DNA of 64,000 bases from Pseudoruminococcus massiliensis (lineage in GTDB: Bacteria > Bacillota > Clostridia > Oscillospirales > Acutalibacteraceae): the NCBI RefSeq assembly GCF_900291955.1, contig NZ_OLMR01000003.1, positions 265,809 through 329,808 on the forward strand, written 5' to 3'. The notes beneath the pieces were generated by a model that searched no databases, was not told where the DNA came from, and saw only the letters and a list, made by a program, of their open reading frames with translations. This document shows positions 1-64,000 of the stretch, in pieces; within the stretch, counting starts at the first letter, position 1; the number at the start of each line of letters is the position of its first letter. The position numbers were made by a program, and so were the translations under genes.

Positions 1-637
1 CAGCTGTATATTTTATTTCCTGACATAGCAAATCAAGATATGGCTCAACAAGCTTTTTCGCTTTTTCTATCGACTGAGAAACAAATGAACAATAAGAGCA
101 TCTTGTCGGGCAAAACGGCACTGATATATAAAGGCTGAATGAATCAGGCTTTGAAAGTTCGAGAATTTTACGCTCATTTTTTTCTGTTGTTAGTGCAAGC
201 TTTGTTTTCTGCTCAGTAACAAGCAGCTTTTCTCTGAAATATTTATCTGCACCATCTGTGCCAAGTTCTCTTACGAGGTTATGCAAAAGCTTTATTGGAC
301 GAACTCCTGTTAATATTCCCCAAGGAAGTCTTATGCCTGTATATTCGCTTAATATCTCAAAAAGCATAATGGCAGCCGCTCTCTCACATTCTGAATATTC
401 AGAATCGAACTCACCATCTATTTTTTTAGATAAAGTCTTTTCAAAATCTTCATCAGCAAAGCTTACAATTATATCAGAATCTTTTTCGTGCTTAATAAGC
501 TCTATTGCAACAAAAGGCTTTTCACGATTTACATTTTCATCGCATTTTATGACATTCATTTTTTCATTATTAAAAAATGCACGAGTCAGATTTTCAATCT
601 CATAATGAAAGGGATTATTTATAATATAGATATTCAT
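1..637 (-). CDS. hemZ: HemZ-like coproporphyrinogen dehydrogenase, radical SAM (partial, 5' part)
   Basis: Reading the minus strand from an ATG at 637 gives an open frame of 212 residues that runs off the left edge. The N-terminal ~165 residues have the HemZ-type extension, including GIRLPWGILTGVRPIKL near 101-117. The radical SAM cluster motif PFCPTRCSYCSF follows, with cysteines 176, 180 and 183 in CxxxCxxC spacing that bind the 4Fe-4S cluster and S-adenosylmethionine. The family carries out oxygen-independent oxidation of coproporphyrinogen III or related radical chemistry, so an exact haem role is inferred. An AAGGA ribosome site lies about 9 nt upstream of the ATG. The gene is divergent from the polysaccharide operon. 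The catalytic barrel and C-terminus lie outside the window. Confidence 0.85.
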   Translation of the reverse strand, partial: MNIYIINNPFHYEIENLTRAFFNNEKMNVIKCDENVNREKPFVAIELIKHEKDSDIIVSFADEDFEKTLSKKIDGEFDSEYSECERAAAIMLFEILSEYTGIRLPWGILTGVRPIKLLHNLVRELGTDGADKYFREKLLVTEQKTKLALTTEKNERKILELSKPDSFSLYISVPFCPTRCSYCSFVSQSIEKAKKLVEPYLDLLCQEIKYTA

Positions 638-876
638 AACAGCAATCCTTAATTTAAAATTTTATTAATTTTATAATATCACACATATTTATTTTAATCA
701 AGAAAAGCATAATACTCTTTGTATACAATCTCCACAACTTGACAAACAAAATATAAATCATATCAATTCGTTGCTTTTTAGACAATATGTAATTTATATA
801 CAATTTATTCTTAGTACAAAAAATATAATTTTACATCAAAATCATTTAAAAATAATAATTTGTCAATTTATATGTA

Positions 877-906
877 TAGACATATAACCCTAAAAAGTGT
901 TATAAT
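877..906 (+). promoter_or_regulatory. Promoter of the polysaccharide export operon
   Basis: TAGACA (877-882), an 18-nt spacer and TATAAT (901-906) form a sigma-A-like promoter 42 nt before the first gene of the operon. The 310-nt gap also holds a weaker TTGACA at 739. The rest is AT-rich with nothing else clear. Confidence 0.6.
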
Positions 907-947
907 TTAGATTAGCTAAGTCGAAAAACTATATTGGAGAGAATCTA

Positions 948-1730
948 ATGACAAAAAATAAAGCTTTATATGAATTTATGGAATATCTGCCATTCTTAAA
1001 GGAACTCGTCAAGAGAGATTTCAAGATGAAATACTATAAATCATTTCTTGGTGTTCTCTGGACATTGCTTAATCCTTTGATTTTGGCAACTATTATGACA
1101 ATTATCTTCTCTACACTTTTTAAAAGGTCTATTGAATACTATCCTATTTATAATATTTCAGGTCATCTTATACTGACTTTCTTCGTAACAGCAACAAAAC
1201 AATCACTTTCTTCTGTATATCATCACGCAGGCGTTTTCAGAAAATTTAAAGTTCCACAATATATGTATTGTCTTTCTAATGTAACTATTGCCTTTATAAC
1301 ACTTCTGTTTTCTTCTGTTCCTATGCTTATATTGGCTTTAGTCTTAGGTATGCCATTACATTTTACAATGTTGCTTTTTCCTTTGCCTATTATACTTGCT
1401 TTTATCTTTACAATGGGCTGTTCGCTTATTCTCGCTGCATATGGCGTATTTTTCAGAGATTTAAGCCATCTCTATGGAATACTCACATATGCACTGAATT
1501 TCCTTACACCAATATTCTATCCAATTGAAATTATCCCTGTTGAATATCGTTTTGTATGGGACTTCAATCCCCTATATCTTTATATAAGAATTTTAAGAGA
1601 GGTTTTCATTTATAATACCATTCCAAATGAGAAAACCTTGCTTGTCGCTACCTGCTACGCTATATTAACCTTAGCTCTCGGCATACTTGTCTTTAAAGAA
1701 AAAAGAAGTAAATTCTATAACTACTTGTAA
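948..1730 (+). CDS. Polysaccharide/teichoic acid ABC exporter, permease subunit
   Basis: This 260-residue protein belongs to the ABC-2 (Wzm/TagG) permease family. It has the usual short amphipathic N-terminus (LKELVKRDFKMKYYKSFLG) followed by about six hydrophobic segments. FFRDLSHLYG and the NPLYLYIRILREVF stretch near the C-terminus are typical of the family. It should form the membrane channel that moves an undecaprenyl-linked glycan across the cytoplasmic membrane, working with the ATPase encoded 16 nt downstream. GGAGAG precedes the ATG at good spacing. It is the first gene of a plus-strand operon that continues to about 7539. The substrate cannot be read from the sequence; the neighbours suggest a cell-surface polysaccharide. 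Confidence 0.9.
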   Translation: MTKNKALYEFMEYLPFLKELVKRDFKMKYYKSFLGVLWTLLNPLILATIMTIIFSTLFKRSIEYYPIYNISGHLILTFFVTATKQSLSSVYHHAGVFRKFKVPQYMYCLSNVTIAFITLLFSSVPMLILALVLGMPLHFTMLLFPLPIILAFIFTMGCSLILAAYGVFFRDLSHLYGILTYALNFLTPIFYPIEIIPVEYRFVWDFNPLYLYIRILREVFIYNTIPNEKTLLVATCYAILTLALGILVFKEKRSKFYNYL

Positions 1731-1745
1731 TTTGGAGGTAATAAA

Positions 1746-2534
1746 ATGGCTGAAACCTCAGTCAAGGTTGATAATGTTTATATGATGTTCAACCTAAGTA
1801 AAAATAAGCAAACAAGCCTGAAAGAATATGTCATAGATATGGTTAAAGGCAATCTTTTCTTTGACGAATTCTGGGCATTAGAGAATGTTTCGTTTGAGCT
1901 TAAAAGAGGTGAGTCTATGGGACTTGTCGGTGTTAATGGTTCCGGAAAGTCTACTCTGCTAAGACTTATTGCAGGAATTATGGAGCCTACATATGGCACC
2001 ATATACACAAAAGGTACTATTGCACCTCTTATTGCTCTTGGTGGTGGTTTTGAACCTACACTTTCCGCAAGAGAAAATGTATATCTTAATGGAGCTATGC
2101 ACGGTCACTCAACAGAATTTATGAGAAAGCGTTTTGATGATATTATAAGCTTTGCAGAACTTGAAGAATTTGTTGATGTTCCTATCAAAAACTTTTCCTC
2201 TGGTATGCTCGCAAGACTTGGCTTTTCTATTGCCACATCTGTTCACGCTGATATAGTTATTGCCGATGAGGTTCTCTCTGTTGGTGATGCAAGATTTAGA
2301 AAGAAATGTGAAACCAGAATTGCCAATCTCCTTAAAGAAGGTACAACTGTTCTATATGTCTCACATAATGTCAACTCTGTTGTAAAAATGTGTAAAAAAG
2401 CTCTTTGGCTTGAAAAAGGCAGGGTTATTCAGAATGGTAATGCTCGTGATGTATGTATCGCATACAAAAGATATATCGAAGAGCAAACTCGTTTAGCCAA
2501 AGAAGCTCAAGAAATAAAAAATGAAAAAGCTTAA
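1746..2534 (+). CDS. Polysaccharide/teichoic acid ABC exporter, ATP-binding subunit
   Basis: This 262-residue ATPase is of the Wzt/TagH type. The Walker A is GVNGSGKST, the ABC signature is the degenerate FSSGMLARLGFS typical of this family, the Walker B is DIVIADEVLSVGD and the switch histidine is in LYVSHN. It powers glycan export through the preceding permease. It lacks the extra C-terminal carbohydrate-binding domain found in some Wzt proteins, so export is probably not controlled by recognition of a modified chain end. The start has a strong GGAGGT site. Its 3' end overlaps the next gene by 14 nt, which suggests translational coupling. Confidence 0.92.
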   Translation: MAETSVKVDNVYMMFNLSKNKQTSLKEYVIDMVKGNLFFDEFWALENVSFELKRGESMGLVGVNGSGKSTLLRLIAGIMEPTYGTIYTKGTIAPLIALGGGFEPTLSARENVYLNGAMHGHSTEFMRKRFDDIISFAELEEFVDVPIKNFSSGMLARLGFSIATSVHADIVIADEVLSVGDARFRKKCETRIANLLKEGTTVLYVSHNVNSVVKMCKKALWLEKGRVIQNGNARDVCIAYKRYIEEQTRLAKEAQEIKNEKA

Positions 2535-3651
2535 ATTTTTATTTACTGCATCGAGGGCATCACATATTGAAAATTTCCATATGCCTGCAATAAATGCCCT
2601 GCGTCAAAATGGACATACAGTTGATACTGCAACCGAGGACTATATCAAAGAAAATTTGGTTGACCACTCTTATAACCTGATATTTCAAAAAAAAATTTAT
2701 TCCCCAAGAAATATAGGAACAATAAATCAACTCTCTAAAATTATAAAATCAAATTCATACGATGTAATAATCTCAAATACTACTCTTGCAGGAGTTATTA
2801 CAAGACTTGCAATTCCAAAGCTCAAAAAGAAGCCTTATCATATATACATATGTCACGGCTACCTTTTTAATGATGATAATTCAAAAAAAGCAAAGCTTTA
2901 TCGTAGTATAGAAAAAAGCACTTCTTCAAAGATTGATTTATTGCTCACTATGAATAACGATGACCTTGGGATTGCGAAAAAATATGCCCTCTGTAAAAAT
3001 ATTCAGTATATAAATGGTATGGGAATAGATTCTAATAAATTTCCTGTTTTAAGTGCTGATGAGTGTAATTCTTTCCGTAAATCTCTTGGAATAAAAGAAA
3101 ATGATTTTGTTTTCCTTTGTGTAGCTGAATTTTCCGAAAGAAAAAATCAACAGCTTATTATAAGAGCTTTTTCAGAATTATTAAAAACAAAGCCTGATTC
3201 AGTATTATTATTCGCTGGCAATGGTGAGCTTCTTGAAAATTGTAAGGCTCTCGCCGAATATTATGAAATCTCTCATAAAGTTCGCTTTTTAGGATATATC
3301 ACAGATACAAATATATTATACCGCTCAGCTCAGGCGATTATCTCAGCAAGTCATATTGAAGGTTTACCTTTCAATATAATGGAAGCTCTTGAATGTGGTA
3401 TTCCAGCTATTGTTTCAAAGATAAAAGGACATAAGGACTTGATAATTGATGGCTTTAACGGTATGCTTTTTGCTGATAATGACCAAATAGGCTTATCTGA
3501 AAAAATGTCAGAGCTTTCAAATTCAGAAATTTATAATAAAATCAAGAAAAATGTATTTCTCGAAAGTAAATATGAAGTTTCAGAGGCAACAGAAGTTCTT
3601 TTGCATTATTATCTTCAGCTTTCCGAAACAATTCCAACATATTCTGTTTAA
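2521..3651 (+). CDS. Glycosyltransferase family 4 (EpsD/CapM-like)
   Basis: This 376-residue protein has the GT-B layout of GT4 enzymes. The N-terminal half includes YHIYICHGYLF. The C-terminal donor-binding half includes FVFLCVAEFSERKNQ and the EGLPFNIMEALECGIPAIVS signature, with the two GT4 glutamates (E in EGLP and E in MEALE). It transfers a sugar with retention of configuration to a lipid-linked glycan at the inner face of the membrane. Donor and acceptor are unknown. The gene begins inside the end of the ABC ATPase gene and is followed by a secreted Ig-like protein. Confidence 0.9.
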   Translation: MKKLKFLFTASRASHIENFHMPAINALRQNGHTVDTATEDYIKENLVDHSYNLIFQKKIYSPRNIGTINQLSKIIKSNSYDVIISNTTLAGVITRLAIPKLKKKPYHIYICHGYLFNDDNSKKAKLYRSIEKSTSSKIDLLLTMNNDDLGIAKKYALCKNIQYINGMGIDSNKFPVLSADECNSFRKSLGIKENDFVFLCVAEFSERKNQQLIIRAFSELLKTKPDSVLLFAGNGELLENCKALAEYYEISHKVRFLGYITDTNILYRSAQAIISASHIEGLPFNIMEALECGIPAIVSKIKGHKDLIIDGFNGMLFADNDQIGLSEKMSELSNSEIYNKIKKNVFLESKYEVSEATEVLLHYYLQLSETIPTYSV

Positions 3652-3664
3652 TGGAGGTTATTCC

Positions 3665-4963
3665 ATGCAAACCAAAGTACACTCTATAAAAATATTGAGT
3701 ATTATGCTCTTTGTTTTAATAACAATTTCTTTATTTCAATTTCCTGCAAATGCTACATCTCAAGGTATTGTTCTCGATAAAAATGACATAAGCCTTGCAG
3801 TAGGAAATTCTTATCAGCTAAAATGGACGGTTATTCCATCTGATGATGACCAATCTGCAACCTTCTATTCTAAAAATACCAGCATTGCAAATGTTTCTGC
3901 TGGCGGTCTTATTATTGCTACCGGAAAAGGCTTAACTGAAATTGTTATAAAAAGTGGTGATGGTCTTAATTTCACTACCTGCAAAGTCAAAGTTACAGAA
4001 AATAAGGACACCGAAGTTATAAATCTTGCAGAAACAGAGCTTTATCTAAGAAAAGGCAGTTCGTCTTCAATTTTTTATAACTATAATAAAGATGAATATG
4101 TTTTTTCAAAGTCATCAAGCTTTTTAAGCTCTGATGAAGATATTGCCACTGTTGATGAAAACGGAACAATCAAAGCCATTGAAAACGGTTCTACTACAAT
4201 AACTGCAACCTTCGGCAAAATCACATGCTTTTGCAAGGTTAATGTAGGCGAAGGAACAAAATATATTTCGGGCAGAAAGGTTAGTGGAACACTTCTCAAT
4301 GCCTCTAATAAGCTATATAAAAACACAACCATTGCAATCTCATATACAAAAAACAAAAAAATATATTATGCGACAGTTAAAACAGATTCCTATGGCAAAT
4401 TTACTTTCAAAGGAATAAAGGACGGCACCTATAATTTTGCATATTATGATGCTTCCAATAGAAAGGTTATTCACAGCAACAATATCAAAGTAAGTGGAAA
4501 AGACATAAAATATACTGCTATCCTCAATAAAGGAACTATGCTTGCAGTTCAGGGCGAAATCAAATCAGAAGAAAATACCACTCCAAAGACTGTAAGCCTT
4601 TCTAATGAATATCTTTCTATGAATATTGGTGACATCAAGGAGCTTAATATTATAACTACTCCTCGTGATGCTGATATTACCAAACTCAAAGTTACAAGCT
4701 CAGATAAATCTGTTGTAGATATTAATGATAAAGGCGAGCTTGTAGCCATAAAAAGTGGTTATGCTGACATTACCTATAAAACTCTCGATGGAAAAAGTAC
4801 GGCTGTATGCAAAGTAAATGTACTTGAAACAGAGTCTACTGAATATAGTCTGATTTATATTGCATTAATCTTTTTAGTAATTTTAATTATATTTTTCTGT
4901 TTCCTTAAAACTTATAAGAAATTTATGATTCAAAAAAAGCTTCGTGAAGATATGTACGATTAA
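3665..4963 (+). CDS. Secreted, membrane-anchored protein with BIG2-type Ig-like domains
   Basis: I place the start at 3665, after GGAGGT, rather than at an earlier in-frame ATG inside the upstream gene; this gives 432 residues. A signal peptide (to about residue 30, ending FPANATS) is followed by bacterial Ig-like group 2 repeats with the usual pattern 'SLAVGNSYQL...SIANVSAGGLIIATGKG'. A carboxypeptidase-regulatory-like beta module (TVKTDSYGKFTFKGIKDGTY) sits in the middle and another BIG2 repeat (LSMNIGDIKELNI) follows. A C-terminal membrane segment (SLIYIALIFLVILIIFFCFL) has a basic cytoplasmic tail. It is probably an extracellular adhesin-like or scaffold protein tethered to the membrane. 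Its position inside a glycan operon suggests a role at the assembly or export site. It overlaps no neighbour. Confidence 0.8.
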   Translation: MQTKVHSIKILSIMLFVLITISLFQFPANATSQGIVLDKNDISLAVGNSYQLKWTVIPSDDDQSATFYSKNTSIANVSAGGLIIATGKGLTEIVIKSGDGLNFTTCKVKVTENKDTEVINLAETELYLRKGSSSSIFYNYNKDEYVFSKSSSFLSSDEDIATVDENGTIKAIENGSTTITATFGKITCFCKVNVGEGTKYISGRKVSGTLLNASNKLYKNTTIAISYTKNKKIYYATVKTDSYGKFTFKGIKDGTYNFAYYDASNRKVIHSNNIKVSGKDIKYTAILNKGTMLAVQGEIKSEENTTPKTVSLSNEYLSMNIGDIKELNIITTPRDADITKLKVTSSDKSVVDINDKGELVAIKSGYADITYKTLDGKSTAVCKVNVLETESTEYSLIYIALIFLVILIIFFCFLKTYKKFMIQKKLREDMYD

Positions 4964-5002
4964 TTTTCCAAAGAAAAATAGCATGATATTGGAAGTGAGA
5001 TA

Positions 5003-6400
5003 ATGATAAAACAGAATCAGCGAAAATTTAACGCTATACATATTCTTGTAGATGCTTTATCTGCTGTTATCAGTATCGTTATTTCTTTCTTAATATCAGA
5101 CAGTATTCATAAGATTGACTTTGACAGCACAAAGATTAAGAGTGACAGCTTTATTTTAATTATACTTTCACTTGGAATAGTTTTGCTTCATCTTATGTTC
5201 TATGCCCTATATGACCTTTATCGCTCATACAGAACAACTCGCTTGAGATATGAAGCCATGAACATAATTAAAGCAAACATTACTGCTTTCTTTATTCTTG
5301 AACTAACTCTGCTCATAACAGAATCAATATATCAGCTTCAGCTTTTCTTGATAATTTTCTTTGTGGCAGATACTTTTATAATAATTGCATATAGGTTTTT
5401 TCTAAGACGGATATTGCGTTATTTGAGAAGTAAAGGATATAACAAAAAATATATTGTTATAATCGGTATAAATGCTTGTACCGAAAAATTCATAGAAAAT
5501 ATCAAACGAAATCCAGACCTCGGCTATGAGATTGCAGGATATTTCAATGATAAGCCAGTCAATACTATAAACAAGCCATTTCTTGGTTCTTTCAAGGCTT
5601 TGGCAAGATATTTTGAGGTAAATACCATTGATGAAGCTGTACTTATGACAAGTGACAGCAATGAAAAGATTCTTATTATGATTTATAATATCTGTGAACG
5701 CTTTGGAATTAAAACATCAATTATTCCAAATATATTCGGCTCATTTTCTTCAAGAATATATGTCAGTAAATTTGGTTCTTTGCCAGTAATGAGCCTAAGA
5801 AATGTTCCACTCGATAATAAATTAAATGCCTTTATAAAGCGTTTGGGTGATATTGTTATTTCAATTATAGGTATTATAGTAAGCTCTCCTCTTATGATTG
5901 GTGTAGCAATAGCTATAAAAGCCACATCAAAAGGTAAGATAATCTTTAAGCAAGAGCGTATTGGCTATAATAGAAAAAGATTTACTATGTATAAATTTCG
6001 TTCTATGAAAGAAAATTCTGAAGTCTTAGATAAGATGACAGAAAAAGATGATGAACGCTGTACAAAAGTCGGAAAATTCATAAGACGCTTTAGTATTGAT
6101 GAGCTTCCACAGCTTTTCAATGTGCTTATTGGCAATATGAGTCTTGTAGGTCCAAGACCTGAAACACCGTTTTTCGTTAGCAAATTTCAAAAATCCATTC
6201 CTCAATATATGCTGAAACACTATGTAAAGCCTGGCATGACGGGTTGGGCACAGGTAAATGACCTTAGGGGTGGAGATACCTCTATTGAGGAAAGAATTAA
6301 GTATGATATGTATTACATAGAAAATTGGACATTTATGTTTGATATAAAGATTCTATTTATGACCTTAACAAAAGGTATTTTCTCAAAAAATGGATTTTAA
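5003..6400 (+). CDS. Polyprenyl glycosylphosphotransferase (initiating sugar-1-P transferase)
   Basis: This 465-residue protein is of the WbaP/WcaJ/CpsE type. It has four to five N-terminal membrane segments, a Rossmann-like CoA-binding-type domain around residues 145-260, and a C-terminal bacterial sugar transferase domain. That domain shows KRLGDIVISIIGIIVSSPLM, FKQERIGYNRKRFTMYKFRSM, LPQLFNVLIGNMSLVGPRPE and KPGMTGWAQVNDLRGG. It moves a hexose-1-phosphate from a nucleotide sugar to undecaprenyl phosphate and so starts repeat-unit synthesis. Its presence supports a lipid-linked polysaccharide made by this operon. The ribosome site GGAAGTGAG sits before the ATG. Confidence 0.92.
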   Translation: MIKQNQRKFNAIHILVDALSAVISIVISFLISDSIHKIDFDSTKIKSDSFILIILSLGIVLLHLMFYALYDLYRSYRTTRLRYEAMNIIKANITAFFILELTLLITESIYQLQLFLIIFFVADTFIIIAYRFFLRRILRYLRSKGYNKKYIVIIGINACTEKFIENIKRNPDLGYEIAGYFNDKPVNTINKPFLGSFKALARYFEVNTIDEAVLMTSDSNEKILIMIYNICERFGIKTSIIPNIFGSFSSRIYVSKFGSLPVMSLRNVPLDNKLNAFIKRLGDIVISIIGIIVSSPLMIGVAIAIKATSKGKIIFKQERIGYNRKRFTMYKFRSMKENSEVLDKMTEKDDERCTKVGKFIRRFSIDELPQLFNVLIGNMSLVGPRPETPFFVSKFQKSIPQYMLKHYVKPGMTGWAQVNDLRGGDTSIEERIKYDMYYIENWTFMFDIKILFMTLTKGIFSKNGF

Positions 6401-6414
6401 CTTGGAGGAACAAT

Positions 6415-7539
6415 ATGCTGATTTACCACTTAAACAACCTACTTATCTTAGTTTGGGCAGCGATATTCTGCTTTCATAAGCCATCTAAAAATAAAAATAT
6501 GATATTTCTATTTTTGTCTTTTGGGCAGCTTTATTTACTGACAATTTTTAGATTTCTCATTGGCTATGACTATGTTATGTATGCTAAAGCCTTTATGGAC
6601 CTGCAAACACAGGATTTTTGGAATTTCACCTACTATGACTGGGAATATGGTTTCGTTTTTATAACAAAGATTTTAGGAATGATTCTTCCAAGCTACACAT
6701 CATATTTTGCAGTAATTGCAATCTTCACTCTGATTCCTGTTGCAATATTTATTTATCGCAATACAGAAAAAGTTTGGATTGGAACATTTATGTATATAAA
6801 CTTCTTCCTTTTCTTTATGCAGATGAACTTCATTCGTCAGGCTTTTGCAGTTTCTATCACATTATTTGCATGGCAATTCATAAGAAAAAAGAAATTCTTC
6901 TGGTTCATTTTAGTAATTCTTTTTGCTTCATTGTTCCACTCAACTGTACTTGTAATGATTCCTTTCTACTTCCTCGCAAAAATGCGTCCTACGGGAAAGC
7001 AGGTTATATTTTACGGCTATGCCCTCACAATCTTCTACTTCTCATCAACAGGAATACTAAACCTTATTACAAAGATTTTCCATCAAGAATATAATAATAC
7101 CCAATTTATTACAGAAGGCATTTCGCTGATTTATGCCGTAGTACCAATTATTATTTTGTTATTCACCATGCTCAATGCAGAGAAAATACTAAAACTAAAT
7201 CCAGATAATCGCTATGTTATAAGTATGGTTTTCGCAGGAACATTCTTTATGATAATAATGGCACGACATTCTATTTTGGAGCGTTTCTCATATTACTTCT
7301 TTATTTATATTGTATTGCTTGTTCCAGAGCTTATTTCATCTGTTGAAAAATATGGCTTCGGTCGTGTTAAAAATAATGTTATGCTACCAAATGAAACACC
7401 TATAGAAGATGTTAAAAGATTCAAAGATCAATCTATCATACTCACAATAGTGATTTTAGTTCTATCTTACGCTATGTTTACTTATGGTATGTTCGAAAAT
7501 GCACACGGAGTAGTACCATATACATCTTGGATATTTTAA
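6415..7539 (+). CDS. EpsG/Wzy-like polysaccharide polymerase
   Basis: This 374-residue integral membrane protein has about ten hydrophobic segments. Its features match the EpsG family: YDWEYGFVFITKI near residue 80, NFIRQAFAVSITLFAWQFIR near 140, and FASLFHSTVLVMIPFYFL near 170. The family polymerises lipid-linked repeat units at the outer face of the membrane. A strong GGAGG site lies 14 nt after the previous stop. It is the last gene of the operon and is followed by a separate promoter at 7606. Pairing a Wzy-like polymerase with an ABC exporter rather than a Wzx flippase is unusual and leaves the export route open. Confidence 0.8.
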   Translation: MLIYHLNNLLILVWAAIFCFHKPSKNKNMIFLFLSFGQLYLLTIFRFLIGYDYVMYAKAFMDLQTQDFWNFTYYDWEYGFVFITKILGMILPSYTSYFAVIAIFTLIPVAIFIYRNTEKVWIGTFMYINFFLFFMQMNFIRQAFAVSITLFAWQFIRKKKFFWFILVILFASLFHSTVLVMIPFYFLAKMRPTGKQVIFYGYALTIFYFSSTGILNLITKIFHQEYNNTQFITEGISLIYAVVPIIILLFTMLNAEKILKLNPDNRYVISMVFAGTFFMIIMARHSILERFSYYFFIYIVLLVPELISSVEKYGFGRVKNNVMLPNETPIEDVKRFKDQSIILTIVILVLSYAMFTYGMFENAHGVVPYTSWIF

Positions 7540-7605
7540 TTATAATTACTATAAAACTCTACAATATAATCACCTTTTATTGCTAATTTTTTAGTTTTCC
7601 CATTA

Positions 7606-7634
7606 TTGACAATATTGTAACTTGATGATATAAT
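7606..7634 (+). promoter_or_regulatory. Perfect sigma-A promoter of the small surface protein gene
   Basis: TTGACA at 7606-7611, exactly 17 nt, then TATAAT at 7629-7634. Transcription should start near 7641, and AGGAGG at 7670-7675 leads into the ATG at 7685. Both boxes match consensus, so strong constitutive expression is likely. Confidence 0.8.
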
Positions 7635-7684
7635 TCTATTGTACTGTAAATAGTATAATAAATGATGTTAGGAGGAACCCGAAG

Positions 7685-7939
7685 ATGAAAAAGAAGATTC
7701 TTGCAGCTCTTGCAACAGCAAGTGTAGCAGTAAGCTCTATTGCAGCAAGTGTTTCAGCAGCAACCCTTGGTGATAGTACTTCTGTTAAACCAAGTGATGT
7801 TTCTAATATCACAAGCAATGGTAAAGTCCCTACAACAGGTGATGCTTCTACAACTCTTCTTCTCGTTGCTGGTGCAGTAGCAGTAGTTGCTCTTACAACA
7901 ATCATTGTTGCTGTAAAGTCAAAGAAAACTGCAAAATAA
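7685..7939 (+). CDS. Mini surface protein: signal peptide plus VPTTG sorting-like signal
   Basis: This 84-residue protein is almost nothing but targeting signals. Residues 1-25 form a signal peptide with probable cleavage after VSA. About 22 Ser/Thr-rich residues follow, then VPTTGD (48-53), a hydrophobic stretch of about 22 residues and a basic tail KSKKTAK. This is the order of an LPXTG-like cell-wall sorting signal, with V instead of L. If a sortase recognises it, the mature product is a wall-linked peptide of about 25 residues; otherwise it is a single-span membrane peptide. It has a perfect promoter and an AGGAGG site, so it is probably abundant. Function is unknown. No sortase gene is in the window. 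Confidence 0.75.
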   Translation: MKKKILAALATASVAVSSIAASVSAATLGDSTSVKPSDVSNITSNGKVPTTGDASTTLLLVAGAVAVVALTTIIVAVKSKKTAK

Positions 7940-7973
7940 TCCTTACCTAAGTCGAAAATTCAATTGTGTTTTC

Positions 7974-8005
7974 GAAACAGCAGGCCATTTATTCGGTCTG
8001 CTGTT
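7974..8005 (+). terminator. Terminator hairpin after the mini surface protein gene
   Basis: A 12-bp stem (AAACAGCAGGCC with GGTCTGCTGTTT, one G-U pair) has an 8-nt loop. The tail GTCATTTATAG is only moderately T-rich. Confidence 0.6.
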
Positions 8006-8026
8006 TGTCATTTATAGATAAAAACT

Positions 8027-8056
8027 ATTGCCAAGTCTCTTAAAATATATTATAAT
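8027..8056 (+). promoter_or_regulatory. Promoter upstream of the DUF4422/glf genes
   Basis: TTGCCA (8027-8032), 18 nt, TATAAT (8051-8056). The predicted transcription start near 8063 lies only ~11 nt before the upstream ATG at 8074, which argues for the downstream TTG start of the gene. Confidence 0.6.
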
Positions 8057-8088
8057 AGAAGTAATATATTTCTATGGGTGATGATAGT

Positions 8089-8976
8089 TTGAGTAGTAAG
8101 CTTGCTATATATATTTCTTGTTCTGCAACTAATGACAAACCTACCTTTCCGTTTCTTTATAATATATATGCAGGTGCAGCATTAAATAATAATACTATTG
8201 ATTCGGATACTCTCAAAGATAATATAGGCGATAATATTTCTGAAAAAAATCCCTATTATTGTGAGCTTACAGTTCATTATTATGCTTGGAAAAACACTAA
8301 TGCAGATTATCTCGGCTTTTTTCATAGCAGAAGATATATTTCATTCAATCGACAAAATTTAGTCGATAAAAGCTATTCCAAAAGAAAATTGCCAAAACCA
8401 TATATAGTTAAGGATTTTCCGACAAAGGAACTTCTTGAGAAAAATGGATATGATAAGGAGAACATTATATCACTTCTTAAAATTTATCCTATTATAGGAG
8501 TTATTCCCGAAAAAATGCCCGAAACTACATATGAGCATCTAATCCGCACACAAAAAAATGGAAAAACAGAATTTAAGTTAATTGAAGAAAAATTGAAATT
8601 GAACTATCCTGAGTTTTTGTCCGCGTTTAATGAATATATGTCGAGCAGATACTTATATTTTTGTAATATGTATGTTATGCATAGAGATATTTTTGATAAA
8701 TATTGCAGTTGGCTTTTTGATATTCTTGAATATGTTGACGCAAATATGCCACAGCGTATTGAACGAGATGATGGCATGATGGCTGAAAGGCTTTTTGGCG
8801 TATTTATGACATATATCAAAAAAGAAGGCTCTATAAACTGGGCCGAATTGCCAAGAATTCATTTTGCTAAAGTTGGCGGCACAACCAAAAATTTCTCGTG
8901 TAATAAGCTTGGAAATTTGATTTTCCCTCCGGGGTCTTTCAGACGAAATATATTAAGAAAAATAGTGAAAGGTTGA
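8089..8976 (+). CDS. DUF4422 protein (putative glycosyltransferase)
   Basis: The protein has about 296 residues. It opens with the family pattern KLAIYISCSAT and contains NPYYCELTVHYYAWKNTNADYLGFFHSRRYI, which is characteristic of DUF4422. This family is found in capsule and O-antigen clusters and is thought to be glycosyltransferase-like. I choose the TTG at 8089, because GGTGAT (8077-8082) is a good ribosome site 6 nt before it. The in-frame ATG at 8074 has no such site and sits too close to the predicted transcription start. UDP-galactopyranose mutase follows 5 nt after the stop, so a role in a galactofuranose-containing glycan is likely. The reaction is not known. Confidence 0.82.
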   Translation: MSSKLAIYISCSATNDKPTFPFLYNIYAGAALNNNTIDSDTLKDNIGDNISEKNPYYCELTVHYYAWKNTNADYLGFFHSRRYISFNRQNLVDKSYSKRKLPKPYIVKDFPTKELLEKNGYDKENIISLLKIYPIIGVIPEKMPETTYEHLIRTQKNGKTEFKLIEEKLKLNYPEFLSAFNEYMSSRYLYFCNMYVMHRDIFDKYCSWLFDILEYVDANMPQRIERDDGMMAERLFGVFMTYIKKEGSINWAELPRIHFAKVGGTTKNFSCNKLGNLIFPPGSFRRNILRKIVKG

Positions 8977-8981
8977 TTAAA

Positions 8982-10088
8982 ATGTACGATTATCTAATTG
9001 TTGGTTCAGGTCTTTACGGTGCGATGTTCGCATATGAGGCGAAAAAGAGAGGAAAAAAGTGCCTTGTTATCGATAAGAGAAATCATATCGGCGGTAATAT
9101 CTACTGCGAAAATATCGAGGGTATCAATGTTCATAAATATGGTGCCCATATTTTTCATACAAGTGACAAGAAGATTTGGGATTATATTAATACATTCGCA
9201 GGATTCAATAACTATATTAACTCCCCTGTTGCTATTTATAAGGACGAACTTTATAATCTCCCATTCAATATGAATACATTCTCTAAGCTTTGGGGTATTA
9301 AGACACCTGCTGAGGCTAAGAAAATTATTGCTGACCAGATTGCCGACCTCAACATTACAGAGCCTAAAAACCTTGAAGAACAGGCTCTCTCACTTGTAGG
9401 TAAAGATGTTTATCAAAAGCTTATCAAGGGCTACACAGAAAAGCAATGGGAGCGTGACTGCAAAGACCTTCCTGCATTTATCATTAAGCGTCTTCCACTC
9501 CGCTTTACATTCGATAACAACTACTTCAATGACCGCTATCAAGGTATTCCTATTGGTGGTTATACAAAGATTATCGAAAAAATGCTTGATGGCATTGATG
9601 TTCTTACTGACACAGACTATTTTGAATGGATTAAGGATAGCAATAATGCAGCAAGTATCAAGAAAACGCTCTTTACAGGACCTATCGACCAATTCTATAA
9701 CTATTGCTATGGTGTTCTCGAATATCGTTCTGTTCGCTTTGAAACAGAAGTTCTTGATACAGATAACTATCAGGGTAACGCTGTGGTAAACTACACAGAC
9801 AGAGAAGTTCCATACACAAGAATTATCGAGCATAAGCATTTTGAATTTGGCAAACAGCCTAAGACTGTCATTTCTCGTGAATATTCTTCCGAGTGGAAGC
9901 TTGGTGATGAGCCATACTACACAATCAATGATGATAAGAATAACTCACTTTTCGCTAAATATAGAGAACTTGCTGATAAGGAAGAAAATGTTATTTTTGG
10001 TGGTCGTCTTGGTAACTATAAGTATTACGATATGGATAAGGTTATCGCTGCTGTATTCGAGGCTATTGCTAAAGAATTTGGTGAATAA
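8982..10088 (+). CDS. glf: UDP-galactopyranose mutase
   Basis: This 368-residue flavoenzyme converts UDP-galactopyranose to UDP-galactofuranose in the cytoplasm. The FAD-binding start YDYLIVGSGLYGAMFAYEAK leads to the GKKCLVIDKRNHIGGNIY segment and KYGAHIFHTSDKKIWDYI, all classic for Glf. Further family marks are YTEKQWERDCKDLP and RLPLRFTFDNNYFNDRYQG, and the C-terminal ARG-equivalent region VIFGGRLGNYKYYDMD. The length is typical (about 370). I use the ATG at 8982; a TTG 9 nt earlier overlaps the preceding stop. It supplies the donor for the two galactofuranosyltransferase-like genes that follow. Confidence 0.95.
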   Translation: MYDYLIVGSGLYGAMFAYEAKKRGKKCLVIDKRNHIGGNIYCENIEGINVHKYGAHIFHTSDKKIWDYINTFAGFNNYINSPVAIYKDELYNLPFNMNTFSKLWGIKTPAEAKKIIADQIADLNITEPKNLEEQALSLVGKDVYQKLIKGYTEKQWERDCKDLPAFIIKRLPLRFTFDNNYFNDRYQGIPIGGYTKIIEKMLDGIDVLTDTDYFEWIKDSNNAASIKKTLFTGPIDQFYNYCYGVLEYRSVRFETEVLDTDNYQGNAVVNYTDREVPYTRIIEHKHFEFGKQPKTVISREYSSEWKLGDEPYYTINDDKNNSLFAKYRELADKEENVIFGGRLGNYKYYDMDKVIAAVFEAIAKEFGE

Positions 10089-10113
10089 GATATAGATTTC
10101 TAATAGATTTTCC

Positions 10114-10139
10114 ATAGGGAATCCGTCCGGATTCCCTAT
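10114..10139 (+). terminator. Strong hairpin between glf and the galactofuranosyltransferase
   Basis: The 12-bp arms ATAGGGAATCCG and CGGATTCCCTAT are perfect complements separated by two bases, in effect a tetraloop hairpin. CATTTTAT follows. It may terminate or reduce read-through from glf into the next gene, which starts 26 nt later. Confidence 0.6.
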
Positions 10140-10164
10140 CATTTTATAAAAGGAGTATTTCAAA

Positions 10165-11862
10165 ATGTTGCTATTTGAGCTATCTTTTCCTATACTTGTC
10201 GATGAAAGCAAGCTTTATTTCGATGGTATTGGCACAAGCTATAATAATTCTCTTAATATCAAAGGTGGTACTTCTTGTAGCTTGTGCAGCTACTTTAATA
10301 GCTTTTCCGCTGGCAAATATAGAAAATATACTCTTGCTCAAAATATCACCTTTAATATTAAAATTCAAGGCTTTGCCGAAATTTTTATAAAGCGTGAAAA
10401 TGGCAACATTATTACTTCAAGACTTATAGAAAATAGCAAGCCTGAAGCCCTTGCAATAACTTTTTCAATTATAGATGCCAAAGATGGAGAAATTTTCTAT
10501 CCTGAAATATCAGCAAAAAGTGATTGTCAGATTTTTGGTGGCTCTTATGAAACAAAAGTAAGCCCTCAAAGAGATATTCTGCTTGGTGCGTCATTCTGCA
10601 CATATAAGCGTGAAAAGTATATCATTTCAAATATGGAGCGTCTGCGTGACTTTGGCTTGAAATACTCTATCCCACTAAAGGTTTTTGTTGTGGATAATGG
10701 TTCTACACTACCTGAAACACTTTCTGACAACACAATTACAATTATACATAATCCAAACTGCGGTGGTAGTGGTGGCTTTGCAAGAGGTTTGCTTGAGGGT
10801 GTTAATTTTGGCTGTTCGCATATCATTTTTCTTGATGATGACATAAGCCTCGATACAAATGTTATTCTCAAAACCTATTCCCTACTAAAAATTCTAAAGC
10901 CTGAATATTATGATAGCTTTATCGGCGGTGCAATGCTCCATTCTGAAATTCCATATTTACAGCACGAATGTGGCGCTTTATGGGACGGCTTTTATCTTTC
11001 GCCTATCGGACACGAAGTAGATTTGCGTAAAAAAGAAAGTGTTATCGCAAACGAAAAACTCCAAAAAGCAGATTATCAAGCTTGGTGGTATTGTTGCTTT
11101 CCAACTTCATTTGGAGAAAATTTCGGCTATCCTATGCCCTATTTCATCAAAAGCGATGATGTAGAGTATGGTATTCGCTGTCAAAAACCTATCATAACTA
11201 TGAACGGCATTGCTGTCTGGCACGATGGCTTTGAGGGAAAGTATGCTGGACATTTTGAATACTACATAAAAAGAAATGAACTTATAAATACTGCTCTCCA
11301 CAACAAAAATACAGGCATAATTACAAATATCCGCAAATTATTTGCATCAACTGCAAGACTTACATTATTACAAAGATATTTTCTTGCAGAATTAGTGGTT
11401 AAAGCATATGACGATTTTATGGAAGGTCCTGAAAAACTTCTCAGCATAGATATTGCAGAATATAATACTTATCTTTCCTCACTTGCTAAACCTGCAAATG
11501 ATAAAAGCATTATCGGCAATGCGAAAATTATTTCAAAGCCTAAAATAGTAAATTCTGCACTATATTATCCAAGCTTCGGAGGAAATATTTTTCCATCAAA
11601 GAATATTTGCATAGAGCTTCCTTTGACAGATATTGAAATCAGAAAGACCTTTCGTGCAAGATACATTGCACATACTAAAACAGATGGTTCGACTGCATTT
11701 GTAACAAAACTCAAGAAACGAAAGCTTTTCTGGGTTGTTGGAAAAACTATTCGTATGTTTTTCAAATTTCTTACAAAGTATAAAAAGGTTCGTTCAGATT
11801 ATATACACAATCAAGAAAAACTAACTTCAAAACAATACTGGCAAAATTACTTCTCAAAATAA
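10165..11862 (+). CDS. GlfT2-like galactofuranosyltransferase (GT2 family)
   Basis: This 565-residue protein has the GlfT2 architecture. A beta-rich N-terminal domain covers about residues 1-140. A GT-A domain follows with LLGASFCTYKREKYI, VFVVDNGSTL, HNPNCGGSGGFARGLLEG and the metal-binding DDD in HIIFLDDDISLD. WWYCCFP, FIKSDDVEYGIR and WHDGFEGKY complete the acceptor and catalytic site pattern. The family adds galactofuranose from UDP-Galf to growing glycans. The glf gene directly upstream supports that donor. A GGAG site precedes the ATG. A second family member lies convergently downstream; the two probably make different linkages or act on different acceptors. Confidence 0.88.
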   Translation: MLLFELSFPILVDESKLYFDGIGTSYNNSLNIKGGTSCSLCSYFNSFSAGKYRKYTLAQNITFNIKIQGFAEIFIKRENGNIITSRLIENSKPEALAITFSIIDAKDGEIFYPEISAKSDCQIFGGSYETKVSPQRDILLGASFCTYKREKYIISNMERLRDFGLKYSIPLKVFVVDNGSTLPETLSDNTITIIHNPNCGGSGGFARGLLEGVNFGCSHIIFLDDDISLDTNVILKTYSLLKILKPEYYDSFIGGAMLHSEIPYLQHECGALWDGFYLSPIGHEVDLRKKESVIANEKLQKADYQAWWYCCFPTSFGENFGYPMPYFIKSDDVEYGIRCQKPIITMNGIAVWHDGFEGKYAGHFEYYIKRNELINTALHNKNTGIITNIRKLFASTARLTLLQRYFLAELVVKAYDDFMEGPEKLLSIDIAEYNTYLSSLAKPANDKSIIGNAKIISKPKIVNSALYYPSFGGNIFPSKNICIELPLTDIEIRKTFRARYIAHTKTDGSTAFVTKLKKRKLFWVVGKTIRMFFKFLTKYKKVRSDYIHNQEKLTSKQYWQNYFSK

Positions 11863-11865
11863 GCA

Positions 11866-11904
11866 AAAATAGCTAATCTCCTTTATCAGAAGATTAGCTA
11901 TTTT
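11866..11904. terminator. Bidirectional terminator between convergent galactofuranosyltransferase genes
   Basis: A 14-bp perfect stem (AAAATAGCTAATCT with AGATTAGCTATTTT) has an 11-nt loop. A and T tracts flank both sides, so it can end transcription from both converging genes. Confidence 0.8.
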
Positions 11905-11916
11905 ATTTATGATTTA

Positions 11917-13737
11917 TTATTTAATTCCAAGATAGTTAAGCCAGAATTCATAAGATGTATATTCATCTTTCTTCTTTCTGAACTCTTCCTCAACTTTCTT
12001 ATGATTTCTCTTATAATTTCTTATAGTCTTTTTATAGTGCTTACGAAGTTCAAGATATTTCTTTCTTGAAAGCACACGCATAGCACCAGTATTTTCATAT
12101 GGATTAACAGCAAGGAGAACCTTTCTCTTATACTGTTTTTTCGGGCAGTTAAACCAATCGTAAGCGATTACGCCAACATCATCAGTAAGCATAAACTTTG
12201 GATACAAATGTCCGTTTACAGTAATTTTATAGAATACCTTTTGCCAGAAACCAAGCTCCTCAAACTTATAAAGGTCATCAAGATTAACCTCAATATCAGG
12301 ATAATTTTCCTCTATTGGTACAAGCTTTTCGTTCATTGCACCATGTTCTTTCATAATTCGTTCGCCCTCAGGCTTAAAGAGGAAATCTGGGCCTTTCATA
12401 AAGTCATCAATAGACTCAAGCAAAAGCTCACAGCTATTGTAATTAAATCTGCGGATTTCAACTTTATAGAAGTCTGTAATTCTCTTAACGAAGTCTATAT
12501 CTTGGCATACACCACTAAATGCTTGGAAAATAAGACTGTTTCTATGAACCTGATAAAGCTCCATAGCAGCATTATACTTTGTAACAAAGCCCATATGCCA
12601 AATGCAGATACCATTCAAAGTGATAAACTTTGCATCATTCCTAAGGCTATACTCAACATCATCACCACGAATAAAGAGTGGTAATGGAAGCTTATTTGCT
12701 TCAATATAGGTTGTAGGAATACAGCAGTACCACCAGCCTGCATAATGGTCATCAAACTTATCATAGTTTTCTTCGTTTTTAACAACAGAATCCCATTTCT
12801 GAAGCTCGAATGAAGGCTTCTGAGGACCATATGAACCGTCCTTATGTACATAACCAACATCTTCATGCTGAACATTCATCTTTTCATAGTAGAGCATAGC
12901 ACCACTAACGAATCTATCTTGATATTCGTCTTTGACAACTCTAAGCAGATAGAATGTACGCTTTAAGCTTTCTGCAACGATAATAACATCATCATCCATA
13001 AGCAAAACATGAGTAGGCTTTTTCTTGCCACGCAGAGCCTCAATCATACCTCTTGCATATCCACCCGAGCCACCAACATTTTGGTTCGGGAAAACATGCA
13101 TCTTGCTGCCGTTGAAATCATCAGGATTAAGTGTTCTGCCGTTATCTACTATATTAACATAGAAATGGTCTGAGCATTCATCATTACAATAGAGAATTTC
13201 ATTCTTAAGCATTTCTGCGTTTTTAGTAATAAATTCTTCTTTCTTAAATGTAGTTGTAGCAATAGCTATATCTACATTACGCACTTGCTCCTCATCAATC
13301 TCTGTAGCATAGTAGCCAGAATAGATTTCACACTCTGAAAGTGAAGAAATCTGAAAAGAAATAACCGAACTTTTTTCTTGCTCAAAGTTAATAACAAGCT
13401 CTGTTGGTTCTGGGAAGTTATAATGCTTATCTTCGGAAATTTCCTTTTCTATAACATTGTTTCTGATATAATGACCGAAAGTGTTTACAAAAAAGTGTCC
13501 TTTAATTTTAAGATGAAGTGATACATTAGTTATATTGGTAAAATGCTTCCATTTTTTAATAGAAAATGAATTAAAGTAAGTAAAAAATTCAACAAAACGA
13601 TATTGAGGAAGCATATAGCCACCCAATTCGTCATTATAAAACAATCTATCTCCACGATATTGAAGCCACCAATGCTCATTGAGATATTTGTTAGTAGGAA
13701 ATACTAAATTTTGAAGCTTTAGCGTAACAAGACCCAT
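11917..13737 (-). CDS. Second GlfT2-like galactofuranosyltransferase (GT2 family)
   Basis: This 606-residue paralogue of the convergent gene shares its layout. A beta-rich N-terminus contains LNEHWWLQYRGDRLFYN. The GT-A domain has IAIATTTFKKEEFI, VNIVDNGRTL, FPNQNVGGSGGYARGMIEAL and the DDD metal site in HVLLMDDDVIIV. GWWYCCIPT, FIRGDDVEYSLR and WHMGFVTKY match the acceptor-site motifs. It should transfer galactofuranose from UDP-Galf. The basic C-terminal tail (KKTIRNYKRNHKKVEEEFRKK) could contact membrane or polyanionic glycan. AGGAG lies upstream of the ATG and a good promoter sits at 13832-13860. It is transcribed alone on the minus strand. Confidence 0.88.
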   Translation of the reverse strand: MGLVTLKLQNLVFPTNKYLNEHWWLQYRGDRLFYNDELGGYMLPQYRFVEFFTYFNSFSIKKWKHFTNITNVSLHLKIKGHFFVNTFGHYIRNNVIEKEISEDKHYNFPEPTELVINFEQEKSSVISFQISSLSECEIYSGYYATEIDEEQVRNVDIAIATTTFKKEEFITKNAEMLKNEILYCNDECSDHFYVNIVDNGRTLNPDDFNGSKMHVFPNQNVGGSGGYARGMIEALRGKKKPTHVLLMDDDVIIVAESLKRTFYLLRVVKDEYQDRFVSGAMLYYEKMNVQHEDVGYVHKDGSYGPQKPSFELQKWDSVVKNEENYDKFDDHYAGWWYCCIPTTYIEANKLPLPLFIRGDDVEYSLRNDAKFITLNGICIWHMGFVTKYNAAMELYQVHRNSLIFQAFSGVCQDIDFVKRITDFYKVEIRRFNYNSCELLLESIDDFMKGPDFLFKPEGERIMKEHGAMNEKLVPIEENYPDIEVNLDDLYKFEELGFWQKVFYKITVNGHLYPKFMLTDDVGVIAYDWFNCPKKQYKRKVLLAVNPYENTGAMRVLSRKKYLELRKHYKKTIRNYKRNHKKVEEEFRKKKDEYTSYEFWLNYLGIK

Positions 13738-13831
13738 AGATTTAAACTCTCCTAAAACATAAAAATTATTTAGTTATAAAGTGCTTTAAAGCAGTTCACA
13801 AAGCAAAACTACATTTTTTCATACATATATA

Positions 13832-13860
13832 ATCATACCGCCTTAAAGTCTAATTGTCAA
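13832..13860 (-). promoter_or_regulatory. Promoter of the minus-strand galactofuranosyltransferase gene
   Basis: On the minus strand, TTGACA (13855-13860), 17 nt, TATGAT (13832-13837). It lies about 95 nt upstream of the start codon. Confidence 0.7.
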
Positions 13861-13928
13861 CAACATTCTTACAATACCGGTATAATACTACAAATCACAC
13901 ACTTTTTATATGGAATAATTAGTACTTA

Positions 13929-14918
13929 TTAACCAAGTGGTGACATAAGTTCATCATATTTATTTGAAAGGATTTCTGCAAAAAGAAAATCACCCATCTT
14001 ATAAGCTGCAAAAGATGCCTTATTATATAAGCTTCCGTGCATTTTTTCTATAATTTGTTTGAGAATTGGCTCAGACCATTCCCACAAATCTTCTGCTAAA
14101 TCCTCAGTATGTAAAATAATATCCATACACTGCTCAAGAGCATTTCTGCCTATTCCAGTATTATACCACTCATCAATAGAGTGAAGTCTTGGAATAAGCA
14201 TATCGAAAACCTTTGACGCCTCATCATACTGCTTATTTTTATTATAGATTATAAGAAGCTCGAGCATACGGTTGCAAATTGCATAATTATTACCAGTCAT
14301 AGCCTCCATATTTAAGAGCATTTTTGCACAATAAATTTCATTATCAACATCGCCAATATTCTTAAAATTTCTCATACAGAAATACATCTTTGCTTCATCG
14401 CATATATCATTTGAATATGTATATTCAACAAGCAATTTTTTGGCAAGTTCTTTTTCATCAAGTTCTACTAAAAGCTCAACAGCTTCTTCAAGGCTATAAC
14501 TCTCAAGCTTTGGTGAAACATATTTGCTATTATATCCACCATAGCAATCGAAGTTAGCTTGCTTTGCCCTCTCAAAAAGCACCTCTCTATCTGGAACATC
14601 ATATTTATTCATCAATTCAGTAAGAATTTCAAGACTTCTTCCTATTCCTTGAAAGCTATTGCTTTCTCTATCAAACAATTCCTCGTTAAATAGCTTTAAA
14701 ATCAAGCCATCAATTCTAAAATGTTCCTCATATTTATGAGTATATAAAATGGCATATGATAATCTCAATCTATTTTTATAATTTGCATCATTTGTGCCAT
14801 ATTCTTTTGTATAGATTTCTTTGTAGCAATACTGCTCTATATTTCCATCTAACGCTAAAGCTAATTCTTCATCATACTTTTCAAAAAGTTCTTTTAATAG
14901 CTTTTTGTAGTCTGTCAT
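13929..14918 (-). CDS. Hypothetical helical-repeat (TPR-like) protein
   Basis: I recognise no named family. This is a cytosolic protein of about 329 residues, acidic and rich in Leu, Glu and Tyr, with helix pairs such as EEAVELLVELDEKELAKKLL and KNKQYDEASKVFDMLIPRL that resemble TPR-like repeats. There is no signal peptide or membrane segment. I place the start at the ATG at 14918, because GAGGTG lies about 6 nt upstream; an earlier ATG pair at 14933 overlaps the end of the patatin gene and has no good ribosome site. It follows the patatin-like gene directly and is probably co-transcribed. A scaffold or partner role is only a guess from the repeats. Confidence 0.65.
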   Translation of the reverse strand: MTDYKKLLKELFEKYDEELALALDGNIEQYCYKEIYTKEYGTNDANYKNRLRLSYAILYTHKYEEHFRIDGLILKLFNEELFDRESNSFQGIGRSLEILTELMNKYDVPDREVLFERAKQANFDCYGGYNSKYVSPKLESYSLEEAVELLVELDEKELAKKLLVEYTYSNDICDEAKMYFCMRNFKNIGDVDNEIYCAKMLLNMEAMTGNNYAICNRMLELLIIYNKNKQYDEASKVFDMLIPRLHSIDEWYNTGIGRNALEQCMDIILHTEDLAEDLWEWSEPILKQIIEKMHGSLYNKASFAAYKMGDFLFAEILSNKYDELMSPLG

Positions 14919-14929
14919 TTTGCACCTCA

Positions 14930-15787
14930 TCAAGAATGAATTATCATAAACCTTATAATTTCTCTTGCGGCATTGTTACCGTCATTCAAGCCCCATTCAT
15001 AGACCGTTTTCAGCTTATCTCTGTTTCTTGTATATCTGCCAACAGGCATAGGCTCTGGTGGCTGAATAACAATAGCCTTTCCCTGTTCTTGCATTTGATA
15101 GCAAAGCTCTTTTTGTCTATTATATACGGCTGGTCTTACCAACATAGTTTCTACAAAATTAGGATAATCTTTAAATTTCTTTCTCAATATAGGCTCGGGG
15201 AAATCTGGTTTAGGTGGTTTTCTGTAATATTTATCCTGTGTCAAAACGATAATATTATATTCGTGGCCGTCCGAAATAGCCTTTTCAATCAAAATAGGGT
15301 CGCCTATACCGCCATCAAGAAGCTTATAATCTCTGAAATTCACAATCGGCGATACAAGTGGCAAAGATGATGATGCTTTTACAGGTATAAAATCCTCGTC
15401 TAAATCTTGCTTAGTAAAATACAGAGGTTTACCTGTGATACAATCCGTTGTACCTATTGTAAGCCTTGTGTGGCTCTTAAAAAATTCATAATAATCAAAT
15501 GGTATCAGCTCTCTTGAAAGCTCATTAAATATAAAATCCAGGCCGAAAAATGAACCCGTTTTTAAGTATGAATTAATGCTAAGATACCTCGGGTCACGAA
15601 TATATTCATCAAATATTTTATAATTTCTGCCACGCTGCTTAGAAATATAACTAAGTGAATTACAAGCACCAGCCGACACTCCATAAACATCATTAACAAA
15701 TATTTTATTATCAATCAAGGCATCAAGCACTCCTGCAGTATAAACTCCACGAGTACCTCCGCCCTCAAGTATCAAACCAACTGACAT
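14930..15787 (-). CDS. Patatin-like phospholipase/acyl hydrolase
   Basis: This 285-residue member of the bacterial patatin (RssA/YjjU-like) family carries the oxyanion-hole glycines GGGTRG at 9-14. The nucleophile elbow GVSAG has Ser38. The catalytic aspartate is in the LLDGGIGDP motif. With Ser and Asp it should act as a lipid acyl hydrolase in the cytoplasm or at the inner membrane. The YRKPPKPDFP and YNRQKELCYQMQEQGKAIVI stretches match the family's C-terminal part. There is an AAGGTGG site before the ATG. The physiological substrate is unknown. It overlaps by a few bases or lies next to the helical-repeat gene downstream. Confidence 0.88.
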   Translation of the reverse strand: MSVGLILEGGGTRGVYTAGVLDALIDNKIFVNDVYGVSAGACNSLSYISKQRGRNYKIFDEYIRDPRYLSINSYLKTGSFFGLDFIFNELSRELIPFDYYEFFKSHTRLTIGTTDCITGKPLYFTKQDLDEDFIPVKASSSLPLVSPIVNFRDYKLLDGGIGDPILIEKAISDGHEYNIIVLTQDKYYRKPPKPDFPEPILRKKFKDYPNFVETMLVRPAVYNRQKELCYQMQEQGKAIVIQPPEPMPVGRYTRNRDKLKTVYEWGLNDGNNAAREIIRFMIIHS

Positions 15788-15873
15788 AATTCCACCACCT
15801 TATTGTAATAATTTTATTATATCCTTATTTTTGAAAAAAATCCATATATTTCATAAAAAGTATTTATACAATT

Positions 15874-16752
15874 TTATATCAAATTAAAATCTGGAACATA
15901 CTCCTCACTTGCAGATGAAAGCTCCTGCAAAAAACCATCAAGCTCTGTTGTATCAAGATAGTCAAGTACTTTCTGATACTCTTTTTCCGTAAGCCTTCTG
16001 CTTATCTCTGGATATTTTTCTGCATTTCCAAGCGGTATATACTGTGACATAAGACTTAGCAAAATCTTGTCTGAAAATTGGTCGAGTATATCAAGCACAT
16101 CGAAAGAATTTTCGATATTATTCGGCAGAATCAAGTGTCGAACGATAACTCCACTCTGCATAATACCCTTATCATCAAATTTTGCCTCTCCGCTTTGACG
16201 AATCATTTCTTTAAGCGAAGCAAGGGCATTTTCCAAATAATTTGGTGCATTGGAATATTTTTTCGCAAGAGTATTACTTGCATACTTAAAATCTGGCATA
16301 TAAATATCGACTATACCCTCAAATTTATGGATTGTTTCAGCACTTTCATAACCACCAGTATTAAATACAATCGGCACAGATGGACGATATTCCTTAAACA
16401 CATCAAGCAAAAATTCCGCATACGGTGTCGGGCTAACAAGATTTATATTATTAACCCCCTGTTCTATCAATTCTTCACAAGCTTTTATAAAATCTTTTTT
16501 TGTAAAAATTTTACCAATAGGTTCCCTACTTATTTTGCTGTTCTGACAAAACACGCAACCAAGCACACAGCTTGAAAAGAATATTGTTCCTGAACCATTT
16601 TCTCCACTTATACAAGGTTCTTCCCAAAAATGTGGAGCTATTCTTGCTATTTTAGGAAGTGTTCCAGCATGACAAAAGCCTTTTCCGCCATTTTCATCTC
16701 GATAAGCTGAACATTTTCTTGGACAAATAGCACAAGCCTCTATAACACTCAC
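15874..16752 (-). CDS. PflX-like radical SAM protein (pyruvate-formate-lyase-activase homologue)
   Basis: This 292-residue protein matches the uncharacterised PflX family (COG1313). It has an N-terminal cysteine cluster (ACAICPRKCSAYRDENGGKG then CHAG), and a radical SAM motif SSCVLGCVFCQN with cysteines in CxxxCxxC spacing near residues 61-68. NLVSPTPYAEFLLDVF and VFNTGGYE continue the barrel. The enzyme binds a 4Fe-4S cluster and S-adenosylmethionine; its target is not known. It is separated from the UPF0178 gene upstream by only 2 nt, so the two are in one operon with the membrane protein before them. Confidence 0.85.
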   Translation of the reverse strand: MSVIEACAICPRKCSAYRDENGGKGFCHAGTLPKIARIAPHFWEEPCISGENGSGTIFFSSCVLGCVFCQNSKISREPIGKIFTKKDFIKACEELIEQGVNNINLVSPTPYAEFLLDVFKEYRPSVPIVFNTGGYESAETIHKFEGIVDIYMPDFKYASNTLAKKYSNAPNYLENALASLKEMIRQSGEAKFDDKGIMQSGVIVRHLILPNNIENSFDVLDILDQFSDKILLSLMSQYIPLGNAEKYPEISRRLTEKEYQKVLDYLDTTELDGFLQELSSASEEYVPDFNLI

Positions 16753-16754
16753 AA

Positions 16755-17201
16755 CTATTCTCCTCTCTTTATCCTCATAATCAAATTTTCGAGTGATATT
16801 TTGAATTTCTCGTTCTGCTCTGCAGTTCTTTTTGTTGGTCCTTTCAGTCTACCGCCAGCCCGCCTTATCTTTTGCGCCTGATAGCGTGATTGCAAAAGTG
16901 AATCTATATTTGTTTCATCGTATATAAGTCCATTTTGATTAAGTGCAAAAGCCTTTTTCGATAAACACATTGCTGCAAGTCCATAATCCTGTGTTACACA
17001 TATATCTTCCTTAGAAAGCATATTTACCAAATAAAAATCTGCACTATCTCTGCCCTTTGAAACTGTAATCGTTTTTGCATCATCTCGCTCTATGGAATGA
17101 GCAGTATCGCAGATTATAATACACTCTAAGCCATAGTTTTTAGCCATAGAGATAGTCAAATCTATAACAGGACAGCCATCACCATCAATAAAAATCTTCA
17201 T
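16755..17201 (-). CDS. UPF0178 (YaiI/YqxD) family protein
   Basis: This 148-residue protein is full-length for DUF188/UPF0178. The diagnostic acidic motifs are present: IFIDGDGCPV at the start, SKGRDSADFYLVN in the middle and VTQDYGLA near residue 87, followed by RRAGGRLKGPTKRT. The fold is PIN/NYN-nuclease-like with conserved aspartates that could bind metal, but no activity is established for the family. It sits between a small membrane protein gene and the PflX-like gene with gaps of 13 and 2 nt. Confidence 0.92.
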   Translation of the reverse strand: MKIFIDGDGCPVIDLTISMAKNYGLECIIICDTAHSIERDDAKTITVSKGRDSADFYLVNMLSKEDICVTQDYGLAAMCLSKKAFALNQNGLIYDETNIDSLLQSRYQAQKIRRAGGRLKGPTKRTAEQNEKFKISLENLIMRIKRGE

Positions 17202-17214
17202 AATTATATCTCTT

Positions 17215-17607
17215 TTATTTCAAACTATTTTTATTTGCCTTTATATGTAGCAAAAGCATTATTATAAAACCTGAAATCAGCACTGAATAGAACCATAGCT
17301 CACTATTCCCGCTAATGTGATATGCAAATAAAGCAAAGGCAAAGCCCCAACAATAAGAAAGTAATATTGCAATCGCCCAGAAGCCTATCTGCGTATGCTG
17401 TATTAAAAATAACACAAGACACAAAACCGCCGATGCTACAAGGCAATATGCAGGGTGAATTGCTAAAGCCGAATAACAAAAATATCCACAGGCAGCAGAA
17501 ATCAACAAACTATCAAAAAGTATAATATTCCCGACAAAAAGACCGAGAATCGTTGACAAAAGAGGCAAGCCTAAAACTGCTACAAGCTTGATAAAGTCTA
17601 ATTGCAA
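17215..17607 (-). CDS. Small four-to-five-span membrane protein, unknown function
   Basis: This protein of about 130 residues is nearly all hydrophobic, with about four or five membrane segments and a short basic tail (HIKANKNSLK). No family is recognised. The open frame reaches back to a GTG at 17643, but that codon lies inside the adhE terminator stem. A GGGGGA ribosome site sits 7 nt before a TTG at 17607, so I place the start there. It begins an operon with UPF0178 and the PflX-like gene. Confidence 0.6.
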   Translation of the reverse strand: MQLDFIKLVAVLGLPLLSTILGLFVGNIILFDSLLISAACGYFCYSALAIHPAYCLVASAVLCLVLFLIQHTQIGFWAIAILLSYCWGFAFALFAYHISGNSELWFYSVLISGFIIMLLLHIKANKNSLK

Positions 17608-17638
17608 CAAAATTCCCCCTTTTGATATTAAAGAAAAT

Positions 17639-17665
17639 CCCACGAAACGACTAAGCGTCCGTGGG
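17639..17665 (-). terminator. adhE terminator
   Basis: The stem CCCACG/CGTGGG plus inner complementary bases lies downstream of the adhE stop. On the minus strand it is followed by ATTTTCTTT. Confidence 0.65.
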
Positions 17666-17698
17666 AATTCCTTAAGCAGTTAATATTTATAAGCGGTA

Positions 17699-20335
17699 TT
17701 ACTTACCGTAGTAAGCCTTAAGATACATTTCCTTAATCTCGCTCATAAGTGGGTATCTTGGGTTAGCACCTGTGCACTGGTCATCAAATGCGTCCTCAAC
17801 CATCTTATCGAGGTTATCAAGGAAGTACTTCTCGTCTACGCCGTAATCAGCGATTGTCTTCTTAATACCAACTCTTGCCTTGAGTTCTTCGATAGCGTCG
17901 ATGAACTTCTCGAATGTTTCTTCATTTGTCTTACCGAAGATACCGCAGAAGTTAGCACACTCAACATATCTCTCAAGAGCGTGTGGATACTGATACTGTG
18001 AGAATGTACCCATCTTTGCAGGTACTGGGTCAGCGTTGAAACGCATAACAGATGTGATAAGGATAGCATTAGCAATACCATGTGGGAGGTGATGATAAGC
18101 ACCGAGCTTATGTGCGAGTGAATGGCAAACACCGAGGAATGCGTTAGCGAATGCCATACCAGCCATGCAAGATGCGTCTGCCATCTTCTCACGAGCGTGT
18201 GGGTCATTTGCACCATTCTCATATGCTGATGGGAGATATGTGAAGATGTTCTTCATTGCTTTAAGAGCAAGACCATCTGTGTAATCTGTTGCCATGATTG
18301 AAGCATAAGCCTCAAGAGCATGAGTAAGAGCATCGATACCAGATGCACTTGTAAGACCCTTTGGCTGGTTCATCATGTTGTCAGCATCAATGATTGACAT
18401 ATTTGGAAGGAGCTGATAGTCAGCAAGAGGATACTTTTGACCTGTCTTTTCGTCTGTGATAACAGCGAAAGGAGTAACTTCAGAACCTGTTCCTGAAGAT
18501 GTTGGGATAGCTACGAAATAAGCCTTCTCGCCCATTGTTGGGAATGTATAGATTCTCTTTCTGATATCCATAAATCTCATAGCCATATCCTGGAAGTTTG
18601 CTTCTGGATGTTCATAAAGAACCCACATAATCTTACCAGCGTCCATAGCAGAACCACCGCCAAGAGCGATTATGACATCAGGCTCAAACATTCTCATAGC
18701 TGCTGCGCCTTCCTCTGCAGAAGCGAGTGTTGGGTCTGGCTGAACATGATAGAAGCAAGTGTGCTGAATACCCATTTGGTCGAGTTTCTCTTCGATTGGC
18801 TTTACATAACCATTCTTATAAAGGAAGGTGTCAGTAACGATGAATGCCTTCTTCTTGTGCATAACTGTGCCAAGCTCGTCAAGGGCAACTGGCATACAGC
18901 CTTTCTTAAAGTAAACCTTTTGAGGTGCTCTGAACCACAACATATTTTCTCTCCTCTCAGCAACTGTTTTGATGTTAATAAGATGCTTAACACCAACATT
19001 CTCAGAAACAGAGTTACCGCCCCATGAGCCGCAGCCAAGTGTAAGAGATGGTGCCATCTTGAAGTTATAAAGGTCACCGATACCGCCGTGTGAAGATGGA
19101 GTATTGATAACAATACGGCAAGTCTTCATTGCGTGGGAATGCTTCTCAATCTTTTCCTTCTGAGCTGGGTGAATGTAGAGAGAAGATGTATGACCGTAAC
19201 CGCCGTCAGCAACAAGCTGTGCAGCCTTTGCAAGAGCGTCATCAAAGTTCTCAGCCTTATACATAGCAAGAACTGGAGAAAGCTTCTCGTGAGCAAACTC
19301 TTCGCTGATGTCTACGGACTCAACCTCACCGATAAGAATCTTTGTATTTTCTGGAACATCAACGCCTGCGAGCTTAGCGATTGTGTAAGCCTTCTGACCA
19401 ACAATCTTTGCGTTAAGAGCACCGTTGATGATGATTGTCTTTCTAACCTTGTCGAGCTCGTCGCCCTTGAGGAAGTAGCAGCCTCTGTCTGCGAACTCCT
19501 TCTTAACAGCGTCATAAACGCCCTTAAGAACAGTTACACTCTGCTCAGAAGCACAAATCATACCATTATCAAATGTCTTTGAATGAATAATAGAGTTAAC
19601 AGCAAGCTTAATATCAGCTGTATCGTCGATGATAACAGGTGTATTACCAGCACCAACGCCGAGAGCAGGCTTACCTGAAGAATAAGCAGCCTTAACCATA
19701 CCAGGACCACCTGTTGCGAGGATTGTATCAGCCTCTCTCATAAGCTCGTTTGTAAGCTCGAGTGATGGAACATCAATCCAGCCGATGATGCCTTCTGGAG
19801 CACCAGCAGCAACAGCAGCATCAAGAACTACCTTTGCAGCAGCAATAGTAGAATTCTTTGCACGAGGGTGTGGGCTGATAAGGATTGCATTTCTTGTCTT
19901 TAAGCAGATAAGTGACTTAAAGATAGCAGTAGAAGTTGGGTTTGTTGTTGGGATAACAGCACCGATAAGACCGATTGGCTCTGCAATCTTCTTAATGCCA
20001 TATGCTGTGTCCTCTTCGATAACACCACAAGTCTTTGTGTTCTTGTAATAGTTGTAGATATATTCGGATGCGTAGTGATTCTTAATAACCTTATCCTCTA
20101 CAACGCCCATGCCTGTTTCAGCAACAGCGAGCTTTGCAAGAGGGATACGCTGCTTATTAGCAGCATCAGCGGCAGCAAAAAAGATTTTGTCAACCTGCTC
20201 CTGAGTGTAATTAGCAAAAATTCTTTGAGCCTCTCTCATTGCAGCAATCTTAGCCTGAAGAGCTTCGATGTTGTCAATAATTGTTTCAGTTGCAGTATTT
20301 TCTGCTGCAACCTCTTGGATTTTCTCCTTAGCCAT
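17699..20335 (-). CDS. adhE: Bifunctional acetaldehyde-CoA/alcohol dehydrogenase
   Basis: At 878 residues this is a full-length AdhE. The N-terminal aldehyde dehydrogenase half has AEPIGLIGAVIPTTNPTST and the catalytic cysteine in DNGMICASEQS. The C-terminal iron-dependent alcohol dehydrogenase half has GGGSAMDAGK for NAD binding and the metal-ligand run FANAFLGVCHSLAHKLGAYH then LPHGIANA. It reduces acetyl-CoA to acetaldehyde and then ethanol, oxidising two NADH, and typically forms filaments called spirosomes. AGGAGG precedes the ATG. Its promoter is perfect and is overlapped by a Rex-like operator, in keeping with redox control. It is monocistronic with its own terminator. It marks the organism as a fermenting anaerobe. 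Confidence 0.97.
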   Translation of the reverse strand: MAKEKIQEVAAENTATETIIDNIEALQAKIAAMREAQRIFANYTQEQVDKIFFAAADAANKQRIPLAKLAVAETGMGVVEDKVIKNHYASEYIYNYYKNTKTCGVIEEDTAYGIKKIAEPIGLIGAVIPTTNPTSTAIFKSLICLKTRNAILISPHPRAKNSTIAAAKVVLDAAVAAGAPEGIIGWIDVPSLELTNELMREADTILATGGPGMVKAAYSSGKPALGVGAGNTPVIIDDTADIKLAVNSIIHSKTFDNGMICASEQSVTVLKGVYDAVKKEFADRGCYFLKGDELDKVRKTIIINGALNAKIVGQKAYTIAKLAGVDVPENTKILIGEVESVDISEEFAHEKLSPVLAMYKAENFDDALAKAAQLVADGGYGHTSSLYIHPAQKEKIEKHSHAMKTCRIVINTPSSHGGIGDLYNFKMAPSLTLGCGSWGGNSVSENVGVKHLINIKTVAERRENMLWFRAPQKVYFKKGCMPVALDELGTVMHKKKAFIVTDTFLYKNGYVKPIEEKLDQMGIQHTCFYHVQPDPTLASAEEGAAAMRMFEPDVIIALGGGSAMDAGKIMWVLYEHPEANFQDMAMRFMDIRKRIYTFPTMGEKAYFVAIPTSSGTGSEVTPFAVITDEKTGQKYPLADYQLLPNMSIIDADNMMNQPKGLTSASGIDALTHALEAYASIMATDYTDGLALKAMKNIFTYLPSAYENGANDPHAREKMADASCMAGMAFANAFLGVCHSLAHKLGAYHHLPHGIANAILITSVMRFNADPVPAKMGTFSQYQYPHALERYVECANFCGIFGKTNEETFEKFIDAIEELKARVGIKKTIADYGVDEKYFLDNLDKMVEDAFDDQCTGANPRYPLMSEIKEMYLKAYYGK

Positions 20336-20396
20336 GGTAAGTCCTCCTATTATTATAAATATAATCTGCTTTGTAATTGTTTCGCTTACAAGAATG

Positions 20397-20425
20397 ATTA
20401 TAAGACATTGTTAAAAAAATGTCAA
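20397..20425 (-). promoter_or_regulatory. adhE promoter with overlapping Rex-like operator
   Basis: On the minus strand, TTGACA (20420-20425), 17 nt, TATAAT (20397-20402), a perfect consensus. An 18-bp imperfect palindrome TTGACATTTTTTTAACAA (20408-20425) covers the -35 box and spacer. It has the size and one perfect TTAACAA half-site of a Rex (NADH-sensing repressor) site. The boxes are seen directly; Rex binding is inference. A second inverted pair TTGTAA/TTACAA lies in the leader (20371-20391). Confidence 0.75.
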
Positions 20426-20700
20426 TAAGCATTTTTATGTAATTTTTGCTAAGAAAATCGAATTTAAACAAGGTGCAAAAAAGTAGATGCTTTGTCCGCT
20501 GAATTTTGTCTTATAAAGTTCAATCATAATTTTATTTTCTGTTATATTTGCATAATTTTAGCTTGTCAAAAAATTAGCAATTTCATTTTTCCGCTATTTT
20601 AAGCCTTTTTGTTAAAATTTATTTGTAGAAAAAGTAGAAAATAGCATTTTTATAAAATAATCCGTTTTTATTTTTTGTAATACTAATAAGCTGAGAAAAT
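20426..20700. other. AT-rich gene-free stretch
   Basis: About 275 nt upstream of the adhE promoter. I see only AT-rich sequence with runs of A and T and no credible open frame, RNA or repeat. Confidence 0.5.
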
Positions 20701-20745
20701 AAGGCGTATATTGTCGAAAAATTCTTTTCTGACAATATACGCCTT
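20701..20745 (-). terminator. Terminator after the DUF5711 gene
   Basis: A perfect 15-bp stem (AAGGCGTATATTGTC and its complement) has a 15-nt loop. On the minus strand it is followed by ATTTTC. It lies about 70 nt past the stop. Confidence 0.65.
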
Positions 20746-20815
20746 ATCAAAAATCAACTTTAAAAAGTAATCATATTGTGTTATTTGCGTAAAAGAAACC
20801 CGTTTTTATTTACAA

Positions 20816-22141
20816 CTATTTTACAGTACTGTTCATTTCTGCTTTAATAATCTCTGTTGCTCCAAGTGCATAAACAGTATTGTCATTAGCCATAGCAATC
20901 TTTTTTAGCGTCTGCTCACACTTCTTTTGGGCAGTAAGCTTGCCACTCTCTTTATCATAGAGATAAATTGTATCACCAGATGAAACTGCTACGGATTTAT
21001 CTGCATTAGAAATTGATTCAACCTTAATATCTGTCGAAATAGTTGCAGTTGTCTTGCCCTCTGGAGAAATTGTCACAATTTCACAATCTCTGCCATCTGG
21101 ATACTTTGCAAGTGACAATGCTATCCCCTTTTCATTTGAAACCTCATAATTTGTAATCGTTTTAGAATCATAGCTTATAAGATTTTTCTTATTATTCTCT
21201 ATATCAAAGAAGTAGCTTTCATTCTTGCCGATTGCGGCTGCATTTCCGTTATCAAAGAATTTTACATCATAAATGCTATTATCCTTGAGTTCATACTTTG
21301 CTATATAAGCATCTTGGCTGAAATCGAGTATATAAACTGAGCTCACAAGAGAACCCTTCTGTGCGGAAATACCCGAAACAATAGCACGAGTTCCATCAGA
21401 ATTTATTGAAATATTATTTATATAATAATCTGCAAAGGAATAGGCATATTTTTCCTTATTATCCTTGCTATATACAGTAAGCTTTGCGAGATAGTCATCA
21501 GATTGAGTAACCGCAGCAAACACACCGCTTGCTGAAATATCAGCACAGAAAATCTTATTTTTAAGCGAAAGATTATATAATTCATCGCTATGACTAAGAA
21601 TCCTTAATCCTGTTCCGCCAACATTAAAAATCATAGAATAGTCACGACTTGTCCTTAATATAGGCTTTGCAAAAGCATTTCCAAGATTTTGTCGCTGACC
21701 GGCATTATCATTCAAAAGCACAATGCTTGTATCACTTACATATATAGGGGTTTTTTCATCCATAAGGGCAAAGTTTCCGTCTGTAACTTCATTTCCATTT
21801 ATGCTTGAAGGGTATCCATCACCCTGAGATATACCTAACAAATCATACTGAATAAATCTTGAAACATTATCTGGAGAAAGATTTTCCCAGTTAAGTATGA
21901 CAAGAAGCAAAATCACACACGCAAAAATTATCAGCAATACCTTTAAAAGCTTTTTTATAAGTTCTGGTTGAATAGGTGTAGGCTCATCATACTTATCAAT
22001 AGGCACATCTTCATAGCTTACAACTCGTCTATCTGCGGCATTTTTTTCTTTAGCGGCAGCATGTCTTTCACCTCTTGCAGAGCGTTTAGGTTGCCTTTTT
22101 TTTTCGCTTTCATCATTGAATCTATTGTTTTTTTCCGCCAT
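20816..22141 (-). CDS. DUF5711 family membrane-anchored beta-propeller-like protein
   Basis: This 441-residue protein starts with a very basic, charged cytoplasmic segment (residues 1-65). A single membrane span follows (LLKVLLIIFACVILLLVIL, about 66-85). The large outside domain is built from WD/PQQ-propeller-like repeats such as ISASGVFAAVTQSDDYLAKLTVYSKDNKEKYAY, with the recurring theme 'strand, SxDGTRA, strand'. This matches DUF5711, which is common in Ruminococcaceae and has no known function. A sensor or protein-interaction role is possible. It is transcribed alone, divergent from the ClC gene, with its own promoter (22193-22221) and terminator. Confidence 0.78.
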   Translation of the reverse strand: MAEKNNRFNDESEKKRQPKRSARGERHAAAKEKNAADRRVVSYEDVPIDKYDEPTPIQPELIKKLLKVLLIIFACVILLLVILNWENLSPDNVSRFIQYDLLGISQGDGYPSSINGNEVTDGNFALMDEKTPIYVSDTSIVLLNDNAGQRQNLGNAFAKPILRTSRDYSMIFNVGGTGLRILSHSDELYNLSLKNKIFCADISASGVFAAVTQSDDYLAKLTVYSKDNKEKYAYSFADYYINNISINSDGTRAIVSGISAQKGSLVSSVYILDFSQDAYIAKYELKDNSIYDVKFFDNGNAAAIGKNESYFFDIENNKKNLISYDSKTITNYEVSNEKGIALSLAKYPDGRDCEIVTISPEGKTTATISTDIKVESISNADKSVAVSSGDTIYLYDKESGKLTAQKKCEQTLKKIAMANDNTVYALGATEIIKAEMNSTVK

Positions 22142-22192
22142 CTATATCTAAATCCTTTCGACAATTCGATAAAAAAATCCAATATATTCTCT

Positions 22193-22221
22193 ATTATACA
22201 TTCATTCCCTAAGAAATTCAA
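22193..22221 (-). promoter_or_regulatory. Promoter of the DUF5711 gene
   Basis: On the minus strand, TTGAAT (22216-22221), 17 nt, TATAAT (22193-22198), about 50 nt upstream of the start. Confidence 0.65.
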
Positions 22222-22269
22222 GTCTGCTATATAATAGTGCTATAAGTTATCAAATAAATCATATTAGCA

Positions 22270-22298
22270 TTGATTTAATCTGATTTCTTCTGTATAAT
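22270..22298 (+). promoter_or_regulatory. Promoter of the ClC channel gene
   Basis: TTGATT (22270-22275), 17 nt, TATAAT (22293-22298). The ribosome site GGAAGTG follows at 22319-22325. Confidence 0.65.
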
Positions 22299-22331
22299 TT
22301 AATTATATAAATAAAATTGGAAGTGTTATAT

Positions 22332-23597
22332 TTGACTTTTTTCAAGCTGATTAAAACCTATCTGAAAAAAATTAACTTTAAGATGAAAAAATTTCTGAGA
22401 TGGACACTCGTTTCCATTATAACAGGTCTTACTGTTGGAGGATTTAGTACATTATTTGCCTTTATGATGAATGTTGTTACAGATTTTCGCAGTAACAACG
22501 ATTATATTATCTATTTTCTTCCATTTGCAGGTCTTATAACGGTTTTTCTATATAATGCCTTCAAATTCAAGGACGACAAAGGCACTAATCTTGTTCTTTC
22601 TACAATTCATGCACAAAGCGAAATTCCTTTCAAAATGGCTCCACTTATATTCATAACCACAATACTCACCCATCTTTTTGGAGGTTCGGCAGGTCGTGAG
22701 GGCGCCGCCTTACAGCTTGGTGGAAGTATCGGAAATCAACTTGGACGCTGGTTCAAATTCGACGACGCAGATAAAAGAGTTGTTGTTCTTTGCGGTATGA
22801 GTGCAGCTTTTTCAGCGGTTTTTGGAACGCCTATGGCTGCAGCAGTTTTTTCTATGGAGGTTGTCAGCATTGGCATAATGTATTATGCAGCACTTGTTCC
22901 TTGTGTATTTTCATCTCTTATTGCATCATACTTTGCGACTAATTTTGGTGTTCGTGGCGAGGATTTCACATTTATAAAATTCCCGTCATTAACATTTCTT
23001 AATACCTTTGAAACAGTCTGTCTTTCTATTCTTTGTGCTGGTATAAGCATTGCATTCTGCATTATGCTCCATAAAACAAGTGATTTACTAAGAAAATACT
23101 TGAAAAATCCTTATATAAGAATTTTTCTTGCTGGTTTAGTTGTTGTTGGTCTTACATTATTATTCAATACAAGAGATTATAATGGTGCAGGAATACCAGT
23201 AATAACAAAAGCTCTCAAAGGTGAAGCTGTTCCCTATGCTTTTATATTAAAAATGATTTTTACAGCTATAACTATCGGTGCTGGTTTTCGTGGTGGAGAA
23301 ATTGTTCCTACATTCTTTATTGGTGCGACCTTCGGCTGTCTTTTCGGAAATATCGTTGGATTTTCTCCTTCTGTCTGTGCCGCTGTTGGACTTATTGCAC
23401 TTTTCTGTGGCGTTACAAACTGTCCAATAACTTCTATTCTTATCAGCTTTGAACTTTTCGGTGCAGGTGGTATACCATTCTTTATGATTGCGGTTGCAAT
23501 AAGTTACTTTATGTCTGGTTACTATGGACTATATCATGACCAAACAATAGTATACTCAAAATACAAAACAAAATATGTCAATCGTCATACTAAATAA
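22332..23597 (+). CDS. ClC-type chloride (or fluoride) channel/transporter
   Basis: This protein of about 421 residues has ten or more membrane segments and the ClC selectivity-filter motifs. GGSAGREGAALQLGG matches GxxGREGP, with A in place of P. FGTPMAAAVFSMEV and GAGFRGGEIVPTFFIGATFG match the further family motifs. In the CLC exchanger family the glutamate of GREG is the gating glutamate. It should move chloride, in exchange with protons or as a channel; a fluoride-selective variant cannot be excluded. I start at the TTG at 22332, because GGAAGTG is 6 nt upstream; the open frame extends to a TTG at 22317 with no ribosome site. Confidence 0.88.
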   Translation: MTFFKLIKTYLKKINFKMKKFLRWTLVSIITGLTVGGFSTLFAFMMNVVTDFRSNNDYIIYFLPFAGLITVFLYNAFKFKDDKGTNLVLSTIHAQSEIPFKMAPLIFITTILTHLFGGSAGREGAALQLGGSIGNQLGRWFKFDDADKRVVVLCGMSAAFSAVFGTPMAAAVFSMEVVSIGIMYYAALVPCVFSSLIASYFATNFGVRGEDFTFIKFPSLTFLNTFETVCLSILCAGISIAFCIMLHKTSDLLRKYLKNPYIRIFLAGLVVVGLTLLFNTRDYNGAGIPVITKALKGEAVPYAFILKMIFTAITIGAGFRGGEIVPTFFIGATFGCLFGNIVGFSPSVCAAVGLIALFCGVTNCPITSILISFELFGAGGIPFFMIAVAISYFMSGYYGLYHDQTIVYSKYKTKYVNRHTK

Positions 23598-23613
23598 CAG
23601 CAAAACAAAGTGC

Positions 23614-24114
23614 CTAAGAAACTCAAATGTTTCGCTCGAGCCTTTTCAAAGGCTCGTAGGTCAAGGGCAACGCCCTTGTCGCTCTTCGCAAAGAGCGACA
23701 TACCTTTGGGCGAAGCCCAACATTTGTTTTTTCTTAGCGGCGGATTTTATCCGCCGCTTATTCTTTTGTTAGTAACATTAGTCCCTAAGGGCGAACTTTG
23801 TCCGCCCTTAGAGAGCAAGAGATGTTAAGGGCTTTGCCCTTAAAACCCACCAAAGGCTCTGCCTTTGGAATCCGCAAGCTTTTGAAAAAGCTTGAGCAAA
23901 ACTTTTAAGTGTCTTGAGGTAGTGCATTAACTTATCGGTAGCTTAGTCCTCCGTGTGAACAAACTTCCCACACTCATCACGAGCGAGACTTGTCGAGCGA
24001 TTCCGCGTCTTGGAGGAGGCGGCTCGCCACTTGCCCTTAAAACCTACGAGGGACTCTGTCCCTCGACCCTGCAAGCTTTTGAAAAAGCTTGAGCAAAACT
24101 TTTAAATGTCTAAG
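23614..24114. repeat. Palindrome-rich MITE-like repeat region (copy 1)
   Basis: This gene-free stretch is packed with short perfect palindromes: CGAGCCTTTTCAAAGGCTCG, GTCGCTCTTCGCAAAGAGCG..., AGCGGCGGATTTTATCCGCC..., AAGGGCTTTGCCCTT, CCAAAGGCTCTGCCTTTGG, AAGCTTTTGAAAAAGCTT and GAGGGACTCTGTCCCTC. Its ends are related inverted sequences (AAGAAACTCAAATGTTTCGC against the complement of AGCAAAACTTTTAAATGTCT). The right-end motif occurs twice (about 23893 and 24088), which suggests two tandem copies or one nested in another. Several modules recur, inverted, at 33467-33783. No coding frame is credible. Confidence 0.75.
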
Positions 24115-24173
24115 AAAAGTGCATTAACTAATCGTAGGGGCGAATGCAGTTATTTTAATTATGCCAAAAAGAA

Positions 24174-24205
24174 AAACCGTTCAATGCCATTGGCACGAAC
24201 GGTTT
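24174..24205. terminator. Terminator after the P-loop protein gene
   Basis: AAACCGTTC and GAACGGTTT enclose an inner TGCC-ATT-GGCA stem. T-rich tails exist on both strands; it lies 26 nt past the stop of the minus-strand gene. Confidence 0.75.
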
Positions 24206-24230
24206 CTTTTTATATCATTTTAGCCTTAAA

Positions 24231-24647
24231 TCAGATTTTAACAGAAATTGCATCAAGGCTCTTTGGAAGCTCACTTTCATCAGCAGAAATCAAGAATGTA
24301 AACTTTGTTTCGGACTTAGCTGCAAGAACATTAACCTTTGTGATAAAGTCTGCGAGCTTATCAAAGTCATCACCACAAATCTTGAGTGTAGAATCTACAA
24401 GAACATCTGTTACATCGTAGTTACCTGCACAGATACCGCTAAGAAAACCAAAGAATGAGTCATAACCTGTGATAGCATATTGGTCTGTGTCAATAAGTCT
24501 TGCTTTATGAGTAACATCATAAGTAAGCTTTGCACCCTTTTCTACGACAACAACATTGCCGTTTGATGCTGAAACAGCTTCATTTGCGAGAGAGATGAGT
24601 TTCTTAGTTTTGCCCGAACCTTTTTTGCCTATGATTAGAGTTACCAT
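24231..24647 (-). CDS. Small P-loop ATP/GTP-binding protein, function unknown
   Basis: This 138-residue protein has a Walker A motif GKKGSGKTKK at 7-16, straight after the first strand (MVTLIIG), and a likely Walker B strand VTDVLVDSTL near residue 80. Further strands such as KFTFLISADESEL fit a minimal RecA/ASCE-like fold. No helicase or kinase signature is visible, so I do not assign a function. It has an AGGAG-like site (GGAGGCG) before the ATG and lies 56 nt downstream of pgi, so it is probably co-transcribed with it. Confidence 0.7.
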   Translation of the reverse strand: MVTLIIGKKGSGKTKKLISLANEAVSASNGNVVVVEKGAKLTYDVTHKARLIDTDQYAITGYDSFFGFLSGICAGNYDVTDVLVDSTLKICGDDFDKLADFITKVNVLAAKSETKFTFLISADESELPKSLDAISVKI

Positions 24648-24703
24648 TGTAACGCCTCCTTATAAATTTAACCGCATATGCGGAAAGATTACATATTAAA
24701 ATA

Positions 24704-26041
24704 TTATTTAAGTCTTGCCTCAAGAGCCTCTTTCTGAGCCTCATAGCCAGGTTTGCCGAGAAGTGCGAACATATTCTTCTTATAGCTCTCAACACCAGGC
24801 TGGTCAAATGGATTAATACCCATTGTATAGCCACTGATAGCACAAGCCTTCTCAAAGAAATAAATGAGATAGCCAAGCTCTGCTTCGCTTGAATCTTCGA
24901 TTGTAAGAATTACATTAGGAACTCCACCGTCTGTATGAGCAAGAACTGTTCCTTCAAAAGCTTTCTTATTAACGAAATCCATAGTCTTGCCACTAAGGAA
25001 GTTTAGGCCGTCAACATTCTCTGGGTCTGTGCCAAGAGTAACATCTTGCTTTGGCTTATCAATAAGAACAACTGTTTCAAACATTGTACGAGAACCGTCC
25101 TGAATGAACTGTCCCATAGAATGGAGGTCTGTTGAGAAAACAACAGATGCTGGGAAAAGACCCTTGTTGTCCTTACCTTCACTTTCGCCAAAGAGCTGCT
25201 TCCACCACTCGTTCATAAGAGTGAATGCTGGCTCATAGCTTACGAGAAGCTCAATAGCCTTGCCCTTGCGATAAAGAATATTTCTGATTGCAGCATACTT
25301 ATAGCAATCGTTCTTTTCGAGGTCACATACTGAAAGCTCCTCACGAGCCTTTGCAGCACCAGCCATAAGAGCATCAATATCAGCACCAGAAACAGCGATT
25401 GGAAGAAGTCCTACTGCTGTGAGAACTGAATAACGACCACCAACATCATCAGGTACAACGAAAGTTTCATAGCCTTCACGGTCTGCGAGCATTTTAAGAG
25501 TGCCCTTAGCCTTATCAGTTGTGCAGAAAATTCTCTCCTTAGCACCCTCTTTGCCATACTTGTTCTCAAGAAATTCTCTGAAAACTCTGAAAGCAATAGC
25601 AGGCTCAGTAGTTGTACCAGACTTAGAAATCATATTGATAGAAACATCTTTGCCCTCACAGATTTGAAGAAGCTCAGAAAGAGCAGTTGAGCTAATGCTG
25701 TTGCCTGTGAAATAGATGTCAGGAGTATCCTTTTTCAATGCATTGTAGTTCGGGGACTTCAAGAATTCAATAGCTGCACGGGCACCGAGATAAGAGCCAC
25801 CAATACCGATAACAATAAATACCTCTGTATTTTTCTTGATTCTTTCAGCAGCAGCCTTAATTCTTGCGAACTCGTCCTTATCATAATCAACAGGAAGGTC
25901 AAGCCAACCAACAAAGTCATTGCCAAGACCTGATTTGTTGTGGAGCATTTCGTGAGCAGCCTTAATCTGTGGAGCAATTGCTGTATACTCACGGTCAGCG
26001 ATAAAATCCGAAACATGCTTAACGCTTAATTTTGTTGCCAT
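24704..26041 (-). CDS. pgi: Glucose-6-phosphate isomerase
   Basis: From the ATG at 26041 the protein has 445 residues, the usual length for the short Firmicute type (about 450). An AGGAGG site supports this start over an upstream in-frame ATG at 26116. Key motifs are [20 protein letters not shown], the sugar-phosphate-binding [34 protein letters not shown] and [15 protein letters not shown] [12 protein letters not shown]. It interconverts glucose-6-phosphate and fructose-6-phosphate in glycolysis and gluconeogenesis. It is followed by a small P-loop gene. Confidence 0.97.
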
Positions 26042-26286
26042 AATTAAAATATCCTCCTTTAAGTTAGCAGGAAGTTTGGCTAAATGCTTATTCAAAATAT
26101 ATGTTCGAAAAAACAAAGTTGCCTACTATTCCCCATCCCTTTATAATTTATTTTACAATATTTAAACTATAATTACAAGCCTATTTGAACATTTTTTATA
26201 AATTTATCAAAAATCAATGATATTGTTTTTAATTTTAATCAATACTTTCGCAATAAACATTCATACAAATACCAAGCAAAAATAAA

Positions 26287-26322
26287 AAACCCAAACAACA
26301 GTCTAAGCTATCATTTGAGTTT
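26287..26322 (-). terminator. Terminator after the methyltransferase gene
   Basis: A 9-bp stem (AAACTCAAA with TTTGGGTTT on the minus strand, one G-U pair) is followed by TTTATTTTT. Confidence 0.7.
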
Positions 26323-26344
26323 TAATTTAGGAAAATACTTATAT

Positions 26345-27139
26345 TTATATTTTCTCTCCTATTATAATAACATGATTACTTGCTCCAAGAATTGATTTCT
26401 CCCTGCATATACTGTAATGATAATCACACCATATTTTAAATTCATCATCTTTCCAACTATCAATTTTATCTGCAAAAAGAGGGGTCAATCCGTCTTGTGC
26501 AAAATGGTCTATTATCTTTACATTATTATCTAAATATAATTTTTCCATTTCTTTATCTGTTGAATAATAAGTATCAGTCCAAAAACATTTTTCATCAGTA
26601 TGTTTTAAAATACCTGTTGTAATAAGCTGTTCAGCTAAATTACTATCTATATATTTCTTATCAGATAATGCAACATACTGAAAAATAAAATATCTTGGAA
26701 TATATGCAGTAAAAATTAAGCCTCCCTTTTTCAATACACGCAGGGATTCAGAAAAACACTTTTCTCTTTGATTTTCATCTGTCAAATGATAGAAAGGCCC
26801 CATATTTAAAACAACATCAAAAGAATTATCTGGAAAAATGCTCATATCTGTTGCATCTAAAACAGCTGTATCCATTTTATAACTTTTGGATTTCAGTTCA
26901 TTATTAATAATTTCTATATGTCTTGGAGTAATATCTGTTGCAGTTACATTGTATCCTCTATCTGCCAAATAAAATGAATATATTCCTGTTCCCGCAGCAC
27001 AATCTAAAATTTTCAGATTTTCTCCCAAAATTTCATTAAGAATACGGATAGTTGTAATAAATTCAATTTTTCGTGCATTATTGGTTGTCAATCTGTCCTC
27101 TTCACGATAATTTTCATAACTTTCTACAACATAATTCAC
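26345..27139 (-). CDS. Class I SAM-dependent methyltransferase
   Basis: This 264-residue protein has the class I fold. Motif I is LKILDCAAGTGIYSFYLADRG, the acidic end of strand 2 is VTATDITPRH, and motif IV is FDVVLNMGPFYHLTDENQREKC. The LRVLKKGGLIFTAYIPR strand follows. The NMGPFYHL pattern is found in small-molecule methyltransferases; the substrate is unknown. It lies 38 nt downstream of prfC on the same strand and ends in a clear terminator, so it may be the last gene of that transcript. Confidence 0.85.
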   Translation of the reverse strand: MNYVVESYENYREEDRLTTNNARKIEFITTIRILNEILGENLKILDCAAGTGIYSFYLADRGYNVTATDITPRHIEIINNELKSKSYKMDTAVLDATDMSIFPDNSFDVVLNMGPFYHLTDENQREKCFSESLRVLKKGGLIFTAYIPRYFIFQYVALSDKKYIDSNLAEQLITTGILKHTDEKCFWTDTYYSTDKEMEKLYLDNNVKIIDHFAQDGLTPLFADKIDSWKDDEFKIWCDYHYSICREKSILGASNHVIIIGEKI

Positions 27140-27177
27140 TGCTTATTCACCTCTCAAAACATTATTTTAAAAATTTA

Positions 27178-28761
27178 TCATCTTCCGAACTCTGCAAGAA
27201 TCAATTCCTTATTATGCTCAGTTGCCCAGCTTATGCTCCAATCACTTGTAAAGAGTAGAAGGTGATTGCCCTTTAAGTCCTCAATACGCTTTGTATCAGA
27301 TGCAAGGTCGAGAGTTTTCGGGTCTAAGTCCTCATTTTCTATCCAACGAATACGGTCATATGGAAGTCCCTCCATAATAATATCAACGCCATATTCATTT
27401 TTAAGTCTATATTCAAGAACATCAAATTGAAGTACGCCGACAACTCCAACTATAACCTCTTCCATACCGCTGTCAAGTTCTCTGAAAATCTGAATAGCAC
27501 CCTCTTGTGCAATCTGCGTAATACCCTTAACAAACTGTTTACGCTTCATAGTATCTTTCAGACGAACCTTGTTAAAATGCTCCGGTGCAAAGGTCGGTAT
27601 ACCCTCAAACTTAAATTTCGCATTCGGTGAACATACTGTATCACCTATCGAGAAAATGCCTGGGTCAAATACACCGATAATATCTCCTGCGTAAGCCTCA
27701 TCAATAACCTCTCTGTCCTGAGCCATAAGCTGTTGAGGCTGTGAAAGACGCATTTTCTTGTTGCCTTGAACATGATAAACTTCCATGGCTTTCTCATATT
27801 TTCCTGAACAAATACGCATAAAGGCAATTCTGTCACGATGAGCCTTGTTCATATTTGCTTGAATCTTGAAAACAAAAGCGGAAAAACGGTCATCAAATGG
27901 GTCAACCTCTCCGTCAACAGTTTTTCTTGGTAGCGGTGGAGTTGTCATATTGATAAACTCGTTAAGGAATGGCTCAACACCGAAATTCGTCAACGCAGAA
28001 CCAAAAAATACAGGTGTAAGTCTGCCGTGACGAACATCATCAAGATTAAGCTCATCGCCTGCTCCGTCAAGAAGCTCAATATCATCTCTGAGAGTGTGAG
28101 CGAGGTCATCACCAATCTTTTTATCCAAATCTGGGTCATCAATTTTAAGCTCGTCCGTATCTACTTCACGCTGACCGTTATTTGCGGTGAAAGCAAGGAT
28201 TTCATTCTTTTTGCGGTCATAAACGCCCTTAAATTCCTTACCACAGCCGATAGGCCAGTTAATCGGACAAGTTTTAATGCAAAGAACATCTTCAATATCC
28301 TCAAGCAAATCATAGGGACTTTTTGCTTCTCTATCCATTTTATTTATGAATGTAAAAATCGGAATATCACGAAGCAAACAAACCTTAAAGAGCTTTTTAG
28401 TTTGATTTTCAACACCCTTTGAAGCGTCAATAACCATAACTGCTGAGTCCGCAGCCATAAGTGTTCTATAAGTATCCTCCGAGAAGTCCTGGTGTCCCGG
28501 AGTATCTATAATATTGATACAACAGCCATTATATTCAAACTGCATAACAGAGGAGGTAACAGAAATACCTCTCTGCTTTTCAATTTCCATCCAGTCAGAA
28601 ACAGCGTGTTTATCGGTTTTCTTTCCTTTAACCGAGCCAGCAAGCTGTATAGCTCCACTATAAAGCAAAAGTTTTTCGGTAAGTGTTGTTTTACCTGCGT
28701 CAGGGTGCGAGATTATCGCAAATGTTCTTCTCTTTTCAATCATTTCTCTATTACTTGGCAA
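27178..28761 (-). CDS. prfC: Peptide chain release factor 3
   Basis: This 527-residue translational GTPase is the expected length for RF3. G1 is ISHPDAGKTTLTEKLL, the switch region is EIEKQRGISVTSSVMQF, G3 is DTPGHQDFSEDTYR and G4 is FINKMDREAK. The RF3-specific C-terminal part is recognisable in VGVVGVLQFDVLEYRLKNEY. It removes RF1 or RF2 from the ribosome after peptide release, using GTP. The gene sits 27 nt after a DegT-type aminotransferase gene, so it is probably in the same transcript despite unrelated function. Confidence 0.96.
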   Translation of the reverse strand: MPSNREMIEKRRTFAIISHPDAGKTTLTEKLLLYSGAIQLAGSVKGKKTDKHAVSDWMEIEKQRGISVTSSVMQFEYNGCCINIIDTPGHQDFSEDTYRTLMAADSAVMVIDASKGVENQTKKLFKVCLLRDIPIFTFINKMDREAKSPYDLLEDIEDVLCIKTCPINWPIGCGKEFKGVYDRKKNEILAFTANNGQREVDTDELKIDDPDLDKKIGDDLAHTLRDDIELLDGAGDELNLDDVRHGRLTPVFFGSALTNFGVEPFLNEFINMTTPPLPRKTVDGEVDPFDDRFSAFVFKIQANMNKAHRDRIAFMRICSGKYEKAMEVYHVQGNKKMRLSQPQQLMAQDREVIDEAYAGDIIGVFDPGIFSIGDTVCSPNAKFKFEGIPTFAPEHFNKVRLKDTMKRKQFVKGITQIAQEGAIQIFRELDSGMEEVIVGVVGVLQFDVLEYRLKNEYGVDIIMEGLPYDRIRWIENEDLDPKTLDLASDTKRIEDLKGNHLLLFTSDWSISWATEHNKELILAEFGR

Positions 28762-28788
28762 ACTGATTCCTCCATAGGATAAATTTTA

Positions 28789-29985
28789 TTAAGCCTTAAT
28801 GCACTCACTTAGTGCTGAAATTACATATTCCATCTGTTCATTTGTCAAGGTGGAATATAGCGGTAAGGTTACTTCATTCTGATATAGCTCAAATGCATTC
28901 GGATAGTCTTTTATATCAAAACCAAGATTTTTATAAGCTGTCAGCAGAGGCAATGGCTTATAATGAACATTAGTAGCCACTCCCATTTCTGCCATCTTTG
29001 AAATAACATTATTTCTGAATTCTGAGTCGTGTCCTGTAAGCCACGAAATATAAAGATGTCCGCTTGAAGTACCATTTTTAGTATAGTGTTTTAGATAATC
29101 TATACCAAGCTTATCAAGCTGTGAATTGTAATATTCGATTATCTCCTTGCGTCTTTTCAGCATTGAGGGATAGCGTTTAAGCTGTACAAGTCCGATTGAT
29201 GCCATAATATCCGTCATATTGCACTTGAAGTATGGCGCTACTATGTCATATTCCCAAGCGCCGGCTCTTGTTTTTGCGAGAGCATCTTTATTCTGACCAT
29301 GCAAGGATAGGAGCATATATTGCTTATAAAGCTCATCATTATCAATAAAATCTCTGTCACACCATGTAACAGCACCGCCCTCTGCAGTAGTGAGATTTTT
29401 TACAGCGTGAAAAGAAAAAGCGGTAAAATCTGCTACACCTCCGCTTTTTTGAGTTTTATATTCCGCCCCAAAGGAATGAGCACCATCTGCAAGAACTATA
29501 ATTCTTCCAAAGCCCTCTTGGATTTTATTTTTAGGCTTAAACAACGATTTCTTAGTTTCAAGCACCTTAAAAATGCTGTCATAATCGCACATAGCTCCAC
29601 CGACATCAACAGGTATAACCACCTTTGTTTTATCGGTAATAGCCTTTGCCAAAGCTTCAGCATCAAGGTGTAGCTTTCCTTTTGCACAATCAACTATAAC
29701 AGGCTTTGCACCCACATGGCATATAACGCTTGCAGACGCTGTATAAGTATATGCAGGAACGATAACCTCATCGCCCTCACCTATTCCAAGAATACGGAGA
29801 GTCATTTCAAGAGAGGCTGTCGCAGAATTAAGACAAACAGCCTTTGTTGTACCACAAAATTCAGCTATTTCCTTTTCAAATTTTTTGGTTTTAGGACCTG
29901 TTGTTATCCAACCACTGCGAAGTGTGTCTGCCACTTCGCTTATTTCCTCCTCGCCAATATCAGGAGGTGAAAATGGTATTTTCAT
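28789..29985 (-). CDS. DegT/DnrJ/EryC1/StrS family sugar aminotransferase
   Basis: This 398-residue PLP enzyme starts with IPFSPPDIGEEEISEVADTL and RSGWITTGPKTKKFEKE, typical of the ArnB/WecE/PglE group. The PLP site is seen in LNSATASLEM, VIVPAYTYTASASVICHVGA, the aspartate of ADGAHSFGAEY and the Schiff-base lysine in FSFHAVKNLTTAEGGA. It should add an amino group to a 4-keto (or 3-keto) nucleotide sugar for a surface glycan. It is grouped with a TarI/IspD-type cytidylyltransferase and a LicD protein, gaps 13 and 11 nt, so a wall-polymer role is likely. Confidence 0.93.
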   Translation of the reverse strand: MKIPFSPPDIGEEEISEVADTLRSGWITTGPKTKKFEKEIAEFCGTTKAVCLNSATASLEMTLRILGIGEGDEVIVPAYTYTASASVICHVGAKPVIVDCAKGKLHLDAEALAKAITDKTKVVIPVDVGGAMCDYDSIFKVLETKKSLFKPKNKIQEGFGRIIVLADGAHSFGAEYKTQKSGGVADFTAFSFHAVKNLTTAEGGAVTWCDRDFIDNDELYKQYMLLSLHGQNKDALAKTRAGAWEYDIVAPYFKCNMTDIMASIGLVQLKRYPSMLKRRKEIIEYYNSQLDKLGIDYLKHYTKNGTSSGHLYISWLTGHDSEFRNNVISKMAEMGVATNVHYKPLPLLTAYKNLGFDIKDYPNAFELYQNEVTLPLYSTLTNEQMEYVISALSECIKA

Positions 29986-29998
29986 TGCTGTCCCCCAT

Positions 29999-30709
29999 TT
30001 AATTATATATATTTTCTGCTATTGCCTTGGCTATATTATAGTCACCGACAGTCGTTATCTTCATATTTGAAGCGTCACCCTTTAGCAGCTTTACTTCTAC
30101 TCCACCTATAAAGCATATTTTACAAGAATCTGTAAGAGTAAGCTTTTCCTCGTCAGAAAGAGCATTATAAAGCCTTTTCAATAAGTTTATGTTAAAGCTT
30201 TGCGGTGTTTGGCTATGATAAATTTTACTTCTATCAGGCATATCTGAAATAGTATTGCTGTCCTCAGATACAATTATAGTATCTACCTCAGGAATAACAG
30301 TATTACAAGCACCATATTTAAGAGCCGCATCAATATTTTCATCAATCATTCTTAGTGTAACAAACGGACGAACTGAATCGTGTGTTACGATTATATGTTC
30401 ATCACTTTCGCCGAACTCTTTTTCTATATCGGCAATAATATTGAAAATTGTAGAATTTCTATCCGCACCGCCTTGAGAAATTCTTATCCTTGATTTATCT
30501 ATATTAAATTCATCTAAAAGCTCTTTCATATGAGAAATCCAGCTTGAATGTACACCAATATAGATATAATCGAGCTTTTCAGAAAGCAAGAATTTTTCAA
30601 GTGTATAAATTATAATTGGCTTATTGCCAAGTGGCAGAAATTGCTTAGGCATAGTCGAGATATTCATTCTTGAACCGACACCACCTGCAACTATTGCGGC
30701 AAAAATCAT
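29999..30709 (-). CDS. IspD/TarI-family cytidylyltransferase
   Basis: This 236-residue nucleotidyltransferase has AAIVAGGVGSRMNISTMPKQ at the start, which is the CTP-binding loop with the catalytic Arg and Lys. THDSVRPFVT and the TDSCKICFIGG and NMKITTVGDYNIA segments follow. The family includes IspD (2-C-methylerythritol-4-phosphate) and TarI (ribitol-5-phosphate). PKQFLPLGNKPIIIYTLEKF and the neighbours LicD and aminotransferase favour a TarI-like role in making a CDP-polyol for a wall polymer. An IspD role remains possible because no other isoprenoid gene is visible. It overlaps no neighbour and sits mid-operon. Confidence 0.8.
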   Translation of the reverse strand: MIFAAIVAGGVGSRMNISTMPKQFLPLGNKPIIIYTLEKFLLSEKLDYIYIGVHSSWISHMKELLDEFNIDKSRIRISQGGADRNSTIFNIIADIEKEFGESDEHIIVTHDSVRPFVTLRMIDENIDAALKYGACNTVIPEVDTIIVSEDSNTISDMPDRSKIYHSQTPQSFNINLLKRLYNALSDEEKLTLTDSCKICFIGGVEVKLLKGDASNMKITTVGDYNIAKAIAENIYN

Positions 30710-30720
30710 TCTATCAACTC

Positions 30721-31602
30721 CTATAAAAGTTCTGAGGGTTTCTTTCCCTTCAAAACCTCTTTATAGCTTCTCTCTGTATCAACTAAAATCATATCGTGAT
30801 GAGGTTTTTGTTTATCTTCGGGTGGGGGCGTCATATAGTCCCCAAAAGCTTTTTTAAGATATGGATCATAACCGACAGGAATAGGCATCTGCAAGCCCTC
30901 AAATTCACGATAAACCGCACTTGCAAACCATTCCTTAGGGTATTCAGGCTGCATAGAATGTACACCCTCGCAAAGCTCTGTGATATATTCGCAATCGGAA
31001 ATTTTATATTTGCTCATACGCCTTTCAGCATTACGCCATTTTTTCTCACGAGCCTTTGGTGACTTGACTATCGAAAGCAAAAATTTACTTCCAAGAGCCA
31101 TAATTCCGCCGTGATTTTCTGGAACGATTTGTGCAAGAAACAGCGAATAAATCATAGCATTGAGCTTTTGCATTGTGCGTTTAAATTTTCCTTTTGGACA
31201 GCCATCTATCGGAAAAATATCCATCATTATTCCAAAAGGTATATCAAGATGAGCCTGATTTGCCTTAACACAAGTAGTTTCAGTATCAACTATTGTTGTA
31301 AAAATATTTCCTGTAAAGATTTTCTCATCTGTCCGCAATAGCTTAAAGCGTTCATGCTTATCGTTATCCCAAAGTTTATATAACTTTTCATAGTCATCTC
31401 TCGGCATAAGTATGTCTATATCGTCGTCCCAAGGGATAAAGCCACCAGTTCTGAGCGAACCTATACAGCAACCTCCGCAGAGATAGAAAAGCAGATTATT
31501 TTTATCGCAAAATTCCTTGAAATACACAAGCGTATCAAGTTCTTTAAGCTGTAGCTTACGCAATGTTTCGGGAGTAAATTCATATAACTTTTGGTTTTCC
31601 AT
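30721..31602 (-). CDS. LicD family phosphotransferase
   Basis: The protein has about 293 residues. The LicD/fukutin-type nucleotidyltransferase motif is clear in YLCGGCCIGSLRTGGFIPWD with DDDIDILMPRDDYEKLYKL, which supplies the metal-binding aspartates. FGIMMDIFPIDG continues the pattern. LicD proteins attach phosphocholine or another phosphodiester-linked group to teichoic acid or glycan. I use the ATG at 31602, which has GAGGTT 5 nt upstream; the ATG 12 nt earlier lacks a ribosome site. It precedes the cytidylyltransferase by 11 nt, so donor synthesis and transfer appear coupled. Confidence 0.9.
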   Translation of the reverse strand: MENQKLYEFTPETLRKLQLKELDTLVYFKEFCDKNNLLFYLCGGCCIGSLRTGGFIPWDDDIDILMPRDDYEKLYKLWDNDKHERFKLLRTDEKIFTGNIFTTIVDTETTCVKANQAHLDIPFGIMMDIFPIDGCPKGKFKRTMQKLNAMIYSLFLAQIVPENHGGIMALGSKFLLSIVKSPKAREKKWRNAERRMSKYKISDCEYITELCEGVHSMQPEYPKEWFASAVYREFEGLQMPIPVGYDPYLKKAFGDYMTPPPEDKQKPHHDMILVDTERSYKEVLKGKKPSELL

Positions 31603-31665
31603 ATAAAACCTCATTTAATATGTAAATATAATAGCTAATAAACAATCGGAGATAATCCGCCTTTA

Positions 31666-32520
31666 TTATTCAATACCTGCATGAATTTTTGCAGCCATAA
31701 GAGTATTTTTCATAAGCATAGCAATAGTCATAGGACCTACGCCACCAGGAACAGGTGTTATATAAGAAGCCTTTGGCTCTACGCTATCGAAATCTACATC
31801 TCCGCAAAGTTTGCCATTTTCATCTCTGTCCATACCAACATCAATGACAACAGCACCCTCTTTGACCATATCGCCTGTAACAAACTTAGGCTTACCGACA
31901 GCCGCAACAAGAATATCAGCATCTCTTGTAATTTCAGCAAGATTCTTTGTACGGCTGTGTGTAATTGTTACAGTGCCGTTTTCATGGAGCAAAAGCATAG
32001 CCATAGGCTTACCAACAATATTACTTCTGCCGATTACAACACAATTCTTGCCGGAAATTTCTATATTTTCAGAATGAATAAGCTCCATAACGCCAGCAGG
32101 TGTGCAAGGCAAGAACTTATAATCGCCTATCATAATCTTACCAACATTAGATGCGTGGAAAGCGTCAACATCTTTTTCAGGGCTGATTGCCTCAATAACA
32201 GCCTTTTCATCAAGGTGCTTAGGTAATGGAAGCTGAACAAGAATACCATTAATTTCAGGCTTTTTATTAAGCTTATCAACAAGGGCAAGGAGCTCTTCCT
32301 GAGTTGTTTCAGCTGGAAGTGCATATTCTTCAGACATAAAACCAACTTCTGCACAAGCCTTTTTCTTATTATTGACATAAACTCTTGATGCGGGGTCATC
32401 ACCAACAATAACAACTGCAAGTCCTGGAACTATGCCCTGTGCCTTTAGTTTTTCTGTTTCTGCCTTAACGCTCTCACGAACCTTTTTAGAAACCTCTTTA
32501 CCGTTAATTATCTTAGCCAT
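31666..32520 (-). CDS. folD: Methylenetetrahydrofolate dehydrogenase/cyclohydrolase
   Basis: This 284-residue protein is a standard FolD. The active site has [12 protein letters not shown] with Tyr48 and Lys52. Family signatures are [34 protein letters not shown] for NADP binding, THSRTKN and the C-terminal [15 protein letters not shown]. It interconverts methylene-, methenyl- and formyl-tetrahydrofolate and supplies one-carbon units. It lies 24 nt downstream of lgt and 63 nt upstream of licD on the same strand. Confidence 0.97.
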
Positions 32521-32544
32521 AAAATTTCCACCTTTTATATTAAA

Positions 32545-33381
32545 TTATTCTTTAACTTTATCCTTTAATGCTTTTGTTGTATGAACGAAATTATTTTTCT
32601 TGCGGAATACGATAAGCATCACAATTCCTGCTATCATAACCACCGCTGAAAGAATCTGCGATACACGAAGATTTAAGAATGGTGTATAAAGACTATCTGT
32701 TCTCAAGCCTTCAACTATCATTCGCTCAAAGCCATACCATACAAGGTAAAGCAAGAAAATCTGTCCGTAATACTTCTGAAATTTCTTACTAAAGAAGTGC
32801 AAAAGCACAAAACCAAGCAAGCACCACAATGATTCATACAAGAAACAAGGGTGAACCGTTACTCCGCCGGTATTTTCACTCATCATTCCCCAAGGAAGAT
32901 TAGTTTCTGTACCGAAAGCCTCTTGATTTATGAAATTGCCCCATCTGCCTATACCTTGTCCAATCAGAAAACCAAGTGAGGCAACATCAAGTATCGCAGG
33001 AATATTAAGCTTGAGAATTTTCGCAACGATACAGCCACCAAGCAATGCTCCGATAAGACCGCCATAAATCGCAAGTCCGCCATCGTGTATCGCAAAGATT
33101 TTATCGGGGTGACTACTGTAAAAATCCCACGAGAAAAATACATAGTAAAGTCTTGCACAAATTATTGCGGTTATAAGGCCGACAATAACACAATCAAGAA
33201 ATTTCTCACTCGGAATTTTAAAACGCTTCAAACTCATCATCGCATAAATAAATGCAAGAATAAAGCCAATTCCGATTATAATTCCATACCAATAGATATG
33301 ATAATCGCCTATTGAAAAGGCGACATTATTTATATTCAGACTTATGCCCAGATGTGGAAAAGATACATTCATATCTGACAT
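32545..33381 (-). CDS. lgt: Prolipoprotein diacylglyceryl transferase
   Basis: This 278-residue integral membrane enzyme has about seven membrane segments. The catalytic regions are YYVFFSWDFY, HDGGLAIYGGLIGALLGG with the essential histidine, and the Lgt signature GRWGNFINQEAFGTET. YGFERMIVEGLRTDSL is the conserved C-terminal loop. It moves diacylglycerol from phosphatidylglycerol to the lipobox cysteine of prolipoproteins; one lipoprotein is encoded at 40198-41091. A MITE-like repeat sits just upstream (33467-33783). Confidence 0.96.
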   Translation of the reverse strand: MSDMNVSFPHLGISLNINNVAFSIGDYHIYWYGIIIGIGFILAFIYAMMSLKRFKIPSEKFLDCVIVGLITAIICARLYYVFFSWDFYSSHPDKIFAIHDGGLAIYGGLIGALLGGCIVAKILKLNIPAILDVASLGFLIGQGIGRWGNFINQEAFGTETNLPWGMMSENTGGVTVHPCFLYESLWCLLGFVLLHFFSKKFQKYYGQIFLLYLVWYGFERMIVEGLRTDSLYTPFLNLRVSQILSAVVMIAGIVMLIVFRKKNNFVHTTKALKDKVKE

Positions 33382-33466
33382 TTTAATTATCCTTTCATCG
33401 TTAGATGTAGGGGGTGAACTGCGTTCATTGGTAATTACTTCAACCGCTTAGCATATACACTTACCC

Positions 33467-33783
33467 AAGACACTCAAAGTTTAGGTCAAGCCTTTTTAAA
33501 GGCTTGCGGATTCCAAAGGTAGTCACCTACGGCAGAGCCTTTGGTGGGTTTTAAGGGCAAAGCCCTTAACATATATTTCTTTTCAAGAGGTGGACTTCGT
33601 CCACATCTTAATTTTCTCTGTTGATAACATTAGTCAATAAAGGCGAACTGCGTTCGCCTAAGGAAAAAACAAATGTTGGGCTTCGCCCAAAAGTGTTTCT
33701 CCGTCTGCGGACGGCGACCAAAGGCTCTGCCTTTGGAAACTGTGAGCCTTTAAAAAGGCTCAAGCGAAACTTTGAATTGTCTT
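33467..33783. repeat. MITE-like palindromic element with inverted ends (copy 2)
   Basis: This element of about 317 bp has related ends in inverted orientation: AAGACACTCAAAGTTTAGGT on the left, and on the right the complement of AGCGAAACTTTGAATTGTCTT. Inside are palindromic modules CAAGCCTTTTTAAAGGCTTG, AAGGGCAAAGCCCTT, GGCGAACTGCGTTCGCC, GGGCTTCGCCC and CCAAAGGCTCTGCCTTTGG. A long block (about 33538-33575) is the reverse complement of 23820-23860, so copies 1 and 2 lie in opposite orientation. The right end stops 8 nt before the M16 peptidase stop codon. The rest of the gap (33382-33466) shows nothing. Confidence 0.75.
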
Positions 33784-33790
33784 AAATGTC

Positions 33791-35065
33791 TTATTTAACT
33801 ACAGAGAGTGTTGTGTTATTTGGGTCAAGCTGTGATTTAAGTCTTTCGTTAATATCATCAAGACTTGCATTTGCGATGGCATCCATATATTCATAAAGTT
33901 CTCTGCCCGCAAAATCAAATGATGCCATAATAGTTGCAGTATTCTCAGGACTATTAAGAGCAGCAATATTTTTACCATAAATAGCTCTTTTAGCTCTCTC
34001 AAATTCCTCTTTCGGGACACCACTTTTATGAAGCTCCTCGGCAGCTTGCTTGATAATCTCAGCAACTCTCTCAGGAAAACGAGTTTCTGCTGCAAAAATT
34101 ACTGCACGATAACCCATTTCCTCGAAATACTCATATCCAAAACTTTGATTGATAAGCTCATCATCAAGAAGTCGCTTATAAAGTGGTGAAGCCTCTCCTG
34201 CAAAAGCAGACAAAAGAATATCTGTTTCGGCAATTTCCTTAGAAGTTAAGCGTTTATCGCCTGCATCTTCTTTAAAACCAAGTTGAAAAAGTGGTACAGC
34301 AACAGATAATTTCTGTTCAACATAATCCTGACCAACTTCATAAGGTTCATCAGGGAAAATTGACTGTGTATCCAAAGGCTCATCTTGCTTTGTAAGAATT
34401 TCATCTACAATAGAAATAACCTGTTCAGGTGTAACATTACCCGCAACAGAAAGAACCATATTATTAAGATTATAGTAGCTGTTGTAACAAGTATAGAGCA
34501 ATTCAGGAGTAATCTCAGCAATAGTTTCGACTGTTCCTGCAATATCCTTTCTGACAGGGTGATTTTGGAACATTGAAGATATAAGATTCATCATAACTCT
34601 CCAGTCCGGACTATCGTCATACATCTTAATTTCCTGACCAATAATGCCTTGTTCCTTAGCAACAGTTTCCTTAGTGAAATAAGGGTCACGAACGAAATCA
34701 AGCAAAATTCTAAGGCTTTCATCAAACTTATCTGTACAAGAGAACAGATAGCAAGTTGTATTAAATGAGGTATAAGCGTTAGCGTTAGCACCTGTCTTTG
34801 CATACTTTGTGAAGGCATCGCCGTCCTCGCTCTCAAAAAGCTTATGCTCAAGATAGTGCGCAATTCCGTCAGGTACAATAACTTCTTCACCATTTGTGAT
34901 AAAATGAGAATTTACTGAACCAAAGTGTGTTCCGAATATCGCATACGCGGACTTATAGCCCTCCTTTGGGCTGACATATATAGTAAGTCCTGATGTATGC
35001 TTTATTTTATAATATTTATCATTAAGCTTTTCGCTTTTTATTTCTACAATTTCCATTTTATTCAA
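33791..35065 (-). CDS. M16 family zinc peptidase (YmfH-like, catalytic)
   Basis: This 424-residue peptidase has the inverted zinc motif HYLEH (His70, Glu73, His74) in DGIAHYLEHKLFESEDGDAF. The downstream glutamate region is EIKMYDDSPDW. The fold is the two-domain M16 half-pair type, with NNMVLSVAGNV as the conserved core strand. It is probably cytoplasmic and acts with the non-catalytic partner encoded just upstream, closing over short peptides. In Bacillus the equivalent pair is YmfF/YmfH. The start is a TTG with AGGGGAG upstream, 17 nt after the partner's stop. Confidence 0.9.
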   Translation of the reverse strand: MNKMEIVEIKSEKLNDKYYKIKHTSGLTIYVSPKEGYKSAYAIFGTHFGSVNSHFITNGEEVIVPDGIAHYLEHKLFESEDGDAFTKYAKTGANANAYTSFNTTCYLFSCTDKFDESLRILLDFVRDPYFTKETVAKEQGIIGQEIKMYDDSPDWRVMMNLISSMFQNHPVRKDIAGTVETIAEITPELLYTCYNSYYNLNNMVLSVAGNVTPEQVISIVDEILTKQDEPLDTQSIFPDEPYEVGQDYVEQKLSVAVPLFQLGFKEDAGDKRLTSKEIAETDILLSAFAGEASPLYKRLLDDELINQSFGYEYFEEMGYRAVIFAAETRFPERVAEIIKQAAEELHKSGVPKEEFERAKRAIYGKNIAALNSPENTATIMASFDFAGRELYEYMDAIANASLDDINERLKSQLDPNNTTLSVVK

Positions 35066-35082
35066 ACTCTTTCTCCCCTTTA

Positions 35083-36360
35083 TTATTGTTCGTTGCTTGT
35101 AAGAACATAAATTGTATCAAGTGAAACAGCCTTTGCTGCCTCTATAATCTGTTCCTTGGTTACTGCCATAATCTTCTCGGCAGATTCTTCAGGTGTAAGT
35201 GTTTCACGATTGAAGGTCTGTGAAAGATAGAAATTTTCAATTGATGCAAGGCTATCAAGAGATGTTATATAGGCATTTTTGAGTGCAAGCTTTGCTGCAT
35301 CAATTTCTTCATCTGTAATATCTCCTGCCTGCATAGATTTAAGCTGTTCGAGAATAGCTGTTTCAGTCTTTTCTATATTAGCATTTTCAACGCCACTATC
35401 TATGATAATAATTCCCTTATTAGGATTATATCTTGCGGCACAATAATAGCAAAGGCTCATCTTCTCACGAACATTCATAAAGAGCTTTGAGCTTGGTGTT
35501 CCGCCGAGTACAGCACACATAAGCTTTACTACTGCAACATCTGTATAAGGTTCTGCATATGGAGTTCTAAAACCCATTACGAGCTTAGATTGTGTAACCT
35601 CCTGACGCTCTGTAACTCTCTTAACCTCATCAGCTTTTGTAACAAGAGTTGTTGAAAGACCGATTGAACGATTCTTTCCATCAAATACCTGTTTAAAGGC
35701 ATTTAGTGCATTCTGAGGTTCTGTATTACCAAGCATATAAAGCTCAATCTTAGCGGATTCTATCGCATTAGTCCAAGCCTTATAAGCCTGTTCGCTTGTA
35801 GTATCCATAAGACTTTCTTTTGTTCCAGTTCTGTTTACAGAGAATGGCTCATTTTCGCACATAATCTCTGTGCAGCGTTTTACTGCATAAAGACGCTTCT
35901 CATTAAATTCAGAATCAAGCTCCTCTATAAGCTGACGGCGTTCACCAGCAAATTCGCTACCAAGGAAAGCATTTTCTTGAATATTTGGCTCAAACAATGC
36001 AGAACAAAGGAGTTCTGTAAGTTCCTTAGAAATTTTAACGCTATCAAGAGCATATTTATCGTCAATACCTGAAACAGTAAATCGAAGCTCTTGAATTTCA
36101 CCAAGCTTTCTTACTGTTGAATATAGTGCTGCACCGTAAAGTTCATCAAGCTTTTTAGCAAGTGATGTAAAATCAGGATAAGCCTTGCAAGAGCGTGTTA
36201 TAAGGCTTGCCGCAAGAGCATTTGCGGAAGCTGTTTCTTTTGTTATTGGCAGAAACAATGATGCAGTTATACGGATTGTTTTGAAACGGTTATCGGGAAT
36301 GAAATTAAAATATACACCATCAGCGATTTTCTCTCTAATTATTTCAGACATTATTTTCAT
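35083..36360 (-). CDS. M16 family peptidase-like protein (YmfF-like, non-catalytic partner)
   Basis: This 425-residue protein has the M16 fold, seen in FIPDNRFKTIRITASLFLPI, AYTDVAVVKLMCAVLGGTPS and KLFMNVREKMSLCYYCAARY. At the position of the zinc motif it reads TRSCKAYPDF and has no HxxEH, so it cannot bind catalytic zinc there. Such members pair with an active M16 subunit, here the adjacent gene. AAGGG lies before the ATG, and a promoter is seen at 36462-36490. Known substrates of the family are processed peptides; the substrate here is unknown. Confidence 0.88.
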   Translation of the reverse strand: MKIMSEIIREKIADGVYFNFIPDNRFKTIRITASLFLPITKETASANALAASLITRSCKAYPDFTSLAKKLDELYGAALYSTVRKLGEIQELRFTVSGIDDKYALDSVKISKELTELLCSALFEPNIQENAFLGSEFAGERRQLIEELDSEFNEKRLYAVKRCTEIMCENEPFSVNRTGTKESLMDTTSEQAYKAWTNAIESAKIELYMLGNTEPQNALNAFKQVFDGKNRSIGLSTTLVTKADEVKRVTERQEVTQSKLVMGFRTPYAEPYTDVAVVKLMCAVLGGTPSSKLFMNVREKMSLCYYCAARYNPNKGIIIIDSGVENANIEKTETAILEQLKSMQAGDITDEEIDAAKLALKNAYITSLDSLASIENFYLSQTFNRETLTPEESAEKIMAVTKEQIIEAAKAVSLDTIYVLTSNEQ

Positions 36361-36461
36361 TACGCCCTTTCTTTTTTATATTTATATGAATTAAAATAAT
36401 CAACAAAGTAAACTTTTCATAAGCATAGATAAAACGCTTTAACCTGCGATATATCTTAATT

Positions 36462-36490
36462 ATTATACCACATTTTTCATTACTTTCCAA
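36462..36490 (-). promoter_or_regulatory. Promoter of the M16 peptidase pair
   Basis: On the minus strand, TTGGAA (36485-36490), 17 nt, TATAAT (36462-36467), about 100 nt before the first start codon. Confidence 0.6.
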
Positions 36491-36573
36491 TAGCTATATA
36501 AAATTATTTAATCAACTCTAAATTTTTCACTCTCTATGAAAATTGACAAAAGCATTACCCTTGAATTACGAAA

Positions 36574-36740
36574 TGTAGGGGCGAACTGTGTTCGCCCGTT
36601 CAGTAGTTCTTTGGAAATTACTTCCACCACATCATTCCCCTGCCCACACCGAACGAGACTTGTCGCAGGTAGTCACCTAATGCGATTTTGTGTCTTGACT
36701 GCGGCGGCACGCCGCCTCGAGCGAAACTTTTAATTGTCTT
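36574..36740. repeat. Fragment of the MITE-like palindromic repeat (copy 3)
   Basis: The region holds GGGCGAACTGTGTTCGCCC and GGCGGCACGCCGCC. It ends in GAGCGAAACTTTTAATTGTC, the same inverted-end motif as copies 1 and 2. It shares AGGTAGTCACCT with copy 2. The left end motif is missing, so it looks truncated or rearranged. Confidence 0.6.
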
Positions 36741-36770
36741 AGAGAAGGTTATTAGCTAAATAAAAACAAT

Positions 36771-36811
36771 AATGCAGTGGTCAGAAATATAAATTTCTAA
36801 ACCACTGCATT
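36771..36811 (-). terminator. Terminator of the amt-glnK transcript
   Basis: AATGCAGTGGT pairs with ACCACTGCATT, and an inner AGAAAT/ATTTCT stem extends the hairpin. On the minus strand it is followed by ATTGTTTTTATTT. Confidence 0.85.
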
Positions 36812-36846
36812 ATTTTGCAGTAAATTACAATGTTTTATACATCAGA

Positions 36847-37188
36847 TTAAATTGCTTTTATTCCTCGTTCATTAGTACGAATCCTTACTACATTATCCAA
36901 ATCATAAACAAAGATTTTACCATCACCTATATGTCCTGTGCAAGCTGTTTTTTGAATAACATCTATGGTTTTTTCTGCCCATTCTTCAGTAGAAACTACA
37001 ATCTCAAACTTAATCTTTGGTATCATTGTTATGCTGACATCAACACCACGAACATTCTCAGTTGAACCTTTCTGATGGCCACAACCCATAACCTGAGATA
37101 CTGTAATTCCTCGAACTTCTATTGACTCTAATGCGTCCTTTACTTCCTCATACTTTTCAGGACGAACGATAGCTTCTATCTTCTTCAC
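36847..37188 (-). CDS. glnK: P-II family nitrogen regulator
   Basis: This 113-residue protein is a full-length P-II. It opens with KKIEAIVRPEKYEEVKDAL and has the C-terminal signature TGHIGDGKIFVYDLDNVVRIR with the ATP/2-oxoglutarate-binding residues. P-II proteins sense 2-oxoglutarate and ATP/ADP and block AmtB when nitrogen is plentiful. The T-loop (residues about 37-55) reads GHQKGSTENVRGVDVSITM and has no tyrosine at position 51, so classical uridylylation is not possible. It lies 21 nt after the ammonium transporter gene and shares its transcript and terminator. Confidence 0.93.
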   Translation of the reverse strand: MKKIEAIVRPEKYEEVKDALESIEVRGITVSQVMGCGHQKGSTENVRGVDVSITMIPKIKFEIVVSTEEWAEKTIDVIQKTACTGHIGDGKIFVYDLDNVVRIRTNERGIKAI

Positions 37189-37209
37189 GAAAACTCACCC
37201 TTTCATATA

Positions 37210-38493
37210 TTAATCAAGACCATTAAATGACGGATATGCACTTTCACCATGTTGTGTAATATCCATACCAACTCTTTCGTCCATCTCTGAAACACGGAGC
37301 TTTGTAAATAATCTTACGATACCTACACAAATAAGTGTACCCACAACAGCTACGAGAACAGTCACTAAAATGCTTTCTATCTGTGCAAAGAACAAGCCAG
37401 TTTCTCCGTAGATAAGACCATTCCACTTTGCACCAGATGAAACTCCAGGAGCAAGCTCCTTAACACCGAAAAGACCTGTTGCAATACCGCCCCAGATACC
37501 ACCGATACCGTGGCAACCAAATGCGTCAAGTGCATCATCAATTTTAAATACTCTCTTTATGAGATGTACACCGAAATAGCAGATAGGGCTTACGAGCAAG
37601 CCGATAAGAATTGCTGACCACATTGGAACAAAGCCTGCACCTGGTGTAATTGCGACCAAACCTACAACAAGACCTGTTGAGCAACCAACGAGTGTTGGCT
37701 TGCCTGTCTTAACAACATCAATAAACATCCAAGAAATCAAAGCTGCTGCCGAAGAAACTGCTGATGTCATAAATGCGTGAACTGCTGTACCGTTTGCTGC
37801 AAGTGCGCTACCTGCATTAAATCCAAACCAACCGAACCAAAGCAATGCTGCACCGAGAAGTACGAATGGAATATTGTGTGGCTTATATGCACTTCTCTCA
37901 TAATCTCTTCTCTTGCCAAGAATAATTGCAAGAACAAGACCTGTAATACCTGAGCTGATATGTACAACATTACCACCAGCAAAGTCTACGGAATCGAGGT
38001 AAAGACCTGTACCGAAAAGTCCTCCGTCAGTTCCTGCTCCGAGGAAACCGCCACCCCATACCATATGTGCGAGCGGATAGTAAACAACGATTGACCAAAG
38101 ACAGATAAATGGAACAAGTGCCTTGAATTTCATTCTGCCCGCAATAGCACCAGTTATAAGAGCAGGTGTGATAACCGCAAACATCATTTGGAAACCTGCG
38201 AAAAGTGCATCAGGAATTTCAAGTCCTCTTGTGCTTTCTGAAATGCTTACATTATTAAAACCGAGGAAGTCGAAGCCTCCGATAACTCCACCAACATCAC
38301 TTCCGAAAGAAAGCGAGTAACCAAACAAAATCCACATAACTATTGCCGTACCTGCAATAAACATAGTTGCAAACATTGTGTTAAGGACATTTTTTCTTCT
38401 TACAAGACCTCCATAGAAAAATGCGAGTGCTGGGGTCATTAGGAAAACCAGTGCGGAACATATGATTATAAAGCTGACACTTCCGCTGTTCAT
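37210..38493 (-). CDS. amt: Ammonium transporter
   Basis: This 427-residue protein has eleven membrane segments. Amt marks are FYGGLVRRKNVLNTMFATMF near the N-terminus, the first pore histidine in VVHISSGITGLVLAII, WFGWFGFNAGSALAANG, and the second pore histidine in DAFGCHGIGGIWGGIATGLF. It brings ammonium into the cell at low external supply and is gated by the co-encoded P-II protein. GAGGAG precedes the ATG. The leader carries a strong terminator directly after a perfect promoter, so expression is probably conditional. Confidence 0.96.
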   Translation of the reverse strand: MNSGSVSFIIICSALVFLMTPALAFFYGGLVRRKNVLNTMFATMFIAGTAIVMWILFGYSLSFGSDVGGVIGGFDFLGFNNVSISESTRGLEIPDALFAGFQMMFAVITPALITGAIAGRMKFKALVPFICLWSIVVYYPLAHMVWGGGFLGAGTDGGLFGTGLYLDSVDFAGGNVVHISSGITGLVLAIILGKRRDYERSAYKPHNIPFVLLGAALLWFGWFGFNAGSALAANGTAVHAFMTSAVSSAAALISWMFIDVVKTGKPTLVGCSTGLVVGLVAITPGAGFVPMWSAILIGLLVSPICYFGVHLIKRVFKIDDALDAFGCHGIGGIWGGIATGLFGVKELAPGVSSGAKWNGLIYGETGLFFAQIESILVTVLVAVVGTLICVGIVRLFTKLRVSEMDERVGMDITQHGESAYPSFNGLD

Positions 38494-38531
38494 AAAACAT
38501 CTCTCCTCAAAATAATTTTTAGAAAATAAAA

Positions 38532-38559
38532 AAGGCGTCGGAAATAAATCCGACGCCTT
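38532..38559 (-). terminator. Terminator hairpin inside the amt leader
   Basis: An 11-bp GC-rich perfect stem (AAGGCGTCGGA with TCCGACGCCTT) has a 6-nt loop. On the minus strand it is followed at once by TTTTATTTTC. It lies between the predicted transcription start (about 38567) and the amt ribosome site. There is no minus-strand gene upstream that needs it, which points to attenuation control of amt-glnK. Confidence 0.75.
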
Positions 38560-38573
38560 CGTCTATATTCCGT

Positions 38574-38602
38574 ATTATAGCACTACTGGATTATTTTGTC
38601 AA
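38574..38602 (-). promoter_or_regulatory. Perfect sigma-A promoter of amt-glnK
   Basis: On the minus strand, TTGACA (38597-38602), 17 nt, TATAAT (38574-38579). Both boxes match consensus. Confidence 0.8.
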
Positions 38603-38694
38603 CACTTTTTTTAATAGTTTTTTTTAAAAACAGTATTTTATAGGAAGACTTATGGCATAATATAAGTAGAATTTTTATTTTAGGAGGAACAACA

Positions 38695-39027
38695 ATGGAA
38701 AAACTTATTAAAAATATAGATAAATCTGAAATCATCAGACTTGCAGACAAAGTTGCATATGAATGTGGCAAAGTAGCAAGCCTTACCCTTGCACAAAGAC
38801 CTGGTATTGGTATAACAGTTATGGCTTTTGACGAAAATGCGGACATAAGCACACACACTGCTTTAGGTGATGCTTTGGTCTATATTTTTGAAGGTAAGGC
38901 AAGCATTACTATAAACAATAAGGAATATATTCTTAAAGCTGGCGAATCTGTCGTTATGCCTTGTGGTGTGCCACACTCTGTAAAGGCTGTAACAAAATTC
39001 AAAATGCTTCTTGCTGTCGTAAAATAG
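38695..39027 (+). CDS. Small cupin-domain protein
   Basis: This 110-residue protein is a single conserved cupin barrel. Motif 1 is in ISTHTALGDALVYIFEGKAS and motif 2 in SVVMPCGVPHSVKAV. The metal-ligand histidines are only partly conserved (His in THTA and His in VPHS). Such small cupins often bind metals or small ligands; no reaction can be named. AGGAGG precedes the ATG. It is monocistronic, with a tight hairpin terminator at 39062-39084. Confidence 0.83.
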   Translation: MEKLIKNIDKSEIIRLADKVAYECGKVASLTLAQRPGIGITVMAFDENADISTHTALGDALVYIFEGKASITINNKEYILKAGESVVMPCGVPHSVKAVTKFKMLLAVVK

Positions 39028-39061
39028 TTTTAATAAATACACATCTAAAACAAGTTCTTTT

Positions 39062-39084
39062 AAACAAGAAGCTTGTTTTATTAT
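39062..39084 (+). terminator. Terminator after the cupin gene
   Basis: AAACAAG and CTTGTTT form a 7-bp stem with a 3-nt loop, followed by TATTATAT. An alternative longer pairing uses AAAACAAG at 39047. Confidence 0.6.
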
Positions 39085-39092
39085 ATAAAAAA

Positions 39093-39118
39093 TTGGTGAT
39101 AACCAAAGTCATCACCAA
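39093..39118 (-). terminator. Terminator after the secreted protein gene
   Basis: TTGGTGAT and ATCACCAA form an 8-bp stem. On the minus strand it is followed by TTTTTTATATAA. Confidence 0.7.
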
Positions 39119-39131
39119 TCTAAGGAGTTTA

Positions 39132-39641
39132 TTATGCACTAAGCCAATAACCTCTGCCCTCTACAGTAGAACCATCTGCATTATTAGTAGCCATATAGCT
39201 TGCACCATCGTAATTCATATAAAGCTTAATTCCTACACCAGCATTTACAGACTTATCTGTTATAAGTTCATAATAATCTGAACCATCATAAGAATCTATT
39301 AATCTCAAGCTTGTGTTCCAAATTCCACCTGTAAAATACATCAAACGGTCGGAGAATAGCTTTTCACCTTGGTCATTTCTTGTAACCTCAAGAGTAACAG
39401 CATATGTATCTGTGCCAGCTGGAAGTTTAATTGTAAAATTAAATCTTCCATCATCCATCTTATAACGGTTTGTGCAATCAATGATAGAATGATTTTCTAC
39501 AAAGGTATAATTGTCCGAATTTGATGCTTGTAAGGTAGTTGCATTGTCTGTTGCAGCAACACTCATAGATACCACGGGAACTGCAAGGAGTGTTGCTGCT
39601 GTCATTGCAATAGCTAAGGTTTGTTTGATTGTTTTTTTCAT
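39132..39641 (-). CDS. Small secreted protein of unknown function
   Basis: I start at 39641, where GAAGGA precedes the ATG and a clear signal peptide begins (KKTIKQTLAIAMTAATLLAV, cleavage near VSMSVAA); an upstream in-frame ATG at 39725 gives an implausible leader. The mature part has about 140 residues and is beta-rich and Tyr/Asp-rich, with strands such as GRFNFTIKLPAGTDTYAVTLEV and SYDGSDYYELITDKSV. The pattern suggests a small extracellular beta-sandwich, but I recognise no family. It is monocistronic. Confidence 0.65.
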   Translation of the reverse strand: MKKTIKQTLAIAMTAATLLAVPVVSMSVAATDNATTLQASNSDNYTFVENHSIIDCTNRYKMDDGRFNFTIKLPAGTDTYAVTLEVTRNDQGEKLFSDRLMYFTGGIWNTSLRLIDSYDGSDYYELITDKSVNAGVGIKLYMNYDGASYMATNNADGSTVEGRGYWLSA

Positions 39642-39790
39642 AGAATATCCTTCTTTCTTAAATTTTATGATTGAATTATAACTCAACAATACATAAAATA
39701 TCATAATATGTTGAATTTTACACAATTATAATTGAATTTAGAAACTTTTATGTAAATGCTTATTGATTTACTTATCATCTAATCCTTGTC

Positions 39791-40015
39791 TTACAACAAG
39801 TTTTGCAAAAAGACATTTTTCTCTAATAAGCTTATCCTATCCTCTTTCTCAAATGTAACGATTTTAGTAAGTCCGATAACGATATTATCTATATCCGCTT
39901 AGAATCCTTCAAAATCATATCCAGCCTATACAAAGTCACCTTTGGAAAGCTTTATTTCTGCATACTTCATCGAAGTAGATGACTTATAGCTTATTGGCTG
40001 ATGTTTGGAAAGCAT
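39791..40015 (-). pseudogene. Decayed gene fragment with two in-frame stops
   Basis: Within a 556-nt gap, one minus-strand frame from an ATG at 40015 reads as protein for 74 codons, apart from one TAG and one TAA. Segments are SYKSSTSMKYAEIKLSKGDF, AGYDFEGF and ADIDNIVIGLTKIVTFEKED, ending LLEKNVFLQNLL. The amino-acid composition is protein-like and unlike the flanking DNA, and each break is one base from a sense codon. The parent family is not recognised. The rest of the gap (39726-39790 and 40016-40130) is AT-rich and holds nothing clear. Confidence 0.45.
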
Positions 40016-40130
40016 TTCAAAAAAACGAAATCAGCTTGTTGTTTAAAATTTAATTCTCTATCTTAGATAGTCTTTTTTATACTGTCTATATAATTTTAGA
40101 AGTACAAATCATAAATTTCCAAATTAAAAA

Positions 40131-40163
40131 ACAATGCTTTCGCAATAAATACGAAAGCATTGT
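40131..40163 (-). terminator. Terminator after the lipoprotein gene
   Basis: A perfect 12-bp stem (ACAATGCTTTCG and its complement) has a 9-nt loop. On the minus strand it is followed by TTTTTAATTT. Confidence 0.85.
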
Positions 40164-40197
40164 CCAAAAATTCATAGAAATATTTTTTATATTGCTA

Positions 40198-41091
40198 TTA
40201 ATTCTTTTCTTTTAATTCATTGATGTCAGCCTTGAAATCAGACATTATCTCTTTAGTTTTATCAATTTCATCATTCCAAACTTTGCTGCCTAAATCAGAC
40301 CAAAATTTGTATACATCGGAGCCAAAGCTTGACCATTGCTTATAGACATCTGAACCAGTGTTTGACCACCACTTATATTCCTGTGTTTGTAGCTTTGATA
40401 ATTCAGCGTATGGAACACTATCATATGCATCTGCTAAAATGCCATCATAGAAATCCTTATACATATCACTTAATATTCCATCATATACTCCATCATAAAT
40501 GCTTTCACCGCCATCATCATATATGATTTTATATAACTTATCAAGTTCTTCGTATTTTTCATCATTAGAAGTATTTGATGATAGAATTTTATCAGCATAA
40601 TCTAAGGCATACTCTCTCATTCTAATACACAAGCTTTTATGAGTTTCATTAATATTATCATAGAAAGCTTTTACCTTATCAACATTTTTAGAATATTTAT
40701 CGTATGTATCAATATCTGCTTTCAGCTGTTTATAGTCTTTTTCAAGAGATTCAATCGTGTCTTTAATATCCTTTTTTACAGATTCTTTAAACTCTTTGCT
40801 TAAATCTTTAGATGTAGCATTATCTGCACTGCTTTCAGATTTTGTTTCCTTGCTTGATTCTTCAGAAACGATACTATTTGAACTACTCTCGTTTGATGTC
40901 GATTCATCTATTTTGCTTGATTCCTCAGAAACAGTACTATTTGAACCGCTCTCAGCTTCCTTTGATGCTTCACTGCTTGAGAAACTACTCTTATCTGATA
41001 TAGATGATTGACTATTGGAATTTTTTCCTCCGCAAGCTGTCAATGATAATGCCAACATTGCAATAAGGATAAGTGATACTATTTTTTTCAT
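40198..41091 (-). CDS. Putative lipoprotein with Ser/Glu-rich linker and aromatic repeats
   Basis: This 297-residue protein has a lipoprotein signal (hydrophobic to residue 18, then the lipobox LTAC with Cys at about 20). A Ser/Glu-rich low-complexity linker runs to about residue 100 (SSKIDESTSNESSSNSIVSE). A helical region follows, rich in Lys and Asp. The C-terminal ~90 residues carry imperfect repeats such as YDGILSDMYKDFYDG and SDVYKQWSSFGSDVYKFW. It is probably anchored in the membrane outer face by Lgt processing. Function unknown. It overlaps the preceding membrane protein gene by 4 nt (ATGA), so the two are coupled. Confidence 0.75.
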   Translation of the reverse strand: MKKIVSLILIAMLALSLTACGGKNSNSQSSISDKSSFSSSEASKEAESGSNSTVSEESSKIDESTSNESSSNSIVSEESSKETKSESSADNATSKDLSKEFKESVKKDIKDTIESLEKDYKQLKADIDTYDKYSKNVDKVKAFYDNINETHKSLCIRMREYALDYADKILSSNTSNDEKYEELDKLYKIIYDDGGESIYDGVYDGILSDMYKDFYDGILADAYDSVPYAELSKLQTQEYKWWSNTGSDVYKQWSSFGSDVYKFWSDLGSKVWNDEIDKTKEIMSDFKADINELKEKN

Positions 41092-41669
41092 TTTGATTCC
41101 TCCATTTGTTCTAAATTTTTATTTTGATTAATTTTTATTAATAACATAATAATAGCACCTACAAACACTATAGCTACTCCAAAGTAACAAAAATATTGTG
41201 CCATTCCACAGTCATATCTACTACTTGGAAGTACACCTCTGTCATTGAAATCCCATTTTAATAAAAGAAATGTTGCCAAAGACAAAACATTGAATATCAT
41301 TATTGCTATCGGTTTTTTCAATAATGAGAAGATCGCTGACAATAAAGCAAAAATTGCAAAAGCAGAAATCATAACCACACAGGTAATACTTACAGCTTGT
41401 GCATTTTGTGCAGCAGCAGTTGAAGAATAAATCTTACCAAATTCAAATAATGAAATATTCACAGCGTCTTTGTTTGTCATTCCAATTTCTTCTGCATACA
41501 TTGTATCAGGAAATTTTTCAAGTTGCTCTCTATATTTTTCCGTAGCTGATGCAAAGGGCAGAAATAATGTTGCGATTAACATTATCGAACCGATTAACGC
41601 AATTATACAAGAAATCAAGCGTTTATCCATTTTAAAACCAGCTTTCTTTACTTCAATTTTTTCTGACAT
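41088..41669 (-). CDS. Four-span membrane protein coupled to the lipoprotein
   Basis: This 193-residue protein has four hydrophobic segments (about residues 17-40, 90-112, 118-137 and 158-180) and an extracytoplasmic loop between the first two (SATEKYREQLEKFPDTMYAEEIG). No family is recognised. AGGGGG lies 7 nt before the ATG. Its stop overlaps the lipoprotein start, which suggests that the two products work together at the membrane. Confidence 0.7.
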   Translation of the reverse strand: MSEKIEVKKAGFKMDKRLISCIIALIGSIMLIATLFLPFASATEKYREQLEKFPDTMYAEEIGMTNKDAVNISLFEFGKIYSSTAAAQNAQAVSITCVVMISAFAIFALLSAIFSLLKKPIAIMIFNVLSLATFLLLKWDFNDRGVLPSSRYDCGMAQYFCYFGVAIVFVGAIIMLLIKINQNKNLEQMEESK

Positions 41670-41902
41670 AGACTTTTCCCCCTAAAATAATTTTGTAATA
41701 ATAGAAATTAGTTCTTTATTTGGCACAGATATTCATAAAACAACTTGCTTTATATGATTTTTAATATGAATCATCTGCACCGTAAATTTTCCCATAATTT
41801 ACACACCCCCTTATTTTTAAAAATTTTATCTATTAATACTTTAACCGCCTTTATTTTAACATATGAATATTTGAAATTGGTTTTGTGACTGCAAAAGAAA
41901 AA

Positions 41903-41932
41903 CAGCACTTAGAAATATCCTTCTAAATGCTG
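41903..41932 (-). terminator. Terminator after the kinase-STAND gene
   Basis: CAGCATTTAGAA pairs with TTCTAAGTGCTG (one G-U pair) on the minus strand with a 6-nt loop, followed by TTTTTCTTTT. Confidence 0.8.
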
Positions 41933-41948
41933 TGAATTTATTTGTTTT

Positions 41949-44900
41949 TTATAACTCTTTAATATCAGTAATTAAGCCAATATCCTTATATTTCTCATTT
42001 GCCTTTTTTATTATTTTTATAGTTTCAGAATATTTTTCTTTATTGTCTGTAAAGTAGTATACATCTACTAAATATGTATATAGCTCCATTTTCTTTCGGA
42101 TAAATGGAATAATCTCATCATTCTCCTCACATAATTTTATTCCAAAAAGCAAACATTTTTCCGCTTTCTTTTCTTGTCCAGATTCAAGTGAAATATTCGC
42201 ACTTGGAATAATTATATTATCAATGAAATCCAAGTCATTTTCACAAATCGCACTTTCTATCTCATAAGCCTGCTGAATATATTTTGAAACTATTTTTTTA
42301 TTAGGTTCAACATAAGTATAATACCAAGCACAAGTCAGATAGTAGCCACAACCAAGCTCAGTATATTCATAGGCTTCTTTTTTTATTATATCATCTACTT
42401 TATTAAGCAACCAATCAATTCTGAATTTCATTTTCGGATTACTTCTTATCAGTATATTTGCCTTACATCTTAAATACTCAGCAAGAAGCTTTTTTCCATC
42501 TTGATGATAAGATTTTTTCATATATCTGATTGCCTTATCAAGATTTTTCATCAGCAAAGACAATACTTTTGCATCCTCTTTATTTCTTGTATCATACCAC
42601 CCCTCAAGCTTATAATCATAATAACCCACTAAAAGATAGTAATATTGCCCTTTTATGTGGTCATCAGAAAATGCATTTATAACATCTTCTGCACTAATAA
42701 TACATTCATATGCTTTATCTAAATCACGCTGTTCCTCATAAATTTCAGAAATAAACTCATATAATTTGATTACTGCATTGCCATTCAAATCGCCACGATT
42801 TTTTATCAGTTCTATGGCATTATTGAGTATATAGCTTTCCCTATAACGAGGCATTGCAGATAATACTTCAAAAAATAATTCCCTATATGGATTTTGACTT
42901 GCAAGTTCTTTATCTTTCTTACAACATTCCAAAAATTCTTCACACAAATGTAAAGCCTTTCTTTTGTCTTCCTTTAACACCTTTTTTAGCTCTATCATAA
43001 TATGAGTTGAAGCTTTTCTGAATGTGTCAGTAATTTTCCAACCTTTAACAGCCTCCGCAATAACTGGGTGCATTACAATTTTATAATTATTTATGGAAAT
43101 CCAGCCGTCTGTTGTCAATTCATTTATTATATCTTTTGTTCTAAGCCCATATACAGAAGCAAATAATTTTACCTCTATTCCCTCTATACCAAAAAATGAT
43201 ATTCCCTTTAGAACAGATTTTTTATATTCTGTTATTTGCGATGAAATAAATAGCGTATCTATAATATTCTTTATCGTATCGGTATAAGCTATAAAATCTC
43301 TTGTATATGGTACTTTTTCAGGTGCAATTTCTGAAAAACCATTTTTCTCCATCAATTTTTCAGCTTCTGATATAGAAAGAAAGCTATTTGCAATCTGTTT
43401 GGCAATCAATTCAAGCACTAAGGTATGCCCTTGAACCTTTTCTATAATACAGTCTATCATAGGATATTCATAAGGCTCAATAGTTCGTCTTAGGTAACTC
43501 TCAAACATAGAATACATATCACTTTTTTTCTGTATTGCTTCTATATTAAGGCAAAAGTATTCGCCTTTAAGTATGTCCTTACGGGTAATGATGATAATTT
43601 TCCAGCCAAGCTTTAATAATTCTTCTACACCACTGAAATTATCTCCAATAAAATTATCAATAATTAAGATAACCTTTTGATTATGTGTTAATTTACGGGC
43701 AATAGCCAACTTTCTGATAAAATATTCATCTGGTTCTTCCTGAGGGCTTTGCATTACTGCATTGATAACAAACTGCCTATCATCAGCAATTGTTTCCTTT
43801 AAGGAATGATAAAATTTTAAAGAAATCACAATATCAAATTTCTGAGCATTATTCGCTAGATAACTTTGTATCAAGGAGCTTTTTCCAATGCCTCCCATTC
43901 CTGTAACAAAAAGCAGGCTTTGTCCTGTATTTTCAATCCACTCATTAAGTTTTTGAAGTTCTTTCTCTCTGCCTATAATCGCTTTTGTATAAGATGCATA
44001 ATAATTGAGAATATATGGAATTGCCGTATCAGCCAGCTTTTCTATTTCTTCAAGCTTTCTGATTACTTGCTGCATATCTTGGTATCTATCCAAATAAAAA
44101 TTAGCTAATGTATGATGAAAAAAATCCGTCAATTCATAATACATCTTATCCTGAAATGTTTTTGCAGCATATTTTGATTGTTCATAGCTATATTCAGCAT
44201 ATATCCCACAATCTAAAGCTGTCGGGATAGTTCCGAATACAAGATAAAATAAAATTGCACCTACTGCATATATATCTGTATGCTTTCCAACCTTCCTTAG
44301 CTTTCCAGTTTGTAATTCTAAAGCCGAAAAACCTTTAGTGTGAGATATTTTATATTCACAATCTTCTGCCCCACTTTTAAATGCAGTTATCGGCACAAGA
44401 GAATCAAAGTCAAATAATTGTACAACTTCTTTTGTTCCAGTCAACAAAAAGATATTGTCTGGTTTTAGGTCTAAATATAGATAACCTTTACGATGAACTT
44501 TCATAATCACCTTAGCTGTACTTTTCACAACTGCAATACAATCTTTAAGCGATATGAACTTACTATGCGAAAGAGTTTCTCCCTCCTGATAGTTAGTAAC
44601 AACATAAATGGTGTTATTAAGCTCATAAATATCCACTGTATTTGATGTAAAATTCGTCAAACCACTTGTGCTAAACAGCTCATTTCCCAAATCAAACGCA
44701 CGACACATTTCAGCCTTGCGTTTTTCAAAACTATCCTTATCACTTTCATTAGGGAATAGAAAATTATTTTCACATCTTTCAATATCAAGAGCAAAAGGAT
44801 AACATTCCTTTATTCTAACAGATTCTTTTACTCCTGAATTATTTACATAAGAGGCATCATATACAATACAAGCCGCCCCTCTTGCAAGCTCTTTTTGAAT

Positions 44901-44978
44901 AGTATATACACAAACTCCATTTGAAGAATTATAAAATCTAAGTTCTGTTTTATCTTTTAATGCAACTCTTGTATCCAT
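41949..44978 (-). CDS. Ser/Thr kinase-STAND NTPase-repeat fusion protein
   Basis: This 1009-residue multidomain protein starts with a protein kinase (about 20-310): glycine loop LARGAACIVYDA, Lys57 in VRIKE, catalytic YLDLKPDN with Asp170, metal site DFD at 190-192 in place of DFG, and GFSALE in place of APE. A STAND-type NTPase follows: GREKELQKLNEWI linker, Walker A GMGGIGKSS at 360-368, and Walker B KVILIIDN at about 435. A winged-helix-like part and about 450 residues of TPR-like helical repeats complete it (YEFISEIYEEQRDLDKAYECI). STAND proteins act as ligand-triggered switches. It may be a signalling regulator or an anti-phage sensor; the nearby CRISPR system fits the latter but does not prove it. 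It follows an HTH-like gene in one operon. Confidence 0.85.
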   Translation of the reverse strand: MDTRVALKDKTELRFYNSSNGVCVYTIQKELARGAACIVYDASYVNNSGVKESVRIKECYPFALDIERCENNFLFPNESDKDSFEKRKAEMCRAFDLGNELFSTSGLTNFTSNTVDIYELNNTIYVVTNYQEGETLSHSKFISLKDCIAVVKSTAKVIMKVHRKGYLYLDLKPDNIFLLTGTKEVVQLFDFDSLVPITAFKSGAEDCEYKISHTKGFSALELQTGKLRKVGKHTDIYAVGAILFYLVFGTIPTALDCGIYAEYSYEQSKYAAKTFQDKMYYELTDFFHHTLANFYLDRYQDMQQVIRKLEEIEKLADTAIPYILNYYASYTKAIIGREKELQKLNEWIENTGQSLLFVTGMGGIGKSSLIQSYLANNAQKFDIVISLKFYHSLKETIADDRQFVINAVMQSPQEEPDEYFIRKLAIARKLTHNQKVILIIDNFIGDNFSGVEELLKLGWKIIIITRKDILKGEYFCLNIEAIQKKSDMYSMFESYLRRTIEPYEYPMIDCIIEKVQGHTLVLELIAKQIANSFLSISEAEKLMEKNGFSEIAPEKVPYTRDFIAYTDTIKNIIDTLFISSQITEYKKSVLKGISFFGIEGIEVKLFASVYGLRTKDIINELTTDGWISINNYKIVMHPVIAEAVKGWKITDTFRKASTHIMIELKKVLKEDKRKALHLCEEFLECCKKDKELASQNPYRELFFEVLSAMPRYRESYILNNAIELIKNRGDLNGNAVIKLYEFISEIYEEQRDLDKAYECIISAEDVINAFSDDHIKGQYYYLLVGYYDYKLEGWYDTRNKEDAKVLSLLMKNLDKAIRYMKKSYHQDGKKLLAEYLRCKANILIRSNPKMKFRIDWLLNKVDDIIKKEAYEYTELGCGYYLTCAWYYTYVEPNKKIVSKYIQQAYEIESAICENDLDFIDNIIIPSANISLESGQEKKAEKCLLFGIKLCEENDEIIPFIRKKMELYTYLVDVYYFTDNKEKYSETIKIIKKANEKYKDIGLITDIKEL

Positions 44979-45030
44979 AGTTTCACATCTCCATTGATAT
45001 TTCTACTTAGATTTTACAATGCTTTTTTCG

Positions 45031-46278
45031 TCAAATGGTTTTTTGAGTGCAAGCCACACTATCAGAAGAAGCCCTCAACTCATCTTCTTTTATTATATAA
45101 AGCTCTCTCATAAAATAGCGAAATGTTTCCATTGGATATTCATCTTGCATAGCAAAGAGAAAAATCCAATCATAAGGATTTCCAGCATATAAGGTAGGAT
45201 AACCTGCATCTATAAGGTATCTGTTTATTTCTGCATAGCATCTTTCATTGTCATCATCAGCACAATAAACTTTAACATTATTTTTTAATAAGCGTTTTGT
45301 CCAATATTCATAAAAGACCAACAAAATAATGGTTTTGCGTACTAGCTCATTAGATTTATGTTCTCCTCTTAGTATAGCCTCCAAGCCTTGCCTGTCTGGA
45401 AATGAATCTTCTGCCAAAGGGTGCAATAAATCATTGTTTTTCAAAATGGGTTTTAAAGTTCTATCAGTATCAAGAACAAACAAAGGAGAATTATCATAAT
45501 CAAAATCATACAATCCCAGTATTTGAAGATAAATATCCCATACAGAACGCTTTTTTGATTCTGTCTTATCACCATTATTTATAAGATTAGGAAATAATAA
45601 AGCCTTTTCCCTTTCTGCTAAACCCTTAGATTTTTTAATTTCATTCCATATTTTCATTATGTATTTATAAGCTGTCGCATTATTATATCCGAACTGTTCC
45701 AGATTATTATTAAAAAATTGTATCAGTTCTTCCTTAGATTTAAACCTATTTATCTCTTTAATAATCGACTCAGTAAATAGCACCTCATCATTAAAATCGA
45801 CTTTTCCCTTTATATCACTTGGTGCCTTTTCAAGCAAATCTATTGTTTCAGCATAGCTCAATTCATTACTAATCGCATAATAGTAAATTGCTTCCTCAAT
45901 ATAATGGCAATCAAAGCCTCTCTGTAAGCATACTGTTCTGAAAAATTCCTCGCTTTCCTTTAAATCAAGTTTAAAAGCAAAACAAAATTGAAAAGCAATT
46001 TTTCTTTTTTCAATTCTCTTTTTCTCTGTAAACCATTTCTTTATATTTCTTGGCAAGGGTAAAATATCCGCTTTCTGAAATTTATCCTTAATAAACTCAA
46101 CCTTTTCATCAATATTCAATATATCTCCGATAAATCCCTTATTAATTATAAAAGTATCCAAAGTTTCATCAAAATCACGAAAAGATTTAGCGACAGAAAG
46201 TAGTTCTTCTGTATAGTTATCATCTTCTGGTGAAATTTCATACTTTATATTTTCAAGTTGTTCAGTATACTTTTCCAT
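45031..46278 (-). CDS. HTH-like protein partnered with the kinase-STAND gene
   Basis: This 415-residue protein has no signal peptide or membrane span. Residues about 75-150 resemble a divergent XRE-like helix-turn-helix: IPxxIKKWFTEKK-like LPRNIKKWFTEKKRIEKRK, then AFQFCFAFKLDLKESEEFFR and LQRGFDCHYIEEAIYYYAI. The rest is helical and acidic, with a C-terminal part rich in aromatic residues (YPTLYAGNPYDWIFLFAM). I recognise no named family. It is 52 nt upstream of the kinase-STAND gene, so it may regulate that operon or act as its partner. AGGAG precedes the ATG and a promoter is seen at 46366-46394. Confidence 0.6.
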   Translation of the reverse strand: MEKYTEQLENIKYEISPEDDNYTEELLSVAKSFRDFDETLDTFIINKGFIGDILNIDEKVEFIKDKFQKADILPLPRNIKKWFTEKKRIEKRKIAFQFCFAFKLDLKESEEFFRTVCLQRGFDCHYIEEAIYYYAISNELSYAETIDLLEKAPSDIKGKVDFNDEVLFTESIIKEINRFKSKEELIQFFNNNLEQFGYNNATAYKYIMKIWNEIKKSKGLAEREKALLFPNLINNGDKTESKKRSVWDIYLQILGLYDFDYDNSPLFVLDTDRTLKPILKNNDLLHPLAEDSFPDRQGLEAILRGEHKSNELVRKTIILLVFYEYWTKRLLKNNVKVYCADDDNERCYAEINRYLIDAGYPTLYAGNPYDWIFLFAMQDEYPMETFRYFMRELYIIKEDELRASSDSVACTQKTI

Positions 46279-46365
46279 TTTCCTTACTCCTATTATTTAA
46301 ATTTACTTATATATTAAGTTTGTACCTTTATCGTTCAGAATATAGAATTTATAAATTATAATAAT

Positions 46366-46394
46366 ATTATACATATAAATAATAATATTGTCGA
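46366..46394 (-). promoter_or_regulatory. Promoter of the HTH-like/kinase-STAND operon
   Basis: On the minus strand, TCGACA (46389-46394), 17 nt, TATAAT (46366-46371), about 88 nt before the start codon. Confidence 0.6.
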
Positions 46395-46616
46395 TATTTT
46401 CTGAATAAAAAAACAATAAAGTAATCAACAAAAATGGACAAGTCCGTAAAATTAGGAAAACAGAACCCTTCTGATTTAGAATATACATCAGGAGGAATTT
46501 TTTAATGTCAAAAAGTTATTAACATATAAGTGTTTATGAAAACAAAACTGACTCATATTTGAAAAGAAAAAGTTTTGTATAATATTATACAGTTTTAACA
46601 AAAAATAATTAAATAG

Positions 46617-46645
46617 TTTACAATTATTTCCTTATATGCTATAAT
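46617..46645 (+). promoter_or_regulatory. Promoter of cas3
   Basis: TTTACA (46617-46622), 17 nt, TATAAT (46640-46645), predicted start near 46652. This leaves a ~100-nt leader before cas3. The remaining part of the gap (46395-46616) has no supported gene; a 5-codon frame after AGGAGG at 46505 looks like chance. Confidence 0.65.
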
Positions 46646-46649
46646 AGCT

Positions 46650-46704
46650 ATATCAAATTTACATATGTCTTGTTGAAATTTGTGAATTAAATAAAATTTG
46701 ATAT
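46650..46704 (+). promoter_or_regulatory. Inverted repeat in the cas3 leader
   Basis: ATATCAAATTT (46650-46660) and AAATTTGATAT (46694-46704) are perfect 11-bp inverted arms 33 nt apart, starting at the predicted transcription start. They could be an operator pair or an RNA hairpin that controls cas3. Confidence 0.55.
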
Positions 46705-46750
46705 ATACCTTTCAAAACAAATAATATAAGCAAAGATTAGAGGAAATTAT

Positions 46751-49129
46751 ATGGAATATGCAGCACATTTTACAGAAGATGGAAGATTACAAACTGTTAA
46801 AGAGCATCTCATAAGTGTAGCCGAAAAAGGTAAAAGGGACTCTGAGCTTATAAATATGCCAAGCCTTTATTATCTTGCAGCAATTTTACACGATATGGGT
46901 AAAAACACTGCTCGCAGTGATGAATATCAAAGGACAGTTGGTTCAGGTGGTGAGTGGAACAAAGGTAAGGTTGTACATTCAAATTGTGGCGGAAGATATA
47001 TATACGAAAAATTTATAAAGAACAATGATTCTGATAAAACAAATAACTATACTGTTGAAATTATTTCTTCGGTTATTATGTCACATCATGGTTTGTTTGA
47101 TTTTGATTATCCTAAATCAGGCAAAGAAAATGGCTTTGTTACAAAAATAAATAATACAAATTACGATTACAATGAATGTAAAAAGCTTACACTCGATGAG
47201 GTTATAAGCGAAAAGGAAATTGAAGAGCTTTATCTCAACGCTAAAAATGAAGTTAATGAATTTCTGAATTTTTGCAGTAAAGATGAAGATAAAAGAAAAG
47301 ATGGCGAATCTTTAGAAAGGATTAAGTTATTTAATTGTTCTTTGCTGATAAGAGTGTTACTTTCAATATTGGTTGATTCTGACCATTCTGATACTGCGGA
47401 ATTTGTTAATCGGATAGAACGACCTAAGTTATATGGAGATGCAGAACTATGGGAGAAATGTTGCAATTATTTTGAAGAAAAGATTAAGCTATTTAATAAA
47501 GATACTGAACTCAATAAGATAAGAGCAGAAATATCTGATAAGGCATTAGCTTATTCAGAAAATTCTGAAAATATCGTAAGAATGACTGTTCCAACAGGTG
47601 GTGGAAAGACTATAAGCTCACTAAGATATGCTATTCATCATGCTAAAAAATTTAATAAGAACAGGATTTTTTATGTTGCTCCTTTTAATTCAATACTTGA
47701 ACAGAATTATAATGAAATAAAATCTTTTTTGCCTGATGATGTTTCTGTTTTACCACATTTCGGAGATATGCTTGATTGTAATTATAATGAAAGTTTAGCT
47801 ACTGAACAAAATATTAAATATATGAGTGAAAATTGGAATTCTTATGTTATAGCTACATCAATGGTACAGTTTTTAAATTCTCTTTTTGATGGAAAAATAA
47901 GTTCAATAAGAAGAATGAGAGGTCTTATAAATTCGGTAATTATTATAGACGAGGTGCAGTCTATTCCATATGAATTTATCAGATTATTTAATATGGCAAT
48001 GAAATTTCTTGCTTATATATGTAATTGTACAATTGTTTTATGTACAGCAACACAACCACCTTTTGAACATATGGATTATTGTTTAAGGCTTGATGAAAGC
48101 TGTGAAATGATAAACGATTTTGAAGATTACAGCGAAAAAATGAGGCGTACAAGAATTATAGATAAAACAATTCCAGGAGGATATACTGCTGATAATGTCG
48201 CTGATTTTTTACATTCTCTTTCAGAAGATTGTCGAACTATTCTTTGCGTAGTTAATACAAAAAAAGCGGCTTTTGAGGTGTTTAAAAGTGCAAAGCATTT
48301 ATTTGAAGATGAGAAAATAGTGCTTGTGCATCTTTCAACTAATATGTGTCCTGAACATAGAGCTAATGTTATCAAAAATATGAAAGATGAAATGAAAAAT
48401 GGCAAGCGTGTTCTTTGTGTAAGTACTCAGCTTATTGAGGCGGGCGTTGATATTTCTTTTGAAACAGTTGTCCGCTCTCTTGCTGGTACAGATAGTATTG
48501 TACAGGCGGCAGGCAGATGTAACAGAAATGCTGAAAGAGATATTGGCTATGTTTACATATTGAATATAAGCAATGAATATGAAAATGTTTCAAGCTTGAA
48601 AAGCATTCAAAAGGGTAAAAGTGCTACTATTGGTTTGCTTAAACGCATAAAGAAAAAACCAGATGAATATGAGGATTTGCTTGATTTAAAAGCAATAAAA
48701 AAGTTTTATATTGATTATTATAAAAATTTTGACAAAAAAGATTTATATGTTGAAGATTTTACATGCTCAATATTTGAAATGCTTTCCACTAATGAAAAAG
48801 GCTCATACCATACTAAAACACTTCTTAGGGCGGCTATGAAAACCGCTGGAGAATGCTTTGAAGTTATAACTGATATAAATGAAAGCGTCCTTGTACCCTA
48901 TAAAGACGGCAAGGAGCTTATATCCGAGCTTTTATCAGAGGGATATAAGGATTATGACGCAATTATAAAAAAGGCTCAGCGATATTTGATAGGATTGCCG
49001 AAAAATAAGCTTAAAGACACTTATATAAGTGTCGATAAGAAAACTGGTATTCGTTTTCTTGCAGATGGATATTATGATGAAATATATGGTTTCTCGGAAA
49101 ATCCTAATTTGGATTTTTGCTATTTCTAA
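46751..49129 (+). CDS. cas3: CRISPR-associated helicase-nuclease Cas3 (type I-C)
   Basis: This 792-residue protein joins an HD nuclease and a superfamily 2 helicase. The HD motif is AAILHDMGKN (His47-Asp48), with a further histidine pair in IMSHHGLFDFD. The helicase has Walker A VPTGGGKT near 278, Walker B IIIDEVQ near 400, motif III CTATQPP, and motifs V-VI STQLIEAGVDISFE and DSIVQAAGRCNRN. It is recruited by Cascade to the R-loop, unwinds and degrades target DNA. It has its own promoter with a long leader. It is separated from the rest of the operon by 205 nt that hold a regulatory guide RNA gene and a second promoter. Confidence 0.97.
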   Translation: MEYAAHFTEDGRLQTVKEHLISVAEKGKRDSELINMPSLYYLAAILHDMGKNTARSDEYQRTVGSGGEWNKGKVVHSNCGGRYIYEKFIKNNDSDKTNNYTVEIISSVIMSHHGLFDFDYPKSGKENGFVTKINNTNYDYNECKKLTLDEVISEKEIEELYLNAKNEVNEFLNFCSKDEDKRKDGESLERIKLFNCSLLIRVLLSILVDSDHSDTAEFVNRIERPKLYGDAELWEKCCNYFEEKIKLFNKDTELNKIRAEISDKALAYSENSENIVRMTVPTGGGKTISSLRYAIHHAKKFNKNRIFYVAPFNSILEQNYNEIKSFLPDDVSVLPHFGDMLDCNYNESLATEQNIKYMSENWNSYVIATSMVQFLNSLFDGKISSIRRMRGLINSVIIIDEVQSIPYEFIRLFNMAMKFLAYICNCTIVLCTATQPPFEHMDYCLRLDESCEMINDFEDYSEKMRRTRIIDKTIPGGYTADNVADFLHSLSEDCRTILCVVNTKKAAFEVFKSAKHLFEDEKIVLVHLSTNMCPEHRANVIKNMKDEMKNGKRVLCVSTQLIEAGVDISFETVVRSLAGTDSIVQAAGRCNRNAERDIGYVYILNISNEYENVSSLKSIQKGKSATIGLLKRIKKKPDEYEDLLDLKAIKKFYIDYYKNFDKKDLYVEDFTCSIFEMLSTNEKGSYHTKTLLRAAMKTAGECFEVITDINESVLVPYKDGKELISELLSEGYKDYDAIIKKAQRYLIGLPKNKLKDTYISVDKKTGIRFLADGYYDEIYGFSENPNLDFCYF

Positions 49130-49233
49130 ATAAAAAGCCAAAAGCCCTATCTTTCGATAGAGCCTTTGGCAAACTACAATAATAAAGTCAAAGTAATAAT
49201 TTCAATCCACATAACTAAGATATTAGCTATGAC
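49130..49233 (-). ncRNA. CreR-like crRNA-like guide RNA between cas3 and cas5c
   Basis: The minus strand encodes a predicted RNA of about 100 nt. From the 5' end it has an 8-bp hairpin ATAGCTAA-TATC-TTAGTTAT (49230-49211, one G-U pair). The exact last 12 nt of the CRISPR repeat, GTGGATTGAAAT (49210-49199), come next. The spacer-like guide starts at 49198 with TATTACTTTGACTTTATTAT. A terminator follows, with 15-nt arms 49170-49156 and 49151-49137 and a TTTTTATTT tail present only on this strand. The canonical repeat likewise has an 8-bp stem with a 4-nt loop next to the same handle, but the stem sequence here is wholly different, so structure is kept and sequence is not. Cas5c should cut it like a repeat. 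The guide matches the cas5c promoter. The parts are seen; the function is inferred. Confidence 0.8.
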
Positions 49234-49239
49234 AAAAAT

Positions 49240-49268
49240 ATTATAGCCTAAAATAAATTATTTTACAA
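49240..49268 (-). promoter_or_regulatory. Promoter of the CreR-like RNA
   Basis: On the minus strand, TTGTAA (49263-49268), 17 nt, TATAAT (49240-49245). The predicted start near 49233 lies just before the hairpin of the guide RNA. No minus-strand protein gene follows, so the RNA is its only evident product. Confidence 0.65.
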
Positions 49269-49274
49269 ATTCTA

Positions 49275-49303
49275 TTGACAAGTATAAAAAATCGATATAT
49301 AAT
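49275..49303 (+). promoter_or_regulatory. Perfect promoter of the cas5c-cas2 operon
   Basis: TTGACA (49275-49280), 17 nt, TATAAT (49298-49303). It is strong by consensus and overlaps the target of the CreR-like guide. Its -35 box is 7 nt from the -35 box of the opposing creR-like promoter, so the two polymerases may also interfere with each other. Confidence 0.85.
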
Positions 49304-49321
49304 AAATTCAAATTAATAGAA
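49299..49321 (-). promoter_or_regulatory. Predicted Cascade target (operator) over the cas5c promoter
   Basis: On the minus strand a TTC (49321-49319), the type I-C PAM, is followed by TATTAATTTGAATTTATTAT (49318-49299). It matches guide positions 1-20 except at 6 and 12, which are bases flipped out in type I Cascade hybrids. The site covers five of six bases of the -10 box and the start point. The incomplete match should allow binding and repression but not cleavage. Confidence 0.8.
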
Positions 49322-49334
49322 AGGAGTTTGTGAG

Positions 49335-50093
49335 GTGAAATATAAAAATGAATTTTGTTATAAGGTCTATGGAGATTATGCACTTTTTTCCGACCCTATA
49401 ACAAGAGTTGGTGGAGAAAAGATGAGTTACCCTATACCTACATATTCAGCTCTTATAGGTATTACAAAAGCTATCTATTTTAAACCGACTTTGCTTTATG
49501 TGATTGATTCTGTAAAAGTGCTTAAACCAATAAGAACGGTATCTAAGGGAGTCAGACCAATTAAATACAACGGCGGAAATGACCTCTCAATCTATACCTA
49601 TCTTACTGATGTTGCTTATGCAGTAAAAGGGCATTTTATTTGGAACGAAAATCGTCCCGAATTTGCAAATGACAGAAATGAGGACAAGCATTATCAAATA
49701 CTTAAACGAATGATAAAGCTTGGCGGCAGACGCTCTCCTCAGCTTGGTGTTAGCGAGTGTCCAGCATATGTTGAGCCTTGTAATTTTGATGAGGAAAAAA
49801 GTTGCTATGATGATGGCAATAACTCGGAAATCTCATTTGGCTTAATGTATCACAGCATAATATATTGTGATGAGGCTATTAACGAAGAAGATAAAGGTAA
49901 GATGACTGTTTGTTTCCATACGCCAGTTATGAAAAATGGACAGATTGATTTTATTCGACCTGAGCAATGCACAATTAAGCGTCATATAAGAGATGCTAAA
50001 CAGAAAGTTTTTGATGCAGAAAAATGTGAGAGTGTTGATACACTTCATACGGAATTATTTAGGGAGGTAGATAAAAATGAGTTGGATAACTGA
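49335..50093 (+). CDS. cas5c: Cas5c (Cas5d), type I-C pre-crRNA endonuclease
   Basis: This 252-residue protein is the I-C Cas5 that also processes pre-crRNA, because I-C lacks Cas6. It starts with YKVYGDYALFSDPITRVGGE and PIPTYSALIGITKAIYFKPT, the family pattern, and has GGRRSPQLGVSECPAYVEP in the middle. It cuts at the base of the repeat hairpin and stays bound to the 11-nt handle. The start is a GTG with AAAGGAG about 8 nt upstream. It is the first gene behind the CreR-targeted promoter and overlaps cas8c by 17 nt. Confidence 0.95.
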   Translation: MKYKNEFCYKVYGDYALFSDPITRVGGEKMSYPIPTYSALIGITKAIYFKPTLLYVIDSVKVLKPIRTVSKGVRPIKYNGGNDLSIYTYLTDVAYAVKGHFIWNENRPEFANDRNEDKHYQILKRMIKLGGRRSPQLGVSECPAYVEPCNFDEEKSCYDDGNNSEISFGLMYHSIIYCDEAINEEDKGKMTVCFHTPVMKNGQIDFIRPEQCTIKRHIRDAKQKVFDAEKCESVDTLHTELFREVDKNELDN

Positions 50094-51993
50094 AACTGCC
50101 GCCTTATACGATGAAATCAAGGAAAAGGTTAATAATAGCGATGAATGGGAACCTATTCTTCCGCTTTATCATTCTACAAGTAATGCACAGATACAGGTTA
50201 CTATTTTTAGCGACGGAACATTTTCACACGCAGAAGTAGTTGATGCTGATGATGCAAAAACTATAATACCTGTTACGGAAGATTCGAGTTCGAGAAGTTC
50301 TGGGATTGCACCACATCCACTTTGTGATAAGCTGATTTATATTTCAGGTGATTACAGCACGTATGTTGCAAAAGCTAAAAGTAATGCTGATGAATATTTT
50401 GTGACATATATCAAGGCTTTAAAGGCTTGGGCAGAGTCGGAGTATTCGGATATTTGTATTACAGCTATATACGATTATCTTAGCAAAAGAATACTCATAA
50501 ACGACCTTATAGGCGATGGGATACTGAGATTAAAAGATGCTGTTCTTGATGAAGAATATAAAATAACAAAGTCAGTAAAGCAAATAGATTCATTTGTACG
50601 CTTTGTTGTCAATGATTTGGATTCAGGGGAAAATATAAAGGTTTGGAAAAGTAAGGTACTTTTTGATAAATACATAGCTTATTATGAATCTTTAGGCAAG
50701 AAAAGAGATTGCCAGCTTTGTTATGCAAGCGGAAAAATCGTTCCTGTAACATATAAGCATATGGCTAGAATTCGAAATTCAGGTGATAGTGCCAAACTTA
50801 TCTCTTCAAACGATGAATCGAATTTTACTTATAGAGGCAGATTTGCAAATAGAGAAGAAGCTTTTGCAGTAGGTGAAATTGTAAGTCAGAAAGCTCATCT
50901 TGCTTTAAAGTGGCTTATAAAAACTGGTGGCATAAGTGTTGGTGATGAAAAATATGTTGCGTGGGAAAGCTGTCTGAATGAAATACCAAATGTGTTTGGT
51001 AGAATAGTGCTTGATGCAAGCGAAAATTCTGGCTCTTTTGTAAAGGATAAGGACGATAAGGTTTATGCAAAGACGGCAGAGCAGTATAAGAATATAATAG
51101 AAATTGCAATTAAGGGATATAAAAAAAATCTGGATTTAAATTCTTCAAAGGTTATTCTTATGGCATTAGATTCTGCTACACCTGGCAGGCTTTCAATTAT
51201 TATGTATCAGGAACTTACTTCTACTGATTTTTATAAAAATATTCAAGATTGGTATAGCAAAGTATACTGGCATAGTTGCTATAAGACAGATGATGGTGAA
51301 GTTATACATTGTGTGCAGACACCTACCCCTATCGAGATTGCAAGATGTGCTTATGGTAATGAGCGAGATGGAGAGCTTATTATTGATTATAAATCTGGTA
51401 TTTTCAAGACGGTAATTAAGCAAATCTATCCTTGCATTACTCTTGGTGTGAGATTTCCAGAAAACATACTGAAAAGAATTTTCACAAGAGCCTCAAATCC
51501 TCAGCTTTATAGTGAACAAAACAACTGGAAAAGGGTTCTTGATGTCTGTTGTGCATTATATAGAAAATATTATGAAGATAAAGGAGTTGAACTTACTATG
51601 GAACTTAATAGAAGTTACAATAATAGAAGCTATCTTTATGGTAGACTTATGGCTGTTGCTGAGAAACTTGAAACTGATACATATGATGATAACGAGGCAA
51701 GAATGACTAATGCGGCAAGATTTATGAACTCGGTTATTGCATCTCCATATAAGTCTTGGGGAAATGTTAGTAAAAGACTTATCCCATATATAAACAAAAT
51801 ACAAAGTAAAAACCCAGGTCTTTGTGTTTATTATCAGAAAGAGCTTAGAGAAATATATAATATGTTTAAAGCTGGAGAATATGAAATGAAAAAGCCTCTG
51901 GAGCCTTTATTCTTTATGGGCTACTATGGCGAACAACAATATCTTTATACATCAAGAAAAAACAAAAATGATGATAACAAGGAGGATTTATAA
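50077..51993 (+). CDS. cas8c: Cas8c (Csd1), Cascade large subunit
   Basis: This 638-residue protein matches Csd1/Cas8c in length and order. It begins with AALYDEIKEKVNNSDEWEPI and LPLYHSTSNAQIQVTIFSDG. The mid region has CQLCYASGKIVPVTYKHMAR and NFTYRGRFANREEAFAVGEI, typical of the family, and HLALKWLIKTGGISVGDEKY follows. It recognises the PAM and holds the R-loop in the I-C Cascade, and its gene also yields the small Cas11c subunit from an internal start in other I-C systems. The C-terminal part from about residue 500 (SYNNRSYLYGRLMAVAEKLE) fits that. Confidence 0.95.
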   Translation: MSWITETAALYDEIKEKVNNSDEWEPILPLYHSTSNAQIQVTIFSDGTFSHAEVVDADDAKTIIPVTEDSSSRSSGIAPHPLCDKLIYISGDYSTYVAKAKSNADEYFVTYIKALKAWAESEYSDICITAIYDYLSKRILINDLIGDGILRLKDAVLDEEYKITKSVKQIDSFVRFVVNDLDSGENIKVWKSKVLFDKYIAYYESLGKKRDCQLCYASGKIVPVTYKHMARIRNSGDSAKLISSNDESNFTYRGRFANREEAFAVGEIVSQKAHLALKWLIKTGGISVGDEKYVAWESCLNEIPNVFGRIVLDASENSGSFVKDKDDKVYAKTAEQYKNIIEIAIKGYKKNLDLNSSKVILMALDSATPGRLSIIMYQELTSTDFYKNIQDWYSKVYWHSCYKTDDGEVIHCVQTPTPIEIARCAYGNERDGELIIDYKSGIFKTVIKQIYPCITLGVRFPENILKRIFTRASNPQLYSEQNNWKRVLDVCCALYRKYYEDKGVELTMELNRSYNNRSYLYGRLMAVAEKLETDTYDDNEARMTNAARFMNSVIASPYKSWGNVSKRLIPYINKIQSKNPGLCVYYQKELREIYNMFKAGEYEMKKPLEPLFFMGYYGEQQYLYTSRKNKNDDNKEDL

Positions 51994-51995
51994 TT

Positions 51996-52844
51996 ATGTC
52001 AGTACTTAATAACAAGGTGGATTTTGTAGCTTTTATTTCCGTTAATCATGCAAACCCTAATGGCGACCCAATCAATGGTAATCGTCCGAGAGATACAATG
52101 GAAGGTTTTGGAGAGATTTCTGATGTCTGCATTAAGCGTAAAATCAGAAACAGACTTCAGGATATGGGTGAATGTGTATTTGTACAATCAGATGAGCGCA
52201 GCGACGATGGTTGTAAGAGCCTTAAAGAACGAGCAGATAGCTATGAGGAATTGAAAAAGCTTTCAAAAGGTAAGGAAACAGGCAAAGATGCTTTTGCAAA
52301 ATTGGCTTGCGAAAAATGGATTGATGTAAGAACATTCGGACAGGTTTTTGCTTTTAAAGGCGATACGGTTTCGGTAGGCGTAAGAGGCCCTGTGACTATT
52401 CAACCTGCATTTAGTCTTGAACCAGTCGAAATTGAAGATATACAGATTACTAAGAGTGTTAATAGTGAAAGTAAGTCAGGTAAAGCATCTGATACAATGG
52501 GTATGAAGCATAGAGTCAGGTTTGGTATATATGTATTGAAAGGAAGCATCAACTGCCAGCTTGCAGAAAAAACTGGCTTTACAGAAGAAGACGCTGAGAA
52601 GATTAAAAACGCAGTAGCAACACTTTTTGAGAATGATTGTTCATCAGCTCGCCCTGAAGGAACTATGAACATTGAAAAGCTTTTCTGGTTTAAGCATAAC
52701 TGCAAGTCGGGACAATATTCATCAGCAAAGGTACATAACAGCGTTATCGCAAAGGCTTTGTGTGAAGAGCCTACATCAGCTAAGGATTATGAATTTATAT
52801 ATGATGGAAGTCTTGAAGGTTTAACTCCGGAAGTGATTGAATGA
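51996..52844 (+). CDS. cas7c: Cas7c (Csd2), Cascade backbone subunit
   Basis: This 282-residue Cas7 has the Csd2 start VDFVAFISVNHANPNGDPIN and GNRPRDTMEGFGEISDVCIKRKIRNRLQ, then DVRTFGQVFAFKG and RGPVTIQPAFSLEPVEIEDI. Several copies line the crRNA spacer and kink it every sixth base, which leaves bases 6, 12, 18 and so on unpaired. This matters for the CreR-like guide, whose mismatches are at 6 and 12. GGAGG precedes the ATG. It overlaps cas4 by 4 nt. Confidence 0.96.
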   Translation: MSVLNNKVDFVAFISVNHANPNGDPINGNRPRDTMEGFGEISDVCIKRKIRNRLQDMGECVFVQSDERSDDGCKSLKERADSYEELKKLSKGKETGKDAFAKLACEKWIDVRTFGQVFAFKGDTVSVGVRGPVTIQPAFSLEPVEIEDIQITKSVNSESKSGKASDTMGMKHRVRFGIYVLKGSINCQLAEKTGFTEEDAEKIKNAVATLFENDCSSARPEGTMNIEKLFWFKHNCKSGQYSSAKVHNSVIAKALCEEPTSAKDYEFIYDGSLEGLTPEVIE

Positions 52845-53500
52845 CTTATGATGATGACAACATACTAAGTATATCTGGAATACAACATTTTGTGTTTTGC
52901 CGCAGACAATGGGCTTTAATTCATATTGAACAGCAATGGGCAGAAAATTTACTTACTGTTAGCGGCGAAATTATGCACAATAAGGCTCATGACAATACTT
53001 TCTCGGAAACAAGAAACGGTGTAATAGTATCAAGAGGAATGCAAGTTGCTTCATATGAACTTGGCATATTCGGCGAATGTGATGTTGTTGAATTTATTCC
53101 GTCTGAAGGCGGTGCCTTGCTTTATGATAAGCCTGGAAAATATACTATCATTCCCGTTGAATACAAGCATGGTGAACCAAAGGTATCAGATGCAGATATA
53201 TTACAGGTTGCCGCACAAGCTTTGTGCCTTGAAAATATGTTTTGTACAAGCATAAACGAGGTGCATATATTCTATGGTAAAACAAAACGCAGACAGAGAA
53301 TAGAGCTTACTGATGATATAAGAATTCGCTTAAAGAGTGTAGTTGAAGAAATGCATGAACTTTATAGACGAAAATATACACCTAAAGTTAAGCAAAATAA
53401 AAATTGCAGAGCGTGTTCACTAAAGGATTTATGCTTGCCAAAGATAACAAAAATAAAAACTGTAAAAAGATATATTTCTGATATGACAAACGAGGATTGA
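52841..53500 (+). CDS. cas4: Cas4 exonuclease, adaptation
   Basis: This 219-residue RecB-type nuclease has the first cluster cysteine in FVFCRRQWALIHIE (near residue 21) and the C-terminal trio in NCRACSLKDLCLP. The nuclease core is seen in GECDVVEFIP, PVEYKHGEPKVSD and ADILQVAAQALCLENMF. It trims prespacers and checks the PAM before Cas1-Cas2 insert them. It overlaps cas7c by 4 nt and lies 3 nt before cas1, so translation is coupled. Confidence 0.95.
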   Translation: MTYDDDNILSISGIQHFVFCRRQWALIHIEQQWAENLLTVSGEIMHNKAHDNTFSETRNGVIVSRGMQVASYELGIFGECDVVEFIPSEGGALLYDKPGKYTIIPVEYKHGEPKVSDADILQVAAQALCLENMFCTSINEVHIFYGKTKRRQRIELTDDIRIRLKSVVEEMHELYRRKYTPKVKQNKNCRACSLKDLCLPKITKIKTVKRYISDMTNED

Positions 53501-53503
53501 ATT

Positions 53504-54535
53504 ATGAAAAAGCTTCTTAATACACTCTATATCAGTTCTCCGGATACATATTTATCACTCGATGGAGAAAATGTTGTTCTATCAAAAGAAAGACAGGAAA
53601 TAACGAGAGTTCCATTACATAACATAGAATCAATTGTTACTTTGGGATATAGTGGAATGAGTCCTGCTTTGCTTGGAAAATGTGCTGATAATAGTATAGG
53701 TGTTTCATTTCTGAGCAGAAGTGGAAGATTCCTTGCAAATGTGGTAGGTTCATATTGCGGTAATGTGATTCTTAGGAAAACCCAATATAAACTTTCTGAT
53801 GATGAAAATGCTTGTACTGAAATAGCTAGAAATATGATAGCTGGAAAACTGTATAATTCTCGTTGGGTTATTGAAAGAGCAACTCGTGATTATCCTAATT
53901 CGCTTGATATTAATAAATTAAAGAGTGTTTCTGCAAAACTTAAAGATTCAATAGCAAATCTTAATGACTGCAAAAATACCGAACAGCTTAGAGGTATTGA
54001 AGGCGAAGCTGCAACGAGATATTTTTCTGTATTTAATGATTTGATTTTACAACAAAAGGAGGACTTTGTTTTTAATGGAAGAAACAGAAGACCTCCAACA
54101 GACAGAGTTAATGCTTTGTTATCATTTTCGTATACACTGCTTACAAATATGACTGCTTCAGCTCTTTATTGTGTGGGACTTGACCCATATGTTGGCTTTA
54201 TGCACAAAGACCGTCCTGGAAGAGTATCGCTTGCACTTGATATGATAGAAGAACTCAGAGCGGTTTTTGCAGACCGTTTTGTGCTTACTGTAATAAATAA
54301 AAAAATCGTGAATAAGAATGATTTCTTTATCAAAGAAAATGGAGCGGTCTTGCTTAATGATGATGGTAAAAAGAAAATTATTAAGTCATGGCAGAATAAA
54401 AAATCACTTGAAATAAAACACCCATTTTTAGAAGAGAAAGTTGAATGGGGTATGGTTCCTTATGTTCAGTCATTACTTCTTGCAAGATGTCTTAGAGGTG
54501 ATCTTGATGGTTATCCGCCCTTTATGTGGAAGTAG
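53504..54535 (+). CDS. cas1: Cas1 integrase (type I-C)
   Basis: This 343-residue protein starts with KLLNTLYISSPDTYLSLDGE. The catalytic residues are visible as Glu in GIEGEAATRYFSVFND, His in VGFMHKDRPGRVSLALDMIE and the downstream acidic EELRAVFADRF. It inserts spacers at the leader end with Cas2. It is complete and intact, in line with the very long array. Its stop is 12 nt before the cas2 start. Confidence 0.96.
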   Translation: MKKLLNTLYISSPDTYLSLDGENVVLSKERQEITRVPLHNIESIVTLGYSGMSPALLGKCADNSIGVSFLSRSGRFLANVVGSYCGNVILRKTQYKLSDDENACTEIARNMIAGKLYNSRWVIERATRDYPNSLDINKLKSVSAKLKDSIANLNDCKNTEQLRGIEGEAATRYFSVFNDLILQQKEDFVFNGRNRRPPTDRVNALLSFSYTLLTNMTASALYCVGLDPYVGFMHKDRPGRVSLALDMIEELRAVFADRFVLTVINKKIVNKNDFFIKENGAVLLNDDGKKKIIKSWQNKKSLEIKHPFLEEKVEWGMVPYVQSLLLARCLRGDLDGYPPFMWK

Positions 54536-54546
54536 GTGTAATTTAT

Positions 54547-54837
54547 ATGCTTGTGCTTATTACCTATGATGTAAATACTGAAACTACTGACGGCAAAAAA
54601 CGCTTGCGTAAGGTTGCTAAAGAATGTGTTAACTATGGAAAAAGAGTTCAAAACTCGGTTTTCGAGTGTGTTATGGATGCAGCAACAAGCAGGCTAGTCA
54701 AAGAAAAACTAATAAATATAATAGATGAGAAATTTGATAGCATAAGATTCTATTACCTTGGAAATAACTATAAAACTAAAGTGGAACATTATGGTATAGA
54801 TAATACATTCGATGTGGAGGGAGTGTTGCTATTTTAG
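54547..54837 (+). CDS. cas2: Cas2 (type I-C)
   Basis: From the ATG at 54547 the protein has 96 residues, the usual I-C Cas2 length; the open frame reaches back to an ATG at 54526 that overlaps cas1. AGGTG lies about 9 nt upstream. It has the ferredoxin-like start MLVLITYDVNTETTDGKKRL with the conserved Asp, and NSVFECVMDAATSRLVKEKL. It bridges two Cas1 dimers in spacer insertion. It is the last cas gene; the array leader starts at once. Confidence 0.95.
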   Translation: MLVLITYDVNTETTDGKKRLRKVAKECVNYGKRVQNSVFECVMDAATSRLVKEKLINIIDEKFDSIRFYYLGNNYKTKVEHYGIDNTFDVEGVLLF

Positions 54838-54999
54838 TGCGAATAGTAAGCTTACATAAATTTACAAGGATATTCGCACCATAAAAATATAATTTTGCAA
54901 ATCTAATATTAAATCTGCTTTTATATACCTAACTATAATTTTGTGAAAAAGTGCAGATATATAGTTGATTTAAGAGTAAATATTATGTTGGATTTTGCT
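54838..54999 (+). promoter_or_regulatory. CRISPR leader
   Basis: This AT-rich stretch of 162 nt lies between cas2 and the first repeat. GTGCGAATA (54837-54845) and TATTCGCAC (54871-54879) form a 9-bp inverted pair that encloses a GTAAGCTTAC palindrome. It may end the cas transcript or serve as an integration-host-type signal. TATAAT at 54934-54939 could be the array -10 box, but no good -35 is present. Confidence 0.65.
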
Positions 55000-57900
55000 G
55001 TCGCTCTCCTCACGGAGAGCGTGGATTGAAATGCCAAGCGTGATTTGTACGGTACCACCGTCACAATGTCGCTCTCCTCACGGAGAGCGTGGATTGAAAT
55101 CAGTAACACAAAAAGCGGAGGCAATAGCTGTTGTGTCGCTCTCCTCACGGAGAGCGTGGATTGAAATTGACGAACATCATAAGCGAAGCTATAAGCCCCA
55201 GGTCGCTCTCCTCACGGAGAGCGTGGATTGAAATCTGTGGATTTTATTTTATCTACTTTAGTTGCTTGGGTCGCTCTCCTCACGGAGAGCGTGGATTGAA
55301 ATATAAGTTGCCGAATCAAAATAAATATTTCTTGCAACGTCGCTCTCCTCACGGAGAGCGTGGATTGAAATCAAGTCTCCGCATCAAACATCATTTTAAA
55401 ACCATAACGTCGCTCTCCTCACGGAGAGCGTGGATTGAAATATCATCACACTTAGACACAAACGAAAAATAGTCAGTCGCTCTCCTCACGGAGAGCGTGG
55501 ATTGAAATCAAAATCACGAGCATTAAACATAATGCTTGCTTCGTCGCTCTCCTCACGGAGAGCGTGGATTGAAATTGCTGTTACTGTTGGTAAAGACGGC
55601 ACCCTCGGCTGTCGCTCTCCTCACGGAGAGCGTGGATTGAAATCTATTAATTCCGAAAGGAGGTTAAATTATGATTAAGGTCGCTCTCCTCACGGAGAGC
55701 GTGGATTGAAATTGTGTATCATATTGGTATCCAATAAGACAATGTAGTCGCTCTCCTCACGGAGAGCGTGGATTGAAATCTATAATTCGTTATGGTACTT
55801 CATTTATCTTTAGTCGCTCTCCTCACGGAGAGCGTGGATTGAAATATAAACTTACGAACAAATTTAATGCCAACAGACACGTCGCTCTCCTCACGGAGAG
55901 CGTGGATTGAAATAAATGCACGACAGCCTTTACCTGACATTTGCACACGTCGCTCTCCTCACGGAGAGCGTGGATTGAAATTGATGAGATTATCAGAAAT
56001 AAAGCGTTAAAAGCAGAGTCGCTCTCCTCACGGAGAGCGTGGATTGAAATGCGTATCGTCACTGATACACGAGAAGTCATTTAAAGCGTCGCTCTCCTCA
56101 CGGAGAGCGTGGATTGAAATCGCTCACGAAGCGGAAGCAGGTAAACAAAGTAGTGTCGCTCTCCTCACGGAGAGCGTGGATTGAAATATGATGGGTCGCC
56201 ACCATGCTCGCCACAGATACCGTCGCTCTCCTCACGGAGAGCGTGGATTGAAATGCACTTTGCAAGATTGGTATGCTGGTAAACATAGTGTCGCTCTCCT
56301 CACGGAGAGCGTGGATTGAAATTCGTTATTAGCCGTTATAATTGCAATTGGATATACAGTCGCTCTCCTCACGGAGAGCGTGGATTGAAATCTATATAAT
56401 GCAAATTTCAATCCTTACAGGATAATGTCGCTCTCCTCACGGAGAGCGTGGATTGAAATTTGAGCTTCTGAGGAATATTATCACTCTGCTTAAACGTCGC
56501 TCTCCTCACGGAGAGCGTGGATTGAAATGTGCCAAGCACCGTCTTGATGTTGTTCAGGAACTGTGTCGCTCTCCTCACGGAGAGCGTGGATTGAAATCTT
56601 TCTGACTTGTATATATAAAATCCGCTTTGGATGTCGCTCTCCTCACGGAGAGCGTGGATTGAAATTTATATAATCAAGTTAATGCCCTTTTGCACCTCGG
56701 TCGCTCTCCTCACGGAGAGCGTGGATTGAAATGGGTAAAAACAAAAAAGGACGGTGCTAAAAATGAGTCGCTCTCCTCACGGAGAGCGTGGATTGAAATT
56801 TGCATACTTTAACCTTAGAAAAACTCAATATAGTCGCTCTCCTCACGGAGAGCGTGGATTGAAATAATATGCCAAACATTGATATGGAGAATGAATCGGG
56901 TCGCTCTCCTCACGGAGAGCGTGGATTGAAATCTGTTTTGCGGCGGCAATAGAACGATTACTAATAATAGTCGCTCTCCTCACGGAGAGCGTGGATTGAA
57001 ATCGGGCTGTAAATTGTTTCATAATGATAACCGCTAGTCGCTCTCCTCACGGAGAGCGTGGATTGAAATCAAAGCACAATTTGGTCATTATTATTTATAC
57101 AGTGTCGCTCTCCTCACGGAGAGCGTGGATTGAAATGAGTATCTGTAAGCCCTAAACGATGTAATTTAAGAAGTCGCTCTCCTCACGGAGAGCGTGGATT
57201 GAAATAAAATGCAGAAGGTCAAGATGTTAAGTATGGTCATGTCGCTCTCCTCACGGAGAGCGTGGATTGAAATATCAGCGGAATAATCGTTGTCGTTCTG
57301 CTGGTTCGGTCGCTCTCCTCACGGAGAGCGTGGATTGAAATCGTGTCTGCGGCACAGCATATCATTGACACTGGTAGTCGCTCTCCTCACGGAGAGCGTG
57401 GATTGAAATATTTTCAACAGGTCAGCGAAGACCACGAACGGAAAGTCGCTCTCCTCACGGAGAGCGTGGATTGAAATTTGTCTTGCTATGACTATACAAT
57501 AACACTTTCAAGAGTCGCTCTCCTCACGGAGAGCGTGGATTGAAATGTGAGAGTAGAGCAGACCGAACAGGTTTGCCATACCCGTCGCTCTCCTCACGGA
57601 GAGCGTGGATTGAAATTATGAGGACATGAAGAAGCGTCAGATGACAAGCGTCGCTCTCCTCACGGAGAGCGTGGATTGAAATCTTTAGCCAATTTTATAG
57701 TTTGTATTATCAAGCTGTCGCTCTCCTCACGGAGAGCGTGGATTGAAATCCAGATAAGAAAATAGAAATAATTTACGGTAATACTGTCGCTCTCCTCACG
57801 GAGAGCGTGGATTGAAATGGTATGATTCTTGCTGTCGGTATCGGTGTTAAATTGTCGCTCTCCTCACGGAGAGCGTGGATTGAAATGCTTTAATCGCTCT

Positions 57901-60900
57901 AAGGCTCGTTGCTATGACACAGTCGCTCTCCTCACGGAGAGCGTGGATTGAAATCAAAGTCTGTAACAAGCGTTGATGATTATACTGCAGTCGCTCTCCT
58001 CACGGAGAGCGTGGATTGAAATATCAGTATAAGCACGAATAAGTGTATTGCCTGTTTCAGTCGCTCTCCTCACGGAGAGCGTGGATTGAAATCGCCATAA
58101 CATCACCTCCTTATCTGATTGTTGGCTGTCGCTCTCCTCACGGAGAGCGTGGATTGAAATTTGAGGTTGTATATTTTAATCTCAAGCTCCATACGGTCGC
58201 TCTCCTCACGGAGAGCGTGGATTGAAATCGTTTATATATGCAGTTGCGGCAACAGCTCGTTTGTCGCTCTCCTCACGGAGAGCGTGGATTGAAATCATTG
58301 TTTAAAAATCTCCTTTGTAGATAGAACCACCGTCGCTCTCCTCACGGAGAGCGTGGATTGAAATTCAGCACAAAAGGCGGCGAAAAAAATAACTGAGTCG
58401 CTCTCCTCACGGAGAGCGTGGATTGAAATGAGAGGTGGTAATTATAATCTTAATGACTATATAAGTCGCTCTCCTCACGGAGAGCGTGGATTGAAATTCG
58501 ATTTAGTAATATAGTTTTGCTGAAATGTATCGTCGCTCTCCTCACGGAGAGCGTGGATTGAAATCTATCCTTCGCAGTCTTGGATTTACCATTGCCACTG
58601 TCGCTCTCCTCACGGAGAGCGTGGATTGAAATGGATTTAAAATAATGATTATCAACATCATTAGTGTCGCTCTCCTCACGGAGAGCGTGGATTGAAATAT
58701 ATACTTAAACGGTATATCAAATTTAGGCGGTGGTCGCTCTCCTCACGGAGAGCGTGGATTGAAATGAGTTAGGAGACATTATCTCCTTCAACCTCACCAC
58801 TGTCGCTCTCCTCACGGAGAGCGTGGATTGAAATAATAAAGAACGGAGGTGAATGTCGTGCAGACAAGAGTCGCTCTCCTCACGGAGAGCGTGGATTGAA
58901 ATACCGACACGGTGGCTACTCTTACCGTGGTGAACACGTCGCTCTCCTCACGGAGAGCGTGGATTGAAATCTATGTTGGCGGTAAGAGTCCCTATACATG
59001 TTTGGTCGCTCTCCTCACGGAGAGCGTGGATTGAAATCTTTGTGTCCTCTGCCTTGTATATGTGCGGTTTGGTCGCTCTCCTCACGGAGAGCGTGGATTG
59101 AAATTGAATGGTATCTACTTCAATTTCAATAATGTAGAGTCGCTCTCCTCACGGAGAGCGTGGATTGAAATATTGGCAGACATACAGCTCCGGTCAAAGA
59201 GGTAACTGTCGCTCTCCTCACGGAGAGCGTGGATTGAAATTCCGTCCTTGAGGGTTATGCGGAGTATTACAGCGTCGCTCTCCTCACGGAGAGCGTGGAT
59301 TGAAATTGCTCGACTATTAAGCCCACTCTGACATCAAAGCTGTCGCTCTCCTCACGGAGAGCGTGGATTGAAATTGTCAGATAGGCTCAATCACCTCGAA
59401 GCGATTATGTCGCTCTCCTCACGGAGAGCGTGGATTGAAATCCGTCATATATCCACCTGTCATTATATCTGGATAAGTCGCTCTCCTCACGGAGAGCGTG
59501 GATTGAAATCTTTTTGATTGCCGTTGTATCAATGCGAGAGGAAGTCGCTCTCCTCACGGAGAGCGTGGATTGAAATGCACTCAAGGTCAACAATGAAATC
59601 ATTATGATACCGGTCGCTCTCCTCACGGAGAGCGTGGATTGAAATATTGTATTTATACACTACATTATATTCCATTTTGTCGCTCTCCTCACGGAGAGCG
59701 TGGATTGAAATTTGATGATGTTGTACCTATATTACGATTTTTTATAGTCGCTCTCCTCACGGAGAGCGTGGATTGAAATAGCTTGCGTTATATCTTTATC
59801 TTCTCTAAGTCCTCGTCGCTCTCCTCACGGAGAGCGTGGATTGAAATGATAGATATGGAAGATTTATATACACTTCTTAATATGTCGCTCTCCTCACGGA
59901 GAGCGTGGATTGAAATAATCTGATATACAAACGATATTGAAATTATCCAAAACAGCGTCGCTCTCCTCACGGAGAGCGTGGATTGAAATCGAAAGCGTCC
60001 ACCGGGTAAACCTCGAAAGAGTGCGTCGCTCTCCTCACGGAGAGCGTGGATTGAAATCAGGATAAGTCCTCGTCCATAATGACACGACCGTTGCGGTCGC
60101 TCTCCTCACGGAGAGCGTGGATTGAAATCCTGGTGGTGAGATAGACCACCTCGACAACATCTGTCGCTCTCCTCACGGAGAGCGTGGATTGAAATAGAAT
60201 CGTAATAAAAAGAAGGTGAAGCGAAATGTTTGTCGCTCTCCTCACGGAGAGCGTGGATTGAAATCACAAGTGAAGCGGCTGTCTCAAAGTCCGACCATGA
60301 GTCGCTCTCCTCACGGAGAGCGTGGATTGAAATACCGGAGACTGACATTGAAGCTCTGATTGCAGAAGTCGCTCTCCTCACGGAGAGCGTGGATTGAAAT
60401 GCAACTCGTTTCGGTCGAGAGGTGGGTCACAGGCAGTCGCTCTCCTCACGGAGAGCGTGGATTGAAATGTTTGTACCTGCACCCTTAGCATTTACAGACA
60501 GAAGTCGCTCTCCTCACGGAGAGCGTGGATTGAAATAATAAACGAAAAGCAAGTTGTTATGATACAATGGGTCGCTCTCCTCACGGAGAGCGTGGATTGA
60601 AATAGCTTAACTTAATAAAATAAAATAAAATAAAAATTGAGGTGGTCGCTCTCCTCACGGAGAGCGTGGATTGAAATCGCTTTTGCTGTTGATGGTGCTA
60701 CTACTACTACTGTCGCTCTCCTCACGGAGAGCGTGGATTGAAATGCACATCAACAACATTCGGCGGAATTGTTGGCATGGTCGCTCTCCTCACGGAGAGC
60801 GTGGATTGAAATATATAATCCAAACTCACCTCTGTTTGAATTATATCAGTCGCTCTCCTCACGGAGAGCGTGGATTGAAATGCTAAGACGGCTATGAACG

Positions 60901-63803
60901 ATTACACAATGGAGGACGTCGCTCTCCTCACGGAGAGCGTGGATTGAAATCCGACAGAGTACGAAGAATAAGGAGGACAACATGTCGCTCTCCTCACGGA
61001 GAGCGTGGATTGAAATGGCGTATCGGCTCTAAGTGGGGTCACTCTCTATGGGTCGCTCTCCTCACGGAGAGCGTGGATTGAAATTCGAGCGGCGTATGCA
61101 AGCCAAAGCTGCCGGGGAGTCGCTCTCCTCACGGAGAGCGTGGATTGAAATTCCGATAATGACCGAGCAATGCTCCTGTATATCTAGTCGCTCTCCTCAC
61201 GGAGAGCGTGGATTGAAATTTATTGTTATTGCAGTAGTAAAAGTAGTTAAAAATGTCGCTCTCCTCACGGAGAGCGTGGATTGAAATGATATTTAGTTTG
61301 GCGACTTGTAATGATATGCCGAGTCGCTCTCCTCACGGAGAGCGTGGATTGAAATTTGTAAATGGAGAATTGTATGCAGTCACACCCGAAGTCGCTCTCC
61401 TCACGGAGAGCGTGGATTGAAATTCCAATACCTCCAGGCAATTTACTTGCCATATAGTCGCTCTCCTCACGGAGAGCGTGGATTGAAATAACGCAACAAA
61501 AGTAGCACAAAGACTTGAAGAAGTCGCTCTCCTCACGGAGAGCGTGGATTGAAATAGCATATGTAAGAGTTATCCAACGACACTTCTTTAGTCGCTCTCC
61601 TCACGGAGAGCGTGGATTGAAATTGTTTTAGCTGCTTGGATAGCAGCCGTAGCCATATGTCGCTCTCCTCACGGAGAGCGTGGATTGAAATGTAAGCATT
61701 TGAAAGAGCGTTTTCCAATGTGCAAATGGTCGCTCTCCTCACGGAGAGCGTGGATTGAAATTCGGAGGTTAATCTTAAAGCCTCCGCCCATCACCCGGTC
61801 GCTCTCCTCACGGAGAGCGTGGATTGAAATAGCTGCGAACGCATTAACTGCAACTACTGACATAGTCGCTCTCCTCACGGAGAGCGTGGATTGAAATTAA
61901 GAAATTTAGAAATATACTTAATGAAAATGGGTGTCGCTCTCCTCACGGAGAGCGTGGATTGAAATCGTAAATGGGTGACAAGTGAAATTCTTCCCTCAAT
62001 TGTCGCTCTCCTCACGGAGAGCGTGGATTGAAATTCTTTTGCATTTTTTGTTTTTGCATATTATCGTATGTCGCTCTCCTCACGGAGAGCGTGGATTGAA
62101 ATCTATATAATCCAAGACTTTACCCCAGCCAAATGGGTCGCTCTCCTCACGGAGAGCGTGGATTGAAATTTCATGGTAAGACCACTCGTAACGGTAAGTC
62201 TACTGTCGCTCTCCTCACGGAGAGCGTGGATTGAAATATTTGCGTAATCAATTAATTTGTTACGCTTTGTGTCGCTCTCCTCACGGAGAGCGTGGATTGA
62301 AATTGCGATTTAATCGCAATATATATATTTAAAATCTATGGTCGCTCTCCTCACGGAGAGCGTGGATTGAAATATAACCATGTGTCCAGTCGAGGCTTGT
62401 TTGACTTTAGGTCGCTCTCCTCACGGAGAGCGTGGATTGAAATCAGGAGAAACGACATTTAAATACGAATACGACAGGTCGCTCTCCTCACGGAGAGCGT
62501 GGATTGAAATAGCTCCCAGCTCTACTAAGCGAGAGAGTGTCACTGGTCGCTCTCCTCACGGAGAGCGTGGATTGAAATAGAAAACGGCTTAGAAATCGTG
62601 GATATACAAATAGTCGCTCTCCTCACGGAGAGCGTGGATTGAAATGCTTGAGGACTATATCACTGTTGCGGATGTAAGTACAAGTCGCTCTCCTCACGGA
62701 GAGCGTGGATTGAAATCGCAGGAGCGATTGAGGGAGTATTAAGTAGCCAAAGTCGCTCTCCTCACGGAGAGCGTGGATTGAAATTGCCGCCAGTTTGCGA
62801 ATCGTTGAGGGGCAAAAAGTCGCTCTCCTCACGGAGAGCGTGGATTGAAATCGCTACTGTTCGGTTATCGTTGCGGTATGAGATTAGTCGCTCTCCTCAC
62901 GGAGAGCGTGGATTGAAATTTCATACCAGCCGAAAACAGATTGCCTAATTGCGGTCGCTCTCCTCACGGAGAGCGTGGATTGAAATGTCTAAATTTCCGT
63001 TTTGTATACCATTTGATATAGTCGCTCTCCTCACGGAGAGCGTGGATTGAAATACAAATTGCGTATTTAAAAATTGTGCATATATACGTCGCTCTCCTCA
63101 CGGAGAGCGTGGATTGAAATAAGACCTCATACAGCGTTTTTAGTTGGCTTGAGGGGTCGCTCTCCTCACGGAGAGCGTGGATTGAAATCGAGCAGGATAT
63201 GTGGAAGTATTCGTCATTTTGGTACGTCGCTCTCCTCACGGAGAGCGTGGATTGAAATCCTCCGAGGAGACGAATCAATCCTCATTGTTATCCAGGTCGC
63301 TCTCCTCACGGAGAGCGTGGATTGAAATGATTGATAAGCTCCAGCCAGCTCTCAAGGATACTGTCGCTCTCCTCACGGAGAGCGTGGATTGAAATAAATA
63401 TTAACGGAGTTATACGCTTACTCGGCGGAGGGTCGCTCTCCTCACGGAGAGCGTGGATTGAAATTGCTTTTAATTCAGCTTTAGAGTACTTGTTGATAAG
63501 TCGCTCTCCTCACGGAGAGCGTGGATTGAAATTGATAGTCTCCACGGCGCAAAATGTAAGGCCACTCGGTCGCTCTCCTCACGGAGAGCGTGGATTGAAA
63601 TGACGACGGCTTTCGCCTGATTTTTTGCCGCCTTGTCGCTCTCCTCACGGAGAGCGTGGATTGAAATTTATTGTTGAAGCATTGGAAGCTCCAGCTGATA
63701 CAGTCGCTCTCCTCACGGAGAGCGTGGATTGAAATCAAATTGGCGATAGAATGGGGGCAAAATTGGCTCAGTCGCTCTCCTCACGGAGAGCGTGGATTGA
63801 AAT
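55000..63803 (+). CRISPR. Type I-C CRISPR array, 130 repeats and 129 spacers
   Basis: The repeat is 33 nt. It starts GTCGCTCTCCTCACGGAGAG and ends CGTGGATTGAAAT. An 8-bp stem CGCTCTCC/GGAGAGCG with loop TCAC precedes the handle, typical of I-C. By marking each repeat start I counted 130 copies, first at 55000 and last at 63771, with a mean period of 68 nt. All copies look identical. Spacers are mostly 33-37 nt; extremes are 32 (58365-58396), 40 (59917-59956) and 41 (60604-60644). Open frames seen across the array are artefacts of the repeat. The leader end is at cas2 and the far end is interrupted by an IS element. The uniform repeats and intact adaptation genes point to an active system. Confidence 0.97.
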
Positions 63804-63818
63804 TCGGAGGTTAATCTT
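63804..63818 (+). other. Truncated spacer remnant after the last repeat
   Basis: The 15 nt TCGGAGGTTAATCTT after repeat 130 equal the first 15 nt of the spacer at 61762-61797. After them the sequence changes to the IS end, so a spacer was cut by insertion. Confidence 0.7.
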
Positions 63819-64000
63819 TTGGACCATAGTCAATAAAGTAGACAAGTAAAAGAGCAAATTTTACAAAAAATTCATTTCTGCCTGATCAGGAGAGAGGCCG
63901 TTATTGTGAGAATGAGGTCTGAAAGAATTGTAGAAACCGTTGATATACTGAAAAATGCTCAGTTTCAGTTCATCAAAGGAAGAGTAAGTTCTGCGGTTGG
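63819..64000 (-). mobile_element. IS3-family insertion sequence, partial
   Basis: The element begins TTGGACCATAGTC, or at the following TG, directly inside the truncated spacer and runs off the right edge. It carries the 3' end of a transposase gene on the minus strand, with a ~42-nt non-coding end, as in IS3-type elements. The other end and target duplication are outside the window. Confidence 0.75.
63861..64000 (-). CDS. IS3-family transposase OrfB, C-terminal fragment
   Basis: The minus strand reads 46 codons to a TAA at 63861. The protein is YSSFDELKLSIFQYINGFYN, then SFRPHSHNNGLSPDQAEMNF. The 'YI.GFYN..RPHS..N.LSP' pattern is the end of the rve (integrase-core) domain of IS3/IS150-type transposases. 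The gene enters from the right edge, so only the C-terminus is seen. Confidence 0.82.
   Translation of the reverse strand, partial: NRRTYSSFDELKLSIFQYINGFYNSFRPHSHNNGLSPDQAEMNFL

Follow-up and report, generated by a model that had tools for sequence, protein, structure and literature searches.

CreR, in which a CRISPR effector represses its own cas genes through a guide RNA, has been described for subtypes I-B, I-E and V-A (Liu et al. 2023; reviews PMC13131331, PMC12737573 and PMC12948488). CreTA modules were reported to have one or two repeats, which are degenerate (PMC9458426), and their guide RNA CreA to need only an 11-bp seed (PMC10989794). Among the matches listed in a literature search, no title or abstract opening mentioned a cas-regulating guide RNA of type I-C. 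Because CreR is known from I-B, I-E and V-A and no I-C case was found in this way, the element described here is regarded as an I-C variant, its priority being provisional. Shmakov et al. reportedly described in 2023 crRNA-like elements and mini-arrays, including lone repeats in cas loci whose spacers partly match cas promoters, mostly in type I systems. Workman et al. are said to have shown in 2021 a tracr-L autorepression of Cas9, in which the effector represses its own operon via a natural short guide.

Curated models showed that the window (the whole 64,000-nucleotide stretch of Pseudoruminococcus massiliensis DNA analysed here) contains a type I-C locus in the order cas3-cas5c-cas8c-cas7-cas4-cas1-cas2, followed by a CRISPR array, with a gap of 205 bp between the end of cas3 (49129) and the start of cas5c (49335). 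The array repeat reads GTC-GCTCTCC-TCAC-GGAGAGC-GTGGATTGAAAT. The repeat end GTGGATTGAAAT, which the initial annotation had located in the gap, was found there and occurs 153 times in the genome, 152 times forward and once in reverse. Since 130 of the forward copies lie in the array of the window and 22 in an array on another contig (C2), the unit in the gap is the sole copy outside arrays. The 22 copies of the same repeat handle at C2:15644-17134 could belong to a second array or to an array continued across a contig break.

Elsewhere in the window, the minus strand at 41949-44978 encodes a protein of 1,009 aa in which Pfam recognised a protein-kinase domain and, after it, an NB-ARC/STAND-type ATPase domain, and PD-T4-6 kinases were nearest in PADLOC; this is possibly a defence gene adjoining the CRISPR locus. 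Three minus-strand open reading frames beside it (45031-46278, 41088-41669 and 40198-41091) matched nothing in Pfam or PADLOC at E 0.001, and perhaps they form one defence island with the kinase-ATPase gene.

Table 1. Features of the type I-C locus and of the predicted guide RNA unit in the window.
Feature	Position	Strand	Remarks
cas3	46751..49129	+	TIGR01587, TIGR01596; predicted to lie outside the regulated unit
Intrinsic terminator of the guide RNA	49127..49170	-	15-bp stem 49170-49137, then T-tract
Guide TATTACTTTGACTTTATTAT	49179..49198	-	
Degenerate single type I-C repeat	49199..49233	-	GTC (49233-49231); 9-bp stem CATAGCTAA/TTAGTTATG with loop TATC (49231-49210); 11-nt handle TGGATTGAAAT (49209-49199)
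Predicted Cas5c cut, 11-nt 5' handle left	49209..49210	-	inferred from Cas5d biochemistry (PMC5965380)
Predicted guide RNA promoter TTGTAA-17 nt-TATAAT	49240..49268	-	10/12 consensus bases; TTGTAA 49268-49263, TATAAT 49245-49240
cas5c promoter TTGACA-17 nt-TATAAT	49275..49303	+	12/12 consensus; TTGACA 49275-49280, TATAAT 49298-49303
Target (protospacer) in the cas5c promoter	49299..49318	-	18/20 identical to the guide; only positions 6 and 12 differ
PAM TTC	49319..49321	-	directly 5' of the target
cas5c, cas8c, cas7, cas4, cas1, cas2	49335..54837	+	curated models; predicted regulated operon
CRISPR array	54999..63803	+	130 repeats within the window; source of competing crRNAs

The unit in the gap (Table 1) starts with GTC, as the array repeat does, which was missing from the initial annotation. 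Because both this start and the handle end are those of the array repeat, the unit was read as a whole degenerate repeat, not as a 12-nt tail alone. Both repeat ends are kept, and the stem between them is A/T-rich and unrelated to that of the array repeat; the hairpin given earlier as 8 bp was found to have nine pairs, one of them G-U. The minus-strand promoter proposed before was also present, and its -10 box lies 6 nt 5' of GTC, so that the RNA is predicted to start at GTC. The single repeat is followed by a terminator, a second repeat being absent from the unit. This terminator, whose T-tract had been assigned to the minus strand only, was the sole terminator-like site in 49080-49400 (0.1 expected from shuffles). 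The predicted fold of the guide RNA had a z-score of -5.3, with none of 200 shuffles equally good. A search of 49080-49400 against Rfam returned nothing at E up to 1. Parts of the gap matched 64 phage records, the best 10 of which were SPbeta-type Bacillus phages matching query bases 126-202 (the stretch of the guide RNA promoter).

When the letters were re-read by coordinate, the 18/20 agreement between guide and cas5c promoter, the two mismatches and the adjoining TTC stood as described in the initial annotation. The promoter called perfect there indeed has all consensus bases, and five of the six bases of its -10 box, together with the predicted start site, lie within the target. The cas5c start is 32 nt past this -10 box. 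The PAM combined with the 14 bases that pair within target positions 1-16 occurred once in the 2.43 Mb genome, and the reversed pattern was not found. TTC has been reported as an I-C PAM in Xanthomonas (PMC8406640).

A set of 177 oriented type I-C loci, the window included and many of them from metagenome assemblies, was searched for similar units. Scanning by similarity to the Cas5c of the window gave 38 loci, of which 37 were distinct in the set and 12 of these positive. Cas5c-family searches of 394, 391 and 398 genomes at the levels of order, class and phylum gave matches in 90, 61 and 110 genomes, respectively, with overlap. Of the 244 other genomes with a Cas5c-family match, 139 contributed 140 regions, selected mainly for score and for completeness towards contig ends and not by the element; they gave 139 distinct loci, 24 of them positive. 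Two duplicates (L068 and L077) were dropped. In the main test, the 420 nt preceding cas3 and the 420 nt preceding cas5c were searched for each handle end, and the DNA within 400 nt for a match to its guide. The match had to be flanked by a YYC or TTT PAM and to agree at 10/10 of positions 1-5 and 7-11, or at 9 or more of these with at least 3/5 at positions 13-17.

By this test 37 elements were found in 37 of the 177 loci. Twenty of them precede cas3, 17 precede cas5c, and 34 are on the minus strand; the other 140 loci gave none. A PAM-flanked match accompanied 31 of 127 candidates with the handle end ATTGAAAN, 3/33 with GTTGAAAN and 3/67 with ATAGAAAN, in comparison with 0/256 for eight control 7-mers. 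The guides were distinct in 36 of the 37 elements. The match in the window was among the best of the 37, with 10/10 in the seed and 5/5 at positions 13-17, and those of L093 and L213 appeared to be the weakest. One further locus (L112) had a full seed match just beyond the distance limit and was counted in the tree only. When a smaller set of 116 loci was tested earlier, a matching partner accompanied 29/35 lone handles upstream of cas3 or cas5c and 1/25 elsewhere. Reversed guides of that set matched in 0/35, shuffled guides in 32/1,750 at 9/10 and in none at 10/10, and guides tried on other loci in 27/1,184 at 9/10, several of which were near relatives.

Inspection by eye of 17 relatives without an element revealed a repeat-like unit with an altered handle in one of them (L135). 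Upstream of its cas3 are GTC, a stem-loop, the handle TGGATTTAAAT (array handle ATTGAAAT) and a terminator-like hairpin, with no obvious target. Altered handles of this kind escape the scan, so 37 may be an undercount. In another locus (L118), three forward lone handles 137 nt apart and without a promoter match were observed upstream of cas3; they are perhaps the remnant of an array in which every second repeat was altered.

To examine the pairing without these assumptions, ATTGAAAN candidates were scanned with no PAM required and with all of positions 1-16 counted. At 14/16 or better, 24 of 127 candidates matched (controls, 5/256). The PAM of these was TTC in 20/24, and the mismatches fell on position 6 in 18 and on position 12 in 14, with at most 2 at any other of positions 1-16. 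At 13/16, the matches were 35/127 against 20/256, with TTC in 26/35. Skipping positions 6 and 12 gave 29/127 matches (controls, 3/256), whereas seven other pairs of positions six apart gave 7-11. Over the 37 elements, position 6 matched in 7 and position 12 in 8 (near the baselines of 0.26 and 0.23), positions 1-5 and 7-11 matched in 33-37, positions 13-16 in 29-35 and position 17 in 21, and from position 18 on the matching was near baseline. Guide bases 6, 12, 18 and so on were reported to be flipped out in type I-E Cascade (PMC5965380), and TTC as PAM, together with the mismatches at positions 6 and 12, was taken as a fingerprint of Cascade-guided DNA recognition. Within clades, paired positions showed 53 coordinated changes against 14 that were not, in contrast to 0 against 15 at position 6 and 2 against 14 at position 12. 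The co-change counts are partly built in by the choice of matching pairs, and one clade of five gives ten pairs, but the contrast with positions 6 and 12 is not built in by that choice. Together with the 37 of 177 loci against 0 of 256 controls, the recovery of the TTC and 6/12 rule strongly supported the prediction of a CreR-like, cas-regulating guide RNA made in the initial annotation.

The architecture of the unit was shared as well. The repeat start GTC was present in 32/37 elements (10.2 after shuffling), and in 26 of these 32 a -10 box ended 5-6 nt before it (about 4 after shuffling), so in those 26 the predicted RNA start coincides with the first repeat base. The stems of several elements had shrunk to 4-5 pairs. 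A flush perfect hairpin was present in 28/37 elements (20% after shuffling) but also in 34/96 unpaired candidates, and it is therefore a poor discriminator. A strict terminator followed the guide in 20/37 (0.95 after shuffling); several of the other elements had a strong hairpin with a poorer T-run. The 17-nt target overlapped the best-scoring promoter in 5/37, below the 10.6 expected at random, and a 37-nt footprint did so in 23/33, compared with 17.9 at random and 15 when flipped. Promoter overlap, not being clearly enriched across loci, was dropped as a main argument. Promoter calls are unreliable in A/T-rich gaps, and the promoter step therefore rests mainly on the perfect promoter of the window itself.

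All three elements beside arrays with unusual handles shared the handle of their array: in L123 and L130 the arrays end with GATAGAAAT and the elements carry ATAGAAA, and in L125 the array mostly ends with GGTTGAAAT and the element carries GTTGAAA. The elements of L122 and L133 (GTTGAAA) and of L093 (ATAGAAA) adjoin arrays with ATTGAAAT and thus differ from them, which makes the tracking of the array imperfect over the three handle forms searched. In a rapidly built Cas5c tree with 176 rows (38 positive, counting L112), the distribution required at least 22 changes, 14 of which were forced by well-supported branches. The element was clustered on this tree (34.9 changes with shuffled labels, 0/500 as low), yet scattered. 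Of 29 matching records of plasmid-borne I-C loci, 14 were tested, nine of them outside Bacillota or partial, and none of the 14 passed the main test with the handle of its own array where an array was found. The plasmid pY5S7-1 of Paenibacillus amylolyticus Y5S-7 (L217, ∼7524), the only named isolate among the near misses, has a unit of GTC, stem and GGATTGAAAA in its cas3-cas5c gap, with a guide match of 9/10, then 1/5, located 474 nt before cas5c. Another near miss was a plasmid-borne locus of Tistrella (9/10, then 2/5).

From its letters, the unit in the window was read as one degenerate repeat, a promoter-matching guide and a terminator, the predicted RNA of which would likely be cut by Cas5c, load into Cascade and repress cas5c to cas2. 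The closest relative (L036, an uncultured Ruminococcus with a Cas5c 95% identical) has kept the stem and handle, but compared with the window it lacks a stretch holding the remainder of the guide as well as the terminator; its promoter differs and the seed match is 7/10. The initial annotation had named, beforehand, loss of the match in close relatives that keep the gap as evidence against the claim, and L036, with its truncated guide and diverged target beside a remaining stem and handle, partly fits this. This loss of pairing was read as a decay in one lineage. In a third member of the genus, stretches of 3.2-3.7 kb surrounding the cas5 matches contained no TGGATTGAAA. The same decay could have left the unit of the window idle, as a remnant of an autorepressor that functions in relatives, and the stem of the window is unlike that of the array. 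Every part is intact in the window, however, its match ranks with the best of the 37, and stems unlike those of the array are usual among the elements, so that we consider such a remnant quite unlikely.

Solitary repeats which inhibit type I-C systems exist, as reported for the phage-borne RacrIC1 (PMC10651486), and the unit is likewise one repeat with its own promoter and terminator; it might thus be a decoy that ties up Cas5c and Cas7, the guide being irrelevant. This is very unlikely: the unit is located in the cas locus of the host and not on a mobile element, and a decoy has no need of a PAM-flanked guide against a cas promoter, yet such guides were found in 37 loci with mismatches confined to 6 and 12. 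The guide might instead be the antitoxin of a CreTA-like addiction module, with a small RNA or peptide in the gap as toxin. CreA works by the same principle, and CreT toxins are described in reviews as small and easily missed. But the matched promoter precedes and reads into cas5c, element and promoter together take up the gap, no open reading frame of 80 aa or more is present in it, and the genome has no second copy of the exact target with its PAM; a module of this kind is considered highly improbable. Chance likeness in A/T-rich DNA is hardly credible although the gap is A/T-rich and the loosest test was not empty in controls (20/256 at 13/16), because the main test gave none in 256 controls against 31/127 and nearly all guides are distinct; local duplication was ruled out as the source, since the resemblance sets in right after the handle and the PAM and leaves out positions 6 and 12.

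The best reading is a CreR-type RNA in a single-repeat form ended by a terminator, through which Cascade would likely repress its own operon. Several results count against it: the lost pairing in L036, the 140 loci without an element, the lack of clear enrichment of promoter overlap, the hairpins of unpaired candidates, the guides that also match other loci, the handles of L122, L133 and L093, and the failure of all 14 plasmid-borne loci. In this predicted mechanism, the guide RNA would start at the GTC of the repeat, and Cas5c would cut below the stem. Cas5d was reported to cut I-C pre-crRNA and to leave an 11-nt handle (PMC5965380), a length which TGGATTGAAAT fits. The Cas7 backbone would flip out guide bases 6 and 12, so that pairing would be needed only in the segments 1-5, 7-11 and 13-16 or 17. 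Bound to the cas5c promoter, Cascade would block RNA polymerase and lower the expression of cas5c to cas2, and in the gap form cas3 would stay outside the regulated unit. Because the pairing ends early, the R-loop would be too short for the action of Cas3. In a type I-B archaeon, a 24-nt spacer was reported to repress strongly without interference or primed adaptation, and 16- and 20-nt spacers to repress weakly, only to about two thirds in one strain, and the 20-nt spacer to 44% in another (PMC10989794). These data suggest that a match of 16-20 nt may bind without cutting, with a strength to be measured. As crRNAs from the array would compete for Cascade, the loop would act as a gauge of free Cascade, and the repression would be relieved once Cascade is lost, for instance to an anti-CRISPR.

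It seems moderately probable, in addition, that the I-C autorepressors form a class of their own, in which a single shrunken repeat, transcribed from its first base, precedes a guide 16-17 nt long in three segments, and a terminator closes the unit. Such elements would have been gained or lost many times, with a handle that tends to follow the array and with positions 6 and 12 drifting freely. The gap form would lower Cascade and the adaptation genes and spare Cas3, so that loss of Cascade, as to an anti-CRISPR, would lead to new Cascade.

If this is true, a common CRISPR subtype lacking Cas6 also gauges its own effector by a guide RNA, and the promoters, gaps and Cascade levels of I-C systems are not independently alterable in strains with the element. 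The 36 distinct natural guides provide a ready data set on I-C target recognition. They indicate the positions left free by evolution (6, 12 and 18 onward) and suggest that about 16 nucleotides in paired segments are enough for a match to be kept. The elements could also serve as natural, compact starting points for silencing genes with I-C systems without cleavage.

Among the known systems, tracr-L is reportedly similar in having a natural short guide and a self-repressing effector, but it belongs to type II, is derived from tracrRNA and is unrelated in RNA and protein. The elements of Shmakov et al. reportedly share the lone repeat in a cas locus and the spacer that matches a cas promoter. 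RacrIC1 is similar as a solitary type I-C repeat RNA; in contrast, it is presented as a phage-borne inhibitor, with no promoter-matching guide in that account (PMC10651486), whereas the unit of the window is in a host locus and has a PAM-flanked target. CreTA shares the degenerate lone repeat, the short-seed guide and Cascade as repressor (PMC9458426, PMC10989794); unlike the window unit, it represses a toxin RNA instead of the cas operon, and it was described for I-B archaea with Cas6. With CreR as reviewed the unit has in common a crRNA-like RNA encoded outside the array and next to the cas genes, a guide that is partly complementary to a cas promoter, and a predicted autorepression that is relieved when Cascade is scarce. 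The window differs from it in that its system is of type I-C, where Cas6 is absent and Cas5c processes the pre-crRNA; in that the unit consists of one repeat and a terminator, while one review words CreR as mini-CRISPRs with two repeats; and in that its RNA is predicted to start at the repeat itself.
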